DNA from: an uncultured Bacillota bacterium
GTDB lineage: Bacteria > Bacillota > Clostridia > Oscillospirales > Oscillospiraceae
NCBI GenBank assembly: GCA_947426945.1
Contig: CANEFX010000016.1
Coordinates: forward strand, 1 to 59,147
Direction of reading: 5' to 3'
Length of the DNA stretch: 59,147 nucleotides
Positions 1-59,147 of this stretch are shown here, in pieces. The notes beneath the pieces were generated by a model. The model saw nothing but the letters and a program-made list of their open reading frames with translations. It had not been told where the DNA came from and searched no databases. The translations under genes were made by a program, and so were the position numbers. Position 1 is the stretch's first letter; the number at the start of each line of letters is the position of its first letter.

Positions 1-129
1 TACCGGCCTGTACAGCACTTGTTTTGTGGGGGTCTCCACAACTAAATGACTGTAGAAGATGATAAGAGCTACAAAAAAGGACGTTCATTTTTGTTCAAAG
101 TGCAAGATTTTAGTCAGGAGAGGCAGGAT

Positions 130-1023
130 TCAGGCGTGGATGGAGGAGAGGAGTTGACGCCGGGCCCACTGTTTGGTATGGTCTACAAACAGCTGGGTGA
201 TGGTGGACAGGGCGGCGTCTTTTTTGACAGCCACAGCGATATCTCGGATAATGGGCACATCGAAGGATTTGGCCACCACATTGTAGCGGTTGGGGACAAG
301 CATCAGGTCATGGATCACGCTGATGCCTAAGCCCGACTCCACCATAGACAGGATAGCGTAGTCGTCGCTGCTTTCGTAGCGGATTTTGGGCTTTTGCTGG
401 AGCTCATCCAGGAATTTGGCGATTTCGTAATCCTGCTCCTCCCGCACATTGATAAAATCTTCGTGGGACAGCATGTCCACAGGGAAGTAAGGGGCGTCAG
501 CCATGGGGTGGTCCTTGGGGAGTACGGCCACCAGGCTGTCCTGAATCAGGAAGGAGGCATCCAGATCGTCGGCAGTGGGCAGAGCCACGAAGCCACAGTC
601 CACCAGTCCTTTGCGCAGCCAGCCGGCAATTTCGATATACTCCCCGTTGAGCAAGTGGAAATTGATATGGGGATAGGTCTCATGGAAGGACTTTATGATG
701 GCAGGAAGCAGGCCGCAGGAGAAGCTGGAGAAGGTGCCTACCCGGATAGAACCAGAGGTGTGGCTGTGCAGTTCGGCAATGGTGCGGTTGAGGGACTCGT
801 AGCCGGAGCATATGACCTGGAGCTTGGGCAGCAGCATCAGTCCTTCAGAGCTGATCTCAATCCCGGAGCGGTTTCGAGTGAGGAGAGTGACATTCCATGA
901 TTTTTCCAGGTCCGCGATCATCCGGCTGACAGCGGACTGGGTGTAGCCCAGCTGGGCGGCGGCCTTGGTGATGCTGCCGGTCTCAATGGTCTTGAGGTAG
1001 GCGATATACTTCTGAATACTCAC
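130..1023 (-). CDS. LysR family transcriptional regulator
   Basis: A 297-residue LysR-type regulator. Residues 1-62 form the winged helix-turn-helix (AAAQLGYTQSAVSRMIADLE). Residues from about 90 form the two-lobed effector-binding domain (SGSIRVGTFSS, then SMVESGLGISVIHDLML near the C-terminus). Length is normal for the family. The start is GTG (plus-strand cac at 1021-1023), preceded by AAGGGAG. It is divergent from the argCJBD operon across 263 bp. That gap holds a CATTCC-N5-GGAATG palindrome placed as LysR proteins usually bind, so it probably controls itself and the arg operon (inference). The effector cannot be read from sequence. Confidence 0.93.
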   Translation of the reverse strand: MSIQKYIAYLKTIETGSITKAAAQLGYTQSAVSRMIADLEKSWNVTLLTRNRSGIEISSEGLMLLPKLQVICSGYESLNRTIAELHSHTSGSIRVGTFSSFSCGLLPAIIKSFHETYPHINFHLLNGEYIEIAGWLRKGLVDCGFVALPTADDLDASFLIQDSLVAVLPKDHPMADAPYFPVDMLSHEDFINVREEQDYEIAKFLDELQQKPKIRYESSDDYAILSMVESGLGISVIHDLMLVPNRYNVVAKSFDVPIIRDIAVAVKKDAALSTITQLFVDHTKQWARRQLLSSIHA

Positions 1024-1065
1024 AAGGATCGGCTCCCTTCTTTATATGTAATTAACACAAGATTT

Positions 1066-1082
1066 CATTCCAAAAAGGAATG
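1066..1082. promoter_or_regulatory. Candidate LysR operator upstream of argC
   Basis: A perfect 6-5-6 inverted repeat, CATTCC AAAAA GGAATG, that contains a T-N11-A core. Its centre (about 1074) lies about 65 bases before the predicted argC transcription start (about 1139). This is the classical activation position for LysR-family proteins. It also overlaps a TTGGAA that could be the -35 of the lysR promoter on the minus strand, which would allow autorepression. Confidence 0.5.
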
Positions 1083-1103
1083 TTTCACAGAAAAAATCCT
1101 GTC

Positions 1104-1132
1104 TTGTATATTCTGCCTAATGATTATATAAT
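1104..1132 (+). promoter_or_regulatory. Promoter of the argCJBD operon
   Basis: TTGTAT (1104-1109), 17-base spacer, TATAAT (1127-1132). This gives a 5' leader of about 150 bases before argC. A short hairpin (GCCCG...CGGGC, about 1242-1261) lies just ahead of the argC ribosome binding site. AGAATATTCA beside it resembles a half arginine-repressor box, but only weakly. Confidence 0.7.
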
Positions 1133-1286
1133 AGAGGACGGGAAAATTCAACACAATCTATATCGGAGCTTCAAAAAAATACGTAAAAAATCCGGTAAAG
1201 GTTGCGACAGTAGGGTTTCAACGCGTAAAAAGGTTCCCAAAAGCCCGCAAAAAATACGGGCAGAATATTCAAGGAGGTAATGTATC

Positions 1287-2360
1287 ATGATCCGTTTTTC
1301 TGTTTGCGGCGCCGCCAGCTACGCCCTTGGTGAGCTTCTCCGCCTAATGGTGAACCACCCGGAGACCCAGGTGGCCCATCTGGCCGACAGCTTCGCCGCC
1401 GGGCGCAAAATCCAGGACGAGCACCCCGCTCTGGTGGGTTTCTACGACCAGGAGATCCTGCCCCTGGACGACGCCACCATTGATATGATCGTCAGGGACA
1501 GCGACGTGGTGTTCACCGCCGTGGACGCGGGCACCGTGCCCGGCATCGCCGCCAAGGTGCTGGCCGGAGGCAAGAAGTTCATCGACTTCGGCGCCGACAT
1601 CCGCTTCCGTGACGCCAAAACCTGGGAAAAATGGTATCACCTGGAGCACCCAGACTATCAGATGACTAAGGATGCCGTCTACTGTATCCCGGAGGTCATG
1701 CGCGACCTGGCCAAGGGCGCCAGCCTGATTTCCAACCCCGGCTGCTATCCCACCGCCTCCACCTTGGGTCTGATGCCCATTTTGAAGGAGGGAATGGTGG
1801 TGGAGAACACCATCATTGTGGACGCCAAGAGCGGCTTTACCGGAGCCGGCCGCCGGCCCGCCCCCAACAAGCTGCTGGCTGAGGCCAGCAACAGCTTCTG
1901 TGCCTATGCTCTGGGCGGCAGCCACCGCCACACTCCCGAGATTGAGCAGAACATCGCGTATATCACCGGTAAGGACCTGATGAAGCCCGAGACCTGGCAG
2001 TTCATCAATTTCCAGCCCCACCTCACCCCCCAGATCCGTGGCATTGAGGTCACTCTGTACGCCACCCTGAACAAGGATACCAGCGACGAGGAGTTGTTTG
2101 AGCTCTATAATCGTTATTATAAGGACGAGCCCTTTGTCCACGTGTTCCCCGCCAGCAGGCCCGTTCAGACCAAGTGGACGGCCGGCACCAACCTGTGCTG
2201 CATCACCCCCACCTTCGACAAGCGCACCAAGCGCGCCGTGATCAGCTCCGTCATCGACAACATCGGCAAGGGCGCTGCCGGCCAGGCCATCCAGAATATG
2301 AACATCATCTTTGACCTGCCCGAGACCACCGGCCTGATGATCCCCCCGATGTACCCCTGA
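1287..2360 (+). CDS. argC: N-acetyl-gamma-glutamyl-phosphate reductase
   Basis: Reduces N-acetylglutamyl phosphate to the semialdehyde with NADPH, the third step of arginine synthesis. The N-terminal nucleotide-binding fold starts at residue 1 (FSVCGAASYALGELLRL). The catalytic cysteine is about residue 153 in SNPGCYPTAS. The SHRHTPEIEQ and HLTPQIRGI blocks are typical of ArgC. The 357-residue length suits the long form of the family. Start ATG follows AAGGAGGTAATGTATC. It is first in argC-argJ-argB-argD, driven by the promoter at 1104. Confidence 0.97.
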   Translation: MIRFSVCGAASYALGELLRLMVNHPETQVAHLADSFAAGRKIQDEHPALVGFYDQEILPLDDATIDMIVRDSDVVFTAVDAGTVPGIAAKVLAGGKKFIDFGADIRFRDAKTWEKWYHLEHPDYQMTKDAVYCIPEVMRDLAKGASLISNPGCYPTASTLGLMPILKEGMVVENTIIVDAKSGFTGAGRRPAPNKLLAEASNSFCAYALGGSHRHTPEIEQNIAYITGKDLMKPETWQFINFQPHLTPQIRGIEVTLYATLNKDTSDEELFELYNRYYKDEPFVHVFPASRPVQTKWTAGTNLCCITPTFDKRTKRAVISSVIDNIGKGAAGQAIQNMNIIFDLPETTGLMIPPMYP

Positions 2361-2425
2361 TTTGTCAGTGAAACGGCCTCCGGGCCGGATGTGCATAAGA
2401 ATGATTTGGAAAGGAGCAATGTACT

Positions 2426-3649
2426 ATGGCGTATAAAGTTATCGAAGGCGGCAGCATTACCAGTCCCAAGGGATATCTGGCAGGGGCCTGCTATGTGGGC
2501 GTGAAGAGCCGCAAGAGCGAGAAGCCCGATGTGGCCATCCTCTACTCTCAGGAGCCAGCCTCCTGCGCGGCCCTGTTTACCACAAACAAGTTCTGTGCCG
2601 CCCCCGTCCTGCTGGGACGGGAGGTGCTGAAGAAGGGTAAGGCACGGGCCGTGGTTATCAACAGCGGCAACGCCAACGCCGCCACCGGTGAGCAGGGCCT
2701 GGAGAATGCCAAGAAGGTAGAGGTTCTGGCGGAGGAGCTGCTGGGTCTGGGAGAGGACGAGGTTTTTGTCAGCTCCACCGGCGTTATCGGACAGCAGCTG
2801 CCTGTGGAAAAGGTGCTGGACGGGGTGCGCCGCATCGTGCCCGCTTTGTCTGTGGAGCAGGGCACCGATGCCGCCTGGGCCATTATGACCACCGACCTGG
2901 TGAAAAAGGAAGTGGCCTATGAGCTGGAGCTGTCCGGCGGCACCATCCGTATTGGCGCTATGGCCAAGGGCTCCGGCATGATTCACCCCAATATGGCCAC
3001 TACTCTCAGCTATGTCACCACCGACGCCAAGGTGGAAGCCTCTCTTCTCCAGGGGATGCTGAAGGCCTCTGCTGACAAGAGCTTTAACATGCTCACTGTG
3101 GACGGGGATACCTCCACCAACGATTCCCTGTTCTTGTTCGCCAACGGCGCCTCCGGCGTCGCTATTGAGAGCGAGGAGGACAAGGCTGCCTTTGCCGCCC
3201 TTCTGGACGACATCTGCATCGACATGGCCCGCCGTATCGCCTCCGACGGCGAGGGTGCCACCCATCTGATGATTGTGGAGTCCAAGGGCCTGCCCACCGA
3301 GCAGGACGCCCGCCTGGTGGCCCGTTCCATTGCTGGCTCCACCTTGTTCAAAGCCGCCCTTTTTGGCAAGGATGCCAACTGGGGCCGAATTATGGCCGCC
3401 GCCGGTTACTCCGGAGCGGATGTAGATCCTACCAAGGCCGATTGTATCCTGAAGAGCGCCGCCGGCGAGGTGGTGGTGATGGAGGCCGGCTTCGGTACGG
3501 ATTTCAGCGAGGAGCTGGCCAAGCAGGTGCTCACCGAGCATGACGTAACCATCATTGTGGATTTCCACAGCGGCAACGGCCAGGCCACCGCCTTCGGCTG
3601 CGACCTGACTTACGATTACGTGAAGATCAACGGCGATTACCGCTCTTGA
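2426..3649 (+). CDS. argJ: Bifunctional ornithine acetyltransferase / N-acetylglutamate synthase
   Basis: Transfers the acetyl group from N-acetylornithine back to glutamate, giving the cyclic arginine pathway; many members also use acetyl-CoA. The precursor is 407 residues. The autoprocessing site is in KGSGMIHPNMATTLSYV, where cleavage before Thr192 makes the alpha and beta chains and exposes the Thr nucleophile. The C-terminus (SGNGQATAFGCDLTYDYVKING) is characteristic. Start ATG follows GGAAAGGAGC. It lies 65 bp after argC. No argA-like gene is seen here, in keeping with the recycling pathway. Confidence 0.97.
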   Translation: MAYKVIEGGSITSPKGYLAGACYVGVKSRKSEKPDVAILYSQEPASCAALFTTNKFCAAPVLLGREVLKKGKARAVVINSGNANAATGEQGLENAKKVEVLAEELLGLGEDEVFVSSTGVIGQQLPVEKVLDGVRRIVPALSVEQGTDAAWAIMTTDLVKKEVAYELELSGGTIRIGAMAKGSGMIHPNMATTLSYVTTDAKVEASLLQGMLKASADKSFNMLTVDGDTSTNDSLFLFANGASGVAIESEEDKAAFAALLDDICIDMARRIASDGEGATHLMIVESKGLPTEQDARLVARSIAGSTLFKAALFGKDANWGRIMAAAGYSGADVDPTKADCILKSAAGEVVVMEAGFGTDFSEELAKQVLTEHDVTIIVDFHSGNGQATAFGCDLTYDYVKINGDYRS

Positions 3650-3667
3650 TTTTTGGGAGGGCACGCA

Positions 3668-4549
3668 GTGAACGAAATTGCCAATAAAGTTGAAACCATG
3701 CTGGAGGCCATGCCCTACCTGAGCAGGTATGCCGGCAAAATTGTGGTCATTAAATACGGCGGCAACGCCATGATCAACGAAGAGCTGAAGGCCAATGTTA
3801 TCAAGGATGTGGTGCTGCTGAAAGCCATGGGCCTCAAGCCTGTGCTGTGTCACGGCGGCGGCCCCGGCATCAACAAGATGCTGGAGCAGCTGGACATCCC
3901 CGTAAAATTTATCAATGGACTGCGCTATACCTCCGCCGAGATCATCCGGGTGGTGGAGATGGTGCTCATCGGCCAGGTGAACAGTGAGCTGGTGGGCCGC
4001 ATCAATGCCCAAGGCGGAAAAGCGGTGGGCCTGTCTGGCATCAGCGGGAACCTGTTCCAGTGCGTCCAGCGCAGCGAGGAGCTGGGTTATGTGGGCGATG
4101 TGGTCCAGGTGAACGCCGGCCCGGTGCTGGCCATGCTGGATGCCGGTTACATCCCCGTGGTGGCCCCCGTGGGCACCGACGGGAAGGGAAACAGCTTCAA
4201 TATCAACGGCGACACCGCCGCCAGCAAGCTGGCCGGAGCGTTGAAGGCGGAGAAGCTGATGATCCTTACCGATATTGAGGGTCTGTGCAACGATATCAAG
4301 GTGCGGGACGTGATCTCTTACCTGAATGTGGCCGATGTTCAGGGCCTGAAGGATCAGGGTACCATCGCCGGCGGTATGATCCCCAAGGTGGACTGCTGTG
4401 TGCAGGCCATTGAGGAGGGTGTGACCAGCGTTCACATCATCGACGGCCGCCAGCCCCACAGCATGTTGTATGAGGCTTTTTCCAGCGAAGGCATCGGCAC
4501 TACTGTGGGAACCGCTCAGCCCAGCGTGGGCATCAAGTGGAATCAGTAA
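3668..4549 (+). CDS. argB: Acetylglutamate kinase
   Basis: Phosphorylates N-acetylglutamate with ATP, the second step of arginine synthesis. Amino-acid kinase fold: VVIKYGGNAM near residue 25, the CHGGGPGINKML glycine-rich substrate loop, SFNINGDTAASKLA and MILTDIEGL nucleotide-site segments, and GGMIPKVDCC. I place the start at GTG 3668 because GGGAGG ends at 3660, seven bases before it. A TTG at 3653 in the same frame would put the Shine-Dalgarno inside the gene. The resulting protein is about 293 residues. Confidence 0.96.
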   Translation: MNEIANKVETMLEAMPYLSRYAGKIVVIKYGGNAMINEELKANVIKDVVLLKAMGLKPVLCHGGGPGINKMLEQLDIPVKFINGLRYTSAEIIRVVEMVLIGQVNSELVGRINAQGGKAVGLSGISGNLFQCVQRSEELGYVGDVVQVNAGPVLAMLDAGYIPVVAPVGTDGKGNSFNINGDTAASKLAGALKAEKLMILTDIEGLCNDIKVRDVISYLNVADVQGLKDQGTIAGGMIPKVDCCVQAIEEGVTSVHIIDGRQPHSMLYEAFSSEGIGTTVGTAQPSVGIKWNQ

Positions 4550-4594
4550 GATTGCGCGCGAGCGCACAATAAAATTTGTTAGGAGGATATCTCT

Positions 4595-5821
4595 ATGCTT
4601 CAGAATTACACAAGCAATGCCGCCGCCATCGCCGATGCCGACAAGTATCTGTATGGCAACCATGCCCGTATGCCCATCGTCATGGATCGTGGCGAGGGCT
4701 GCTATGTGTGGGACCTGGACGGCCGGAAGTTCCTGGACTTTGTGGGCGGCATCGCCGTCAACGGCCTGGGCCACTGCCACCCCGCCATCGTGAAGGCGAT
4801 GGAGGAGCGTGCTCACACCATGCTCCACTGCTCCAACTATTACTATAACGCCCCCGCCATTCAGGTCTGCAAGATGATCGTGGAGAACAGCTGCTTTGAG
4901 AAGGTGCTTTTTGCCAACTCCGGCGCCGAGGCTAACGAGGGCCAGATCAAGCTGGCCCGTAAGTACGCCGTGGACCACGGCCATCCCGAGCGCTATGTGG
5001 TCATCAGTATGCTGAAGAGCTTCCACGGCCGCACTCTGGCCACCGCCACTGCCACCGGCCAGGAGATCGTCCACAACCCCAAGTGGTACTCTCCTCTGCC
5101 CGAGGGCTTCCGCTACGCTGAGTTCAATAACCTGGAGTCCGTCAAGGAGCAGCTGGACGACAAGGTCTGCGCTATCCTCACCGAGCCCGTCCAGGGCGAG
5201 GGCGGTGTGCGTCCTGCCACCAAGGAGTTCCTTCAGGGCCTGCGTGACATCTGTGACGAGCGGGGTATCCTGCTGATGTTCGATGAGGTGCAGGTGGGCT
5301 CCGGCCGTACCGGCAAGCTCTTTGCCCATCAGAACTTCGGTGTGGAGCCAGACACCTGCTCCATGGCCAAGGCGCTGGGCTCCGGTGTGCCTATCGGCGC
5401 GATCTGCGCCCGGGGTGACGCTGCCCAGACTTTGATTCCAGGCACCCACGGCTCCACCTTCGCCGGCGGGCCCCTGGCCTGCGGCCTGGCCGCCGCCACC
5501 CTGGACACCATGCTCAACGAGGGCGTGATGGACAACGCCGTCAAGGTGGGCGAGCACTTCCGCGCCGAGCTTCAGAAGATGGTCGATAAGCACCCCGGTG
5601 TGGCCAAGGAGGTCCGCGGTCTGGGCATGATCAACGGTGTGGAGCTTACCGACAACGAGCTGGGCCCCCAGATCGTCAACAAATGCTTCGAGCAGGACGT
5701 GCTCATCAACTGCACCGCCGGCAACGTGCTGCGCTTCATCCCGCCTCTGATCGCCACCGAGGCTGAGTGCGATATAGTGGTTGCCGCTATTGACAAGGCC
5801 CTCACTGAACTGGGCAAGTAA
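4595..5821 (+). CDS. argD: Acetylornithine aminotransferase
   Basis: A PLP-dependent class III aminotransferase that converts N-acetylglutamate semialdehyde plus glutamate to N-acetylornithine. ANSGAEANEGQIKLARKYA, SFHGRTLATATATG, EPVQGEGGV and LLMFDEVQVGSGRTGKLFAH are family blocks. The PLP lysine is about Lys259 in SMAKALGSGVPIG. Length 408 is normal. The ribosome binding site is TTAGGAGGATATCTCT before ATG. It is last in the arg operon. argF, argG and argH are not in the window and must lie elsewhere. Confidence 0.96.
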   Translation: MLQNYTSNAAAIADADKYLYGNHARMPIVMDRGEGCYVWDLDGRKFLDFVGGIAVNGLGHCHPAIVKAMEERAHTMLHCSNYYYNAPAIQVCKMIVENSCFEKVLFANSGAEANEGQIKLARKYAVDHGHPERYVVISMLKSFHGRTLATATATGQEIVHNPKWYSPLPEGFRYAEFNNLESVKEQLDDKVCAILTEPVQGEGGVRPATKEFLQGLRDICDERGILLMFDEVQVGSGRTGKLFAHQNFGVEPDTCSMAKALGSGVPIGAICARGDAAQTLIPGTHGSTFAGGPLACGLAAATLDTMLNEGVMDNAVKVGEHFRAELQKMVDKHPGVAKEVRGLGMINGVELTDNELGPQIVNKCFEQDVLINCTAGNVLRFIPPLIATEAECDIVVAAIDKALTELGK

Positions 5822-5833
5822 GGTATTTCTGTC

Positions 5834-5868
5834 TTGGCAGGCGGACCCAGTCGGCGTCCGCCTGCCAG
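5834..5868 (+). terminator. Hairpin at the end of the arg operon
   Basis: GGCAGGCGGAC (5836-5846) pairs with GTCCGCCTGCC (5856-5866) around a 9-base loop. The stem is strong but no U-tract follows, so this may stabilise the 3' end or terminate inefficiently rather than act as a textbook terminator. Confidence 0.5.
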
Positions 5869-6054
5869 GGATAGCTGAGTATGCTCTCCTCTGACATGAA
5901 AGATTTCCTGCAAGAATGTGCCGCGGTTCAAAGATAGTTGTGATAACGCATAATTAAATTTTGAGCGCTTCTTTTTCTTTTGGCAAAAACCGCTGATAAT
6001 ATGTGTTGAATCCTATTTCCTCTTTGGAAAAGCTGAAATTTATCAGAAAAAGAC

Positions 6055-6083
6055 TTGCGTTTTTGTCAGTGCTGTAGTATAAT
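6055..6083 (+). promoter_or_regulatory. Promoter of nhaC
   Basis: TTGCGT (6055-6060), 17-base spacer, TATAAT (6078-6083). The expected start of transcription is about 6090, the first base of the leader's first hairpin. Confidence 0.65.
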
Positions 6084-6089
6084 AAATCA

Positions 6090-6300
6090 ACGGCCCAAAT
6101 TGGGCCGTCCGCCGCGTCCGGACGCGGCGGAAACGAGGAGAGAAATAGGGGAGAAGAGGTGTTGCGATTGACCCTGCGCGGCATACCCACGGATTACCAG
6201 AAAACGTGACGTTACCCCCAAAAAATGCATTTGTTTGTCTCGGGGCCTAACCGGCTCCCGAACAAGGGAGTGTATGCATTAAGAAAGGTTGGTAAAATCA
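6090..6300 (+). promoter_or_regulatory. Structured 5' leader of nhaC
   Basis: The predicted transcript opens with two abutting palindromes. ACGGCCCAA-A-TTGGGCCGT is at 6090-6108, and a perfect 22-base palindrome is at 6109-6130 (arms CCGCCGCGTCC / GGACGCGGCGG). Further down, AATGCAT near 6225 pairs with ATGCATT at 6274-6280. This encloses TTGTT/AACAA and CGGG/CCCG helices and ends next to the ribosome binding site. A possible 16-codon leader ORF (GTG 6159 to TGA 6209) follows GGGGAGAAGA. This is a candidate cis-acting RNA, but it matches no riboswitch class I can name. Confidence 0.45.
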
Positions 6301-7785
6301 GTGAGTGAAGAAAAGAAAACCTCCGGCCGCATGCCAAAGCTGTGGGAGGCCTGTATTACCCTGGCCATCCTGATTTTTGTACTGGCAGTTGGTATTATGC
6401 ACTATGGCGTCGACCCCCACGTCCCCATGTTTGTGGGCGTCTGTGCCGCCGCCGGGATGGCCATGTACCTGGGCTACAAGTGGGAAGAGATTGAGAAGTC
6501 CATGATGGACGGCATCTATAAGGCCCTCCAGTCCTGCTGTATCCTGATTATCGTCGGTATCCTCATCGGTGTGTGGATCAACGCCGGCGTGGTGCCCGCC
6601 ATGGTCTACTACGGACTGAAGATCCTGCACCCCGCCATCTTCTTTGTTGCCGTCGTGCTGATCTGCTCCATCACCTCCCTGGCCACCGGCACCTCCTGGG
6701 GCACCATGGGCACCATGGGCGTGGCCTTTATGGGCATCGGCTTCGGCCTGGGCATGAGCCCCGCCATGACCGCCGGCGCCATCCTGTCCGGCGCCTACTT
6801 CGGCGATAAGATGTCTCCCCTGTCCGATACCACCAACCTGGCCCCTGCTATGGCCGGTACCGATGTCATGAGCCACGTGAAGGCTATGCTGCTGCCCACC
6901 GCTGTGACCTATGGCATCACCCTGGTGGCCTTTGGTGTGCTGGGTGCTATGCAGTATCACGGCGGCGATGCCGACATGAGCCGGGTGGTCGAGTTCTCCA
7001 ACGCCCTGAACTCCGCCAACGGCGGCGTGTTTAACATCAATCCCCTGTTGCTCCTGCCCCCCGTTATCGTGATCGTGGCGGTGGCTATGAAGGTGCCAGC
7101 CATTCCCGGCATCACTCTGGGCATCTTTGCCGGCGCTGTTCTGGGTATCATTTTCCAGGGCGGTGCCTGCACCCCAGGCACCCTGTTTGATTTCGGTATC
7201 AACGGCTACTACTTCAGCGACGAGGCCCTGGCCATGTTCGACGCCACCCTCTCTGAGGAGACCGCCTATACCATGACCCGCCTGCTGGAGAGCGGCGGCA
7301 TTCTGGGTATGATGTTCTCCGTCTCCATGACCATCATCGCCATGATGTTCGGCGGAATTATGGAGTACACCCACCAGCTGGAGGTCGTTGTCAACCAGCT
7401 CAAGAAGCTGGCCAAGGGTCCCGCCGGTCTGGTTGCCCTCACCGAGGTCACCTGCGTGATCTCCAACGCCACCATGCCCGAGCAGTACATCTCCATTGTG
7501 GTCCCCGGCCGTATGTATGCCGACGAGTACCGCAAGATGGGCCTGCATCCCACTGTGCTGTCCTCCGCTCTGGAGGGCGCCGGCACCGTGACCTCCGCCC
7601 TGATCCCCTGGAACACCTGCGGCGTATTTATTTCTGATACACTGAATATCGATGTTGCCCACTATGGCCCCTGGGCTCTGTTCAACTGGATGATGCCCAT
7701 TATCAATTTCTTGTTCGCCGCTGTGGGCCTCACCCTGAAGGATCTGGATGGCAAGCCCTTCCGGAAAAAAGCCGCCAAGGTCTGA
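6301..7785 (+). CDS. nhaC: Na+/H+ antiporter, NhaC family
   Basis: A secondary transporter that exchanges cytoplasmic Na+ for protons; some family members carry other small solutes such as malate/lactate. About 12 hydrophobic segments are visible. The family signature SGAYFGDKMSPLSDTTNLA lies near residues 165-183, and TSLATGTSWGTMGTMGVAF and ALIPWNTCGVF are further conserved blocks. GTG 6301 is preferred as start because AGAAAGG lies 12 bases before it; a TTG at 6289 would directly abut that site. The product is 494 residues in the cytoplasmic membrane. It is monocistronic, between a leader and a strong terminator. Confidence 0.93.
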   Translation: MSEEKKTSGRMPKLWEACITLAILIFVLAVGIMHYGVDPHVPMFVGVCAAAGMAMYLGYKWEEIEKSMMDGIYKALQSCCILIIVGILIGVWINAGVVPAMVYYGLKILHPAIFFVAVVLICSITSLATGTSWGTMGTMGVAFMGIGFGLGMSPAMTAGAILSGAYFGDKMSPLSDTTNLAPAMAGTDVMSHVKAMLLPTAVTYGITLVAFGVLGAMQYHGGDADMSRVVEFSNALNSANGGVFNINPLLLLPPVIVIVAVAMKVPAIPGITLGIFAGAVLGIIFQGGACTPGTLFDFGINGYYFSDEALAMFDATLSEETAYTMTRLLESGGILGMMFSVSMTIIAMMFGGIMEYTHQLEVVVNQLKKLAKGPAGLVALTEVTCVISNATMPEQYISIVVPGRMYADEYRKMGLHPTVLSSALEGAGTVTSALIPWNTCGVFISDTLNIDVAHYGPWALFNWMMPIINFLFAAVGLTLKDLDGKPFRKKAAKV

Positions 7786-7877
7786 GTGTCTGCGATATTT
7801 ACGACTACAATCTGAAAAAGGGAGCCCGCCAGGCGGCCAATGTCATTCGCTTTAACACGACACCCGCAAAAAGCAAA

Positions 7878-7919
7878 GCACCCCCGCCCGATTGCAAAAT
7901 CGGGTAGGGGTGCCTTTTT
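7878..7919 (+). terminator. Intrinsic terminator after nhaC
   Basis: GCACCCC...GCCCGAT pairs with ATCGGGT...GGGGTGC around a short TGCAAA loop, followed by CTTTTTC. A clear rho-independent terminator. Confidence 0.9.
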
Positions 7920-7949
7920 CACAAACTTTCGGAATTTGTAGTGTAGGTC

Positions 7950-7978
7950 TTGAAATTTCGTCCGCTATGGGGTAAAAT
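7950..7978 (+). promoter_or_regulatory. Promoter of the RCC1/SLH gene
   Basis: TTGAAA (7950-7955), 17-base spacer, TAAAAT (7973-7978). Transcription would start near 7985, giving a leader of about 314 bases. Confidence 0.55.
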
Positions 7979-8175
7979 CATATCGGAAACATAAATTGCG
8001 GCAGAGCATAGCGGGCGGCAACCCGCTATGCTCCGATGAAGAGTGATACCCCACTCAACACCATAGTCTCGATAGACTACACCGTATCTCCCATTATACT
8101 GTCATATCGCCCAATTTGCAACAGGAAACAGTTTGAAATGGGTTTGGTGTTTCGCTTTGATTGAATTTCAGTCAG

Positions 8176-8209
8176 GCGGTGTTGAGTTATACGCTCAACA
8201 CCGCTTTTT
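8176..8209 (+). terminator. Leader terminator (attenuator) before the RCC1/SLH gene
   Basis: GCGGTGTTGAG (8176-8186), loop TTATACG, CTCAACACCGC (8194-8204), then TTTTTA. An 11-bp perfect stem with a U-tract, placed 90 bases before the start codon of the gene it would control. Confidence 0.8.
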
Positions 8210-8212
8210 ATG

Positions 8213-8275
8213 TTTCCAACGGAAGCCCCGGGCGGGGGCAATTCCCCCGCCCGCCCTTCGGGGCTTCGTTGGAAA
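8213..8275. repeat. Long imperfect inverted repeat
   Basis: Three nested arm pairs: TTTCCAAC / GTTGGAAA, GAAGCCCC / GGGGCTTC and GGGCGGGGG / CCCCCGCCC around CAATT. There is a one-base bulge and a seven-base asymmetric loop. It is far richer in GC than its surroundings and sits just before the ribosome binding site. It could be an interspersed REP/MITE-like repeat or a second attenuator hairpin. Confidence 0.6.
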
Positions 8276-8298
8276 TAAAACGGAGAGGAAGAAGATAA

Positions 8299-10047
8299 AT
8301 GAAGAAAAAATTGTTTTCCCTTGCTTTGGTCCTTACAGTGTGCTTGGGGTTGACTGTCCCAGTATCTGCGGCTAGTCAATCAAAAATTGCCAGTGGAACG
8401 GGACATTGTGCATTTGTCGACGCTAACGGTGATCTGTGGATGTGGGGGAATAATGAGAGTGGGCAACTTGGAAATAATACAAAAGAAAGCACAACAACCC
8501 CTGTGAAAATTATGTCCAATGTAGCTTCGGTTAGTCTAGGCGGTTCAATGTCAGCTGCCGTCAAGACAGATGGTACACTTTGGGTATGGGGGCGTGTTGA
8601 AGATATTGTGGGATATGATAATGATCTCTTTTGGGAAGAAGGTGCTCCCGAAGGTGATTACTTTGCATCTTCCACAAATCATCATGTTGATTATATAAAA
8701 TTTCCAATTAAATTAACTGATAATGTTGATTCTATTTCTCTTGGAGAGTCCAGCCTTGCAGTTATAAAAAATGATAGAAGCTTATGGATATGGGGGGATA
8801 ATCATCTCCATCATGATATTTTGGGCACCGGAAAAGGCGCAAAAATGATGGATGATGTTTCAGAGGTCAGCGTTGGTTATAGCCATTACGCCGCAATAAA
8901 AACAGATGGAAGCTTATGGATGTGGGGGCTGAACACTTACGGACAATTAGGCAATGGTGAAGCGTGGACAATAGTAAATGATGAGGAATACAGGCCCGAA
9001 GTAGTATCTATACCATTCAAACTAATGGATAATGTATCATCTGTCAGATGTGGTCTTGAGTTTACTGCTGCAATCAAAACGGATGGGACTTTATGGCTTT
9101 GGGGACTAAATAAGGGGCAATACACAAATGGTCGTTTGGGGAAAACTGTCCGTCCTAATCACAGTGTCACTATCCCCACTTTAGGTGATCCCTTTACATT
9201 TACAATGCAGACAATTCCCGCTAAGGCCGCTGGCGGAATAAAGGACGTGGCAGTTACTCCCGCTTCAGTTATCCAACTTTTGAATGGTAGTGGCGGGGCT
9301 GTAATAAGAAATTCCGGTGCATATCAGGGCGGCGGTTATCTTGCAATATACATGACGGACGTGGTGGATATTGATAACTATGTGGCAATTAAGAAAGATG
9401 GAACAGTCTGGTCTTGGGGTACACCGGCAGGAACTTCCGGGCTAGATAGTCCTATTCAGATGGTTGGATTGAAAGCAGGTTTCATCTCTTCTGGCCAAAC
9501 ACCTTCTATCCCGGAAAGCGCTAATAATTCCGGCGGTTTTAACGATGTAAAGTCTAGTGACTATTTTGCGGACGCGGTTTTGTGGGCAGTGGAGAAGAAG
9601 ATCACCAGCGGCACCAGCACGAACACATTCAGCCCCGGCGCAACTTGCAGTAAGGCGCAGATTTTGACTTTCCTGTGGCGTGCTAACGGCTCACCAGAGC
9701 CGACAGGGGCTAACCCGTTCACCGACATTAAATCCACCGATTACTTCTACAAGGCGGCTCTGTGGGCCGCTGAAAAGGGCTTGGTGTCCGGTTCTACTTT
9801 CAGCGCGAACACCGACTGTACCCGCGCCATGACCATGGAATACCTATGGAAAGCGGCGGGAAGTCCTGCGACCGCTGACAAGGCCAGCTTTACCGATGTT
9901 CCCGCTAATGCGAACTACGCGCAAGCTGTGGCGTGGGCTGTGGAGCAGAAGATCACCAGCGGCACCGGAAAGAACACGTTCAGCCCCAACGCCACTTGTA
10001 CCCGTGGGCAGATCGCGACGTTCCTTCACCGGGCGATAGGAGCTTGA
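8299..10047 (+). CDS. Secreted RCC1-repeat protein with C-terminal SLH domains
   Basis: A surface protein of 582 residues. It has a signal peptide (residues 1 to about 25, MKKKLFSLALVLTVCLGLTV, cleaved near SAA). About six RCC1-type blades follow, with recurring IKTDGSLWMWGLNTYGQLG-like units up to about residue 395. Three S-layer homology domains end the protein (about 413-582; FNDVKSSDYFADAV, FTDIKSTDYFYKAA, FTDVPANANYAQAV). RCC1 blades build a beta-propeller that usually binds partners. SLH domains anchor proteins to pyruvylated wall polymers. The partner is unknown. Its AT-rich codon use differs from the flanking genes, which suggests acquisition; the SLH part is more GC-rich than the propeller part. 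Start ATG follows AGAGGAAGAAGATAA. Confidence 0.88.
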   Translation: MKKKLFSLALVLTVCLGLTVPVSAASQSKIASGTGHCAFVDANGDLWMWGNNESGQLGNNTKESTTTPVKIMSNVASVSLGGSMSAAVKTDGTLWVWGRVEDIVGYDNDLFWEEGAPEGDYFASSTNHHVDYIKFPIKLTDNVDSISLGESSLAVIKNDRSLWIWGDNHLHHDILGTGKGAKMMDDVSEVSVGYSHYAAIKTDGSLWMWGLNTYGQLGNGEAWTIVNDEEYRPEVVSIPFKLMDNVSSVRCGLEFTAAIKTDGTLWLWGLNKGQYTNGRLGKTVRPNHSVTIPTLGDPFTFTMQTIPAKAAGGIKDVAVTPASVIQLLNGSGGAVIRNSGAYQGGGYLAIYMTDVVDIDNYVAIKKDGTVWSWGTPAGTSGLDSPIQMVGLKAGFISSGQTPSIPESANNSGGFNDVKSSDYFADAVLWAVEKKITSGTSTNTFSPGATCSKAQILTFLWRANGSPEPTGANPFTDIKSTDYFYKAALWAAEKGLVSGSTFSANTDCTRAMTMEYLWKAAGSPATADKASFTDVPANANYAQAVAWAVEQKITSGTGKNTFSPNATCTRGQIATFLHRAIGA

Positions 10048-10092
10048 AACGTGCTGTATCGAACTATCTAGGCCAGGAATTATGCAAATTGA

Positions 10093-10141
10093 ACAACTCC
10101 CCTTTTCGCGCAAAATGGCGTGAAAAGGGGAGTTGTATTTT
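10093..10141. terminator. Intrinsic terminator after the RCC1/SLH gene
   Basis: ACAACTCCCCTTTTC pairs with GAAAAGGGGAGTTGT around a CGC...GCG top stem, followed by ATTTT. The symmetry would let it work in both directions. Confidence 0.85.
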
Positions 10142-10617
10142 CTCAAAACTTAGAGTAAAAATCCTTAGATTCTGTAAAATCAAATTCAATGCCGTGTTCA
10201 AGCCTGGACTTTCAAGGCTGTTTTACCCGTTTTCGCAAAATACCTGTGTTCCTACTGTTCCACTCTGTTGCAATAAAACTAAGTTATAAGAAATTCAGAA
10301 AGATATTTTGAAATGATAGGGTTTGTGCAAATCACACAAAGCGCACATACTGTTACCCGAACCGCAAACTCTTTACGCCATAGTCGGCCATTTATTTGAG
10401 CTGTTGGACAGGAAAGTATCTTTGTATATTTTGAGTGAGATAGAAATCTAAAACTGTTCCTTGACTTGTTGATTTTCGGGAAAGAACATTGTTTATAGGT
10501 CAATTTATACAAGCAGGAAATTTTTTGAAGCATTACGGCAACATGTTGAAAAAATATCTGTACGTTTATTTTCTATACCTGTTTCAGAAAAAGGAAACTC
10601 ACTTCTCCCTTTTTCGG
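10142..10617. other. AT-rich region without a recognisable gene
   Basis: About 480 bases between the surface-protein terminator and the transposase stop codon. I see no open frame with a ribosome binding site, no RNA gene and no clear terminal inverted repeat. It may contain the downstream end of the insertion sequence. Confidence 0.5.
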
Positions 10618-11984
10618 TCAAGAAGGGATTCTATACGGAAATCCGGAGAAGGATTTTACTTTCAAATTTCGATCATCGGCGCGATTCGGGCGGACAGGTT
10701 GAGTATATCGTTTTATGTCTTGTATTAGCTTTTCACCGCTGAAATTGGGATCGCGGAAAAATTTTTTGCAAAGGTAGATCGCCATCGTCATGTCTATTTT
10801 GTATTCGTACTTGTTCCCCGGTTTCTGCGGTATCTCAATCTCCCTGCAAATGCGTTGACAGAAGTTGAACATCGTCAAGTGCGCGTATAACTCTTGCATG
10901 ATTAGTTCGTCCGTTCGACTGTGAAGTGCTAAAGCGCCTGTGGCGTATTTCCAAAATCGAACATTTGTTTCTATCTTCCATCTCAGAGCGTAAAGAGCTT
11001 TTAAGTCGGAAATGGAAAATTCTTCGCGTGGAAGATTTGTTAGGAGTGTTTCATACTGTCCAGAAGTCAACATGAACCGCACAGCGCGGCATTGCATGGG
11101 AACAGTATCTTGATTCGGCGGGAAGTCGAAGCGGGTAATCCGGGTATTGGGACTATTTGTCTTTCCCTTTATACTCCCTGTAGATAAATAAATCCAATTC
11201 TTCAATTTTGCCTCATTTGTCTGTCTGCGAGTAACCGTCCATCTTAGATCATCGCAGTCTAATTCTTCTTCCAAAGGCAACTCACGAACAGGTCGTAATC
11301 CGTCGTTTTTGACACGAAGGACATAGAAGAGATTGCTAATCCTAGATAAATGGAAAATACTGGAATAGCTTTCGTAGCCGCGATCTAACAATACAATCGT
11401 TCTATCTTGAAATTTTCGCCTGTAGATTAAGGAATATAGCGCACCTTGCTCATCGTGCGCTTTTCGACTATCAATTTCACCATCTCCTATGTTGACGTCA
11501 ACAAAGACGTGATCCAAAATTGAATACATCAGATTTGCGTGCGTGTTGTTCCAACCCTTCGGATTTGAATCCGACTTGTAATGATTTTTTGACGATTCAT
11601 TCCTCGGGAGAGGTACTGTACTTCCATCTACGGCCCAGACCTTGTAACCGTTCAATGTCGCTGGATCATCACAGAGATCATTAAACCGCTCAAAAATCTT
11701 CCTAAATGCGAGATAGCCAATGCGCTTTCTCTGCTCCACGAACGATGATGGAGCTATGTCTATATCAGCGTCATACAGCTCGCGGGCCAGTGTTCCGCCC
11801 GTCATAGTCAGCATAAATTTTACCAGTTCTTCCAATGGCAGCTTGCGATTCCGTGTGAAATGACGTATATCATCAGCGAAGTCGCCGCGCGAATTGACAG
11901 TCTTGGTGATTGCTTGATTTAGTTTATCTCTTAATTCTTCTGCATGATTTTGATTCATAGGATACCTCATCACTTTCTAAACTG
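10600..11984 (-). mobile_element. IS4-family insertion sequence, ends unresolved
   Basis: Defined by the transposase gene. I could not find matching terminal inverted repeats or a target-site duplication with confidence, so the limits are approximate. It lies in the AT-rich segment together with the RCC1/SLH gene and the unknown 129-aa gene. Confidence 0.4.
10618..11958 (-). CDS. IS4-family DDE transposase
   Basis: A cut-and-paste transposase of about 446 residues. The DDE_Tnp_1 RNase H-like core is visible: the first Asp in WAVDGSTVPLP, the second in IVLLDRGYES, and the catalytic Glu in LYALRWKIETNVRFWK. That last block fits the IS4-family Y-(2)-R-(3)-E-(6)-K signature exactly. The frame is full length with no internal stop, so the protein may be active. 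The start is taken at ATG 11958, preceded by TGAGG; a GTG 15 bases upstream is the alternative. Confidence 0.92.
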   Translation of the reverse strand: MNQNHAEELRDKLNQAITKTVNSRGDFADDIRHFTRNRKLPLEELVKFMLTMTGGTLARELYDADIDIAPSSFVEQRKRIGYLAFRKIFERFNDLCDDPATLNGYKVWAVDGSTVPLPRNESSKNHYKSDSNPKGWNNTHANLMYSILDHVFVDVNIGDGEIDSRKAHDEQGALYSLIYRRKFQDRTIVLLDRGYESYSSIFHLSRISNLFYVLRVKNDGLRPVRELPLEEELDCDDLRWTVTRRQTNEAKLKNWIYLSTGSIKGKTNSPNTRITRFDFPPNQDTVPMQCRAVRFMLTSGQYETLLTNLPREEFSISDLKALYALRWKIETNVRFWKYATGALALHSRTDELIMQELYAHLTMFNFCQRICREIEIPQKPGNKYEYKIDMTMAIYLCKKFFRDPNFSGEKLIQDIKRYTQPVRPNRADDRNLKVKSFSGFPYRIPS

Positions 11985-12013
11985 TCACCCACAGGAACTT
12001 TCCTGTGGGTGAC
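11984..12013. terminator. Perfect palindrome between the unknown gene and the transposase
   Basis: GTCACCCACAGGAA (11984-11997), two-base spacer, TTCCTGTGGGTGAC (12000-12013). It lies seven bases past the stop of the 129-aa gene on the minus strand and ahead of the transposase start. Probably a terminator or transcript-end hairpin, although no U-tract follows in either direction. An IS-protective hairpin is possible. Confidence 0.5.
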
Positions 12014-12019
12014 GATAAA

Positions 12020-12409
12020 TTAATTCCAAAACATGTTTTGGAACTTGGAAAGAGCTAGATTTGAAATTTCTCGATCCGCTCTAATAAAGTTCTCTTGGTA
12101 AATGCCAGGTGCTTCCGGCTTAAGTTCATAAGTGAATTTGACTTCGCAATAACCGGCAAAGTTATCCCTATCATACAAATCACCAAAGTAAACCTGCAAA
12201 TGAATCTCGGCTGAAGCTAAAACTTCGTTGTAGTTCTTACCCGTTTCTCTTACCTTCTGGGCTATTTCGAAAGTAAGATAGTCCTTTACTGCATGGCCTG
12301 CCCTACTGCAAAACTGACCAATACTGTAGTTGAAATTGCTGTTGGTGTTATCAAACTCTTCTTCGTGAAGAAGATTACCCCCGACCTTATACTGTGCAAG
12401 AAAAATCAT
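12020..12409 (-). CDS. Hypothetical protein of the accessory segment
   Basis: A 129-residue, soluble, acidic-to-neutral protein with many aromatic residues and no signal peptide or membrane segment. I recognise no domain. The start is convincing: AAAAAGGAGGAAAAATA directly before ATG. The AT-rich composition resembles the neighbouring transposase and RCC1 region rather than the flanking chromosome. It has a long leader and a palindrome immediately after its stop, so it looks like a separately expressed cargo gene. No function can be assigned. Confidence 0.75.
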   Translation of the reverse strand: MIFLAQYKVGGNLLHEEEFDNTNSNFNYSIGQFCSRAGHAVKDYLTFEIAQKVRETGKNYNEVLASAEIHLQVYFGDLYDRDNFAGYCEVKFTYELKPEAPGIYQENFIRADREISNLALSKFQNMFWN

Positions 12410-12507
12410 TATTTTTCCTCCTTTTTAATTTGTGCTAAAGAACTGCGGATAAAACTTCACCTCCCAACTTTCAAATATTGTCTGTTGCAACTTCATCATA
12501 AATGAAA

Positions 12508-12551
12508 ATGAGCACAGCACCCGCTAGAAGCGGATGTCGTGCTCATTTTTT
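12508..12551. terminator. Terminator-like hairpin
   Basis: ATGAGCAC...CCGCT pairs with AGCGG...GTGCTCAT. On the plus strand it is followed by TTTTTTATATTTT; on the minus strand by TTTTCATTT. No plus-strand gene feeds into it, so it may end an unannotated small transcript or act in the minus-strand leader. Confidence 0.55.
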
Positions 12552-12809
12552 ATATTTTCCTTGCAATAGTTATACAGTAATGAATCCTCGATGGGATTCT
12601 CGCATTTCAACAATCCTCGGCACAGACTGATATTATTATAGCAGAACTTCTCTAAAGATGATGAACATATTGTAAACTGACTATCCGATTTGAGAATCGC
12701 GTCAGGGTACCTTATTTTTGACGGGTCAGCCGTAATCTCATGACATTGGCCAGGCGGCGGGCTCCCTTTCCTTTGCAGAAAGATAAAAATACTCTGGTTT
12801 TTTTAAAAT

Positions 12810-12833
12810 CTGCGTGATATAATAATATCGCAG
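12810..12833 (+). promoter_or_regulatory. Candidate operator over the -10 of the ROK gene
   Basis: An imperfect palindrome CTGCG-TGATAT-AA-TAATAT-CGCAG whose centre covers the -10 TATAAT (12818-12823). The -35 is weak (TGGTTT at 12795). A repressor bound here would block the promoter, so the ROK protein may control itself. Confidence 0.45.
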
Positions 12834-12871
12834 AAGAGGCCCCAAGAGAACGGGGAAAGGAGGCCGAAACG

Positions 12872-13978
12872 GTGGAAAGGAAGATGCCGGCCGCAATCAT
12901 GCGGCAGACGAACCGCCGGCAGGTCTATCAATACATATATCAAAAGATTGGGAAGGTCACAATTGCAGAGACGGCTGAGGCGCTGGCCCTGGATTTGCCC
13001 ACAGTGTCAGCGAGTTTAGACGAACTGGTAAAGGAGGGCCTGGTGACCGCCATGCCAGAGTGCCATGCCTACGAATTGGCGGCCCAGGCGCTTTATGCGG
13101 TTGGAATATCCATTGAAAGCGGTAAGACGTATATCGCAGTGATGGACATGCGGCTGAATGAGCTGGCCGGACGGGAACTGGCCGTGCCCTTCTGTCATGC
13201 TGATTCCTATTATGAGCGCCTTGTCCGGGAGATGGAGTCCCTTTTAGATTCGTCCGGTCTGGAGCGGGGCCGGATGCTGGGCGTAGGTATTACCATCCCG
13301 GGCATTATTGATCGGAGGGAGGGCAGGCTGGTAATGGCGCCCACCCTTGACCTCTGGGATATTTCTCTGGAAGAAATTTACCGGCACTTTTCCCACTATT
13401 CTGTCTATGCGGAGAACGACGCTAATGCCAGCGGCTACGTGGAACGCTGGCTGGACGACGGGTGCCGGGATATGATATACCTGTCTTTAAGGCGGGGAGT
13501 AGGTGGTGCGATCCTGTTGAACGACAGGCAGTATGCCGGGGATAACGGTCGCAGCGGGGAGTTCGGTCATATGCGGATTGTTCCGGCCGGCCGGCTGTGC
13601 CACTGTGGGCGCAGGGGTTGTCTGGAGGCATATTGCTCCATTGACCGGCTCAGCGTTGATTTGGGCGTTACCCTGAAAGAATTTTTTGCCCGCCTGGAGG
13701 CTGGAGACGAGGTGTTCCTGGCCATTTGGGAGGAATATCGGAATCACTTGACTGATGCGCTGTCCATGATCCGTATAAGCTTCGACTGTGATATCATGCT
13801 GGGTGGAGAGCTGGCGGCTTATCTGGAGCCTCACCTCCCGGAGTTATACTGGGAGTTGGGAGAGAAGACTCTCTTTGAGACGGGCCGGATGTTCCTGAAT
13901 CTGGAGCGGTTTGGTCCCCACAGCGACTGTGCTGGCACAGCCCTGCGGTTTATCGACGATTTTTTACTTACATTTTGA
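12872..13978 (+). CDS. ROK family transcriptional regulator (NagC/XylR type)
   Basis: 368 residues. The N-terminal winged helix (about 10-65, RQVYQYIYQKIGKVTIAETA) is joined to a ROK sugar-kinase-like domain. This has VGITIPGIID, AENDANASGYVERW, the GRSGEFGHMRI segment and the zinc motif CHCGRRGCLEAYC. NagC and XylR regulators of this type sense sugars or sugar phosphates. The ligand is not evident. The start is GTG 12872, eight bases after AAAGGAGG. It has no sugar operon beside it in the window, so its targets lie elsewhere or it regulates only itself. Confidence 0.9.
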   Translation: MERKMPAAIMRQTNRRQVYQYIYQKIGKVTIAETAEALALDLPTVSASLDELVKEGLVTAMPECHAYELAAQALYAVGISIESGKTYIAVMDMRLNELAGRELAVPFCHADSYYERLVREMESLLDSSGLERGRMLGVGITIPGIIDRREGRLVMAPTLDLWDISLEEIYRHFSHYSVYAENDANASGYVERWLDDGCRDMIYLSLRRGVGGAILLNDRQYAGDNGRSGEFGHMRIVPAGRLCHCGRRGCLEAYCSIDRLSVDLGVTLKEFFARLEAGDEVFLAIWEEYRNHLTDALSMIRISFDCDIMLGGELAAYLEPHLPELYWELGEKTLFETGRMFLNLERFGPHSDCAGTALRFIDDFLLTF

Positions 13979-13983
13979 AATAA

Positions 13984-14010
13984 AAAGGCCCCCATAGGGG
14001 GCCTTTTTGC
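13984..14010. terminator. Bidirectional terminator between the ROK and aldo/keto reductase genes
   Basis: AAAGGCCCCC, loop ATAG, GGGGGCCTTTTT. It serves the ROK gene on the plus strand and the convergent reductase on the minus strand. Confidence 0.9.
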
Positions 14011-14014
14011 GTTA

Positions 14015-15142
14015 TCAGAGCTTGGCGGAGAAGTCGGCCAAAGTCTCGGAAATTTTGATCTGCTGGGGGCATACCGCCTCGCAGCTGCGGCAGCCTATAC
14101 AGGCAGAGGGCTTTTTTTCATCGGGCAGCTGGGCAATCCGCATGGGAGCGATAAAGCCGCCGCCAGTAAAGACGTGCTCATTGTACAGCTCAAGCAGCAT
14201 GGGGATGTCCAGCCCCTGGGGACAGTGGGTGGTGCAGTACCGGCAGGCGGTGCAGGGGACAGAGGTACGTCCGGTCATGCTGTCAGCGACGGAAAGCAGG
14301 GCTTTCATCTCCTGGCCGGACAGGGGCTTTTCCTGGGCGAAGGTGTTCAGGTTGTCTTCCAGCTGGTCCATGGCCGACATGCCGGAGAGCGTGACGATCG
14401 CCGACGGGATGGACTGAACGAACCGGAAAGCCCAGGCCGGGATACTCTCGCCGGGACGCAGCGTCTTGAGCCTGGAGGAGTATTTATCTTCAAGTTTGGT
14501 CAGCTTGCCGCCCCGGAGGGGCTCCATGACCCAAATGGGAATATTCCACTCATCCAGCAGGGCAGCCTTGGCTTTAGCATTTTGGAATTCCCAGTCCAGC
14601 CAATTGAGTTGGATCTGACAAAATTCCATATCCTTGCCGTAAGCGTCCAGGAAGCGCTTCATAGTGGCCAGGTCGCCGTGGGTGGAAAAGCCGAGGTGTC
14701 TGATCTGCCCCTTCCTTTTCCGGGCCATAAGAGACTCATAGACGTGGTGCTGCGGGTCCAGATAGGCGTCGATATTCATTTCGCAGACGTTATGGAAGAG
14801 GTAGAAATCGAAATAATCTACCTGACATTTTTCCAGCTGTTTGTCAAAGATTTCCTCCACTTTTCCCATATTGGACAGGTCGTAGCCGGGAAACTTGTCG
14901 GCCAGGCAGAAGCTGTCCCGGGGATACCGCTTTAAAATGCTGCCCAGAACGATCTCTGAATTGCCGGCGTGATAGCCCCAGGCGGTGTCGTAGTAGTTGA
15001 TTCCCGCCTCCATGGCCCGGGCAATGAGCTTGGCAGCCTCCTCCCCGTTGACGTTAGCGTCATTACCGTCCACGGTGGGCAGGCGCATACATCCGTACCC
15101 CAGAGCAGACAGCTTTAAATCTTGAAACGGCTTGTAAATCAT
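14015..15142 (-). CDS. Aldo/keto reductase with C-terminal [4Fe-4S] clusters
   Basis: 375 residues. An AKR barrel is followed by a ferredoxin-like tail. The barrel shows LGYGCMRLP, the catalytic region AGINYYDTAWGYH, and FSTHGDLATMKRFLDAYG. The tail carries two cysteine sets, CTACRYCTTHCPQ and CIGCRSCEAVCPQ. Proteins of this type are cytoplasmic reductases of anaerobes that probably couple Fe-S electron flow to carbonyl reduction. The true start is ATG at 15142, after GGAAAGGAAG. It is controlled by a MerR-type promoter and the divergent AdhR-like regulator, which points to aldehyde detoxification (inference). Confidence 0.92.
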   Translation of the reverse strand: MIYKPFQDLKLSALGYGCMRLPTVDGNDANVNGEEAAKLIARAMEAGINYYDTAWGYHAGNSEIVLGSILKRYPRDSFCLADKFPGYDLSNMGKVEEIFDKQLEKCQVDYFDFYLFHNVCEMNIDAYLDPQHHVYESLMARKRKGQIRHLGFSTHGDLATMKRFLDAYGKDMEFCQIQLNWLDWEFQNAKAKAALLDEWNIPIWVMEPLRGGKLTKLEDKYSSRLKTLRPGESIPAWAFRFVQSIPSAIVTLSGMSAMDQLEDNLNTFAQEKPLSGQEMKALLSVADSMTGRTSVPCTACRYCTTHCPQGLDIPMLLELYNEHVFTGGGFIAPMRIAQLPDEKKPSACIGCRSCEAVCPQQIKISETLADFSAKL

Positions 15143-15264
15143 AAAATCTTCCTTTCCAATGACGAGCCTTCTGATTCCCCCTTGCGCCCGCCCCTGAGGG
15201 GGACACAAATCAAAATTGACGAATGAGGGCAAAAGTATTATAATGGCCCTGTAAGTATAAAGAG

Positions 15265-15295
15265 ATTATATAACTTAAAGTCAACTTTAAGTCAA
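15265..15295 (-). promoter_or_regulatory. MerR-type promoter with an AdhR box
   Basis: On the minus strand TTGACT (15290-15295) and TATAAT (15265-15270) are separated by 19 bases, the elongated spacer typical of MerR-activated promoters. The spacer contains CTTAAAG-TCAA-CTTTAAG, part of a 9-2-9 perfect palindrome (15273-15292). This is the CTTAAAG-N4-CTTTAAG site described for Bacillus subtilis AdhR. Confidence 0.85.
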
Positions 15296-15314
15296 GCCTT
15301 TTGGGGGAGATTTT

Positions 15315-15764
15315 ATGTTTTATACCATTGGAGAGATGGCCCAGAAGCTGAACGTGGCCCCGTCAACCCTGCGGTACTACGATAAGGAAGGCCTGTTGCC
15401 CTTTGTAGAACGGTCCAACGGGGGCATTCGCATGTTTAAGGACGAGGATATGGAGTGGCTGCGGATGCTGGGCTGCCTGAAAAAGGCGGGGATGCCTTTA
15501 CGGGAAATTCGAAATTTTATGGAGTGCTCCCGCCAGGGAGACGCTACTATCAGCCAACGGCTGGAGCTGATTGAAAAGCAGCGCCAGTCGGTACTGGACC
15601 AACAGAAGCAGCTGGAGGACACCCTCCTCATGCTGGACTACAAGCAGTGGTACTATCAGACGGCTCAGGCGGCGGGCACCTGTGCCGTCCACGAGACCAT
15701 GCCCCTGGAGGAGATACCGGAGCGGTTTCGTTCTCTGGTGGCGGTGTGGGAGGCAGAAGAATAA
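15315..15764 (+). CDS. MerR family regulator, AdhR-like
   Basis: 149 residues with the MerR winged helix at the N-terminus (YTIGEMAQKLNVAPSTLRYYDKEGLLP), a dimerising coiled coil at about 75-110, and a short C-terminal effector region. AdhR proteins respond to aldehyde electrophiles such as formaldehyde and methylglyoxal. One cysteine (GTCAVHE) is present in the C-terminal part. Divergent from the aldo/keto reductase, with an AdhR-type site between them. The ribosome binding site is GGGGGAG before ATG. Confidence 0.9.
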   Translation: MFYTIGEMAQKLNVAPSTLRYYDKEGLLPFVERSNGGIRMFKDEDMEWLRMLGCLKKAGMPLREIRNFMECSRQGDATISQRLELIEKQRQSVLDQQKQLEDTLLMLDYKQWYYQTAQAAGTCAVHETMPLEEIPERFRSLVAVWEAEE

Positions 15765-15804
15765 GGGCGGATATCTGCCCGCCATATGAGGATGGGAGAG
15801 AGGC

Positions 15805-16443
15805 ATGATGAACAGACTTAAATTGGCGGCCTTTGACATGGATGGGACAATTGCCGATACTATCCCAATGAGCATCGAGTCCTTTGGACTTGCGGTATCG
15901 CCCTACGCCGGGCATGCCCTGAGCAGGGAGGAGATTATAGAGACCTTCGGCCTGAATGAGCCGGGGATGATAAAAGCAATCGTCAAGGACCGCTGGGAGG
16001 AGGCGCTTCAGGACTATTACAGGCTGTATGAGCAGTTGCATGTCAAATGTGAAAAGCCTTTTGAGGGGATTGTCCCTCTGATTGAGGAGCTGAAGAGCCG
16101 AGGGGTGATTGTGTCCCTGATTACCGGGAAAGCGGAAAAAAGCTGCCGGATCACCCTGGAAAAATTGCAGCTGGAGCACCTGTTTTCCGATGTTATCACG
16201 GGGGACGAGCATGGAAACCGCAAGACGGAGAACATTTTGACTCTGCTGAAAAAATACGGCCTGGCGCCAGAGGAGTGTGTCTACATCGGAGATGCCGTTT
16301 CCGATGCGGAGGCATCACAAAGGGCGGGGGTCCGGTGCCTGTCCGCCGCATGGAGCGCTTCGGCGGACCGGGAGGCTCTGAGAGAAGCAAATCCGGGAGA
16401 TGTGTACGAGAGTATCGAGGAGCTGGCCCGGGTTTTTGACTGA
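15805..16443 (+). CDS. HAD superfamily hydrolase (phosphoglycolate phosphatase-like)
   Basis: A 212-residue haloacid dehalogenase-type phosphatase. Motif I FDMDGTIADT carries the nucleophile Asp10 and Asp12. Motif II is SLITGK. Motif III/IV is YIGDAVSDAEASQRAG. An alpha-helical cap lies between motifs I and II. The substrate is probably a small sugar or glycolate phosphate; sequence does not settle it. ATG 15805 follows GGGAGAGAGG. It leads a short run of genes with the disrupted DUF6194-like gene and the VOC gene. Confidence 0.88.
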   Translation: MMNRLKLAAFDMDGTIADTIPMSIESFGLAVSPYAGHALSREEIIETFGLNEPGMIKAIVKDRWEEALQDYYRLYEQLHVKCEKPFEGIVPLIEELKSRGVIVSLITGKAEKSCRITLEKLQLEHLFSDVITGDEHGNRKTENILTLLKKYGLAPEECVYIGDAVSDAEASQRAGVRCLSAAWSASADREALREANPGDVYESIEELARVFD

Positions 16444-16447
16444 AAGA

Positions 16448-16910
16448 ATGAAGAATAAAATGGAGCCGAAACAGATCCTGGATTGGTGCCTGGAGTACCT
16501 GGAGGGCACCGTTTTGGTGGACAGCTGGGGGGGAGACGGGAATTTTCTACAATCCCGGCGGCGCGTTGAAACGGGGTGTCTATGTCCTCACCGTCAAGGA
16601 GAAGGGTGGGGATAACGACCGGGCCTCCCAACTGGACCGGGATGGGGTCTACCGGGTAAATTTCGGTTTACGAAAGAAAACTTATGTAAATCTATTTGGC
16701 CCGACCCCCAAGCGTCCGCCCAAGGGCGGTGTGGTGGAGCTGGATGTTGACTTCACCCGGACGGATATCCTTCTGCCTCACCCGGTCTACGCCTGGATGG
16801 GCTGGGCATGTGCCCTCAACCCCTCAATTGAGACCTTTGAAAAGATGAAACCTCTCATTTTTGAGAGCTATGAGTTTGCAAAAGAGAAATTTTTCAAACG
16901 GACGAAATGA
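16448..16910 (+). pseudogene. Frameshifted DUF6194-like gene
   Basis: Two overlapping reading frames together make one protein of about 153 residues. The first frame encodes MEPKQILDWCLEYLEGTVL and VDSWG. The second resumes with a block around KRGVYVLTVKEKGGDNDRAS and continues through RDGVYRVNFGL and LLPHPVYAWMGWACALNP. This order matches the DUF6194 family as I know it. The break is a run of seven G (16527-16533); six would restore the frame. It could be a real mutation, slippage-based variation or a sequencing error. The first ATG overlaps the end of the HAD gene, and the last codon overlaps the VOC region. The function of the family is unknown. Confidence 0.8.
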
Positions 16911-16918
16911 GGAACAAT

Positions 16919-17383
16919 ATGAAATACACCAGTACTGTCATAGCTGTATCGGATGTCAACGTCTCCAGAACCTTTTATCAGAAGCTGTTCGGGCTGGAGC
17001 TGTATCAGGATTATGGGATCAACGTTTCGTTTACCTGCGGCCTGTCTCTCCAGCAGGAGTTTGACTGGCTGGTCTCCGTCCCTGGGAACACAGTGATGAA
17101 GCGCCCCCACAACATGGAGCTGGCTTTTGAGACGCGGGATTTCGATGGCTTTTTGGAAAGGTTGAAGGAATATCCCGATATCGAATATCTGGGAGAGGTC
17201 ATCGAACACAGCTGGGGTCAGCGGGTGGTCCGGTTTTACGACCCGGATGGACACATCGTTGAGGTAGGCGAAAGCATGAAAATGGTAGTGGAACGCTTTC
17301 TTTCCTCCGATATGACGATGGAAGAGGTGTCTGCCAGAATGGACGTATCCATAGAAGATTTGGCAAAGCTGTTAAATGACTAA
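16919..17383 (+). CDS. VOC family (glyoxalase/bleomycin-resistance fold) protein
   Basis: About 154 residues. The paired beta-alpha-beta-beta-beta modules are visible: STVIAVSDVNVSRTFYQKLF at the start and VVRFYDPDGHIVEVGES near the end. The last 40 residues form an extra helical tail (MTMEEVSARMDVSIEDLAKL). VOC proteins bind a metal and act as isomerases, dioxygenases or drug-binding proteins. The reaction here is unknown. Start ATG 16919 has GAGGAA four bases upstream; ATG 16907, overlapping the previous stop, is possible too. Confidence 0.85.
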   Translation: MKYTSTVIAVSDVNVSRTFYQKLFGLELYQDYGINVSFTCGLSLQQEFDWLVSVPGNTVMKRPHNMELAFETRDFDGFLERLKEYPDIEYLGEVIEHSWGQRVVRFYDPDGHIVEVGESMKMVVERFLSSDMTMEEVSARMDVSIEDLAKLLND

Positions 17384-17398
17384 AACGGGAGAAAGCCT

Positions 17399-19765
17399 AT
17401 GAGCGAATTATTTGAAAAATCCATGGTCACCCTGGAGCTGCCCCGGGTGTTGGAACTGCTGTCCGGGTGCGCCGTCACCGACGAGGGCCGGGAGCGGGCG
17501 CTGGAGCTGCGGCCCATGAGCGACATGGACGATGTAAAACGTGCCCAGGCGGAGACCACCGCGGCGGTACACCTGCTGGTCCTTCGGGGCACCCCCGGCT
17601 TTGCGGGCATACGTCCTGTCGCCGCCAGCCTCCAGCGGGCGGACATGGGTGGCAGCCTGAACACACGGGAGCTGCTGGAGATTGCTGCCGTCTTGCGGGC
17701 GGCCCGCACTGCCTCAGACTACGGGGCAGGGGAGGAGAAAACCCCAATCTCCCATCTATTCCGGGCCCTGACCACCAACCGGTTTTTAGAGGACACTATT
17801 ACTAATTCTATTGTGGCTGAGGACGAGTTGGCCGACTCGGCCAGTCCGGAGCTGGCCTCCATTCGCCGGCACATGCGGGCCACCGAATCCAAGGTGCGGG
17901 ATATTCTGCAAAAGCTGATCTCTTCTAACCAGTCCAAATATTTACAGGAGTCCATTATCACCATCCGCTCCGACCGGTATGTGGTACCAGTAAAATCAGA
18001 GCACAAGAACGCCATCCCCGGACTGGTCCACGACGTGTCTTCCTCTGGCTCCACTTTTTTTATCGAACCCATGGGGGTGGTAAAAGCCAACAACGAACTG
18101 CGGGAGCTGTTGGCTAAGGAGAAGAAAGAGATCGAACGTATCCTGGCTGAGCTGTCCGCTCAGTGCGCTGCCCATAAAGAGGATATCGCCGAGGACTATC
18201 AGCTGCTTGTCTGGCTGGACGCTATTTTTGCCCGGGCCAAGCTGTCATTAAAGCTGGAATGTACTGAGCCCAGGCTGTCTGACAAATATTTACACCTGCG
18301 GGGAGCGCGGCACCCGCTGTTGGAACGGAAAAAAGCGGTCACCAATGATTTGGAGCTGGGAGAGCGGTTTGACACGCTGGTCATTACCGGCCCAAACACC
18401 GGCGGCAAGACAGTCACTCTGAAGACATTGGGCCTCATTACGCTAATGGCTCAGTGCGGCCTCCACATTCCTGCGAAGGACGACTCTACCGTCCGGGTGT
18501 TTTCCCGGGTGCTGGCCGATATTGGCGATGAACAGTCCATTGCCCAGTCCCTGTCCACCTTCTCCTCCCACATGACCAATATCGTAGGTATTTTGGGCGA
18601 GGCAGACGAAAATACCCTGATCCTCTTTGACGAGCTGGGGGCGGGCACCGACCCGGTGGAGGGGGCCGCCCTGGCCGCCGCCATTATTGAATCAGCCCGG
18701 GGCATCGGGGCCCAGGTGGCCGCCACCACCCACTACGCCGAGCTGAAGGTGTACGCCATGACCACCCCCGGGGTGGAGAACGCCTCCTGCGAGTTCAACG
18801 TGGAGACCCTGGCCCCCACTTACCGGCTGGTGCTTGGCATCCCAGGTAAGTCCAACGCCTTTGCCATCTCCCGGCGGCTGGGTCTGCCCGAATATATCAT
18901 AGAAAAGGCCGCCGCCCGTCTGGATGCGGAGAACGTCCGGTTTGAGGACGTGCTTACTCGTCTGGATCAGCAGCGGCAGGAGATGGAGAAGGAGCGGGCC
19001 GAGGCCCGCCAGCTCAAGCTGGAGATGGAACAGTCGGCAGAGAAGGCCCGGGAATACCGGAACAAGCTGGAGGCCGAGCGGGCTAAGGCAGTAGAGAAGG
19101 CCAACGCCGAGGCACGGGCCATCATTGAGGAGGCCCGCGCCGCCAGCGACCTGGCCATGGCCGAGCTGAAGGAGCTGAAAAGGCGTCAGGACCTGGATTG
19201 GCAGCAGGTGAACGACGGCCGGGCTGAGGTCCGCCGCCTGCTGAACGAGGCGGAGCGAAATATTGGCGGAGCGACCCCAGAAGTGGAGCCTCCGCCCCCC
19301 ACTCGTCCAGCCAAGGAGGGGGACACGGTGGAGCTTGTCTCCATGGGCACCAAAGCTACAGTACTGTCAGTCAACAAGGACGGATCCCTCCAGCTCCAGG
19401 CCGGAATTTTGAAGATCTCCGCCAAGCAGGATGAGGTCCGGGTGGTGGAGGGGGAAACCGCAGCCCAGAAGGAGACCCGCCGCATCATTGCCAGGGCGGA
19501 GCACACCATCCGTACCGCTGCGGTCCCGTCTCAAGTTGATTTGCGGGGCATGATGACCGACGAGGCCATTGCCAGCCTGGAGCGTTTTTTAGACACCGCT
19601 ATGATGGGCAAGCTGGAGACGGTGACTATCATCCACGGCAAGGGGACCGGTGCGGTGAGAAGCGCCGTGCGGACCTATCTCAAGCGCAGCCGCTATGTGA
19701 AGTCCTTCCGCCCCGGCCGCTACGGCGAGGGGGAGGACGGTGTTACAGTGGCGGAGCTGAAATAA
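17399..19765 (+). CDS. mutS2: MutS2 ATPase/nuclease
   Basis: 788 residues. The order is core/clamp domains, the MutS ATPase with Walker A TGPNTGGKTVTLK (Lys about 337), Walker B ILFDELGAGTDPVEGA, a long coiled coil (about 515-620, rich in E, R and K), and a C-terminal Smr domain from about 712 (VDLRGMMTDEAIASLERF, IIHGKGTGAVR). There is no mismatch-recognition domain. MutS2 proteins were linked to suppression of recombination. In Bacillus subtilis MutS2 also acts on collided ribosomes. The start follows GGGAGAAAG. It is probably cotranscribed from the VOC gene, 15 bp upstream. Confidence 0.96.
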   Translation: MSELFEKSMVTLELPRVLELLSGCAVTDEGRERALELRPMSDMDDVKRAQAETTAAVHLLVLRGTPGFAGIRPVAASLQRADMGGSLNTRELLEIAAVLRAARTASDYGAGEEKTPISHLFRALTTNRFLEDTITNSIVAEDELADSASPELASIRRHMRATESKVRDILQKLISSNQSKYLQESIITIRSDRYVVPVKSEHKNAIPGLVHDVSSSGSTFFIEPMGVVKANNELRELLAKEKKEIERILAELSAQCAAHKEDIAEDYQLLVWLDAIFARAKLSLKLECTEPRLSDKYLHLRGARHPLLERKKAVTNDLELGERFDTLVITGPNTGGKTVTLKTLGLITLMAQCGLHIPAKDDSTVRVFSRVLADIGDEQSIAQSLSTFSSHMTNIVGILGEADENTLILFDELGAGTDPVEGAALAAAIIESARGIGAQVAATTHYAELKVYAMTTPGVENASCEFNVETLAPTYRLVLGIPGKSNAFAISRRLGLPEYIIEKAAARLDAENVRFEDVLTRLDQQRQEMEKERAEARQLKLEMEQSAEKAREYRNKLEAERAKAVEKANAEARAIIEEARAASDLAMAELKELKRRQDLDWQQVNDGRAEVRRLLNEAERNIGGATPEVEPPPPTRPAKEGDTVELVSMGTKATVLSVNKDGSLQLQAGILKISAKQDEVRVVEGETAAQKETRRIIARAEHTIRTAAVPSQVDLRGMMTDEAIASLERFLDTAMMGKLETVTIIHGKGTGAVRSAVRTYLKRSRYVKSFRPGRYGEGEDGVTVAELK

Positions 19766-19767
19766 GG

Positions 19768-19793
19768 AAAAGCGGCCGGAAGGCCGCTTTTTC
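19768..19793. terminator. Bidirectional terminator between mutS2 and the anti-sigma gene
   Basis: AAAAGCGGCC, loop GGAA, GGCCGCTTTTT, between convergent genes. Confidence 0.9.
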
Positions 19794-19794
19794 G

Positions 19795-21237
19795 TCAAAA
19801 CTGATACAGAAGCAGATACTGGGTCTCCCGGTCGGGGGTGTGGGCGTTGATACTCACGGTGTTGTCGTCCTCCCAGCCGATGGCCTCCTCCTCCAAATTT
19901 TCGTAGCCCTCCCGGTCAAAGGCGATGAAAACGCCTTTTTCCAAGTCGATCACGCCCAGCTGGGTAATGCCAAGGCTGCCGATATCCTGGTGATCGCTGT
20001 GGTAGTACAGCAGCTTGTTCTGGGAGGGACTGATCATAAAGTCGTCCCCCGTCTGGAAGGTGAAGCCCTCCACAGCGGTCCGCTCTCCGGACTGGAGGTC
20101 GGCCACCTGGACCTGTCCCTCCGGACTGATGAGGACACCGCGGGAGCCGAACAGCATGGCGCCGCTGGGATTCTCGTCAAACCAACGGTAGTAGGGGGCG
20201 TTGTCCAGAGTTTTGACCAGCTGTTTAGAGGAGAGATCAAAGGTATAGCAGCTTGCGCTCTGGTAGAGGCCGTCCGCATCCCTGAAATACTCTTTGAGAA
20301 TCAGCGTGTCATGGTCCATAAAGCTGGCGGTGACATCTCCATCCAGACCGGTGACCTCCGTCAGCCGGGTGAGCGTCTTGGCATCCAAATCGCACAGCCA
20401 ATCCTCCTGCCAATCCGGTCCCTCGCCGCATGAGATCAGCACCCGGCGCATATCCTCGGACCAGAGGTGGGAGTAGGCGCGCTCCAGCTCCGCCGCCCCT
20501 GTGCCCGCCAGTATGTCCTCCGTCTCACCGGTGTCCAGGCGGTAGAGCATGGGGTACTCGGTGTAGTCCATCTGCCGGCCCTGGGCCAGATTCAGTATCA
20601 CCGCGTCGGTGCAGCCGGGAATCTGTTCAATATACCACTCGTCCTCCGGTGTGGTCTCAATGCCGAGGGGGGTGCCTCTGGTGACATACAACAGGCCATC
20701 CCGGACAAACCAGTACAGCTCCCCCTGGTAATGGATACCGTCATAGGCGATGTCGATCCTGTTGGTATTCATTTCCACTTCAATGGGGACCAGCTGACCG
20801 TCCTGAATTTCCACAAATTCAGCGGACAGGAGGGTCCGATGGTCCTCGCTCCACTCCAGATCGGCGAGAAGTCCGGAAAAATAGTTGTAGCCCCGGCCAA
20901 AGGTATTTTGCTCCATTTTGATATACTGCGCTTTCACCGATCCCCCGATTTCCGCCCGGCTGATGCCGGGACCGTCCGGACTGGCGCTGCTGTTGGGCAC
21001 CTGTTCCCACTCCTCCATATGGAAGAAGGAGAGCACCGCCGCGCGCAGCTCCGGGCTGGCGGCGAAGGCCACGGTGGCCAGGCAGGTGATAGACAGGACC
21101 GCGGCCAGGGCGACAGTAAATACCCGGCGGGCCGGGGTGTACTTCTTTTTTGTATTTTTCTGATTCATGATACGCTCCTTCAATTCAGGGGCCGGGCCAA
21201 TGCGGTCCATCGCCCGGCGATAGTCGTTGATATTCAT
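19795..21237 (-). CDS. Membrane-anchored anti-sigma-like protein
   Basis: 480 residues. A short cytoplasmic N-terminus (about 1-37, NINDYRRAMDRIGPAPELKE) is of the kind that binds sigma factors in DUF4179-type proteins. One membrane segment follows (about 38-60, RRVFTVALAAVLSITCLATV). The outer region is about 420 residues, with repeated strand patterns that suggest a propeller-like sensor. The start ATG overlaps the stop of the ECF sigma gene by four bases, so they are translationally coupled. The likely role is to hold the sigma factor until an envelope signal arrives (inference). Confidence 0.8.
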   Translation of the reverse strand: MNINDYRRAMDRIGPAPELKERIMNQKNTKKKYTPARRVFTVALAAVLSITCLATVAFAASPELRAAVLSFFHMEEWEQVPNSSASPDGPGISRAEIGGSVKAQYIKMEQNTFGRGYNYFSGLLADLEWSEDHRTLLSAEFVEIQDGQLVPIEVEMNTNRIDIAYDGIHYQGELYWFVRDGLLYVTRGTPLGIETTPEDEWYIEQIPGCTDAVILNLAQGRQMDYTEYPMLYRLDTGETEDILAGTGAAELERAYSHLWSEDMRRVLISCGEGPDWQEDWLCDLDAKTLTRLTEVTGLDGDVTASFMDHDTLILKEYFRDADGLYQSASCYTFDLSSKQLVKTLDNAPYYRWFDENPSGAMLFGSRGVLISPEGQVQVADLQSGERTAVEGFTFQTGDDFMISPSQNKLLYYHSDHQDIGSLGITQLGVIDLEKGVFIAFDREGYENLEEEAIGWEDDNTVSINAHTPDRETQYLLLYQF

Positions 21238-21710
21238 ACAGAACCCCCTAATTCAATTTTCAGCAGCTCCCGGCCCCGCTTCAGCCGCATTTTCACCGCC
21301 GACTGCCCCAGCTTCAGGATCTCGGCGATTTCCGCCACTGAGTAGCCCTCGTAGTAGTGGAGATGAATCGGGAGCCTGTACTTTTCCGGCAGAGCCGTGA
21401 CGGCCGCCAGAGCTTCCCGCTCCTCGGGCGGAGCGGCGGGGAGGGTATCCGCCAATGCTGTTACCCGTTTGTGCCAAAAGCTCCGAAGCTGGTCCCGGCA
21501 CAGGTTGGCGGTCACTTGAAGCAGCCATTTCCGCCGGTGCTCCCCGTCCGCAAAGACGGGGGCGCGGCAGAGCAGGCGGACAAACGTCTCCTGGGTCACG
21601 TCCTCCGCGTCGGCGGGCCGGCCCAGATAGACCATGGCCAGGCGGTAGACCGCCGGGCCGCAGGTGTCGTACGCCTCCTCCAGCTGACGGGCACTGATTG
21701 TTTGGTTCAT
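21234..21710 (-). CDS. ECF RNA polymerase sigma factor
   Basis: 158 residues with the region 2 signature (VYRLAMVYLGRPADAEDVTQ, ETFVRLL) and region 4 helix-turn-helix (LPEKYRLPIHLHYYEGYSVA, EILKLGQSAVKMRL). There is no region 1 or 3, as in extracytoplasmic-function sigma factors. The start is ATG 21710, seven bases after AAAGGAGG; an upstream in-frame GTG lies before that site. It is coupled to the anti-sigma-like gene. Target genes are unknown. GTGACC...TCGTTT in the upstream region could be an autoregulated promoter, but this is weak. Confidence 0.9.
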   Translation of the reverse strand: MNQTISARQLEEAYDTCGPAVYRLAMVYLGRPADAEDVTQETFVRLLCRAPVFADGEHRRKWLLQVTANLCRDQLRSFWHKRVTALADTLPAAPPEEREALAAVTALPEKYRLPIHLHYYEGYSVAEIAEILKLGQSAVKMRLKRGRELLKIELGGSV

Positions 21711-22126
21711 CCTTTGACCTCCTTTCACGGATAAAACGATTTCAGGAGGAAAACGGTCACATATACGAGAAATTTTTTTATGATATGGATTCTATTTTCT
21801 CATATAATAGAGAAAAAGGAAATGGAGAACAGGTGATTTTGATAAAATGAGCGGTGTGTCTGCCTGTGGCGGACAGAAATCACAGGAAATACGCCGAAAA
21901 GTTTGATGTTTGTGACAAATGCAGATTTATAGTGAAAAATGGATAAAAAGCTTTTATAGAGGCGATTTCTTCCGTTTAACTGGAAAAAATAGGACAAAAA
22001 GTGAAATTTATTCTGTAAAAGCGGGCGGAAATTGCGGTAATATTTGTGCAATTGTCCATTGACGAAACAGGGATAAATCTGCTATGCTTATCCCACATCC
22101 TAATGAATAGGGCGGAGGTACGTGAT
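21711..22126. other. Intergenic region between sigma and HPr genes
   Basis: 415 AT-rich bases between divergent genes. It holds the HPr promoter, an 8-bp hairpin (TGTCTGCC / GGCGGACA, 21857-21875) and TTTTCTC-ATATAATA-GAGAAAA (21795-21816). I see no gene in it. Confidence 0.5.
22059..22088 (+). promoter_or_regulatory. Promoter of the HPr gene
   Basis: TTGACG (22059-22064), 18-base spacer, TATGCT (22083-22088). Confidence 0.6.
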
Positions 22127-22390
22127 ATGTATAGTCAGGAAGCCGTCGTAAACAACCAGGTTGGACTGCATGCCAGGCCCGCTACATTTTTCATCCAGAA
22201 GGCCAACGAGTTTAAGAGCTCCATCTGGGTGGAGAAGGAAGAGCGCAAGGTTAACGCGAAGAGTCTGCTGGGCGTTCTGTCTCTTGGCATCGTGAAGGGC
22301 ACTCCCATCAAGCTGATTGCTGACGGTGCCGACGAGAAGGAAGCGGTAGAGGCTCTGTACAAGATGATCTCTTCCGATTTCTCCGAGTAA
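22127..22390 (+). CDS. ptsH: Phosphocarrier protein HPr
   Basis: 87 residues. Carries phosphate from enzyme I to sugar-specific EIIA proteins, and is a regulator of carbon use in Firmicutes. His15 in NQVGLHARPA is the enzyme I phosphorylation site. Ser46 in VNAKSLLGVLSLG is the HPr kinase site used for catabolite control, so this is HPr and not Crh. ATG 22127 is chosen because GGCGGAGG precedes it; the frame is open upstream but has no signal there. It is alone, with its own promoter and terminator; enzyme I is not adjacent. Confidence 0.95.
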   Translation: MYSQEAVVNNQVGLHARPATFFIQKANEFKSSIWVEKEERKVNAKSLLGVLSLGIVKGTPIKLIADGADEKEAVEALYKMISSDFSE

Positions 22391-22405
22391 ACACCCCCAA
22401 TCATG

Positions 22406-22433
22406 AAAGGCGCCGCAACGCGGCGCCTTTTTT
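22406..22433 (+). terminator. Intrinsic terminator after HPr
   Basis: AAAGGCGCCGC, loop AAC, GCGGCGCC followed by TTTTTT. Confidence 0.92.
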
Positions 22434-22460
22434 GATGTTTCCCGGGAAAGGAGAACTCCA

Positions 22461-24275
22461 ATGACCTATGATGAATTGAAGGAGAAGGCCCACAGCCTTC
22501 CGCTGAAGCCGGGCGTCTATATTATGCAGGACGCCCAGAGTACCGTCATCTACGTGGGCAAGGCGAAGGCCCTGAAAAACAGGGTGAGCCAGTATTTTCA
22601 GGACTCCGCCTCCCACACGGAAAAGACCAGGGCCATGGTGTCTCAGATCGACCACTTTGACGTCATCATTGCCGACAGTGAGTTCGAGGCACTGGTGCTG
22701 GAATGCTCTCTCATCAAACGGCATCAGCCCCGGTATAATATTCTCCTGAAGGACAGCAAGGGCTATCCCTATGTCCGCCTGTCCAAGGAGGCTTATCCTA
22801 GGTTTTCTCTGGCTTCCCGAGCTGCGGAGGATGGGGCCCGATACTTCGGTCCCTATGCCGGCCGGCACAGTACACAAGGCATTATAGAGGCCCTGCGCAC
22901 CGCTCTGCGCCTGCCCTCCTGCAATAAGAAATTCCCGCGGGACATTGGGAAGGAGCGCCCGTGCCTAAATTTCCACATGGGAAAGTGCGACGGCTACTGC
23001 CGGGGGGATGAACTTCAGGAGCAGCATGGCCAGGCCATCGCCCAGGCGGTCTCTCTGCTGGAAGGCCGGTTCAAAGACGTGCAGAGGGACCTGACCCAGG
23101 AGATGGAACGGGCGGCAGAGGAGCTGCGGTTCGAGCGGGCCGCCCAGCTTCGGGACAGGCTCCGGGCCATCGAACTGCTGGGCAAGCGGCAGAAAGTGAT
23201 TGCCGCATCTCTGGCTGACACCGATGTGGCCGGCTATTTCCGGGGAACGGCCAGGAGCTGTTTTGTGGTTCTCCACTTTGTGGATGGCGAGCTGGCCGCC
23301 AAAGATTTTGATCTGCTGGAGACCCCCATGGAGGAAGAGGAGGGGGCGGTACTGTCCTCCCTGATGCGGGAGTACTACGTGGGCCGCACCCGTCTGCCCA
23401 GGCAGATCCTGATTCCCTGCGAGCTGCCCGACCAGACGCCCCTCACCCGGATGCTGTGCGAACAGGTGGGGTATCGGGTAGAGCTGGTTACCCCCCAGCG
23501 GGGAGCTAAAATGGACCTGATCAAAATGGCCAACCAGAATGCCAGGGAAGAGGTGGAGCGGGCCACCACCCATGAGGAACGGCGCAATAAGCTGCTGGAG
23601 GCCCTGGGGAAAATGCTCAGTTTAGAGGCCCCGCCCAGGCGGATAGAGTCCTACGACATCTCTAACACGGGGGCCAGTGATATCGTGGCCTCCATGGTGG
23701 TCTACATGGACGGCAGGCCCCTGAAACGGGACTACCGCCGGTTCAAGCTCAAGGATATGGAAGGTCCTGACGACTACGCCTCCATGGAGCAGGTGATCAC
23801 CCGGCGCTTCCACCGGTATCTGGATGGGGACGAGAAGTTTTCTGATAAGCCGGATCTGCTTCTCATCGACGGCGGCCATGAGCACGTGAAGGTGGCCCGG
23901 CGGGTATTGGAGACCCTGAATTTGAATATCCCTGCTTTTGGCATGGTGAAGGACGACCGCCACCGTACTCGGGCTCTGGTCCATCCGGACGGCCGTGAGA
24001 TCGGTATACAGTCCATCCCGGCGGTGTTTGCCCTGGTCGGGCAGATCCAGGAGGAGACCCACCGCTTCGCCATCGAATACCACCGTCAACTCCAGGCGGG
24101 CCATGTAAAAACCTCTGTTCTGGATAAAATACCAGGGGTGGGAGAGAAGCGCCGACAGCAGCTTCTGAAGTATTTTAAAACGATCAAAGCCATTAAGGCC
24201 GCCTCCCTGGAGCAGCTTCAGGAGGCTGTGCCAAAAAATACCGCCCAGGCGGTATACGACTACTTTCACTCATGA
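22461..24275 (+). CDS. uvrC: UvrABC system protein C
   Basis: 604 residues. The excinuclease subunit makes both incisions around DNA lesions in nucleotide excision repair. The N-terminal GIY-YIG domain (LKPGVYIMQDAQSTVIYVGK, about 15-90) is followed by the UVR helix pair near 200-235. The RNase H-like domain starts near 395 (ESYDISNTGASDIVASMVVY, LLLIDGGHEHVKVA). The C-terminus is helix-hairpin-helix (DKIPGVGEKRRQQLLKYF). Start ATG follows GGGAAAGGAG. uvrA and uvrB are not in the window. Its 3' end overlaps the convergent XRE gene by 6 bp. Confidence 0.96.
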   Translation: MTYDELKEKAHSLPLKPGVYIMQDAQSTVIYVGKAKALKNRVSQYFQDSASHTEKTRAMVSQIDHFDVIIADSEFEALVLECSLIKRHQPRYNILLKDSKGYPYVRLSKEAYPRFSLASRAAEDGARYFGPYAGRHSTQGIIEALRTALRLPSCNKKFPRDIGKERPCLNFHMGKCDGYCRGDELQEQHGQAIAQAVSLLEGRFKDVQRDLTQEMERAAEELRFERAAQLRDRLRAIELLGKRQKVIAASLADTDVAGYFRGTARSCFVVLHFVDGELAAKDFDLLETPMEEEEGAVLSSLMREYYVGRTRLPRQILIPCELPDQTPLTRMLCEQVGYRVELVTPQRGAKMDLIKMANQNAREEVERATTHEERRNKLLEALGKMLSLEAPPRRIESYDISNTGASDIVASMVVYMDGRPLKRDYRRFKLKDMEGPDDYASMEQVITRRFHRYLDGDEKFSDKPDLLLIDGGHEHVKVARRVLETLNLNIPAFGMVKDDRHRTRALVHPDGREIGIQSIPAVFALVGQIQEETHRFAIEYHRQLQAGHVKTSVLDKIPGVGEKRRQQLLKYFKTIKAIKAASLEQLQEAVPKNTAQAVYDYFHS

Positions 24276-24734
24276 GCCGGATTTCTGCTTTCGCCGCTTC
24301 CAGACCTGGGCCAGGATGTCTTTCAGCACCAGCATGGCGTCCAGCTCGCTGTAGCTGTACTCATCCCGCATAGTCTGGAGCATGGCGTTCAGCTGAACCT
24401 CGTAATATCCGACGTTGACCTGGTTAGGGTACTCCAGGAGGATGGGATACTTTTTGCCCCAGGCTTTGGTCCAGTCAATTTTTTCATCTCTCTTCTCGTC
24501 GCTGCGGGCGATGGCTTGCTCGATCTCCTGAGCATCCAGATCAAAGTCAATCAGCTCGTCCAGGGAAAGGTGGTAGAGCAGCGCTAACCGTTTGGATTGG
24601 CGGATGTCCGGGAGAGTCTCCCCGGTTTCCCACTTGGAGATGGTCTGCCTGCTGACCCCCAGCTTTTCCGCCACCTCCTCCTGAGACAATCCGGATTTCT
24701 TCCGCGCATGGAACAGACTGTTTCCCAAATTCAT
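24270..24734 (-). CDS. XRE family transcriptional regulator
   Basis: 154 residues. The Cro/C1-type helix-turn-helix is at about 5-58 (LFHARKKSGLSQEEVAEKLG, SRQTISKWETGETLPDI). The helical C-terminal region has no domain I can name; it ends with a basic patch. Such proteins often regulate an adjacent gene, but both neighbours here are housekeeping. Divergent from rsmD across 130 bp. Start ATG follows AAAAAGAGAGGTGTCATCAG on the minus strand. Confidence 0.88.
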   Translation of the reverse strand: MNLGNSLFHARKKSGLSQEEVAEKLGVSRQTISKWETGETLPDIRQSKRLALLYHLSLDELIDFDLDAQEIEQAIARSDEKRDEKIDWTKAWGKKYPILLEYPNQVNVGYYEVQLNAMLQTMRDEYSYSELDAMLVLKDILAQVWKRRKQKSGS

Positions 24735-24864
24735 CTGATGACACCTCTCTTTTTAGAATGCCCCCTAAGTGTAAAGGCTTTTGAGTGGAAAATCCACCTA
24801 TTTTTCATTGCAATATTGCTCAGATTCTTAACAGAATTTTATAAGGACAAAAGAGGAGAATTGT

Positions 24865-25422
24865 ATGCGTATTATTTCAGGCACAGCCAGGGGCCGAAAG
24901 CTGAGGGAACCCCAGGGGATGGATACCCGGCCCACCACCGACAAGGTGAAGGAATCCCTGTTCAACATTATCCAATTTGAGCTGGAGGGCCGACGGGTGC
25001 TGGACCTCTTTGCCGGCACCGGCCAGCTGGGGCTGGAGGCCCTGTCCCGGGGGGCGGAGAGCTGCACCTTTGTGGATCAGCGGCGGGAGGCAGCTGCCCT
25101 GGTGCGGGACAATGTGAGACTATGCCGGTTTGAGGAGCAATCTCAGGTGATTCAGGGGGAGGCGCTGTCCTTTCTGGCGGCCTGCCGGGAGAAGTTCGAT
25201 GTGGTTTTCCTTGATCCGCCCTATCAAAGCGGATTGCTGGAAAAATCTTTGGAAATGCTGACACGGTTTGACATTTTACGGGAACATGGTATAATAGTGT
25301 GCGAGAGCGGGGCGGAGTGGATCCTGCCCTCTATGACGCCCCCTTATGAGGCGGGGCGGGAGTACCGGTACGGACAGATCAGGCTGACCCTCTGCCGCCG
25401 GTCCGGGAGCGTGAGACAGTGA
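24865..25422 (+). CDS. rsmD: 16S rRNA (guanine(966)-N2)-methyltransferase
   Basis: 185 residues. Methylates G966 (E. coli numbering) of 16S rRNA with S-adenosylmethionine. MRIISGTARGRKL and RPTTDKVKESLFNI are typical of RsmD. The SAM site is VLDLFAGTGQLGLEALSRGA and the catalytic motif is FLDPPYQSG. AAGAGGAG precedes ATG. Its stop overlaps the coaD GTG start, a widespread rsmD-coaD pairing. Confidence 0.95.
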   Translation: MRIISGTARGRKLREPQGMDTRPTTDKVKESLFNIIQFELEGRRVLDLFAGTGQLGLEALSRGAESCTFVDQRREAAALVRDNVRLCRFEEQSQVIQGEALSFLAACREKFDVVFLDPPYQSGLLEKSLEMLTRFDILREHGIIVCESGAEWILPSMTPPYEAGREYRYGQIRLTLCRRSGSVRQ

Positions 25423-25916
25423 GCACGGCAATCTATCCGGGCAGCTTTGACCCGGTGACCCTGGGGCATCTGAACATTATTAAGCGGGCGGCCGCCTGTT
25501 TTGATAAGGTGATTGTGTGCGTCATGGTCAACTCGAAAAAGACGGGGATGTTTACTCCAGAGGAGCGGGTGGAGCTGCTGGAAAAGTCCACCGCCCGCTT
25601 TCCCAATGTAGAGGTCGATTCATCCAACGAACTGTTGGCCGCCTATGCCAAGCGCCGCCGGGCTCATGTGGTGGTCAAGGGCCTGCGGGCGGTGTCTGAT
25701 TTTGAGCAGGAGGTCCAGATGGCGGTTATTAACCGGCACCTGAATCCCAAGCTGGAGACCATGTTTCTGGCGTCCAGTGAGAAATACACTTATCTCAGCT
25801 CCACTATTGTCAAAGAGATGGCCCGGTATGGGGCTGATCTGGCGGATTTTGTCCCCAGAGAGATCGTGGACGATGTGAACCGGCGTATGAGAGAAATGGA
25901 AGGAAAGGAAGGCTGA
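25419..25916 (+). CDS. coaD: Phosphopantetheine adenylyltransferase
   Basis: 165 residues. Adenylylates 4'-phosphopantetheine to dephospho-CoA, the penultimate step of coenzyme A synthesis. The nucleotidyltransferase motif is YPGSFDPVTLGHLNII (T-x-G-H form), followed by VVKGLRAVSDFEQE and KYTYLSSTIVKEMARYG. The start is GTG 25419, four bases inside the rsmD end (GTGA overlap), so translation is coupled. Confidence 0.96.
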   Translation: MSTAIYPGSFDPVTLGHLNIIKRAAACFDKVIVCVMVNSKKTGMFTPEERVELLEKSTARFPNVEVDSSNELLAAYAKRRRAHVVVKGLRAVSDFEQEVQMAVINRHLNPKLETMFLASSEKYTYLSSTIVKEMARYGADLADFVPREIVDDVNRRMREMEGKEG

Positions 25917-25920
25917 CCAA

Positions 25921-26466
25921 ATGGCAAGCGGTGTGGAGGAACTTTTGGATATGCTCTTTGAGCTGATTGACGAGGCGAAGAACGCTCCTCTGTCCAGCGA
26001 TAAGTGCGTGATTGGGCGGGACCGGGCCTTGGACTTGATTGACGATATCCGCAGCCAGTTTCCCATGGAACTGACCGAGGCCCGGAAGATGATGGCCCGC
26101 CGTGCGGAGATGGAGGCGGAGGCCAAGCGCAAGGCCGATTCCATCGTGCGGTCCGCTGAGGATCGGGCCAAGCAGCTGCTGGCCACCGACAGCATTGCCC
26201 TTCAGGCCAAACAGAGGGCCAATGATATGATGCGTCAGGCGGAGGAGCGCAGCCGGGAGTTGAAGCGATCCGCCAACGAGTATTGCGAAGACGCTCTGCG
26301 CCGCACTGAAGAGGCTGTAGCGGAGGCCTATGATGAGATCAAGCAGTCCCGTGTTCGTTTCCGGGCTGCAGCCGCGGCAACAACGGCGGCCAAGCCGGCC
26401 GCTCCCGGAGCGCCGGCAGGCCCTGTCCAGGGCGGGCGCACTATGTATGATGCAGAAAAGGATTAA
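25921..26466 (+). CDS. Coiled-coil protein of the rsmD-coaD operon
   Basis: 181 residues, almost wholly helical. A long charged coiled coil spans about 45-145 (ARRAEMEAEAKRKADSIVRS, ERSRELKRSANEYCEDALRR). An alanine/proline-rich tail follows (about 145-175) with no membrane anchor. It resembles ATP-synthase subunit b/H or DivIVA-like coiled coils in general pattern only; I do not assign a function. It starts 4 bp after coaD and ends at a terminator, so it belongs to the same operon. Confidence 0.8.
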   Translation: MASGVEELLDMLFELIDEAKNAPLSSDKCVIGRDRALDLIDDIRSQFPMELTEARKMMARRAEMEAEAKRKADSIVRSAEDRAKQLLATDSIALQAKQRANDMMRQAEERSRELKRSANEYCEDALRRTEEAVAEAYDEIKQSRVRFRAAAAATTAAKPAAPGAPAGPVQGGRTMYDAEKD

Positions 26467-26468
26467 AG

Positions 26469-26496
26469 AAAAGCCGCCCAACGGGGCGGCTTTGTT
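26469..26496 (+). terminator. Intrinsic terminator after the rsmD-coaD operon
   Basis: AAAAGCCGCCC, loop AAC, GGGGCGGCTTTGTT. Confidence 0.88.
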
Positions 26497-26573
26497 ATGT
26501 CACACTTCCAAAAGCGCCGCATAGGATAGTACAGCCGTCAACGGCGAATCCAACAGGGAGGGGAGGCGTTTTC

Positions 26574-26645
26574 ATGGGTATCGTGGTGGTACGTTCCCCC
26601 CGGTGCCTGCGGGGGCTGCTGCGCAGGATATTTAAAGTCAAATGA
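26574..26645 (+). CDS. spoVM: SpoVM-like spore-coat anchor peptide
   Basis: A 23-codon ORF, easily missed. It begins ATG 26574, seven bases after a strong GGGAGGGGAGG, and ends TGA 26643-26645. The peptide starts MGIVVVRSPRCLRGLLRRI. It aligns without gaps to the first 17 residues of Bacillus subtilis SpoVM, a 26-residue amphipathic helix. Met1, the helix-breaking Pro9, Leu12, Gly14 and Arg17 match, and the other positions keep hydrophobic or basic character. SpoVM marks the convex forespore membrane and recruits SpoIVA. A sipL-like gene follows within 200 bp and spoIVA lies 5 kb away, which strongly supports the call. A CATAGGATA at 26520 resembles a sigma-E/sigma-K -10. Confidence 0.82.
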   Translation: MGIVVVRSPRCLRGLLRRIFKVK

Positions 26646-26661
26646 CCAATAGAGGTTATTT

Positions 26662-26684
26662 GTTTCCGCTCTGCGGGCGGAAAC
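26662..26684 (+). terminator. Hairpin after the spoVM-like ORF
   Basis: GTTTCCGC (26662-26669) pairs with GCGGAAAC (26677-26684) around a 7-base loop, 16 bases after the stop codon. No U-tract follows, so it may mark an RNA 3' end or only attenuate transcription into sipL. Confidence 0.4.
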
Positions 26685-26828
26685 GGAAAAACTACAGCGG
26701 ATAGGCATACATAGGAGCTCCCGGGCATATAGTGTCAACAAAGTTATAAGTTACCCAAGGGGACTTGTGTTCCCGGCCAAGGGGCGGGAATGCGGGCTGA
26801 TACTATATGTGACAAGGGAGAGGACATC

Positions 26829-28349
26829 ATGGAATTTGAGCGTGATACCATCATCAGCTATGAAACAGCGGCGGAGGTTACCCTGTGCCAGGAGGAGACG
26901 CTGGAGAGCATCGTCCCAGACGCTTGTCCTGATATTTTGAGGATTGTAGACGTATGCGGCCAGGCTGTACTGAGCGGGAAGCAGTCCAGAGAGGGGACGG
27001 CCCAGGTCACCGGTATGGTGCGGGCCTGCATTCTCTACCAGCCGGAGGGGGGCGGCGGCCTGCGGCGGATGGAGGTAAGTCTGCCCTTTACCTGTCAGGC
27101 GGAGGCTCCCGGCCTCACCGAGCGGGGAACAGTGCTGGCCAGTCCCCGGCTGCGCTGTGCTGAGGCCCGGGTCCTCAATCCCCGGAAGGTGCTGCTGCGA
27201 GTGGATTTGGCGGTGGATATCACCGCCTGCCAACCAGTGGAGCGGCCTGTGTGCAGCAGCGTAGCCGATTGCGGAACAGAGAACCTGTGCCAAAGGCAGT
27301 ATCAGGGGGAGGATTACCTGCTGTGTGCTGTACAGGAGAAACCCTTTACGTTTTCTGAACAAGTGCGTGTGCAATCCGGGTCCGGAGAGACGCCTGTCCT
27401 GCTGGCAGCCCGAGTCCAGCCAGTGTGCACGGAGAGTAAGCTCATCGGCTCCAAGCTCATTTTCAAGGGTGTGGTGGATCTCTATCTCCTCCTTCAGGAG
27501 GCAGGGGGCGGACTGTCTGCCAGCCATGAGTCCATGCCCTTCTCCCAGATCATCGAGGCAGCAGGGACCGTTGAGGAGGGAGACTGTCAGGTTGAGGTAG
27601 AGGTAGCTGCCTTCCGGTGTGAGCAGGACTCTGCGGACGAAAGGGAGCTGAATATTGAGCTGGAGCTGCTGGCCCAGGCCCAGATACGCTGCCACCGGCC
27701 GGTGACCCTTCTCCAGGACCTTTACAGTACCAGCCATCTTATGGAGGTGGAACGGGAGAATCAGCCCCTGTGTCGGCTTATTGAGCAGTCGGTGCGGCCC
27801 CAGGCGGTCCGGGAACTGTTGGAGACGGGGGAGATGGTCCGCTCTGTAGTGGACGCCCGTCTGGCCCTGGGGCAGGTGCGCCAGAGTCAGGAGGGGAAGG
27901 AACTGGTCCTCAATGTGGAGAGCTGGATTACCGTCCTTTATCTGGATGAAAATGAGCTGGTCCAAAGTGTTCGGCGCTCTATCCCCGTGGTATGCCGCCT
28001 GGACTGTCCGGAGGGGGCCAAATCTTCCTGCCGCTGTGCCTGTCCGGGGGAGATTTTTGCCGCGCCCGCCGCCGGAGGGGTGGAGGTGCGCTTTACAGTG
28101 GAATTCTGCTGCCTGACCACCGAAACGGCTGCCGTCCCGGCTGTAACCTCCGCCCAGCTGGGAGAGGCCCGAAATGCTGGGGAAGGGGAGCGACCCTCTG
28201 TGGTCCTGAGGATGCCATCTCTTGGTGAGGAGCTGTGGGATATCGCCAAGGCTCACGGCACCACCACAGAGCAAATACTCCAGGCCAATGAACTGGAGGA
28301 GGATATCCTGCCTGCCGGGCGGATGCTTCTGATTCCCAGCAGCAGGTGA
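26829..28349 (+). CDS. sipL: SipL-like spore-coat protein (SPOCS + LysM)
   Basis: 506 residues. SPOCS/DUF3794 regions are visible (VPDACPDILRIVDVCGQAVL near the N-terminus; later strand-rich repeats). A C-terminal LysM domain spans about 460-505 (GEELWDIAKAHGTTTEQIL, then GRMLLIP). This is the architecture of Clostridioides difficile SipL, which binds SpoIVA through its LysM domain to build the basal coat layer. SafA and SpoVID are functional relatives in Bacillus. ATG 26829 is chosen over an upstream in-frame ATG because GGGAGAGG lies nine bases before it. Neighbours spoVM and spoIVA agree. Confidence 0.88.
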   Translation: MEFERDTIISYETAAEVTLCQEETLESIVPDACPDILRIVDVCGQAVLSGKQSREGTAQVTGMVRACILYQPEGGGGLRRMEVSLPFTCQAEAPGLTERGTVLASPRLRCAEARVLNPRKVLLRVDLAVDITACQPVERPVCSSVADCGTENLCQRQYQGEDYLLCAVQEKPFTFSEQVRVQSGSGETPVLLAARVQPVCTESKLIGSKLIFKGVVDLYLLLQEAGGGLSASHESMPFSQIIEAAGTVEEGDCQVEVEVAAFRCEQDSADERELNIELELLAQAQIRCHRPVTLLQDLYSTSHLMEVERENQPLCRLIEQSVRPQAVRELLETGEMVRSVVDARLALGQVRQSQEGKELVLNVESWITVLYLDENELVQSVRRSIPVVCRLDCPEGAKSSCRCACPGEIFAAPAAGGVEVRFTVEFCCLTTETAAVPAVTSAQLGEARNAGEGERPSVVLRMPSLGEELWDIAKAHGTTTEQILQANELEEDILPAGRMLLIPSSR

Positions 28350-28352
28350 AAG

Positions 28353-28382
28353 AACGGGACTCTCCGTAAGGGGAGTCCCGTT
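28353..28382. terminator. Bidirectional terminator between sipL and flagellin
   Basis: AACGGGACTC...CC, loop GTAA, GG...GAGTCCCGTT, placed in the 37 bases between the two convergent genes. Confidence 0.8.
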
Positions 28383-28386
28383 GATA

Positions 28387-31300
28387 TTAGGAAATAAGTT
28401 TGAGCACCTGCTGGGGCTGGCTGCATGCCTGAGCCAGCATGCTTTGCTGCGCCTGAGTCAAAATCTGAAGCTTCACGTGCGTCATCATCTCTTCCGCCAT
28501 ATCGGCGTCCCGGATGCGGCTCTCTGCGTCCACCAGACTTTCCCGTGTATGGGACAGAGATTGAATGGCGTGCTCCAGGCGGTTGTGATCCGCTCCGATT
28601 ACGCTGCGGACCTTGGAGATTGCTAAATTTGCCCGATCGACCCGCTCCAGCCAGATGGAGGCGCGCTGGCCGGAGGCATTCAGGTCTACCACCTCCGGGG
28701 GATTGAGTCGCAAGGTTTTCAGATCCAGATAGGGCAGGTGGATGGGAATGATTTGTGGATCGGGCTCAGAGCCCACATAAATCTCCACCTCAGTATTTTT
28801 TATGGCCACAGAGCCGTCTGCGGGGTAATCCTCAACTTTGCGAATATTGAGGCTGTAAGTAAAGTTGGCCTCCAGGCCGGTCTGTACTTCGCCCAGCTTT
28901 TTTTCACCCTTGACCACCACCTCACCAATGCGCTTTTCCTTTGCCAGCAGAATGGTGGGCGGAGTGCCCACCTCCACGTCGGTAAAATGCTTCAGAGTTG
29001 GGCGGACCTGCTCTACGATATCCTGTACGATCTGGTCCCCGCTGTCTACCTTTGACAGCTCCACCGCAATATTGTGAATGGTTCGTATCTCGTTTGTAGC
29101 CGGATCAGTGACCTTAAATGACGGCGGCACCCGGCCGTCATTTTCCCAACAGAAGAAAACGTTAATATACTCGCCTGAACAGGTGGCGCAGTTGATACGA
29201 AAGCCCCTGCCCAGCAGGTCGCTCAGATTTTCAGAATTGACGGAAGAAAAATCGATTGCCTTCTGAGAGTAGCCGGTATTTGTGCCGCCGGCGTACTGGA
29301 CCAGCTCGCTTCCGGAGATCAGCCCCCTGATTCCTGTAACGCCGTCAGTAACGACAATATTGCTGGAGACCCTTCTGGAGATAAGCAGTTTGGTGTTGTT
29401 GGGATCAGTAGTGTCCAGTTCGACCGTATATGTGTTTTTCCTTTTGCTGTCCATAACCTGCTGTACTTTTTCTTTCAGTTGTTCAAAGGTTGTACAGCCG
29501 GAAATATCAATGTCTGTATAATTGGTGTAAAGGCTGGTTCCATTAGTGAATTCAAATTTATCGCTTTCACTTTGAGTAACACTTGGAGATATATTTTTAT
29601 GATACTCGATTCCAAAACCGCTCCCAACCAGCTTGCTGATATTCTGTTCTGATCCAAGTGAAAAGGGTACTGCAGCCTCTTTTTGGAAGTAGGTGTATCC
29701 GCCTCCAAATACTGCGCTTGTTCCGGGCTTATCTGGTACTGTTTTGCGGGACACGACAGAAATTGAAATGCCTTTAAGCTTGCCGGAAAGGTTCATGGGG
29801 CTGTTAAGGGAGCTGGCAGTAACCGTTATTTTGTCACCGTTAATCCGAATGCTGCTTTTGTCAACGCCGCTTTGCCGGCTGATTATTGACGCAATATTAT
29901 CCACAATGTATTTTTGGGGGTCTGACCCCTTAACGTCAATAATTTGGGGAGTGTTATAAAGGAAATTATCATATAGTGTGCTTTCATCGCCAGGCTGCTT
30001 TAAAGAATGCTTGGAACTGTCATAATACAGATATTTTGTTCCGTTTACAGAAAAAGAACATGGAACTGAAACCGGCGGTACGGTGACCTCACAGACCTCA
30101 ACGCGTTCCCCCGAGGCCGGGGTCGTGATGCTAAAGCGAAAATTCAATGCATTGCTGGTGAACATCGGCGTATCTACCTTGGTGGTTGTAGAAGGAATTG
30201 TGTTCTCATAAATGAATCCGGCAGAGCCATTAGTTGCAAACTGATTTTTACGGGTTACTTTAACCTGTTTTGCAGTGTTGTCATAAGTGGCCTCATAATC
30301 GGTGAAACTGCTGATTTTTTCAGCTAATTTTTTGCCGAAATCATCCCGCGTCATACTGGTTGATGGGGCAAAGTCTTTCAGTGCAAGGGATTCTCCACCT
30401 ATGCGCAGGGTATTTTCCATCATATTAGTGACATTTTCCGGGGTAAGCGTATCACCCAAGCGGGACAAATTAATGGAGGCTGTGGCGACATTGGAGTAAA
30501 CAGGGGTGTTGTTGGCAATCCCTTGTCCGTCCACCTGATTCAGCGACAGGCTGCCCGAAATGTTTTGGGCGGCAACAGTTCCGTTGGCCCAGGCGCCGTC
30601 GCCCTGAGGAGCCTTGTTTGGAAGGGTCATTCCGTCAGCCTCAAAGGTTCCATCGTCCAACTCATGAAGCGGAGCTGTCATCGTTACCATACGAGCATCC
30701 TTGTCTATAACAATGGCTGCCGGCCTGCCATAGGAGCTGCCGGCAGCCAGCCGTGCAAACTGGTTCAGCGCTCTTTCTACGGTGAGGCCAGTTATAGAGA
30801 TGGTACTGTTGTTATAAAGATAGTCGTTTGGTATATTTACTGTTCCGTCAGTAAAGTAATACCTGTAGCTGCCTACTTGGATTGCCCGCCCGTTTAAGGT
30901 ACTGACGTCGTTGAAATCGATACCGTCGTCCAGTTTAAACGTCACTGTAGCGGCCTCCGCCACAGGCGGGTTGTCAAAACCTTCGGTTTTGACAAAATCC
31001 ATTTCACCCCAGGATTCCAGGTCTCCTATGGGCAAGGCAGTAAAGGTCTCGTCATACTCATAGTGGAAATCCGGCTGAACATCGCCCCGGAACAGCCGGA
31101 TTTCGTTAAAGGAGCTTGCCGTGGTAATCCGGTCTACCTCAGAAAAGAGCTGATTCATTTCATTGCTGATGGAGGCCAGCTCCTGCTCGGAATAGATACC
31201 GTTAGCGGCCTGAATACACAGCTCCCGGGCGCGGTGGAGCATGTCGTTGACCTCAGCCAAGGCGCCGTCCGCTGTTTTGGCGATGTTTAAACCCTCCAGC

Positions 31301-31497
31301 GCGTTGCGGCGGCATCGGTCCAGTTCGGTGATATTGGCACGCATGCGCTCCGATACGGCAAGGCCGGAGGCATCGTCCGCCGAGCGGTTGATTCGGTATC
31401 CAGAGGAGAGCTTTTCCAAATTTTTTGCCATGGCGGCGGTGGTTTTCACGCTGGACCGATAGGTGCGCAGAGCAGAAATATTCGTTTGGATGACCAA
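28387..31497 (-). CDS. Very large flagellin
   Basis: The filament subunit of the flagellum, about 1036 residues against the usual 270-500. The conserved D0/D1 ends are intact. The N-terminal 140 residues include TNISALRTYRSSVKTTAAMA and GYRINRSADDASGLAVSERM. The last 90 include RVDRANLAISKVRSVIGADH and AQQSMLAQACSQPQQVLKL. Between them are about 800 residues of variable surface domain with repeated immunoglobulin-like strand patterns and several cysteines (INCATCSGEY, VFFCWEND), which are rare in flagellins. There is no HExxH, so it is not a flagellinolysin. The start is TTG 31497, seven bases after GGGAGG. A sigma-D promoter drives it. No other flagellar gene is in the window. Confidence 0.93.
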   Translation of the reverse strand: MVIQTNISALRTYRSSVKTTAAMAKNLEKLSSGYRINRSADDASGLAVSERMRANITELDRCRRNALEGLNIAKTADGALAEVNDMLHRARELCIQAANGIYSEQELASISNEMNQLFSEVDRITTASSFNEIRLFRGDVQPDFHYEYDETFTALPIGDLESWGEMDFVKTEGFDNPPVAEAATVTFKLDDGIDFNDVSTLNGRAIQVGSYRYYFTDGTVNIPNDYLYNNSTISITGLTVERALNQFARLAAGSSYGRPAAIVIDKDARMVTMTAPLHELDDGTFEADGMTLPNKAPQGDGAWANGTVAAQNISGSLSLNQVDGQGIANNTPVYSNVATASINLSRLGDTLTPENVTNMMENTLRIGGESLALKDFAPSTSMTRDDFGKKLAEKISSFTDYEATYDNTAKQVKVTRKNQFATNGSAGFIYENTIPSTTTKVDTPMFTSNALNFRFSITTPASGERVEVCEVTVPPVSVPCSFSVNGTKYLYYDSSKHSLKQPGDESTLYDNFLYNTPQIIDVKGSDPQKYIVDNIASIISRQSGVDKSSIRINGDKITVTASSLNSPMNLSGKLKGISISVVSRKTVPDKPGTSAVFGGGYTYFQKEAAVPFSLGSEQNISKLVGSGFGIEYHKNISPSVTQSESDKFEFTNGTSLYTNYTDIDISGCTTFEQLKEKVQQVMDSKRKNTYTVELDTTDPNNTKLLISRRVSSNIVVTDGVTGIRGLISGSELVQYAGGTNTGYSQKAIDFSSVNSENLSDLLGRGFRINCATCSGEYINVFFCWENDGRVPPSFKVTDPATNEIRTIHNIAVELSKVDSGDQIVQDIVEQVRPTLKHFTDVEVGTPPTILLAKEKRIGEVVVKGEKKLGEVQTGLEANFTYSLNIRKVEDYPADGSVAIKNTEVEIYVGSEPDPQIIPIHLPYLDLKTLRLNPPEVVDLNASGQRASIWLERVDRANLAISKVRSVIGADHNRLEHAIQSLSHTRESLVDAESRIRDADMAEEMMTHVKLQILTQAQQSMLAQACSQPQQVLKLIS

Positions 31498-31533
31498 ACC
31501 GTCACCTCCCGCCGAAATAAATTTCCTATAGTA

Positions 31534-31560
31534 TTCATCGGACAAATTAAGGGGAACTTA
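31534..31560 (-). promoter_or_regulatory. Sigma-D (sigma-28) promoter of flagellin
   Basis: On the minus strand TAAG (31557-31560), 15 bases, CCGATGAA (31534-31541). The sigma-28 consensus is TAAA-N15-CCGATAT, so spacing is exact and both boxes are close. Confidence 0.8.
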
Positions 31561-31596
31561 AGATATAGTGGTTTTTTAATACATAAAAATTAATTA

Positions 31597-31624
31597 TCAT
31601 ATTCCTTGGCCTGTCTCATACACT
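31597..31624 (+). promoter_or_regulatory. Sigma-E sporulation promoter of spoIVA
   Basis: TCATATT (31597-31603), 13 bases, CATACACT (31617-31624). The Bacillus sigma-E consensus is KMATATT-N13/15-CATACANT, so both boxes match fully. Mother-cell expression of spoIVA is expected. Confidence 0.85.
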
Positions 31625-31666
31625 GTAAGGAACACTACCGGTCACATGGCCGAAGGAGGAATTGCA

Positions 31667-33145
31667 GTGGAAGATCGCAAAATCTATGAGGATATTGCGC
31701 TGCGTACCGAGGGCGATATCTACATCGGCGTTGTGGGGCCGGTCCGGACAGGAAAATCCACTTTTATCAAGCGTTTTATGGAGACGCTGGTTATTCCCAA
31801 TATCGAGAATGTCTACCGCCAGGAGCGGGCCAGGGATGAGCTTCCCCAGAGCGGCTCCGGGCGCACTATCATGACGGCGGAGCCTAAATTTGTCCCCGAG
31901 GAGGCGGTGGCTGTCACAGTGGATGGTGGGGCGGCCTGCCAGATGCGGATGATCGACTGTGTGGGTTACATGGTGGACGGTGCGGTGGGTCAGCTGGAGG
32001 GAGAGAACGAGCGGATGGTGACCACTCCCTGGTTTGAGCACGAGATTCCCATGGCGGAAGCTGCGGAGATCGGCACCCGGAAGGTCATTTCCGAGCATTC
32101 CACAATCGGAGTGGTGGTGACCACTGACGGTACTATTACCGACATTCCACGGGAAGACTATCTGGAGGCGGAGGAGCGGGTCATCTCCGAGCTGAAGGAG
32201 CTGGGCAAGCCCTTCGTGGTTCTTCTCAACTCTGCCAATCCGGATTCCGACCGGGCCCGTGCCATCCGGGCCGACATCGCCCAGCGGTACAATGTTACCT
32301 GCGTGGCGGTGAACTGCCTGGAGTTGGGGGAGGAGGAGATCAGCTCCATCCTGAAAAGCGTGCTCTATGAGTTCCCGATGAAGGAACTGGATCTGTTCCT
32401 GCCTCCCTGGGTGGATGCGCTGCCCCAGGAACACCCCATCAAAGCGGCGCTGTACGCCGCCATTCGGGAGGGTACAGCGCAGCTCAGCCGCATCCGGGAC
32501 ATAGAGAGTGCGGTAAACGCTTTCCGGAACTGTGAAGTGGTCAGCGGAGCCTGGATATCCGGTATCGACTTAGGCACCGGGGTTTCAGCGGCCCGCTTGG
32601 AGCTGCCGCGGTCTCTGTTTTATAACACCCTATCCCAGCAGTCCGGTTTTGAGATTGGAGATGACGGCGACCTGATGGCTCTGTTGACAGAGCTGGCCGG
32701 AGTGAAAAAGGCCTATGACAAGGTGGCAGATGCGCTCCGGCAGGTGGAAGAGACGGGCTACGGCATTGTGGTGCCTCCTATCGATTCCCTGGTGCTGGAG
32801 GAACCGGAAATTATGAAGCAGGGGGGACGGTATGGAGTTCGGCTGAAGGCCAGCGCCCCTTCCATCCATATGATTCGCGCGGATATTGAAACCGAAGTCT
32901 CTCCCATCGTGGGAGGCGAAAAACAGAGTGAGGACATGATAAATTATCTCCTCCAGGAATATGAGGGGGACTCCAGCCGCATCTGGGAGGCCAATATATT
33001 TGGAAAATCTCTCCATGAGCTGGTCAACGAGGATCTGAACGCCAAAATCAACCGTATGCCCGAGGATGCCCGCACTAAACTGCGCGAGACCCTGCAGCGC
33101 ATCATAAATGAGGGCTCCGGCGGACTGATCTGTATCATTCTGTAA
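31667..33145 (+). CDS. spoIVA: Stage IV sporulation protein A
   Basis: The ATPase that polymerises on the outer forespore membrane as the basement layer of the spore coat. From GTG 31667, five bases after GGAGGA, the protein is 492 residues, the same length as the Bacillus protein. Walker A is VGPVRTGKSTFIKRF with Lys30. The switch-like IDCVGYMVDGAVGQ follows. A C-terminal region ends GSGGLICIIL, a hallmark of the family that contacts SpoVM and the membrane. Driven by a sigma-E promoter and closed by a strong terminator. Confidence 0.97.
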   Translation: MEDRKIYEDIALRTEGDIYIGVVGPVRTGKSTFIKRFMETLVIPNIENVYRQERARDELPQSGSGRTIMTAEPKFVPEEAVAVTVDGGAACQMRMIDCVGYMVDGAVGQLEGENERMVTTPWFEHEIPMAEAAEIGTRKVISEHSTIGVVVTTDGTITDIPREDYLEAEERVISELKELGKPFVVLLNSANPDSDRARAIRADIAQRYNVTCVAVNCLELGEEEISSILKSVLYEFPMKELDLFLPPWVDALPQEHPIKAALYAAIREGTAQLSRIRDIESAVNAFRNCEVVSGAWISGIDLGTGVSAARLELPRSLFYNTLSQQSGFEIGDDGDLMALLTELAGVKKAYDKVADALRQVEETGYGIVVPPIDSLVLEEPEIMKQGGRYGVRLKASAPSIHMIRADIETEVSPIVGGEKQSEDMINYLLQEYEGDSSRIWEANIFGKSLHELVNEDLNAKINRMPEDARTKLRETLQRIINEGSGGLICIIL

Positions 33146-33153
33146 ACAGGAAA

Positions 33154-33184
33154 GACCCCCGCCGCCGGCGGGGGTCATGCTTTT
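33154..33184 (+). terminator. Intrinsic terminator after spoIVA
   Basis: GACCCCCGCC, loop GCC, GGCGGGGGTC, then ATGCTTTTG. It lies between spoIVA and the convergent aminotransferase gene. Confidence 0.8.
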
Positions 33185-33192
33185 GATATCAT

Positions 33193-34401
33193 TCAGCAGA
33201 ACACATGCTGCCCGAGGCGGCGGAAAGCCTCCTGGACCCGGGAGAGGGGCAGAGCCAGATTCATGCGGATATGGCAGGGACCGTGGAAGGGACGGCCGTC
33301 CTGCCAGGCCACGCCAACGTCCCAACCCGACTTCAGCACCTGGTCAATGGTCGAGCCATGGGCTTTGCACCACTGGGTGCAGTCCAGAAAGAGCATATAA
33401 GTCCCCTGGGGACGAGCGGTCCACACGCCGGGGAAGCGGTCACGGATGCAGCCGCAGGCATAGTCGACATTGCCCTCCAGCACCCGGCACAGCTCGTCTG
33501 TCCACTGCTCCCCCTCAGAGCTGTAGGCGGCAGCGAGAGCGTGCATAGACAGCACGTTCATAGCGTTGTAGTGGGAAAGGGATCCCTCTTTTTCCAACCG
33601 GTCTCGAAGGTGGTTGTTGTAGACCACGTGATAGCTGCCCACCAGTCCAGCCAGATTGAAGGTTTTGGAGGGCGCGTACAGCGCCACCGTCCTGTTTTTG
33701 GCATCTTGGGAGATGGACTGAGTTGGAATGTGCTGAGAACCGGGGAGGATCAGATCGGACCATATTTCGTCAGAGATGACAGACACGTCGTATTTTGCGT
33801 AAAGCGCCATGGCCTTTTCCAGCTCCCAGCGCTCCCAGACCCGGCCGCAGGGGTTGTGGGGAGAACAGAGAATGGCGGCGTGAATATGCTGTTCGGCCAG
33901 TTTTTGCTCCATGTCCTCAAAGTCCATCCGCCAGATGCCACCGCCGTCTACAGTGAGAGGGCTGTGGACGATGTGATATCCACAGTTAGCCAGGCTGTTG
34001 GTAAAGCCCACATAAGTGGGGGAGTGGACAAGTACCTTGTCTCCCCGGGAGCAGAACACGTTCAGTGCGCTGACTACGCCCCCCAAAACGCCGTTTTCGT
34101 GGCCGATATAGGCCGGTTCCAGGCTAGTTACTCCGTGGCGGCTCCGGTGCCAGCGGATGATTGCGTCATAATAATCCTGAGAGGGGGAGAAATAGCCGTA
34201 GGCCGGGTGCCGGGCCCGGCGGATAATCGCCTCCGTAATGGCGGGAAGAGCTGGGAAATTCATATCGGCTACCCACATGGGGATAGCGTCAAATCCATCC
34301 TTAGGGGCTGCCGGGGCGAAGCCTGATCCGGTTCCCAAAGCGTCCACGGCCAGGGCGTCCTTTCCGCGGCGGTCCAGCACGGTAGTAAAATCGTAGCTCA
34401 T
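33193..34401 (-). CDS. MalY/PatB family aminotransferase (cystathionine beta-lyase type)
   Basis: 402 residues, fold-type I PLP enzyme. MWVADMNFPALPAI is the MalY/PatB N-terminal signature. The PLP lysine is in LYAPSKTFNLAGL. SPHNPCGRVW and SDEIWSDLIL carry the cofactor-binding Asn and Asp. Such enzymes split cystathionine or cysteine conjugates to a thiol, pyruvate and ammonia, though some act as aminotransferases. The start is ATG 34401, ten bases after AAAGGGAG. It is divergent from the Hsp70 gene and monocistronic. Confidence 0.93.
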   Translation of the reverse strand: MSYDFTTVLDRRGKDALAVDALGTGSGFAPAAPKDGFDAIPMWVADMNFPALPAITEAIIRRARHPAYGYFSPSQDYYDAIIRWHRSRHGVTSLEPAYIGHENGVLGGVVSALNVFCSRGDKVLVHSPTYVGFTNSLANCGYHIVHSPLTVDGGGIWRMDFEDMEQKLAEQHIHAAILCSPHNPCGRVWERWELEKAMALYAKYDVSVISDEIWSDLILPGSQHIPTQSISQDAKNRTVALYAPSKTFNLAGLVGSYHVVYNNHLRDRLEKEGSLSHYNAMNVLSMHALAAAYSSEGEQWTDELCRVLEGNVDYACGCIRDRFPGVWTARPQGTYMLFLDCTQWCKAHGSTIDQVLKSGWDVGVAWQDGRPFHGPCHIRMNLALPLSRVQEAFRRLGQHVFC

Positions 34402-34508
34402 ATAATACGCGCTCCCTTTCTGGTGCAAATCGTTTTGCCGGCCGCAGGGCCGCTCTCATACTCTAACACGGTTGTTGACCGCTGTCAATTGCCTCCCGGC
34501 TGCCCCTG

Positions 34509-34537
34509 TTGATTTTTCCTCAGCGAAGCATTATAAT
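34509..34537 (+). promoter_or_regulatory. Promoter of the Hsp70/J-like operon
   Basis: TTGATT (34509-34514), 17 bases, TATAAT (34532-34537). A small hairpin (ACCGTCC-CTTC-GGGCGGT) follows near the expected 5' end. No CIRCE heat-shock operator is seen, so this is not an HrcA-type promoter. Confidence 0.75.
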
Positions 34538-34586
34538 AAAGCAGACAAAAACCGTCCCTTCGGGCGGTGAGAGCGGGTGAGCACAT

Positions 34587-36326
34587 ATGGCTGTCATTGG
34601 TATTGATCTGGGCACCACCAACAGTCTGGCTGCGGTGTGGCGCAACGGAAAGAGCGAGTTGATTCCCAACAGTCTGGGGGACTATCTTACCCCCAGTGTG
34701 GTCAGTGTGGACGACGACGGCTCCATTCTGGTGGGAGCGGCGGCCCGGGACCGGCTGATTTCCCGTCCGGAGTGTACCGCCGCCGGATTTAAGCGAGCTA
34801 TGGGAACTAGCCGCCGGTATGAGCTGGGGGGCCGGATATTCACGGCGGAGGATCTGTCCTCCTTTATCCTGCGCCGCCTGCGGGAGGATGCGGAGGCCTA
34901 TCTGGGCGAAGTGGTGGATGAAGCGGTAATCAGTGTACCTGCCTACTTTGCCGAGGCCCAGCGCTCCGCCACCAAGCGGGCCGGGGCGCTGGCGGGGCTG
35001 ACAGTGGAGCGGCTGGTAAATGAGCCCTCCGCCGCTGCGGTGGCCGGACACATCGGGGAGGGAGAGGACGACAAGGTATGTCTGGTCTTTGATCTGGGGG
35101 GCGGTACGCTGGATGTCTCTCTGGTGGAACGATTTGACAATGTAGTCAGCGTCACCGCTGTCAGCGGGGACAATTTTCTTGGGGGGCGGGATTTTGACGA
35201 GCTCATTGCCCGGGGATTCTGCCAGGACTGCTCCCTTGATTTTGACAGCCTGTCCCGACAGAGGCAGGAGACCCTGATCCGCCAGGCAGAGACCTGCAAA
35301 ATGGCCCTTACCAATCAGGAGCCGGTGATTATGGCGGTGTCTGACGATGAGATTTCGGCCTCTCTGGCCCTTACCCACGAGTGGGTCATCCGCAAGAGCG
35401 GAGCCCTGTTCCAGCGTATGCTGGCCCCGGTGCGTAAGGTGTTTATGGACGCGGGAATAGGGGCGGAGGAGTTGGATGAACTGGTGATGGTGGGGGGCTC
35501 CAGTCACATGCCGGCAGTGCGCCGGTATATCGCGAGGGCTCTGAGCCGGGAGCCCGCCGCCGGTACCAAGCCGGACACCGCCATCGCCATAGGGGCGGGT
35601 ATCTGCTCCGGCATGAAGGTGCGGGCAGAAGATCTGCGAGAGTTGGTCCTCACCGACGTGTGCCCTTTCACCTTGGGCATCAATGTCATCAACGAAGCCC
35701 AGCCGGAGAAGGCGCTTATGTCTCCTATCATAGAGCGAAACAGCGTGTTGCCCTCCAGCAAGGAGGGCACCTACTACACTGCCCGGGACAACCAGCGAGC
35801 CATCGATGTAAGAGTATACCAGGGAGAGCAGCGCTATTGTGACGACAACACCTACCTGGGACATCTGGAGGTTGCCGTGCCCCCCGCTCCCCGGGGGCAG
35901 CAGTATGTCCGGGTACGCTTTACCTATGATATTAACGGTCTGCTGGAGGTGGATGTGGTATCGAAGGAGGGGCAGTCTGCCCAACTGGTCCTCCAGGGCT
36001 CCGGCATGACCGAGGAGGAGGTAGAACAGCGCCTGAAGGAGCTGGAAGCGCTGAAAATGCACCCCAGAGATCAGGAGGGACCCCGGACCCTGATTGCCAG
36101 AGGGGAGCGGCTGTATGCCATGACGGTAGGCGGTATGCGGGACCAGGTGGCCCAGATTCTGGACTGGTACCAGATCCAGCTGTCCAGCCAGGAGCCTATA
36201 CGCATTGCCAAGGCCAGCCGCCGGGCGGCCGCCTTCTTCGACCAGGCGGAGGCCTATATTGGGGTAGGTGATCTGCCGCCCCTGGATTTAAACCCGCTGG
36301 AGGATGACGGGGAGGAAGAGCCATGA
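34587..36326 (+). CDS. Short Hsp70 chaperone (DnaK/HscC-like)
   Basis: 579 residues. The nucleotide-binding domain (about 1-360) has GIDLGTTNSLAAVW, VISVPAYFAEAQRSATKRAG, VFDLGGGTLDVSLVE and ELVMVGGSSHMPAVRRYIAR. A substrate-binding beta domain follows (about 370-480; TPFTLGI-like VCPFTLGINVINEA). The helical lid is shortened and the C-terminus is acidic. No grpE or canonical dnaJ is adjacent, so it is not the main DnaK. The stop overlaps the start of a J-like membrane protein by 4 bp (ATGA), which marks that protein as its likely partner. Confidence 0.9.
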   Translation: MAVIGIDLGTTNSLAAVWRNGKSELIPNSLGDYLTPSVVSVDDDGSILVGAAARDRLISRPECTAAGFKRAMGTSRRYELGGRIFTAEDLSSFILRRLREDAEAYLGEVVDEAVISVPAYFAEAQRSATKRAGALAGLTVERLVNEPSAAAVAGHIGEGEDDKVCLVFDLGGGTLDVSLVERFDNVVSVTAVSGDNFLGGRDFDELIARGFCQDCSLDFDSLSRQRQETLIRQAETCKMALTNQEPVIMAVSDDEISASLALTHEWVIRKSGALFQRMLAPVRKVFMDAGIGAEELDELVMVGGSSHMPAVRRYIARALSREPAAGTKPDTAIAIGAGICSGMKVRAEDLRELVLTDVCPFTLGINVINEAQPEKALMSPIIERNSVLPSSKEGTYYTARDNQRAIDVRVYQGEQRYCDDNTYLGHLEVAVPPAPRGQQYVRVRFTYDINGLLEVDVVSKEGQSAQLVLQGSGMTEEEVEQRLKELEALKMHPRDQEGPRTLIARGERLYAMTVGGMRDQVAQILDWYQIQLSSQEPIRIAKASRRAAAFFDQAEAYIGVGDLPPLDLNPLEDDGEEEP

Positions 36327-38413
36327 GCTGGCCCTGGAGTCAGCTGGGCCTGCCCGGCCCCTCCGGTCTGCCGGAGGTCCGCCGCGCCTACGCTGAAAAG
36401 CTGAAAATTACCCATCCGGAGGAGGACCCGGAGGGATTCCAGCGCCTCCATTCCGCCTACCAGCTGGCCAGCCGCATGGCCCGCCAGAAGCGCAGGGAGG
36501 AGGAGCGGCCCTCTCAGCCGGAGGAAGAGCGCCCTGCGCCGGAGCCGTCTCACACCCAAGAGGGCTTCGACTTTGGCAAGCTTCTGAGTAGTGGAGAAGA
36601 GGATCTGCGCCGCTCCCATGAGGAGGAAGCGGATTTCGATTTCGACGAGCTGTTGCGGGAGGACGAGACGCCGCCCCGTCCGGCGCAGGAGGAGGAGCGG
36701 GACTTTGACTTTGATCGACTTTTCGCCGAAGGGGAGGCGGAGCGGGCGGATGCCCGCCGCCGCCGGGCGGAGCAGCGCCGCCGGGCTCAGGCCCAGGCTG
36801 AGGCGTGGAAGCGGGAGCGCCAGAAGGCTCAGGAGTGGACCCGGAAGCGGGAACAATGGCAGCGTGAGGGGCAGCGAAACACTTATGAGCAGAACCAGCG
36901 GGTGCGCTGCGACCAGGAGCAGCTCCGATGGCAGAACACCGAGACCGTTCTGCACACCATCGACATGCTGTATAACGCCCGGGCAGACCGGGAGGTCTGG
37001 GAGAAGTTTTTCCAGAGCGAGCTGTTCCAGCAGACCAAGGGCAGTCTGGATCTGATCTTCGGTCTGGAGGACTTTGTCAGCTCCAGGAGCCTGTCTCAGG
37101 AGGCCAGGCTGGCGCTGTTTCTGGCTTACAGCTTTGACAAGGGAGTGCTCCGGCCTGAGCTGCGGCCCCTGTACCAGATGCTGCTCCCCGCCTGGAGAGC
37201 GGCAAGGCGGGAGAAGGACAGGGAGAGAAACCTGGCTATTTTGGGCGTGATTCTGGGCTTGGTGTTTCCCTTTATCCTTGTTCCTCTTTTGGATTTGGGG
37301 CTGATTCCAGCTTTCGTTGTCAGTTTGAGCATGGTCTGGGTCGTTTGGGTGGTCCGAAAGGCCGTCAAGACTGGAAATCTGGAAAAACAGGCCAGAGGCG
37401 TGAAGGTCAGCAAGAAGCAGGAGCGGCGGGCAGTATTCTATGGGATTTTAGCGGCGGCGGCATTGTTTCTGGTGATGGCGCTGCCCAATCTGAACCTGGC
37501 TGAGCGTCTGAAGAAATTGGTGCCTGCCAGGGACCCGCGGGAGCAGGTGTGCCGGTATGTTGAGCAGGACTTTGGAGTGAAGGTGGATTCTCAGTACAAC
37601 ATGAGTGAATCCTATGCTACCGACGCATATGACAATGTGTTTTACCTGGAGGACCATCCGAACCGGAAGTTCCTGGCCGGCCCAGACGGGGAACGGGACA
37701 TAAAAAATGGCAAGCCGGGCTATACCACCAACCTTCCGGAGATGATGTTGCTCTGGACTTTGAAGGACTTTGCGTTCCAATGGAAAATTTATGACGTGGA
37801 CAGCCTGGATCAAAATATGGAGCATTGGGAGACCGCCGGAATTTTTCTCATTTCTCTCCCGGAGAGAGGAGGGGAGGACATCCTCGACGGTCTGGGCGAG
37901 TTGCTGGAAGAGGTTCGCCAGGAGAAGTGGTACAAGGCCCTGACTCCGCAATGCCAAATCGTGCTGTGCAGCCGGAAAATGAGAGAGGGCCGCATTGTTC
38001 TTATCCGTGTACATCCCGCTACCGAGCTGTATTCGGTTTCTCAGGCCCGGCGACTGTACGAGGAGGGCTTTGCCCACTCTGTCTATGCCCAATTGTTGAG
38101 AGAGCTGGAGTTGGACCGGGACTTCCTCCACGATGGAGAGGTTCCCTACACGCTGACCAGCGGCGGAATGGCGGAGATAAAAGGTGAGGAGTGCTGTAAG
38201 CTCTATGGACTGAACAGTGAAAGCAGTGTAGCCTGTGAGTATTATGTCAACGAGAAGGGAACCGCCGTCTACTGTGTCCCCGGCGATTTCTGGGAAACAG
38301 GCGGAACGGAGGAGCAGATCAGCTTCTACCGGCTCCTGCATTGGAAGGATGTAGACAATAACCCGCTGGGAATCGTAAATTTGTATTACCCATGGCTGAT
38401 ACCGAATTATTGA
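36323..38413 (+). CDS. Membrane J-domain-like protein coupled to Hsp70
   Basis: 696 residues. Residues 1-55 resemble a J domain (VRRAYAEKLKITHPEEDPEG, FQRLHSAYQLASRMA), but the essential HPD reads HPE. Then three 23-residue repeats carry GFDFGKLL (81), DFDFDELL (104) and DFDFDRLF (127) in an acidic linker. A highly charged coiled coil follows to about 215. Membrane segments occur at about 303-345 (probably two) and 370-392. A C-terminal domain of 300 residues has no domain I recognise. It likely brings the Hsp70 to the membrane (inference). Start ATG overlaps the Hsp70 stop. Confidence 0.78.
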   Translation: MSWPWSQLGLPGPSGLPEVRRAYAEKLKITHPEEDPEGFQRLHSAYQLASRMARQKRREEERPSQPEEERPAPEPSHTQEGFDFGKLLSSGEEDLRRSHEEEADFDFDELLREDETPPRPAQEEERDFDFDRLFAEGEAERADARRRRAEQRRRAQAQAEAWKRERQKAQEWTRKREQWQREGQRNTYEQNQRVRCDQEQLRWQNTETVLHTIDMLYNARADREVWEKFFQSELFQQTKGSLDLIFGLEDFVSSRSLSQEARLALFLAYSFDKGVLRPELRPLYQMLLPAWRAARREKDRERNLAILGVILGLVFPFILVPLLDLGLIPAFVVSLSMVWVVWVVRKAVKTGNLEKQARGVKVSKKQERRAVFYGILAAAALFLVMALPNLNLAERLKKLVPARDPREQVCRYVEQDFGVKVDSQYNMSESYATDAYDNVFYLEDHPNRKFLAGPDGERDIKNGKPGYTTNLPEMMLLWTLKDFAFQWKIYDVDSLDQNMEHWETAGIFLISLPERGGEDILDGLGELLEEVRQEKWYKALTPQCQIVLCSRKMREGRIVLIRVHPATELYSVSQARRLYEEGFAHSVYAQLLRELELDRDFLHDGEVPYTLTSGGMAEIKGEECCKLYGLNSESSVACEYYVNEKGTAVYCVPGDFWETGGTEEQISFYRLLHWKDVDNNPLGIVNLYYPWLIPNY

Positions 38414-38436
38414 TATTTGATTAAGGAGATGAGGAC

Positions 38437-40065
38437 ATGCTCCAACTTGATCCCTGTAAATATACATATTCCTCCCGCAGAAATGTAGTTTACGCCAAAA
38501 ATGGTATGGCCTGTACGTCAGTACCATTGGGGGCCCAGGTAGGTCTGGAGGTGCTGAAGGCGGGCGGCAATGCGATGGATGCCGCTGTGGCTATGGCGGC
38601 TGGGATGCCCCTTTTCGAGCCTACCGGCAACGGCCTGGGATCCGACGCCTTTGCCCTGGTCTGGGTGGAGAAGGAGAAAAAGCTTTACGGCCTTAACGCC
38701 AGCGGTGTGGCACCAGAGAGGCTCAGCGCAAGCGTTGTAAGGGAATTAGGCCTTACAGAAATGCCCAAGGCTGGATGGATTCCAACCATGGTTCCTGGCG
38801 CCCCTGCCGGCTGGGCGGAGCTGAACCACCGGTTCGGGACCAAGCCATTAGCCGAACTCTTTGCGCCGGCTGTGGCCTACGCCCGGCAGGGAGTACCTGT
38901 CACAGTCAATGTGGCCCGCCAGTGGGCCACAGATTCCCGGCGCATTAAGAGGGCGATGGAGGAAAATCCAGCTCCCCATGCCTACTGGTGGAAATCCTTC
39001 ATGAAAAAGGACGGTACGCCCTACGGGGCGGGGGACCTGTTCCGTTGGGAGGAGTACGCATCCACCCTGGAGGAGCTGGCTGAAACCGGTTGTGAGAGCT
39101 ACTATCGGGGTACTCTGATGGAGAAAATAGTGTCTTTCAGTCGGGAGACGGGAGGATACTTTACTGAATCAGATTTTGAAAATTACCGCCCGGAGTGGGT
39201 AGAGCCCATCACCGTCGATTACCGGGACTATACTGTCTGTGAGATTCCTCCTAACGGCCACGGTATTACCGTGCTGATGGCGCTGAACATCCTCAGCGGG
39301 CTGGAGCTGTCCCCGGAGCGGGAGAGCTCCGGCACCTACCATAAAATCATGGAGGCCATTAAGCTGGCTTTTGCCGACACCAAGATGTACGTGGCCGACC
39401 CCCGATACATGAATACCAGGGTGGAGGACCTGCTGTCCGAGCGGTACGCCGCCCGCCGCCGGGCCCTGATCACCGATACCGCCCTCACCCCGGAGCCGGG
39501 GGACCCCTCCTGCGGGGGCACCATCTACCTGTGTACAGCCGATTCTGAGGGCAACATGGTGTCCTGGATTCAGAGCAACTATACCACCTTTGGCGCGGGG
39601 GTGGCTGTTCCGGGGACGGGTATCTCCCTCCAGAACCGGGGGGCCAACTTCTCCCTGGACCCCGACAGCGACAACTGCCTGGCCGGTGGGAAGAAGTCCT
39701 ACCACACCATTATCCCCGGCTTTTTGATGAAGGACGGGGAGGCGGTGGGGCCCTTTGGCGTGATGGGGGCCTTTATGCAGCCCCAGGGGCATGTGGAGGT
39801 GCTGGTGAACACCATCGACTACCACATGAACCCCCAGGAGGCCCTGGACGCCCCTCGGGTGCAGTGGATTGGGGGGAAGCATGTCCAGCTGGAACGGGAG
39901 GCCGGCCCCGAGATCGCTGGGGCGCTGGCCGCCATGGGCCACGAGGTGGAGGTCATTGACGACCGGATCAATATGGGCCGGGGACAGATTATCTGGCGCA
40001 CCAAAAACGGTCTGCTGATGGGCGGTACCGAGCCCCGGTGCGACGGGACCATTGCGGCGTGGTAA
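38437..40065 (+). CDS. ggt: Gamma-glutamyltransferase family protein
   Basis: 542 residues, an Ntn-hydrolase that cleaves or transfers gamma-glutamyl groups. The N-terminal part shows VLKAGGNAMDAAVAMAAGMP and PTGNGLGSDAFALVW. The autoprocessing Thr is about residue 362 in CGGTIYLCTADSEGNMVS. GGKKSYHTIIPGF lies further on in the C-terminal part. There is no signal peptide, unlike secreted GGT. It may therefore be a cytoplasmic relative with another gamma-glutamyl or amide substrate, such as the acylase or CapD branches. It starts 23 bp after the J-like gene (TAAGGAGATGAGGAC before ATG), so it may share that operon. Confidence 0.88.
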   Translation: MLQLDPCKYTYSSRRNVVYAKNGMACTSVPLGAQVGLEVLKAGGNAMDAAVAMAAGMPLFEPTGNGLGSDAFALVWVEKEKKLYGLNASGVAPERLSASVVRELGLTEMPKAGWIPTMVPGAPAGWAELNHRFGTKPLAELFAPAVAYARQGVPVTVNVARQWATDSRRIKRAMEENPAPHAYWWKSFMKKDGTPYGAGDLFRWEEYASTLEELAETGCESYYRGTLMEKIVSFSRETGGYFTESDFENYRPEWVEPITVDYRDYTVCEIPPNGHGITVLMALNILSGLELSPERESSGTYHKIMEAIKLAFADTKMYVADPRYMNTRVEDLLSERYAARRRALITDTALTPEPGDPSCGGTIYLCTADSEGNMVSWIQSNYTTFGAGVAVPGTGISLQNRGANFSLDPDSDNCLAGGKKSYHTIIPGFLMKDGEAVGPFGVMGAFMQPQGHVEVLVNTIDYHMNPQEALDAPRVQWIGGKHVQLEREAGPEIAGALAAMGHEVEVIDDRINMGRGQIIWRTKNGLLMGGTEPRCDGTIAAW

Positions 40066-40082
40066 AAAATACGTCAGCAGAC

Positions 40083-40111
40083 TTGCAATGTTTTACATGA
40101 CATAGTATAAT
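40083..40111 (+). promoter_or_regulatory. Promoter of the stalk-domain protein gene
   Basis: TTGCAA (40083-40088), 17 bases, TATAAT (40106-40111). The start of transcription is expected at about 40118, exactly at the first base of the tandem palindromes. Confidence 0.7.
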
Positions 40112-40118
40112 GAATGCA

Positions 40119-40192
40119 GAAAGGCGCCTTTCTATCCTTTGCAATGCAAAGGATAGAAAGGCGCCTTTCTATCCTTTGCAATGCAAAGGATA
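40119..40192 (+). repeat. Two exact 37-bp tandem repeats made of palindromes
   Basis: Units 40119-40155 and 40156-40192 are identical. Each joins a 14-base palindrome (GAAAGGCGCCTTTC) to a 23-base palindrome whose arms are TATCCTTTGCA and TGCAAAGGATA. Because both parts are self-complementary, 40119-40169 as a whole is a perfect palindrome with 25-bp arms and a one-base centre. The RNA can switch between one long hairpin and several short ones. It lies at the predicted 5' end of the mRNA. Confidence 0.9.
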
Positions 40193-40223
40193 AGGCGTTC
40201 AAAAAGAAAGAGAGGTACAAACG

Positions 40224-41381
40224 ATGAGAAAACTGAAAAAAGCGTTTTCCCTGACCTTGGCGTTTGCAGTTTCCCTGGCATTGGCTGCCCCTGCGTTTGC
40301 GGTGGAATCAGAGTGGAAGCTGGAAGTGCCTGGCAAGAGCAGCACTGCGATATTCGTTGGCAAAAAGACCTTTACCCTCCGCGATTGTGGCATGTATGAT
40401 TATGATCCCAGTATTGACAAGGAAATCTTTTACAAAGAAGATGATCTCCAGTGGACGGCGGAAAATGTGTGCGTACTGGCAAAGGGCGATACAGCGGTAT
40501 TTACCTATACTTATAAACCGGAGGAATCCACCGACCATCAATTATTGTATGGCGGTGGCTATAGTACGCAAGTCATTAATTTAACGGCGTGGTCGGACCC
40601 GGACGGAGACGGTGTATATGTCAAGCGCTCAATGAATGAGAACTATGATTATGAAGATAATTACAGCGATGGACAGAACGGGTATGCTGATCTTCTGCCA
40701 GGGAATAAGTATGAAGTACTGCCAGTCGGCAGCGCTTGGACGGGCAATTCTTGGTCGGCTTCTGTCAACCGTGATGAAGAAGGGAGACATGAGGTGAGGC
40801 TGTCCGCTGACAGGGTGCTGGAATTGTTTGGCCCCAATACCCTCGTAGGGTTTTCTGCCAGAGGTATATATACTTCAGACCCGACTGATATGGATTGGTT
40901 CATTCTTGTGGAGGGCAATACCCCCCAGCCCATTACGCCGCCTCAGCCTGAGAAACCCGCCGGGGTCAAGACCGCCAACCCCACCAACGACAAGCTGATG
41001 GTGAACGGCGCAGAGAAAGCCCCCACCGTATATAAAATCGGCGGTAGCAACTACTTCAAAATCCGCGACGTGGCCGCAGTGCTCAACGGCACCGAGAAGC
41101 AGTTCGCTGTGGGCTACAGCGGCGGCAAGGTAACGGTCAGCTCCGGCCAGCCCTATGAGGCCACCGGCAAGGAGCTGGCGGGTGCGCCGGACAGCGCCAG
41201 GGACGCCGCCCCCTCCAACGATTCCATCCTCATTGACGGAGAAGAGGCCAGCCTTACCGTGTATAAGATCGGCGGCAGCAACTATTTCAAGCTTCGGGAC
41301 CTGGGCAAGGCCCTGGATTTCTATGTGGGCTATACCGGCGGCAAGGTTACCATCGAGACCGGAAAATCCTACGATAAATAA
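40224..41381 (+). CDS. Secreted stalk-domain protein
   Basis: 385 residues. The signal peptide (1 to about 26, MRKLKKAFSLTLAFAVSLAL) is cleaved near AFA-VES. An N-terminal region of about 210 residues has no known domain; it is acidic, with DPDGDG-type calcium-loop-like sequence. A proline-rich hinge (TPQPITPPQPEKPAG) follows. Two tandem repeats, TVYKIGGSNYFKIRD...YSGGKVTV and TVYKIGGSNYFKLRD...YTGGKVTI, resemble the copper amine oxidase N-terminal (stalk) fold found in clostridial surface proteins. The role is unknown. Its mRNA begins with tandem palindromes. Confidence 0.85.
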   Translation: MRKLKKAFSLTLAFAVSLALAAPAFAVESEWKLEVPGKSSTAIFVGKKTFTLRDCGMYDYDPSIDKEIFYKEDDLQWTAENVCVLAKGDTAVFTYTYKPEESTDHQLLYGGGYSTQVINLTAWSDPDGDGVYVKRSMNENYDYEDNYSDGQNGYADLLPGNKYEVLPVGSAWTGNSWSASVNRDEEGRHEVRLSADRVLELFGPNTLVGFSARGIYTSDPTDMDWFILVEGNTPQPITPPQPEKPAGVKTANPTNDKLMVNGAEKAPTVYKIGGSNYFKIRDVAAVLNGTEKQFAVGYSGGKVTVSSGQPYEATGKELAGAPDSARDAAPSNDSILIDGEEASLTVYKIGGSNYFKLRDLGKALDFYVGYTGGKVTIETGKSYDK

Positions 41382-41399
41382 TAACGTCATAACAGCACG

Positions 41400-41433
41400 G
41401 AGCGGCGGATGATAGAAATATCATCTGCCGCTT
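41400..41433 (+). terminator. Intrinsic terminator before glpK
   Basis: AGCGGC...GATGATA, loop GAAA, TATCATC...GCCGCTTT. A modest U-tract follows. Confidence 0.75.
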
Positions 41434-41448
41434 TCCCTGTTGTCACCC

Positions 41449-41477
41449 TTGTTTTCCGCGTTGATCCGCAGTATAAT
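41449..41477 (+). promoter_or_regulatory. Promoter of glpK
   Basis: TTGTTT (41449-41454), 17 bases, TATAAT (41472-41477). Confidence 0.7.
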
Positions 41478-41505
41478 ATAGAAAACAGGAGAAAAGGGGA
41501 ACACT

Positions 41506-42990
41506 ATGGAAAAGCGATATATCGCCGCCTTGGATCAGGGAACCACCAGCAGCCGCTGTATTCTCTTCGACCGGGAGCAGAATATTGTAAGCGTGGCCCA
41601 GAAGGAGTTTACCCAGTTTTACCCTCAGCCCGGCTGGGTGGAGCACGATCCCATGGAGATATGGTCCAGCCAGTACGGCGTGCTGATGGAAGCGCTGGCC
41701 CAGAGCGGAGTGGACGCCCGTGAGCTGGCCGGTGTGGGCATCACAAACCAGCGGGAGACGACGATCGTCTGGGACAGGGACACCGGCAGGCCGGTGTACA
41801 ACGCCATTGTGTGGCAGTGCCGCCGCACCGCCGGGCTGTGTGAGGAGCTGAAGACCGACCCGGAGTTCGTGACTTACGTGAAGGATCGCACCGGGCTGCT
41901 CATCGACGCTTACTTTTCCGCCACCAAGATTCGCTGGATTCTGGACAATGTGCCCGGAGTCAGAGAGCGAGCGGAGGCGGGAAAGCTCCTCTTCGGCACA
42001 GTGGACAGCTGGCTGATCTGGAAGCTGACGGGAGGAAAGGCCCATGTCACCGACTGCACCAACGCCAGCCGCACCATGCTGTATGACATCCGCGATCTGC
42101 GGTGGGACGAGGGCATCTGTAAAAAGCTGGATATCCCCATGACCATGTTGCCCCAGGTCCGCTCCTCCAGCGAGATTTACGGCTATGTAAATATCCAGGG
42201 GGTGGAGGTGCCCATCTCCGGCATTGCCGGGGATCAGCAGGCAGCCCTCTTCGGGCAGACCTGCTTTGAGCCAGGGGAGGCAAAAAACACCTATGGTACC
42301 GGCTGTTTTCTGCTTATGAACACGGGAGAGACCCCTTTTGTGAGTAAAAACGGGCTGCTCACCACTATCGCTGTGGGCCTGGGAGGCAAAGTGACCTACG
42401 CCCTGGAAGGCAGTATTTTTGTAGGCGGGGCGGTGGTCCAATGGCTCCGGGACGAGCTGGGGCTGATCTCGGACTCCTCCGACACCGAGTATTTTGCCAG
42501 TAAGGTGGAGGATGCAGCTGGTGTGTATGTGGTGCCCGCCTTTACCGGGCTGGGTGCGCCCCACTGGGATATGAATGCCCGGGGAGCCGTCCTGGGTCTG
42601 ACCCGGGGAGCGGGGCGAAATCATATCATCCGGGCGGCTCTGGAGTCCATCGCCTATCAGACCGCCGATGTCCTTCGAGCTATGGAGGAGGATACCGGAA
42701 TTCCCCTGCGGGAGCTGCGGGTAGACGGCGGGGCCTCAGCTAACAACTTTCTTATGCAGTTTCAGGCAGACATCATGGACCGGCCTCTCCGCAGGCCAAA
42801 AATTCGGGAGACCACCGCCCTGGGGGCGGCCTGTCTGGCCGGGCTGGCCACGGGGATGTGGAAAAATCTGGACGATATTCGGGGCAGCTGGACTCTGGAC
42901 CGGCTGTATGCGCCCGCCATGGAGGCGGAAAAACGGGAAACACTGTTGTCCGGCTGGCGTACTGCTGTGAGCCGGGTAAGGAGCAAATAA
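41506..42990 (+). CDS. glpK: Glycerol kinase
   Basis: 494 residues, FGGY kinase family. Phosphorylates glycerol to glycerol 3-phosphate with ATP. The N-terminal [15 protein letters not shown] phosphate loop, [45 protein letters not shown] and [20 protein letters not shown] are GlpK blocks. Length is normal. GAGAAAAGGGG precedes ATG. There is no glpF or glpD neighbour. The gene downstream is 2 bp away but unrelated in function. Confidence 0.96.
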
Positions 42991-42991
42991 A

Positions 42992-43603
42992 ATGGTACAA
43001 GAGACGAAGCGGTTTTTGTCCTATATCTGCCCCAACTGTATGCAGTCAGTAATCGTGGAACGGGACCTGTTCTCTCTGGCGGCGGCCCCGGCCCGCCTCA
43101 AATGCCCCTGCGGCAAGTCGGAACTGGGGGTGGAGTTTCTGCCCAGCCGGGTGCAGCTGACGGTGCCCTGCCTGTTCTGCGGCCGGGAGCACACGGTGTC
43201 CTGTTCCTCTCAGGCTTTCATCCGGGAGAAAGCGTTGGCTTTCTCCTGCGCCACCTCCGGACTGGACTGCTGTTATGTGGGGGAGGAGGGTCCGGTGTAC
43301 GCCGCTACCGCCCGGCTGGAGCAGGCGGTGGACAAGCTGGGGGGGGACGCCGCCTCCCAAGGGACCTTTCTGGACGAGATCGTCATGGAGGAGATTCTCT
43401 CTGAGCTGAAAGATATCGCCGGGCGGGGAGGAATCTCCTGCACCTGCGGCAGTAAAAGGTGGGGCTTTGATGTAAATTTCAGCTCAGTGGACCTGTACTG
43501 CCGGGACTGTGGTGGAAAATACCGCGTTCCCGCCGTCACCGCTGACGATATCGACGATCTGTGCTGCAAAACTTCAATTTTGATTCGAGGCAAGGAAAAA
43601 TGA
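42992..43603 (+). CDS. Multi-zinc-ribbon protein of unknown function
   Basis: 203 residues with repeated cysteine pairs: CPNC (13-16), CPCG, CLFC, CTCG and CRDC. They are spread over two halves joined by a helical stretch (about 100-145). This suggests at least two zinc ribbons. No catalytic motif is visible, and I do not recognise the family. The gene begins two bases after glpK and its stop overlaps the thioesterase start by four bases, so its product is made with the thioesterase. A nucleic-acid or protein-binding regulator is possible, not shown. Confidence 0.8.
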   Translation: MVQETKRFLSYICPNCMQSVIVERDLFSLAAAPARLKCPCGKSELGVEFLPSRVQLTVPCLFCGREHTVSCSSQAFIREKALAFSCATSGLDCCYVGEEGPVYAATARLEQAVDKLGGDAASQGTFLDEIVMEEILSELKDIAGRGGISCTCGSKRWGFDVNFSSVDLYCRDCGGKYRVPAVTADDIDDLCCKTSILIRGKEK

Positions 43604-44343
43604 GTATGTTTTTTGAATACACGGCCCGCTTAAACGGTCTGGATGTGGATGGCCGAAACCAGTGTAAGCCTTCCGCACTCCTGAACCATTTGCAAAACGC
43701 TGCCACATTGGCGGCGGAAGAGGGAGGTTTTTCACGGGATGTTTTGGTGGAGCGGTACGGAGCCTTCTGGATGCTGGCTCGGTCCTGGTTTCGGTTGGCC
43801 TGCCCTTTGCGGTATGAAGATAAACTGACTATCCGCACTTGGCATCGGGGAGGCAAGGGGGCCATTATGTACCGGGACTACGATATCCTGGCAAACGGCC
43901 AGCCGGTGGGGGAGTCGGTGTCTGCATGGGTACTGGCCAGCCTGGACAGCCACAAACTGGTGCGGTTGAGCGCTATCCCGGAGCTGGAGGGCACTGGCGG
44001 CGGTTCGCTGTGCAAGACTATGCTTCTGGCCAAGCTGCACAAGCCCGGCGACCTGACCGAGGCGGAGCGCCGGCCCATGCGGTACAGCGACTCCGACTTA
44101 AACGGCCACGTCAACAATACCCGGTACGCCGACTTTGCTTGCGACGCTGTGGGAATGGAGCACCTGTCCAAAAATCGCTACCTGGCCGAGATGCAGATCG
44201 GCTACCTGGCCGAGTGCCGCCCGGGGGAGGTGCTGTCCATCCAGACCAGCGGCCTGGGGGACAGCCGGTTTGTCCGGGGAGTGGACCTGGAGGGGAAGCC
44301 CCGGTTTGAGTCAGTCCTGCTGTTCGGGGAGACGCCGGTTTAA
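43600..44343 (+). CDS. Acyl-ACP thioesterase
   Basis: 247 residues, FatA/FatB-like (PF01643), with two hot-dog folds. FFEYTARLNGLDVDGRNQCK starts the first and WMLARSWFRLACPLRYEDKL belongs to it. The second has RYSDSDLNGHVNNTRYADF, the block that carries the catalytic Asn/His. It releases fatty acids from acyl carrier protein in the cytoplasm. ATG 43600 overlaps the stop of the zinc-ribbon gene (ATGA) and follows AAGGAA; an in-frame upstream start would lie deep in that gene and lacks a ribosome site. Confidence 0.9.
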   Translation: MSMFFEYTARLNGLDVDGRNQCKPSALLNHLQNAATLAAEEGGFSRDVLVERYGAFWMLARSWFRLACPLRYEDKLTIRTWHRGGKGAIMYRDYDILANGQPVGESVSAWVLASLDSHKLVRLSAIPELEGTGGGSLCKTMLLAKLHKPGDLTEAERRPMRYSDSDLNGHVNNTRYADFACDAVGMEHLSKNRYLAEMQIGYLAECRPGEVLSIQTSGLGDSRFVRGVDLEGKPRFESVLLFGETPV

Positions 44344-44380
44344 GGTAGGATGACCGATTAGGCTCAGGGGGGTGAGAGAC

Positions 44381-44613
44381 TTGGAACATGGAAAATGGGT
44401 ATGGAAGATTTTACTTCTTTTAGGATGTGTCCCGTTTTTAATTGCTATTGGCTTCTGCTTTGTCACCAGCCTGACGGGCAGCTGGTTATTTTGGGACTAT
44501 CTCATTATGTATAGTTTTTTATATTGGCCGACATATGTGATTGGAATTGCTTTGATTGCGCTATCAGTCGTGAAAATCAGGAAGGAACATTTAAACTCGG
44601 AGGAACATGATTT

Positions 44614-44617
<4 letters not shown>
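44381..44617 (+). CDS. Small membrane protein
   Basis: About 78 residues with two membrane segments: WKILLLLGCVPFLIAIGFCF and a second at about YLIMYSFLYWPTYVIGIALI. A charged C-terminus (KIRKEHLNSEEHDL) follows. I recognise no family. TTG 44381 is preferred as start because GGGGGGTGA precedes it at good spacing; GTG 44372 in the same frame is an alternative. Its stop overlaps the next gene's ATG, so the two are probably translated together. Confidence 0.65.
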
Positions 44618-46492
<1,875 letters not shown>

Positions 46493-46533
46493 GATGGGCC
46501 ATCTTGTCATCCCATCCTGCAAGTCCATTCAAA

Positions 46534-46570
46534 GGCTCTGCGCAACCAAATGTTGCGCAGAGCCTTTTTT
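46534..46570 (+). terminator. Intrinsic terminator after guaB
   Basis: GGCTCTGCGCAAC, loop CAAAT, GTTGCGCAGAGCC, then TTTTTT. Confidence 0.95.
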
Positions 46571-46642
46571 CTGGCTGTGGACTGGATTTTCGTCAATGTG
46601 AACCGCCTGATTAAATTTTGTGCATTCCAAACCATGTGCCTA

Positions 46643-46671
46643 TTGAAGGCGTTACGGCCTTCCAGTACAAT
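46643..46671 (+). promoter_or_regulatory. Promoter and possible TetR operator for the MMPL operon
   Basis: TTGAAG (46643-46648), 17 bases, TACAAT (46666-46671). The spacer contains GAAGGC-GTTACG-GCCTTC (46645-46662), an inverted repeat well placed for repression by the TetR protein encoded at the other end of the operon. The operator role is inferred. Confidence 0.5.
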
Positions 46672-46730
46672 CGGCATTAATCAGAGCGGCGGGAAGTTCC
46701 GGCTGCTGGCGGAATCAGGAGGAATGATTT

Positions 46731-49493
46731 ATGTATAGACGCAGGAATGGGAAACGAACCTTGGCTTTGGCACTGGCTGTATTTATGGCAGCAGCCAGCG
46801 GGGTACCGGCCAGCGCTGCTCCCATCGACAGCGGCGTTGTCCCCACCTATGACGAGGCATACTACGCCACCCTGGACTACTACGGAAATCTACTGGAGGG
46901 CAGCGTGGTAAAGAGTTACGCTCTCAACGGGGCTGAACGGCTCACCGACTATGGAGTCTATGATGAGGTGGTCAACCTTACCGACAATGCCCCCGTTACC
47001 CTGGGGGAGGGAACGGCCAGTTTCCAGTTTGGGCAGTCTCCCAGCCATTTCTATTTTGAGGGAAAAACCGGCGCACCCTTTCAAAATCTTCCCTGGACGA
47101 TTACCCTTCGGTATACGCTGAACGGAGTCCCTGTTCGAGCGGAGGAGTTGGCAGGGCAGAAGGGTGTGGTGGAAATACAAATGGACGTGGTGCCTAACAG
47201 GAACGCCAGCGCTTACGCCCGGTACAACTACACCCTGGAAGCCATGGCCATGTTCAATCAGGACGACATTCTGTCCCTTGAGGCACCCGGCGCTCAGGTG
47301 CAGCTGGTGGGCAATCTGCGTACCGTGCTGTTCATGTGTCTGCCGGGGGAGGAGCAGCACTTCACCATCCGGGTGGGCAGCGACAGCTTTTCCTTTGACG
47401 GTATGACCATCCTGATGGTGCCCGCCACCCTGAGCCAGCTTCAGGAAATTGCCAAGCTGAGCCAGCGTAAGGATGACCTGGAGGAGGACTACCGTGCCCT
47501 GTCCGGCAGCCTGGATGCGCTGCTGGATGCGATGAACGACATTCAGGGCGGACTCTATGCCTCCGCCAGCGGGCTGGACCGGCTGGATGCGGCCAGGGGC
47601 ACCATTTCCGCTGGAAAGGGTAAGCTCTACGATGAGGCGGGGACACTGCGGGGAGACCTGTCCAACATTGCAGACCTGCTGGAACCGGTAGAGAAGCGGA
47701 CCCTGGCGCTCAGCCAGACAATTACCAGCAGCAAGGCGGCCCTTAATGGGATGGCGGATACGGCGGTTTCCCTCCAGGTCCAGCTGGAAAATCTGGAAAC
47801 TGCCCTGGAAAATCTGGAAAAGGGCTCCGGTGATGTGAAGCAGGTCATCCGCGCCGCCGCTGACATGAAGAGCAGCCTGCGCTCTCTCCAACGTACCTTG
47901 GGTAGCAGCGGCATGAGTGGGATTGACCTGCCCACTGACACCGGCGACAATATGCGGCTGGTAAAGCTGGCCCACAGTGCCTACGCCACAAAGGATCCGA
48001 CAGCATTTGCCGACGCGCTGCAGAAACTTCAGGCGGCCAGCGGATCCGCTGGCGGGGCCAGTGCTGAGGATATGGCAAAGCTCTTTCAGGGGAAGGACTA
48101 TATGACTTTCGAGGACTTCTGCGCCCAGATCACCGGCAGCCCGGACAAGGCCAAGGACATGAGCGACCTGTGGACGGTATACAGCGGCGGGAAGGTGGAT
48201 GTGCCCAAGCCCCTGCCGACACCGCCTGGAACTAGGTCGTTTGAAGTGGGCAACGGAGAGAGGCCTACAGAGGAAGAGGGCGTCGGTGAGGTTAAAGAAC
48301 AGCCGGCTCAGAACGAAACGGCGCTTCCGGCTGGGATGGCGGCACTCTCCCGTTTCGGGACAGGGACAGGACTGCTGTCCAGTGCGATGGCCGGCAGTAT
48401 TCTGACGGACAGCATTTTTCTGGCAGATGCTCCCGTGGAGAGCGGCGGCGCCGGGACTGAGACCGCAGGACCTTCCGTGCCCCCTGGACCCGCCGTACCT
48501 GCACCTTCTGACACAGTTTCCGGCACAGACGGCGATGCCGGAAGCGGAAGCGGTTCCGTTCCCGTGGCCGGAGAGGGTCTCGTACCTGACAGCGGCAGCG
48601 TCTCTTCCGGGGGTGGAGAGGACAGTTCTACTGACGGGGATAATCATCCTTCCGCAGGAAGCGAAGGAGCCGTTTCTTCTGGCGGAAGTCAGAGCAATGA
48701 TAACCCTGTGGCTGATGTAATCGTCGATCGTCTGGACAGCGCCAGCGACCGGTTGAATCAGCTTCAGAGCCAGTTGAACAGCACCCTGCGCAGTGTCTCC
48801 CATTCCACTGGCGCGGTAGTGGGCGACCTGGCCGGTCTGTGCACCCGGCTGGACGATCTGGTGGACCTTATCGACGATGCGGAGGACCTTTCCGCCGCTC
48901 TACGGCAGTCCTCCGGAAAAATTCGAAGTATTTTAAACGACGTGAACGCGCTGCAAATCGTTTTGAACGAGTATGAGCCCACCCTTCAAGAAAGCGTCGC
49001 CAATGTGGGTGCGCTGGGTACCTCTGCCGCTGCTGCGCTCCGGGATATGGAAATTCTGCTGGCAGATACCGAGACGCTGATGAAGTCCTCCGGCGAACAG
49101 CTGGACGACGGCACTCATCAGGCACTCAAGGGGCTGTCCGCCACCCTGCGGCAGACGGCCAAGGCGATGGCCGCCACCACCGACGTACGGGAGGCCAAGG
49201 CTACCATCAACGGTATCATTGAGGACACTTGGCATGAGTACACCGGCGATATCAACAACATTTTGATGATGGATGCCGAGGCCCAGGCAGTTTCCCTCAC
49301 CGACCCACGCAACCCGGCCCCATCCAGCGTCCAGATTCTGATCCGAACCCAGGAAATCAAGGAACAGGAGCAGGAGCTTACGGCGGCCGTGTTGTCAGCC
49401 GATCCCTCCGGCAGTCAGCCCAGTACTTTCTGGGGCCGGGTGGCCCAAATGTTTAAGGACTTTTGGAAAGTTGTCACCAGTATCTTCCATTGA
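46731..49493 (+). CDS. Secreted coiled-coil partner of an MMPL transporter
   Basis: 920 residues. A signal peptide (1 to about 30, KRTLALALAVFMAAASGVPA) is followed by a beta-rich region (to about 235). A helical coiled coil spans about 235-395 (LSQRKDDLEEDYRALSGSLD, VQLENLETALENLEKGSGDV). A long low-complexity Gly/Ser/Pro/Glu linker spans about 485-650. A second coiled coil spans about 660-830. An amphipathic end (VAQMFKDFWKVVTSIF) closes it. The pattern resembles the extracellular helical region of YhgE/Pip-type proteins, without their membrane segments. 14 bp upstream of the MMPL gene, so it is probably an external accessory of that transporter. AGGAGGAATGATTT precedes ATG. Confidence 0.75.
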   Translation: MYRRRNGKRTLALALAVFMAAASGVPASAAPIDSGVVPTYDEAYYATLDYYGNLLEGSVVKSYALNGAERLTDYGVYDEVVNLTDNAPVTLGEGTASFQFGQSPSHFYFEGKTGAPFQNLPWTITLRYTLNGVPVRAEELAGQKGVVEIQMDVVPNRNASAYARYNYTLEAMAMFNQDDILSLEAPGAQVQLVGNLRTVLFMCLPGEEQHFTIRVGSDSFSFDGMTILMVPATLSQLQEIAKLSQRKDDLEEDYRALSGSLDALLDAMNDIQGGLYASASGLDRLDAARGTISAGKGKLYDEAGTLRGDLSNIADLLEPVEKRTLALSQTITSSKAALNGMADTAVSLQVQLENLETALENLEKGSGDVKQVIRAAADMKSSLRSLQRTLGSSGMSGIDLPTDTGDNMRLVKLAHSAYATKDPTAFADALQKLQAASGSAGGASAEDMAKLFQGKDYMTFEDFCAQITGSPDKAKDMSDLWTVYSGGKVDVPKPLPTPPGTRSFEVGNGERPTEEEGVGEVKEQPAQNETALPAGMAALSRFGTGTGLLSSAMAGSILTDSIFLADAPVESGGAGTETAGPSVPPGPAVPAPSDTVSGTDGDAGSGSGSVPVAGEGLVPDSGSVSSGGGEDSSTDGDNHPSAGSEGAVSSGGSQSNDNPVADVIVDRLDSASDRLNQLQSQLNSTLRSVSHSTGAVVGDLAGLCTRLDDLVDLIDDAEDLSAALRQSSGKIRSILNDVNALQIVLNEYEPTLQESVANVGALGTSAAAALRDMEILLADTETLMKSSGEQLDDGTHQALKGLSATLRQTAKAMAATTDVREAKATINGIIEDTWHEYTGDINNILMMDAEAQAVSLTDPRNPAPSSVQILIRTQEIKEQEQELTAAVLSADPSGSQPSTFWGRVAQMFKDFWKVVTSIFH

Positions 49494-49507
49494 AAGGGGA
49501 ATGACCT

Positions 49508-51619
49508 ATGGTGGAAAAAATTGCCCATAAGCTAACCCGAAGGCCCAAACTGGTAGCCCTGACCGCTCTGCTGCTGTTGATTCCCTCTGCGCTGGGCTAT
49601 GTGGGCACCCGGGTCAACTACGACATCCTCACCTATCTGCCCCAGGATCTGGAGTCCTCACAGGGAGAGCGGCTGCTGGAGGAACCCTTTCATATGGCGG
49701 CCACAAGCATGCTCATTGTGGAAAATATGCCGGCGGCCTACACCAACGACCTGGTCAATGAGATAAAAAAGGTGCCCGGTGTGTCCAATGCCGTATGGCT
49801 GTCCAATGCGGTGGGCATTCAGATTCCCATTGACTTTATTCCGGCCAATCTGCGGGGTATGTTCTACGCCGGAGAGGCCACCATGATGATTGTCCAGTAT
49901 GAAAAATCCGGCGCAGATGAGGAGACGATGGACGCCATTCAGGCCGTCCGGAATATCTGTAATGAAAAATGCTTTCTGGCCGGCTTTTCGGTGGTCATCA
50001 AGGACACCAAGGACCTGGTGGACCGGGAACTGCCTGTCTATGTGGGTCTTGCGGTGCTACTGTCCCTCATTGCCATGTCCCTGACCATGGAGTCAGTGGT
50101 CCTGCCCTTCGTATTCCTGGCCAGCATCGGAATGGCTATTGTTTATAACTTTGGCACCAACATCTTTCTGGGCCAGATCTCCTACATTACCCAAGCCATC
50201 GCCGCCGTCTTGCAGCTGGGGGTCACAATGGACTACTCCATCTTCCTCTATCACCGCTATCAGGAGGAAAAGATCCGCTATGAGGATAAGCGGGATGCCA
50301 TGGCCCAGGCAATCGTGGCTGCCTTTACCTCTCTGTCCGGCTCCAGCCTTACCACCATCGCCGGTTTCATTGCCCTGTGCTTCATGCGTCTTACCCTGGG
50401 CCGGGATATCGGTATCGTCATGGCTAAAGGTGTGGTGCTGGGGGTTGCCACCGTTATATTGGTGCTGCCCGCCTTCCTGCTTTTGTTCGATAAGCAGATT
50501 GCCAAGCATCGGCACAAAAGTCTGCTACCCGACTTCAGCAGAATCAACGGATGGGTAGTCCGCCGCCGCAGGTGGCTGGCGGTGCTGTTCCTCCTGCTGT
50601 TTCCGCCTGCCCTCTATGCCCAGTCCCACGCCGGGGTGTACTACAAGCTGGACGAGGCCCTGCCTCAGGAAATGGACTCCATCGTGGCCAACAATAAGCT
50701 GAAAGACGAGTTTGATATGGCCGTCTCTCACTTTGTCCTGCTCCGGGACGACCTGCCTGCTACCGATATGAACCGGATGGAGGAGGCAGTCAGGGAGGTG
50801 GATGGGGTCACCTCCGTGCTGTCGTACCACTCCATGCTGGGTTCCGGTATCCCGGACTTTTTTGTGCCGGAGGAGATTCGGAACATGGTGAAACAGGGGG
50901 GATGGCAGATGATGATGATCAACTCGGAGTACGCCACTGCCTCCGACCAGGTGTCTCAGCAGCTCAAAGAACTGAACGCCATCATTAAAGCCTATGACCC
51001 GGAGGCGCTGATTACCGGTGAGGCCGCCCTAACCGATGATCTGATCTCGACTTCCGCTGTGGACTTTCAGGTGACCAACTACATCTCCATTGCAGCCATC
51101 CTCCTGATCGTGGCCTGGGTATTCCGGTCTGCGTCCATGCCGGTGGTGCTGGTGGCGGCCATTGAGCTGGCTATCTTTATAAACCAGGGGATTCCCTATT
51201 TCACCGGAACGGTAATCCCATTTGTCTCTCCCACCATCATCGGCTGTGTTCAGCTGGGGGCCACGGTGGATTACGCCATCCTGCTGGCTACCCGCTTCCG
51301 GGAGGAGCTCCAGGCCGGGAAAGAGCGGGTGGAGGCCATTCAGATTGCCGCCACCGCCTCAGACGGCTCTATTATTACCAGCTCTCTGGTCATGTTCTGC
51401 GCCACCTTGGGGGTAGGGCTGATTTCGGAAATTGAAATCATCAGCTCTATCTGTATCATGTTGGCCAGAGGCGCTCTGATCTCCGCCCTGGTAAGCATTT
51501 TCCTCATGCCTGCGGTGCTGTGTGTCTGTGAGCCTCTGTTTCAAAAGACCAGCCGCGGCTGGCGGCAGACCGGCCCGGCGGGAGGACACAAGCTCCGGCG
51601 CGCTGCCCACGCCTCCTGA
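49508..51619 (+). CDS. MMPL/RND family transporter
   Basis: 703 residues with two similar halves of about 350. Each half has one membrane helix, an outer loop of about 150 residues, and five further helices. Acidic-aromatic motifs in the proton-relay helices are GVTMDYSIFLYHR and GATVDYAILLATRF. This is an MMPL (YdfJ/HAE-like) RND-type secondary exporter in the cytoplasmic membrane, driven by proton motive force. The substrate is unknown; lipids, hydrophobic drugs or fatty acids are typical. It follows the secreted coiled-coil gene and is convergent with the TetR gene, a usual efflux arrangement. AAAGGGGAATGACCT precedes ATG. Confidence 0.92.
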   Translation: MVEKIAHKLTRRPKLVALTALLLLIPSALGYVGTRVNYDILTYLPQDLESSQGERLLEEPFHMAATSMLIVENMPAAYTNDLVNEIKKVPGVSNAVWLSNAVGIQIPIDFIPANLRGMFYAGEATMMIVQYEKSGADEETMDAIQAVRNICNEKCFLAGFSVVIKDTKDLVDRELPVYVGLAVLLSLIAMSLTMESVVLPFVFLASIGMAIVYNFGTNIFLGQISYITQAIAAVLQLGVTMDYSIFLYHRYQEEKIRYEDKRDAMAQAIVAAFTSLSGSSLTTIAGFIALCFMRLTLGRDIGIVMAKGVVLGVATVILVLPAFLLLFDKQIAKHRHKSLLPDFSRINGWVVRRRRWLAVLFLLLFPPALYAQSHAGVYYKLDEALPQEMDSIVANNKLKDEFDMAVSHFVLLRDDLPATDMNRMEEAVREVDGVTSVLSYHSMLGSGIPDFFVPEEIRNMVKQGGWQMMMINSEYATASDQVSQQLKELNAIIKAYDPEALITGEAALTDDLISTSAVDFQVTNYISIAAILLIVAWVFRSASMPVVLVAAIELAIFINQGIPYFTGTVIPFVSPTIIGCVQLGATVDYAILLATRFREELQAGKERVEAIQIAATASDGSIITSSLVMFCATLGVGLISEIEIISSICIMLARGALISALVSIFLMPAVLCVCEPLFQKTSRGWRQTGPAGGHKLRRAAHAS

Positions 51620-51624
51620 CAGAA

Positions 51625-51661
51625 AAATGCTCCGTGTCCTGAATCGGGACACGGAGCGTCT
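51625..51661. terminator. Bidirectional terminator between the MMPL and TetR genes
   Basis: GCTCCGTGTCC (51629-51639) pairs with GGACACGGAGC (51647-51657), between convergent genes. A-rich on the left and only weakly U-rich on the right, so it acts best for the TetR transcript. Confidence 0.75.
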
Positions 51662-51663
51662 GT

Positions 51664-52203
51664 TCAGATACAGGTTTCGCTGTCCTGCCAGCCCAGGCGC
51701 AGGGCGTAGACCTTGTGGAAATAGGAGGACACATCGTCCTTCATGCCGGTATTCAGCCAGTCGATGATGTGGCCGAAGCAGGCGCATTTATGATAGCGGA
51801 CGAGCATATCCCGGTTCTCCTGGTTCCGGCCGGCAAAGGCCGTCTCAATATAAGTAGACACCACATAGCGGCAGACCTCCATGAGGTAGCGCTCAAAGAC
51901 GTCCCGACTCAGGGAGTTGTATATGTGGAGCACTGCCCGCTTGTGGTCCAGGACAAAGTCCAGCGCCGCGTCAAAGCTGTCCTCCATGGAGTCAATGGTC
52001 GGGTGATCGGACATCAGCGCCTGCACCCGCTCAGCAATAATCTCCTCCAGGAGGGCGGGCAAATCCTGATAGTGGTAGTAAAAGGAGTTGCGGTTGATGC
52101 CGCAGGTCTCCACAATATCCTTAACAGTGATACGGTTAAGAGGGCGATCCTCCAGAAGGGTGATGAAGGTTTCCTTGATAGCTTTTTTTGTAAAGTTTGG
52201 CAT
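51664..52203 (-). CDS. TetR/AcrR family transcriptional regulator
   Basis: 179 residues. The TetR helix-turn-helix is at the N-terminus (about 5-50; NRITVKDIVETCGINRNSFY, YHYQDLPALLEEI). An all-helical ligand-binding domain follows, of the type often found in atypical TetR proteins of Firmicutes (FDAALDFVLDHKRAVLHIYN, HIIDWLNTGMK). The start is ATG 52203, eight bases after GGAGG; upstream in-frame starts lack a ribosome site. It lies tail to tail with the MMPL operon, which it probably represses (inference). Confidence 0.88.
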   Translation of the reverse strand: MPNFTKKAIKETFITLLEDRPLNRITVKDIVETCGINRNSFYYHYQDLPALLEEIIAERVQALMSDHPTIDSMEDSFDAALDFVLDHKRAVLHIYNSLSRDVFERYLMEVCRYVVSTYIETAFAGRNQENRDMLVRYHKCACFGHIIDWLNTGMKDDVSSYFHKVYALRLGWQDSETCI

Positions 52204-52255
52204 CAGGCTGTCCTCCATTGCATCAAAGTCATTTTTTCGGTGGTAAAAAATCCGG

Positions 52256-52501
52256 CTACTCAGGTTGTGTGCGTGCCACAAGTATAATATCTTCTCCAAA
52301 ACGGCGAACTGCGTCCCAAGGAATATATTTATCCTCCTCCCGGCCCAGCAGGCCGAAGAGACGGCGCCGGCCGGGGACGACCAAGGCTTTTACCCGGCCC
52401 GTCTCTATGTCGATCTCCATATCTCCCACATAGCCGTACCGGGTTCCTTCCTCCACGCTGATAACCTCTTTGTACCGCAGATCGGCAATTCTGGTCTCCA
52501 T
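52256..52501 (-). CDS. YlmC/YmxH family PRC-barrel protein
   Basis: 81 residues, one PRC-barrel: RIADLRYKEVISVEEGTRYG, DMEIDIETGRVKALVVPG, DKYIPWDAVRRFGEDIILV. This matches the YlmC/YmxH family of sporulating Firmicutes, which is associated with sporulation though its biochemical role is not established. The start is ATG 52501 after GGAGGGAACAAAT. It lies upstream of the TetR gene on the same strand, 52 bp apart. Confidence 0.88.
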   Translation of the reverse strand: METRIADLRYKEVISVEEGTRYGYVGDMEIDIETGRVKALVVPGRRRLFGLLGREEDKYIPWDAVRRFGEDIILVARTQPE

Positions 52502-52757
52502 ATTTGTTCCCTCCAAGATGTTCCTTGGTCCAGAATATGCGGGGGAGAGGATGTCCTATGCGGCGGCGGGCCGGACAGGAAAACAGTAAATCAAGTCTAG
52601 CATATCCCGCGTACGTTGTCAAATAGAGGCCCTCAGATGTGGTCGGGAGCTGGCGCATTAAGGAAACCTTCATGAAATCTTAATCTTTCTCCTGCTTTGT
52701 CCTTAAGGAAGCTCTGCTATCCTTGCAAACAGAGAAAAACGAGAGGAGGAGCGGGAT

Positions 52758-54002
52758 ATGGATTGGCTGTTTCCTGCCGCCCTGGCCTTGACGGGGACCA
52801 TGGGGATTGTAATGACGCTGTGGGGGCTGTGGTATTTAATATCCGGCCTGGCCTGTATACGAAAGCCTATGGACTACGGCTTTCATCCGGCCCAGACCAG
52901 ATTTGCGGTCCTGATTGCCGCCCGGAACGAGGAGCTGGTGATCGGGCCTCTGATCAACAGTCTGCTCACCCAGGATTACCCGGCGGACCTGTACGATATC
53001 TGGGTTATCCCCAATAACTGTACCGACAACACCGCGCTGGCGGCCCGTAGCTGTGGAGCCAGAGTGCTGGAGTGCACCGTGCCGGTAAAGAGCAAAGGTG
53101 AGGTTCTCCGCTTCGCCTATAACCGGCTCCGGGGCAGGCATTATGATGCATGGCTGGTGTTTGATGCCGACAATGTGGTGGACTCCCGCTTTCTGGCGGA
53201 GATGAACAACGCCCGGCTGGCCGGGGTTCGGGCGGCCCAGGGCTACCGGGACAGCAAAAATCCTTACGACACCGCCGTCTCCGGCTGTTCCTCCATCTAT
53301 TACTGGATGATGGACCGCTTCCACAATGGGGGCAGGGCGGGCCTGGGACTGTCCGCCATGATTGGAGGCACCGGCTTCATGGTGACCCAGAAGCTGTTGG
53401 ACAAGCTGGGCGGCTGGCACACTGAGACCATCAGCGAGGATCTGGAGTTTACCGCCCAGACAGTGCTGACAGGGGAGAAGGTGGCCTGGGTGCCTAAGGC
53501 GGTTACTTACGACGAGCAGCCCATTACCTGGAAGCAGTCCTTCAAACAGCGCCGCCGCTGGACCAGCGGTACGATTCAGGTTGCCCGGCAATATCTGCCC
53601 AGTCTGGGAGAGAGACAGGCCGAACAACCCCGGCTGGCCCTCTTTGACTTTGAATTTACGCTCCTGCTGCCCGCATACCAGCTGGCTGCCCTGGCAGGGC
53701 TGGTATGCACCGCTCTTACCGCCTCTATGGGAGGAAGAAGTTTTGCCCACGCCCTGTTCCTGGGCTTGGCGGGGGCCTGCGGCAGCATTGCCTGGGCCGC
53801 CCTTACTGCCACTGCGGCTGCCGGCGTCGTGATTACCCTGGAGGGCAAGTGGGACCACCGGCTTTGGAAGGGCCTGGTTGCCTACTGGCTGTTCCTTCTC
53901 ACGTGGCTGCCCATCACTGCCGCCAGCTTCTGGAAAAAAACTACCGTCTGGGAGGAGATTCGCCACACACGGACAATGGCCCCGCAGCTGCCGGGAAGAT
54001 AA
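52758..54002 (+). CDS. Membrane glycosyltransferase, family 2
   Basis: 414 residues. A membrane segment lies at about 5-32. The GT-A domain follows: FAVLIAARNEELVIGPLIN near 50, FDADNVVDSRFL near 134 with the metal-binding D-x-D, ISEDLEFTAQ and KQRRRWTSGTIQ near 262 (Q-x-x-R-W form). Three or more C-terminal membrane helices follow (about 300-400). This is the layout of processive beta-glycosyltransferases such as those making cellulose, hyaluronan or PNAG; the sugar is unknown. GAGAGGAGGAGCGGGAT precedes ATG. It stands alone, without export or modification genes. Confidence 0.9.
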   Translation: MDWLFPAALALTGTMGIVMTLWGLWYLISGLACIRKPMDYGFHPAQTRFAVLIAARNEELVIGPLINSLLTQDYPADLYDIWVIPNNCTDNTALAARSCGARVLECTVPVKSKGEVLRFAYNRLRGRHYDAWLVFDADNVVDSRFLAEMNNARLAGVRAAQGYRDSKNPYDTAVSGCSSIYYWMMDRFHNGGRAGLGLSAMIGGTGFMVTQKLLDKLGGWHTETISEDLEFTAQTVLTGEKVAWVPKAVTYDEQPITWKQSFKQRRRWTSGTIQVARQYLPSLGERQAEQPRLALFDFEFTLLLPAYQLAALAGLVCTALTASMGGRSFAHALFLGLAGACGSIAWAALTATAAAGVVITLEGKWDHRLWKGLVAYWLFLLTWLPITAASFWKKTTVWEEIRHTRTMAPQLPGR

Positions 54003-54093
54003 ATTGGAACGGCCTGCCCTGTCAAGAGGGCGGGCTGTCCTATTGTACTCCGAGTCGGCATAAGCTTGTTCTGTAAAAAAACGAAAAACATAC

Positions 54094-54130
54094 AAAAGGC
54101 GCACAGACCTCAAAAATCTGTGTGCTTTTG
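54094..54130 (+). terminator. Intrinsic terminator after the glycosyltransferase
   Basis: AAAAGGCGCACAGA, loop of nine bases, TCTGTGTGCTTTTG. The arms pair over 13 positions with two G-U pairs. Confidence 0.8.
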
Positions 54131-54189
54131 AGCGTTGGACAAAACCTCCTCTTCACACAAAATTCACAGTAAGTTTTAAAGTATTCTTC

Positions 54190-54218
54190 TTGTCTTTATT
54201 GCACGGCTGTGGTATGAT
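54190..54218 (+). promoter_or_regulatory. Promoter of ftsH
   Basis: TTGTCT (54190-54195), 17 bases, TATGAT (54213-54218). Confidence 0.65.
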
Positions 54219-54264
54219 ACTCTTTGACCTGTTTTAAAACTGTGAAAAACGGAGGTACGCTCCT

Positions 54265-56418
54265 TTGAAACCAGATAAAGGAAATAATAAAAAAAATACG
54301 TGGGGCCTGATCTCCCTGATCCTCTGGGCCTTGATGCTTACCTTAATCTTCCGCAGCTGTTCTAACTCCTACGCCAGCTCCAACCAGGTACAGGTGGACT
54401 ACTCCGTATTTCGCCAATGGGTGGCGGCTGATTTGGTGGAATCCGTAAATTTGGAAAACAGCCTGTTTACCATTACCCTGAAGGAAGGAAAAGAGAAAGA
54501 GGCCCTAGCCTATATCCCCGAAAATGAAGATCACACCCAGGGAAACAACATGTTTTCCTGGATGCCCATCCAGAATGACCGGGACACCGAATATGTTACC
54601 ACTCCGCCGCCTATCCCTGATCTGGAGCTGGAAAACCTGCTTGGCGACCACAATGTCCGTCACTGGACCGACCCGGTGGACAACTCCAGCTATATCCTCT
54701 CCCTGCTTCTGACTACTGTATTGCCTATCGTCATCATGGTGGGCGCCATGGTATTCCTGATGCGGGGCATCGGCGGAAAGGGGGGCATGGGCGGCATTGG
54801 CGGCGTAGGAAAGGCCAACGCCAAGGTATATGTGGAGAAAAAGACCGGTGTCACTTTCCGGGATGTGGCCGGCCAGGATGAGGCCAAGGAGAGCTTGGAA
54901 GAGATCATCGACATTCTCCACAACCCCCAAAAGTACACCGAGATCGGAGCCAAGCTGCCAAAGGGCGCTCTGCTGGTGGGCCCTCCAGGTACTGGTAAGA
55001 CCCTGCTGGCCAAGGCCGTGGCTGGTGAGGCGGGGGTGCCCTTCTTCTCCATCAGCGGCTCCGACTTTGTGGAGATGTTCGTAGGTGTGGGCGCGTCCCG
55101 TGTTCGTGACCTGTTTAAGGAGGCCAGCAAGATGGCCCCCTGTATCATCTTTATCGACGAGATCGACACCATCGGAAAGTCCCGCGACAACCGTATGGGA
55201 GGCAACGATGAGCGGGAGCAGACCCTGAACCAGCTGCTGGCCGAGCTGGACGGCTTCGATCCCGGCAAGGGTGTCATCGTCCTGGGGGCTACCAACCGGC
55301 CCGAGGTGCTGGACAAGGCTCTTCTCCGCCCCGGCCGCTTCGATCGGCGCATCACTATCGATCGACCTAATCTGGCAGGCCGCCTGTCCACCCTGCAGGT
55401 CCACACCAGAAACATTCGTCTCAGTGAGGACGTGGACCTGAAAAAGATTGCCCTAGCCACCGCCGGCACTGTGGGCGCCGACTTGGCTAACCTGGTGAAC
55501 GAGGCTGCCCTCCGGGCTGTCCGCCACGGCCGCCGGGCTGTCAATCAGGAGGATCTGCTAGCCTCCTTCGAGTTCGTCATCGCTGGAAGCGAAAAGAAAA
55601 ATTCCGTTCTTACCGAATTTGAGCGCAAGCTGGTGGCCTACCACGAGGTGGGGCACGCTATGGTGGCCTACAAGCAGAAAAATGCCGAGCCGGTACAGAA
55701 AATCACCATCGTCCCCCACACCGAGGGCTCTCTGGGCTACACCCTGCTCATGCCCGAGGAGGATAAGACCAACCTGCGCACCAAGGAGGAGCTGATGGCC
55801 AAGATCGCCGTCTCCATGGGCGGCCGGGCCGCCGAAGAGGTGGTCATGGATACTATGACCAACGGCGCCTCTCAGGACATTCAGGAGGCCACCAACATCG
55901 CCCGGAATATGGTTGCCATGTACGGTATGAGCGAGGAGTTCGGCATGATGGCCCTGGGTTCTGTCCGCAGCCAGTACCTGGACGGGGGCTATGGCTTGGA
56001 CTGCGCCCAGGATACCGCCGCCGTGATGGACAAGGCCGTCAAGGCCATTCTGGATGTGTGTTACCGGGACGCCGTGGAGGTCATCAAGGCCAACCGGGAG
56101 GACATGGATAAGGTGGTGGCCTACCTGCTGGAGAAGGAAACCATCACCGGCGGCGAAATGGTGGCCATCATCGAGGGCCGGGACCCCGCTCTGGTAGAGG
56201 ACGCCTATGCATCCACCAAGGCCAAGACTAAGCCCCTGTCCGGAGATATTGAGCCTCCCGCCAAGGCCATCCACATGGTCAGCGAGGAAATCAAGGCTCC
56301 CGCCGCCCCGGAAGAATCCTCCTCTGAGGGGGAACAGCCTTCCGAGGAAAATCCTTCTGAGGAGGAAACCGCCCGGCAGCCGGAGGCTGCTGCAGACGAA
56401 GAGGAGAAACCTGAATAA
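54265..56418 (+). CDS. ftsH: ATP-dependent zinc metalloprotease FtsH
   Basis: 717 residues. A membrane AAA+ protease for quality control of membrane and regulatory proteins. There are two membrane segments (about 13-31 and 145-168) with an outer domain between them. Walker A GPPGTGKT has Lys245. Walker B is IIFIDEID, followed by the second region of homology. The zinc site is HEVGH at 460-464 (the family usually reads HEAGH). The last 80 residues are rich in Glu, Pro and Ser. The start is TTG 54265, nine bases after GGAGG; no other start fits. It has its own promoter and terminator. The local paralogue count cannot be judged. Confidence 0.96.
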
Positions 56419-56424
56419 TTCCAG

Positions 56425-56452
56425 AGCGCCGCCCACCCGGGCGGCGCTTTTG
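56425..56452 (+). terminator. Intrinsic terminator after ftsH
   Basis: AGCGCCGCCC, loop ACCC, GGGCGGCGCTTTTGC. Confidence 0.88.
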
Positions 56453-56527
56453 CTTGACGGCGGAGCATTAAACGTAGTATGATGTACCAGACAACAAATC
56501 GCCCTTGGGGCAAAAGGAGAGATACCT

Positions 56528-57841
56528 ATGTGGTTTGACGAGACAGTCATCTATCAAATTTATCCTTTGGGTCTGTGCGGCGCGCCGACGGAGAACGACG
56601 GAGTGACCACTCCGCGTGTCCTGCGTCTTCTGGACTGGGTGGAACATATCAAAAAAACCGGGGCGGACACTGTTCTGCTCAACCCGGTGTTTAACAGCGA
56701 CCGCCATGGCTATGACACCCGGGACTATTTCCACACCGATCCCCGGCTGGGCAGTGACGACGACCTGGCCAAGGTCTGTCAGGCTTTCCACGACGCTGGG
56801 CTGCGGGTAATGCTGGACGGGGTGTTCAATCACGTGGGCCGGGGCTTTTGGGCCTTTCGGGATGTGCAGGAAAAGCGGTGGGACAGCCCCTATAAGGACT
56901 GGTTTCATATCAATTTCGACGGCAACACCAACTATAACGACGGCTTCTGGTACGAGGGCTGGGAGGGCCACAATGAGCTGGTCAAGCTAAACCTGTGGAA
57001 CCCGGATGTGGTTCAGCACCAGTTCGATGCCATCCGTTCCTGGGTAGAGCGTTTCAATATCGACGGTCTGCGGCTGGACGTGGCCTACTGCCTGCCTCCA
57101 GAGTACCTCAGACAGTTGCGGGATTTTGCTAACAGCGTCAAGCCTGATTTCGTCCTCATGGGCGAAACTCTTCACGGAGACTATAACCGCTGGATGGGAG
57201 AGGGTCTGTGCCACTCGGTCACCAATTATGAGTGCTATAAAGGGCTGTGGTCCGCTTTCAACTCCATGAATATGTTTGAGATTGGACACTCCCTCGCTCG
57301 TCAATTTGGCCCGGAGCAGTGGACGTTGTATAAGGGAAAGCATCTGCTGTCTTTCCTGGACAACCACGACGTAACCCGTATCGCCTCCCAGCTTACCAAT
57401 CCTGACCACCTGCGCCCGGCCTGGGCGATGGCCTTCGGGATGCCCGGAGTACCCGCTATCTACTATGGCAGCGAGTGGGGCCTCACCGGATCCAAGAGCC
57501 GGGGCAGCGACGCTGAGTTGCGTCCCGCCTTGGAAAATCCGGAGTGGAATACCCTCACAGACTGGATTTCCAAATTAGCCAACGCAAAAAAACACAGCAA
57601 AGCCCTGTGCTATGGAGCGTACCGCAATGTGATGCTCACCAACAGGCAAATTATCTTCGAGCGCTCCTGCAACTCAGAGCGGGTACTGGTGGCCATCAAC
57701 GCCGACGGCTCCCACTACACCGCCCACTTCGATGCCAGCTGCGGCACCGCCATCGACCTTATTTCCGGAGAACGGCACGACTTTGGCGGAGGCTCCGAGC
57801 TGCCCCCCTACAGCGCCTTTTTCTGGAAAACGGAGCAGTAA
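56528..57841 (+). CDS. GH13 alpha-glucosidase / cyclomaltodextrinase-like enzyme
   Basis: 437 residues, alpha-amylase superfamily. Region I is VMLDGVFNHVGRG. Region II is DGLRLDVAYCLP with nucleophile Asp184. Region III is FVLMGETLHGDYNRW with acid/base Glu213. Region IV is FLDNHDVTRIA with Asp281. There is no signal peptide and no extra N-terminal or starch-binding domain. It is likely an intracellular enzyme hydrolysing short maltodextrins. A short C-terminal beta domain completes it. Start ATG follows AAAAGGAGAGATACCT. No sugar transporter is adjacent. Confidence 0.9.
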   Translation: MWFDETVIYQIYPLGLCGAPTENDGVTTPRVLRLLDWVEHIKKTGADTVLLNPVFNSDRHGYDTRDYFHTDPRLGSDDDLAKVCQAFHDAGLRVMLDGVFNHVGRGFWAFRDVQEKRWDSPYKDWFHINFDGNTNYNDGFWYEGWEGHNELVKLNLWNPDVVQHQFDAIRSWVERFNIDGLRLDVAYCLPPEYLRQLRDFANSVKPDFVLMGETLHGDYNRWMGEGLCHSVTNYECYKGLWSAFNSMNMFEIGHSLARQFGPEQWTLYKGKHLLSFLDNHDVTRIASQLTNPDHLRPAWAMAFGMPGVPAIYYGSEWGLTGSKSRGSDAELRPALENPEWNTLTDWISKLANAKKHSKALCYGAYRNVMLTNRQIIFERSCNSERVLVAINADGSHYTAHFDASCGTAIDLISGERHDFGGGSELPPYSAFFWKTEQ

Positions 57842-57888
57842 CAGGTTTCTGGTACACCTCCTGAGGCGCTTCAATCCTTTTTACCAAT

Positions 57889-57919
57889 AAAAAACCACCG
57901 GCTTTGCCGGTGGTTTTTC
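57889..57919. terminator. Intrinsic terminator after the GH13 gene
   Basis: AAAAACCACCGGC, loop TTT, GCCGGTGGTTTTT; symmetrical, so able to act both ways. Confidence 0.93.
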
Positions 57920-57943
57920 ATATGCGGGCAAAGCCCTATATTA

Positions 57944-58051
57944 CTAGTAGCACCTGTTGGCGTTATGAAAGTTCTTTCTCTTGCGACGAAGCTTGTCATT
58001 ATCTAATACCCTTACTCCTGCCCATTGTTCTTCTTTTCCTTCAATTTCCAT
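57944..58051 (-). other. Doubtful 35-codon ORF in an AT-rich gap
   Basis: ATG 58051 to TAG 57944 on the minus strand encodes a charged peptide beginning MEIEGKEEQWAGVRVLD. Another short frame ends TGA across the same ATG. The ribosome site is weak. It may be a small gene, a decayed remnant or chance. Nothing else is seen between 57920 and 58138. Confidence 0.2.
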
Positions 58052-58138
58052 CAGAATACTCTTTTATAGTCCGTCTCTCTTATATTTTTCATCTTTTAGG
58101 ACGGGAGTTACGTTTTTCTTACCGCTAGAGTTTTTTCG

Positions 58139-58168
58139 CCCCCCGGCATAGCCGGAGGTTTCTTTCTA
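58139..58168 (-). terminator. Hairpin downstream of the unknown membrane gene
   Basis: CCCCCGGC, loop ATA, GCCGGAGG with one mismatch. TTTCTTTC follows on the plus strand. Its preferred direction is unclear. Confidence 0.5.
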
Positions 58169-58179
58169 CAAAAAAGTTA

Positions 58180-58195
58180 GAGTGTAATTATAGGA
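58180..58195. repeat. Left copy of a 16-bp direct repeat
   Basis: GAGTGTAATTATAGGA, identical to 58893-58908. The similarity extends on both sides (TTA before, YTTC after). The two copies bracket the unknown membrane-protein gene. Read on the minus strand each copy contains TATAAT. Confidence 0.8.
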
Positions 58196-58246
58196 CTTCA
58201 AAAAAGTCAGTCATATCAACGGTTTGCAGGTTGTCAGCAAGAGGTT

Positions 58247-58813
58247 TTATCCTTGCTTTGGCTTCACAGCTAAAGCAATTAGTATAATCAACTGTAAAAC
58301 GGGAAAGCCAATGTAATTAATCCAAGGATTGAAAATAGTTGGTATTATATAGGCGACTCCGCCTAAAATTCCACCGAATAGTGCAAGTAAAAAGAACATT
58401 AACACTTTTGTTTTCTTATCTTTAAATGTATTCATAAATGGTACGCATAATGTAATAATCCACGCCAGGGCCCCACCGGACAAAAATTTAAATAAAGGAA
58501 TATTGCTTACGGTTTGCTCCATTGCAATTGCGCTGGAAATAGATAACTCGCGCTGTTTCTCAATTTCTAAAATGATTGCGTCATATTCTTCCTGCAATGC
58601 TGGGTACTGGGAAACTTTTTCCATATCAATTTCTGAAAGACTTTGTAAAATGTTTACTCTTTTTTCAATCCTGTTATAGAAGAAAAAATTTGCATCTACA
58701 TAGGGAAAAACAAGAGCTATAACAACGATTACGGCTGCAAACATAGCATATAATTTTGGATTTTTAAGATTTCTTTGTATCCAAGATACAATTAGCTCTG
58801 TTGCTTTATCCAT
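58247..58813 (-). CDS. Unknown membrane protein
   Basis: 188 residues. One membrane helix lies at about 20-38 (LYAMFAAVIVVIALVFPYVD), then an outer or cytoplasmic helical stretch of about 65 residues. Three helices follow (about 108-130, 137-158, 165-183: ALAWIITLCVPFM, VLMFFLLALFGGILGGVAYI, FPVLQLIILIALAV). I recognise no family. AAAAGGAGATATACT precedes ATG, so translation is likely. AT-rich composition and flanking 16-bp direct repeats suggest it came in as a unit. No partner gene is close. Confidence 0.8.
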   Translation of the reverse strand: MDKATELIVSWIQRNLKNPKLYAMFAAVIVVIALVFPYVDANFFFYNRIEKRVNILQSLSEIDMEKVSQYPALQEEYDAIILEIEKQRELSISSAIAMEQTVSNIPLFKFLSGGALAWIITLCVPFMNTFKDKKTKVLMFFLLALFGGILGGVAYIIPTIFNPWINYIGFPVLQLIILIALAVKPKQG

Positions 58814-59147
58814 AGTATATCTCCTTTTATTGAATTTTGATAATTATTAATTGTATCATCTAAATTAAATCCTGTCACTCTATTTTACTTATGAGTGTAA
58901 TTATAGGATTTCCGTTCAAGAGCCTTTCTCCAAATCCACACAAACACAAGTATAGCAAAAGGCCGCCGACAAAAGTCGACGGTCTTTCTGTTGGAGTAAG
59001 TGCTCAGTTTAGACGCTTCAACTTCCAGGTCCGCGCCCAAGCCAACCCGCAGCCCAACGAAGTGGGTGCGGGTTGGAGAGAAGGAGTAGCGGAATGAGCG
59101 CGCTCTGACTTTTGAAAAAAGTCGGAGCAAGCGATATGCAGCTTGCT
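58814..59147. other. Right-end non-coding region
   Basis: It contains the right copy of the direct repeat, a terminator-like hairpin at 58960-58994 (GGCCGCCGAC-AAAA-GTCGACGGTC) and another hairpin at 59101-59126 (GACTTTT / AAAAGTC). I see no gene with a ribosome binding site. The hairpins would suit a minus-strand gene that lies beyond the window. Confidence 0.45.
58893..58908. repeat. Right copy of the 16-bp direct repeat
   Basis: GAGTGTAATTATAGGA, identical to 58180-58195 and 713 bp away. In minus orientation it lies about 80 bases before the unknown membrane gene, so its TATAAT could be that gene's -10. Confidence 0.8.

Follow-up and report, generated by a model that had tools for sequence, protein, structure and literature searches.

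The genes spoVM, sipL and spoIVA lie together on the forward strand at positions 26574..33145 of the window (the whole stretch of 59,147 nucleotides that was analysed, likely from a gut bacterium). In an order-wide sample, all three genes were detected in 95 genomes, and in 31 of these they stand next to one another; outside the order this is so in 0 of 62. This difference suggests that the trio is likely inherited as one coat-foundation set and likely works as one, its co-expression and function being predicted. The overall explanation, which we hold to be quite probable, is that this set formed at an older prkC-rsgA-(thiN)-spoVM site, was later broken, and is present in loosened form in the window. 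All three encoded proteins are members of known families; a cluster of their genes was not found reported in the literature. The trio had been pointed out by a sequence-only reading of this DNA. As a grouping it is real, its linkage being conserved and exceeding chance; the trio is not contiguous, as a flagellin ORF of 1052 aa lies between sipL and spoIVA.

The first gene, spoVM (26574..26645, forward strand), consists of 23 codons plus a stop, encodes MGIVVVRSPRCLRGLLRRIFKVK and is preceded by GGGAGGGGAGG. Its assignment draws on profile matches, coding signal and linkage, and a full-length profile match well above chance confirmed, at the sequence level, that it encodes a SpoVM-family peptide. 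The main profile was built from 13 SpoVM peptides of other families, none adjoining sipL, with the window's peptide excluded. With this profile the ORF scored 38.4 bits; the runner-up among the window's ORFs reached 6.5, and among 48,202 shuffled ORFs the highest score was 11.0. The test is not fully independent, since the members were found via an alignment (A1) that opens with the window's peptide. A second profile, made from three peptides of the rsgA-linked site, gave 33.5 bits for the window peptide and at most 13.1 for any of the 48,202 shuffled ORFs. The earlier identification of this ORF, with its ribosome site, as SpoVM is thus borne out. The NF033436 model gave 16.4 bits, short of the 31 that it requires for naming, and a PF08183 search gave no match to the ORF. 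When the window's own genome was searched at E up to 10, the only NF033436 match was this ORF (residues 1-23, 14 bits, E 0.22), and spoVM is present there in one copy.

A coding signal was also detected. Among pairs with 55-65% identity in SipL, the SpoVM peptides are 85% identical and yet the fourfold sites of spoVM differ at 28% (157 pairs), showing less variation than those of sipL. At the residue level, conservation of Pro9, Gly14 and Arg17 had been set as a test of the assignment. These residues are kept in 30/30 genus loci read; beyond these loci, one of two further genus members, G028, carries Val17. The refuting outcome, a lack of conservation in relatives, did not occur. Across 23 rows from the order Pro9, unlike position 14, is nearly invariant (the exceptions in that column are Ser in G058 and Gly in G050), and their lengths range from 22 to 30 residues, with 23 in the window.

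From the spoVM stop to the sipL ATG (26829) there are 183 bp, in agreement with the coordinates given earlier for a SPOCS+LysM gene. This ORF of 506 aa (26829..28349, forward strand) matched in Pfam three SPOCS stretches (PF12673, 79 bits) and one LysM domain (33 bits). With three SPOCS stretches and a C-terminal LysM, the protein is, on its domain composition, SipL. Grouping with non-sporulation LysM proteins had been named as the outcome that would speak against this; the Pfam matches place it as SipL, and its locus is common with spoIVA in many genomes. The C. difficile SipL binds SpoIVA through its LysM domain and Trp475, according to the available text of PMC6436350. The Trp of the LWDIAK motif is invariant in 28/28 SipL rows and would correspond to this Trp475.

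In the case of spoIVA (31667..33145, forward strand, 492 aa), the protein is full length, with the ATPase, middle and C-terminal Pfam domains, and scored 710 bits against TIGR02836, where the cut-off is 459.9. The GTG at 31667 is the most likely predicted start, since a ribosome binding site (AAGGAGGA) stands ahead of it and at the same place in relatives. The start of the longest ORF, 31646, is less likely, as the conserved site lies ahead of 31667. A full-length spoIVA with a sigma-E promoter had been proposed; the domains and the TIGR02836 score agree with this, and a sigma-E-like box recurs in relatives.

Predicted promoters were called with a pattern that we take to be the sigma-E consensus. 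A loose match, TCACACT-N13-CATAGGAT (26500..26527, forward strand), precedes spoVM and has counterparts in 15/30 genus loci (shuffled mean 0.1, maximum 2). A pattern match, GCATACA-N14-CATATAGT (26705..26733, forward), precedes sipL and recurs in 22/30 genus loci (shuffled mean 0.3, maximum 3). The box of spoIVA, TCATATT-N13-CATACACT (31597..31624, forward), again a loose match, begins 70 bp 5' of the start at 31667; it was found in 20/23 sequences (mean 0.4, maximum 3 in 200 shuffles), counts that are not independent, as the sequences are related. Hairpins resembling terminators, a role that we infer from their form, lie on the forward strand 3' of the upstream coaD-coiled-coil genes (26470..26493, -18.1 kcal/mol, z -4.0), 3' of sipL (28353..28382, -25.5 kcal/mol, z -6.9) and 3' of spoIVA (33154..33176, z -4.2). 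An Rfam scan of 24000-36500 gave no match at gathering score. A single operon, i.e. genes on one strand, contiguous and with no internal promoter or terminator, was not found for the trio in the window. The hairpin 3' of sipL and the own promoter of spoIVA rather point to separate transcripts under one sigma factor, and the three genes are accordingly predicted to form separate transcription units.

Such separate promoters would make the opening between sipL and spoIVA tolerable. The large flagellin ORF found there (28387..31545, reverse strand, 3.2-kb, 1052 aa) is likely an insertion from outside the ancestral cluster: among the loci compared, a flagellin in this position is confined to the window and G027 (loci L098 and L117). 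Within the genus, the cargo opening the cluster comprises flagellin, a MatE transporter, a PNPOx-type protein with an NMN transporter, and a CdiA_C-like ORF.

Although sipL-spoIVA opens up in this way, spoVM is directly upstream of sipL in all 33 genus genomes that have the two genes. In G021, 52 kb separate spoIVA from sipL. In the order as a whole, spoVM and sipL are no more than 3 kb apart in 43/96 genomes, compared to 0/65 outside, and sipL is directly followed by spoIVA in 61/108, compared to 0/101 outside. The genes are unlinked in 53/96 (spoVM/sipL) and 47/108 (sipL/spoIVA) of the order genomes, part of which may be explained by contig breaks. The spoVM-sipL link occurs in ten families, with divergent pairs in three of them (f6, f7, f19) and a spacing of 73 bp to 496 bp. 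Contiguous layouts of the trio are present in other families of the order. Parsimony on the SpoIVA tree requires at least 14 changes for spoVM-sipL and at least 10 for sipL-spoIVA. SpoVM was undetected in 28/147 order genomes, including 4/13 of the window's own family. The search models were built from this order and detected SpoVM in only 78/147 class-sample genomes, so that misses outside are likely. In the samples taken, the grouping of the trio is specific to the order.

The surroundings of spoVM give insight on the origin of the cluster. In 44/111 order genomes rsgA lies within 3 kb of spoVM, and this same neighbour is seen in five families (f1, f2, f13, f15, f23). The layout rsgA-spoVM-sipL-spoIVA was found in 14 genomes, and rsgA-spoVM with sipL not near in 20. 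A thiN gene or a PASTA kinase stands beside spoVM-rsgA in the loci read, with Pfam confirming TPK (thiN) in 3 loci, RsgA in 2 and PASTA in 1. In the genus, rsgA is just upstream in 14/32 loci scanned; among rsgA-linked loci with a measurable gap, spoIVA follows sipL after 133-170 bp in 11/12, and after 2,040 bp in G008. The fullest form, prkC-rsgA-(thiN)-spoVM-sipL-spoIVA, indicates that sipL-spoIVA likely joined an old rsgA-spoVM site. Thus, the pair would likely have landed behind spoVM at the older prkC-rsgA-(thiN)-spoVM site in some ancestor belonging to the order, and breakage of the cluster would have followed on many occasions. In the subclade of the window, the cluster would have left rsgA, which is on another contig in the window's genome, come beside coaD, and been opened between sipL and spoIVA by the flagellin gene. 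The cluster predates the window's lineage. The grouping had been read as a trait of this lineage, but elsewhere it is both more ancient and more compact, the arrangement in the window being a loosened one.

Several other explanations have to be weighed. It is close to refuted that the 23 codons serve the sipL mRNA as a leader peptide or as its regulatory start. Their place just upstream of sipL and their less variable fourfold sites would fit such a role, but the same kind of peptide occurs near rsgA in the 20 genomes with sipL not near, is transcribed away from sipL in 9 genomes, varies widely in its spacing to sipL, and is matched by the profile of unlinked SpoVMs; the Rfam result also speaks against it. 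We consider it rather unlikely that the linkage is neutral, the genes being neighbours by descent without selection for adjacency. Frequent breakage, the unrelated cargo and the apparently separate promotion of the three genes favour this idea; against it, spoVM still adjoins sipL throughout the genus while sipL-spoIVA opens, and the spoVM-sipL link spans ten families, divergent pairs included.

It is doubtful that the trio arose by several independent assemblies within the order. The patchy distribution and the number of changes for spoVM-sipL would be consistent with it, as would the position of spoVM beside spoIVA, away from sipL, in one order genome (G086), and divergently beside spoIVA in three genomes of one family outside the order. 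However, gene order and strand are the same in 61/61 sipL-spoIVA pairs, which does not favour repeated origin, and in 33/43 spoVM-sipL pairs, and the rsgA neighbour is shared by five families.

If the trio is a coat-foundation set, as we prefer, SpoVM would, judging from its family, form an amphipathic helix inserted in the convex outer membrane of the forespore and capture SpoIVA, which would polymerise with ATP. SipL would then attach to SpoIVA by its LysM domain and carry the next coat layer on its SPOCS beta-domains. It is a distinctly speculative extension that SipL never took the place of SpoVM in this order, and that the three proteins form one three-part anchor in which SipL also touches SpoVM directly; built at the locus of the PrkC kinase and the RsgA ribosome checkpoint, this module would perhaps tie the coat foundation to PrkC signalling during sporulation.

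SpoVM is often missed as it is very short: a table of sporulation ORFs missed in annotation gives 70 for spoVM, and the available text of the same paper leaves open whether distant versions exist in further clostridia (PMC3533761). The neighbourhoods of sipL and rsgA therefore offer a positional rule for finding spoVM in gut Oscillospiraceae and relatives. This use of the grouping had been foreseen, and it does point to the window's own spoVM, below the naming cut-off. SpoVM is described as largely dispensable in C. difficile in the portion of PMC5607322 at hand. The retained and linked spoVM of this order speaks against the published view according to which, in Clostridia, SpoVM gave way to SipL; being under selection and beside sipL, it suggests that C. 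difficile does not stand for the Clostridia as a whole. Since there are cultured members (Flintibacter muris is one cultured relative), the role of SpoVM is experimentally accessible.

Compared to known systems, the proximity of spoVM and rsgA resembles the B. subtilis locus, whose order is presumably prpC-prkC-cpgA-rpe-thiN-spoVM. The SpoVM peptides found here share with those of Bacillus subtilis and Clostridioides difficile the short length (22-30 residues in the 23 rows compared), Pro9 and the basic and hydrophobic pattern; they differ in the Gly2 and Cys11 of most genus peptides, and the window's peptide differs in having 23 residues, in falling under the NCBIfam cut-off, in being missed by Pfam, and in a gene position upstream of sipL. 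For B. subtilis, the available text of PMC6449344 names the prpC-prkC-cpgA operon and its neighbours rpe and thiN, and not spoVM. By its description in PMC6436350, likewise available in part, the C. difficile SipL (CD3567) has the same three DUF3794/SPOCS domains and C-terminal LysM; the neighbouring spoVM found in the window goes unmentioned in those parts of the C. difficile literature. SipL diverges fast, with 18-33% identity to the window's protein in 18/27 other rows (the C. difficile SipL being outside the rows). SpoIVA is the same three-domain protein as known ones, far over the TIGR02836 cut-off, and only the position of its gene differs.

In the window, spoVM (the 23-codon ORF, 26574-26645, plus strand) is followed by sipL (26829-28349, plus strand), which encodes a SPOCS+LysM protein of 506 aa, and by spoIVA (492 aa, 31667-33145, plus strand). 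Re-examination confirmed the coordinates, spacing (183 bp) and promoter that the sequence-only reading described. Between sipL and spoIVA lies a flagellin ORF of 1052 aa on the minus strand (28387-31545). This flagellin is very large, with N- and C-terminal flagellin domains and some 800 residues between them, and among the loci compared it is common only to the window and genome G027. Downstream of spoIVA, an Hsp70-like protein and then a 696-aa gene are encoded (34587-38413, plus strand); several members of the genus retain the Hsp70 gene close to either sipL or spoIVA, e.g. at loci L116, L123, L128 and L127. Named near relatives of the window locus are recorded under Lawsonibacter, Flintibacter muris, Colidextribacter and Oscillospiraceae bacterium, and on this ground the order is probably Oscillospirales.

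The identity of the 23-codon ORF was approached with several models. The NCBIfam SpoVM model gave a full-length alignment of 16.4 bits, below its cut-off of 31, and the Pfam SpoVM model gave no match to the ORF. Across the whole genome holding the window, the NCBIfam SpoVM model matched nowhere but here with E no higher than 10 (score 14 bits, E 0.22), and a search with A1, our SpoVM peptide alignment, likewise returned it as the single match at E up to 5. A profile of 13 SpoVM peptides of other families, none found adjoining sipL, scored the ORF at 38.4 bits, whereas the next ORF in the window reached 6.5 bits and none of 48,202 ORFs in 20 shuffled windows exceeded 11.0 bits. The test is not fully independent, because these peptides were originally found with A1, which contains the window's peptide. 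A profile of three SpoVM peptides from an rsgA-linked site gave 33.5 bits, and the rsgA neighbourhood of these three is evidence independent of A1. The sequence-only reading had staked its assignment on Pro9, Gly14 and Arg17 being conserved in relatives, and it stands, as all three were kept in 30 of 30 genus loci. The peptide is also under selection at the protein level. SpoVM-like peptides with no Pro in the Pro9 column were seen in genomes G058 (L044) and G050 (L095); a figure legend in PMC5607322 describes this residue as completely conserved.

Within the genus, spoVM and sipL were both present in 33 of 37 genomes, the window's own included, and in all 33 the two genes share a strand, with spoVM upstream of sipL at a distance of 76-186 bp between the search matches. 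The remaining four (G002, G004, G024 and G033) are 58-81% complete. The order sample comprised 147 genomes at least 90% complete, the window's own included, with spoVM detected in 119, sipL in 110 and spoIVA in 135. Here, 43 of the 96 genomes having both genes had spoVM within 3 kb of sipL (upstream and same-strand in 33, at 76-496 bp; upstream and divergent in 9; downstream in 1), and spoIVA directly followed sipL in 61/108, always on the same strand. All three genes were together in 31/95, a count that leaves out the window because the flagellin widens its sipL-spoIVA gap to 3,320 bp. In the case of G086 (L274), spoVM is directly upstream of spoIVA and distant from sipL.

Outside the order, a comparable class sample (147 genomes, 141 of them non-members) showed spoVM near sipL in 0/65, sipL then spoIVA in 0/101 and all three together in 0/62. 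Because the spoVM model was built from the order and gave matches in just 78 of the 147 genomes in the class sample, some outside spoVM genes may have been overlooked; the contrast for sipL-spoIVA (61/108 versus 0/101) is independent of that model. spoVM lay within 3 kb of spoIVA in 4/65 outside genomes, all divergent and three at 367-406 bp. The divergent neighbours include G198 (L275), G227 and G311, from one family.

In several families, neighbour scans placed RsgA upstream of the cluster. Of the 147 order genomes, 136 had rsgA; 111 had both rsgA and spoVM, and in 44 of the 111 the two lay no more than 3 kb apart, rsgA being upstream and same-strand in 40. The full rsgA-spoVM-sipL-spoIVA arrangement occurs in 14 order genomes, rsgA-spoVM with a distant sipL in 20, and spoVM-sipL with a distant rsgA in 25, including the window's own, where rsgA is on a separate contig (C10). 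Gaps of about 900 bp carry thiamine pyrophosphokinase in the two loci examined, and one locus has a PASTA protein encoded upstream. In B. subtilis, spoVM comes after thiN. Taken together, the best reading is therefore that spoVM stayed at its old place and that sipL-spoIVA joined it there. On a quick-method tree of 95 SpoIVA proteins (89 from the order, 6 outgroup), spoVM-sipL linkage requires at least 14 changes and sipL-spoIVA linkage at least 10, counts that do not separate gain from loss; because gene order and strand are identical, a history with few gains but many losses is favoured.

Within the genus, 14 of 32 loci with short flanks had rsgA directly upstream, all with a SipL less than 75% identical to that of the window; coaD and a coiled-coil gene took its place in four (the window and three near relatives), and the flank contained neither in 14. 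With longer flanks, 27 named loci had coaD in 10, rsgA in 8 and both in none. Among 32 genomes of the genus in which sipL and spoIVA both occur, the gap between them was below 400 bp in 15 and 0.5-3.4 kb in 9; in 8 the genes were far apart or on separate contigs, some possibly through assembly breaks. The cargo of this gap varies among species, and the gap is a site taking up varied cargo. In relatives (L099, L101 and L103) the cargo is a PNPOx-type protein together with an NMN transporter, or a MatE transporter, or a CdiA_C-like ORF. It is thus likely that the window derives from a tighter locus that has loosened.

Concerning expression, a loose sigma-E-like pattern was found before spoVM in 15/30, sipL in 22/30 and spoIVA in 20/23 sequences, which are related and so not independent events; 200 shuffled rounds gave means of 0.1, 0.3 and 0.4 (maxima 2, 3 and 3). 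Strong hairpins lie 3' of the upstream coiled-coil gene, sipL and spoIVA. Given these boxes and hairpins, the three genes are likely expressed coordinately by the same sigma factor, and a single transcript in the window's genome is not likely.

In a predicted SipL model (m109b89c1b7df, residues 1-447), the SPOCS region is modelled as all-beta with high confidence; a search of the whole model against solved structures gave no clear relative for this region. The three proteins belong to known families, and no report of the gene cluster was found in the open-licence library searched. The cluster bears on a statement published in PMC7985256, according to which SipL performs the role of SpoVM in Clostridia.
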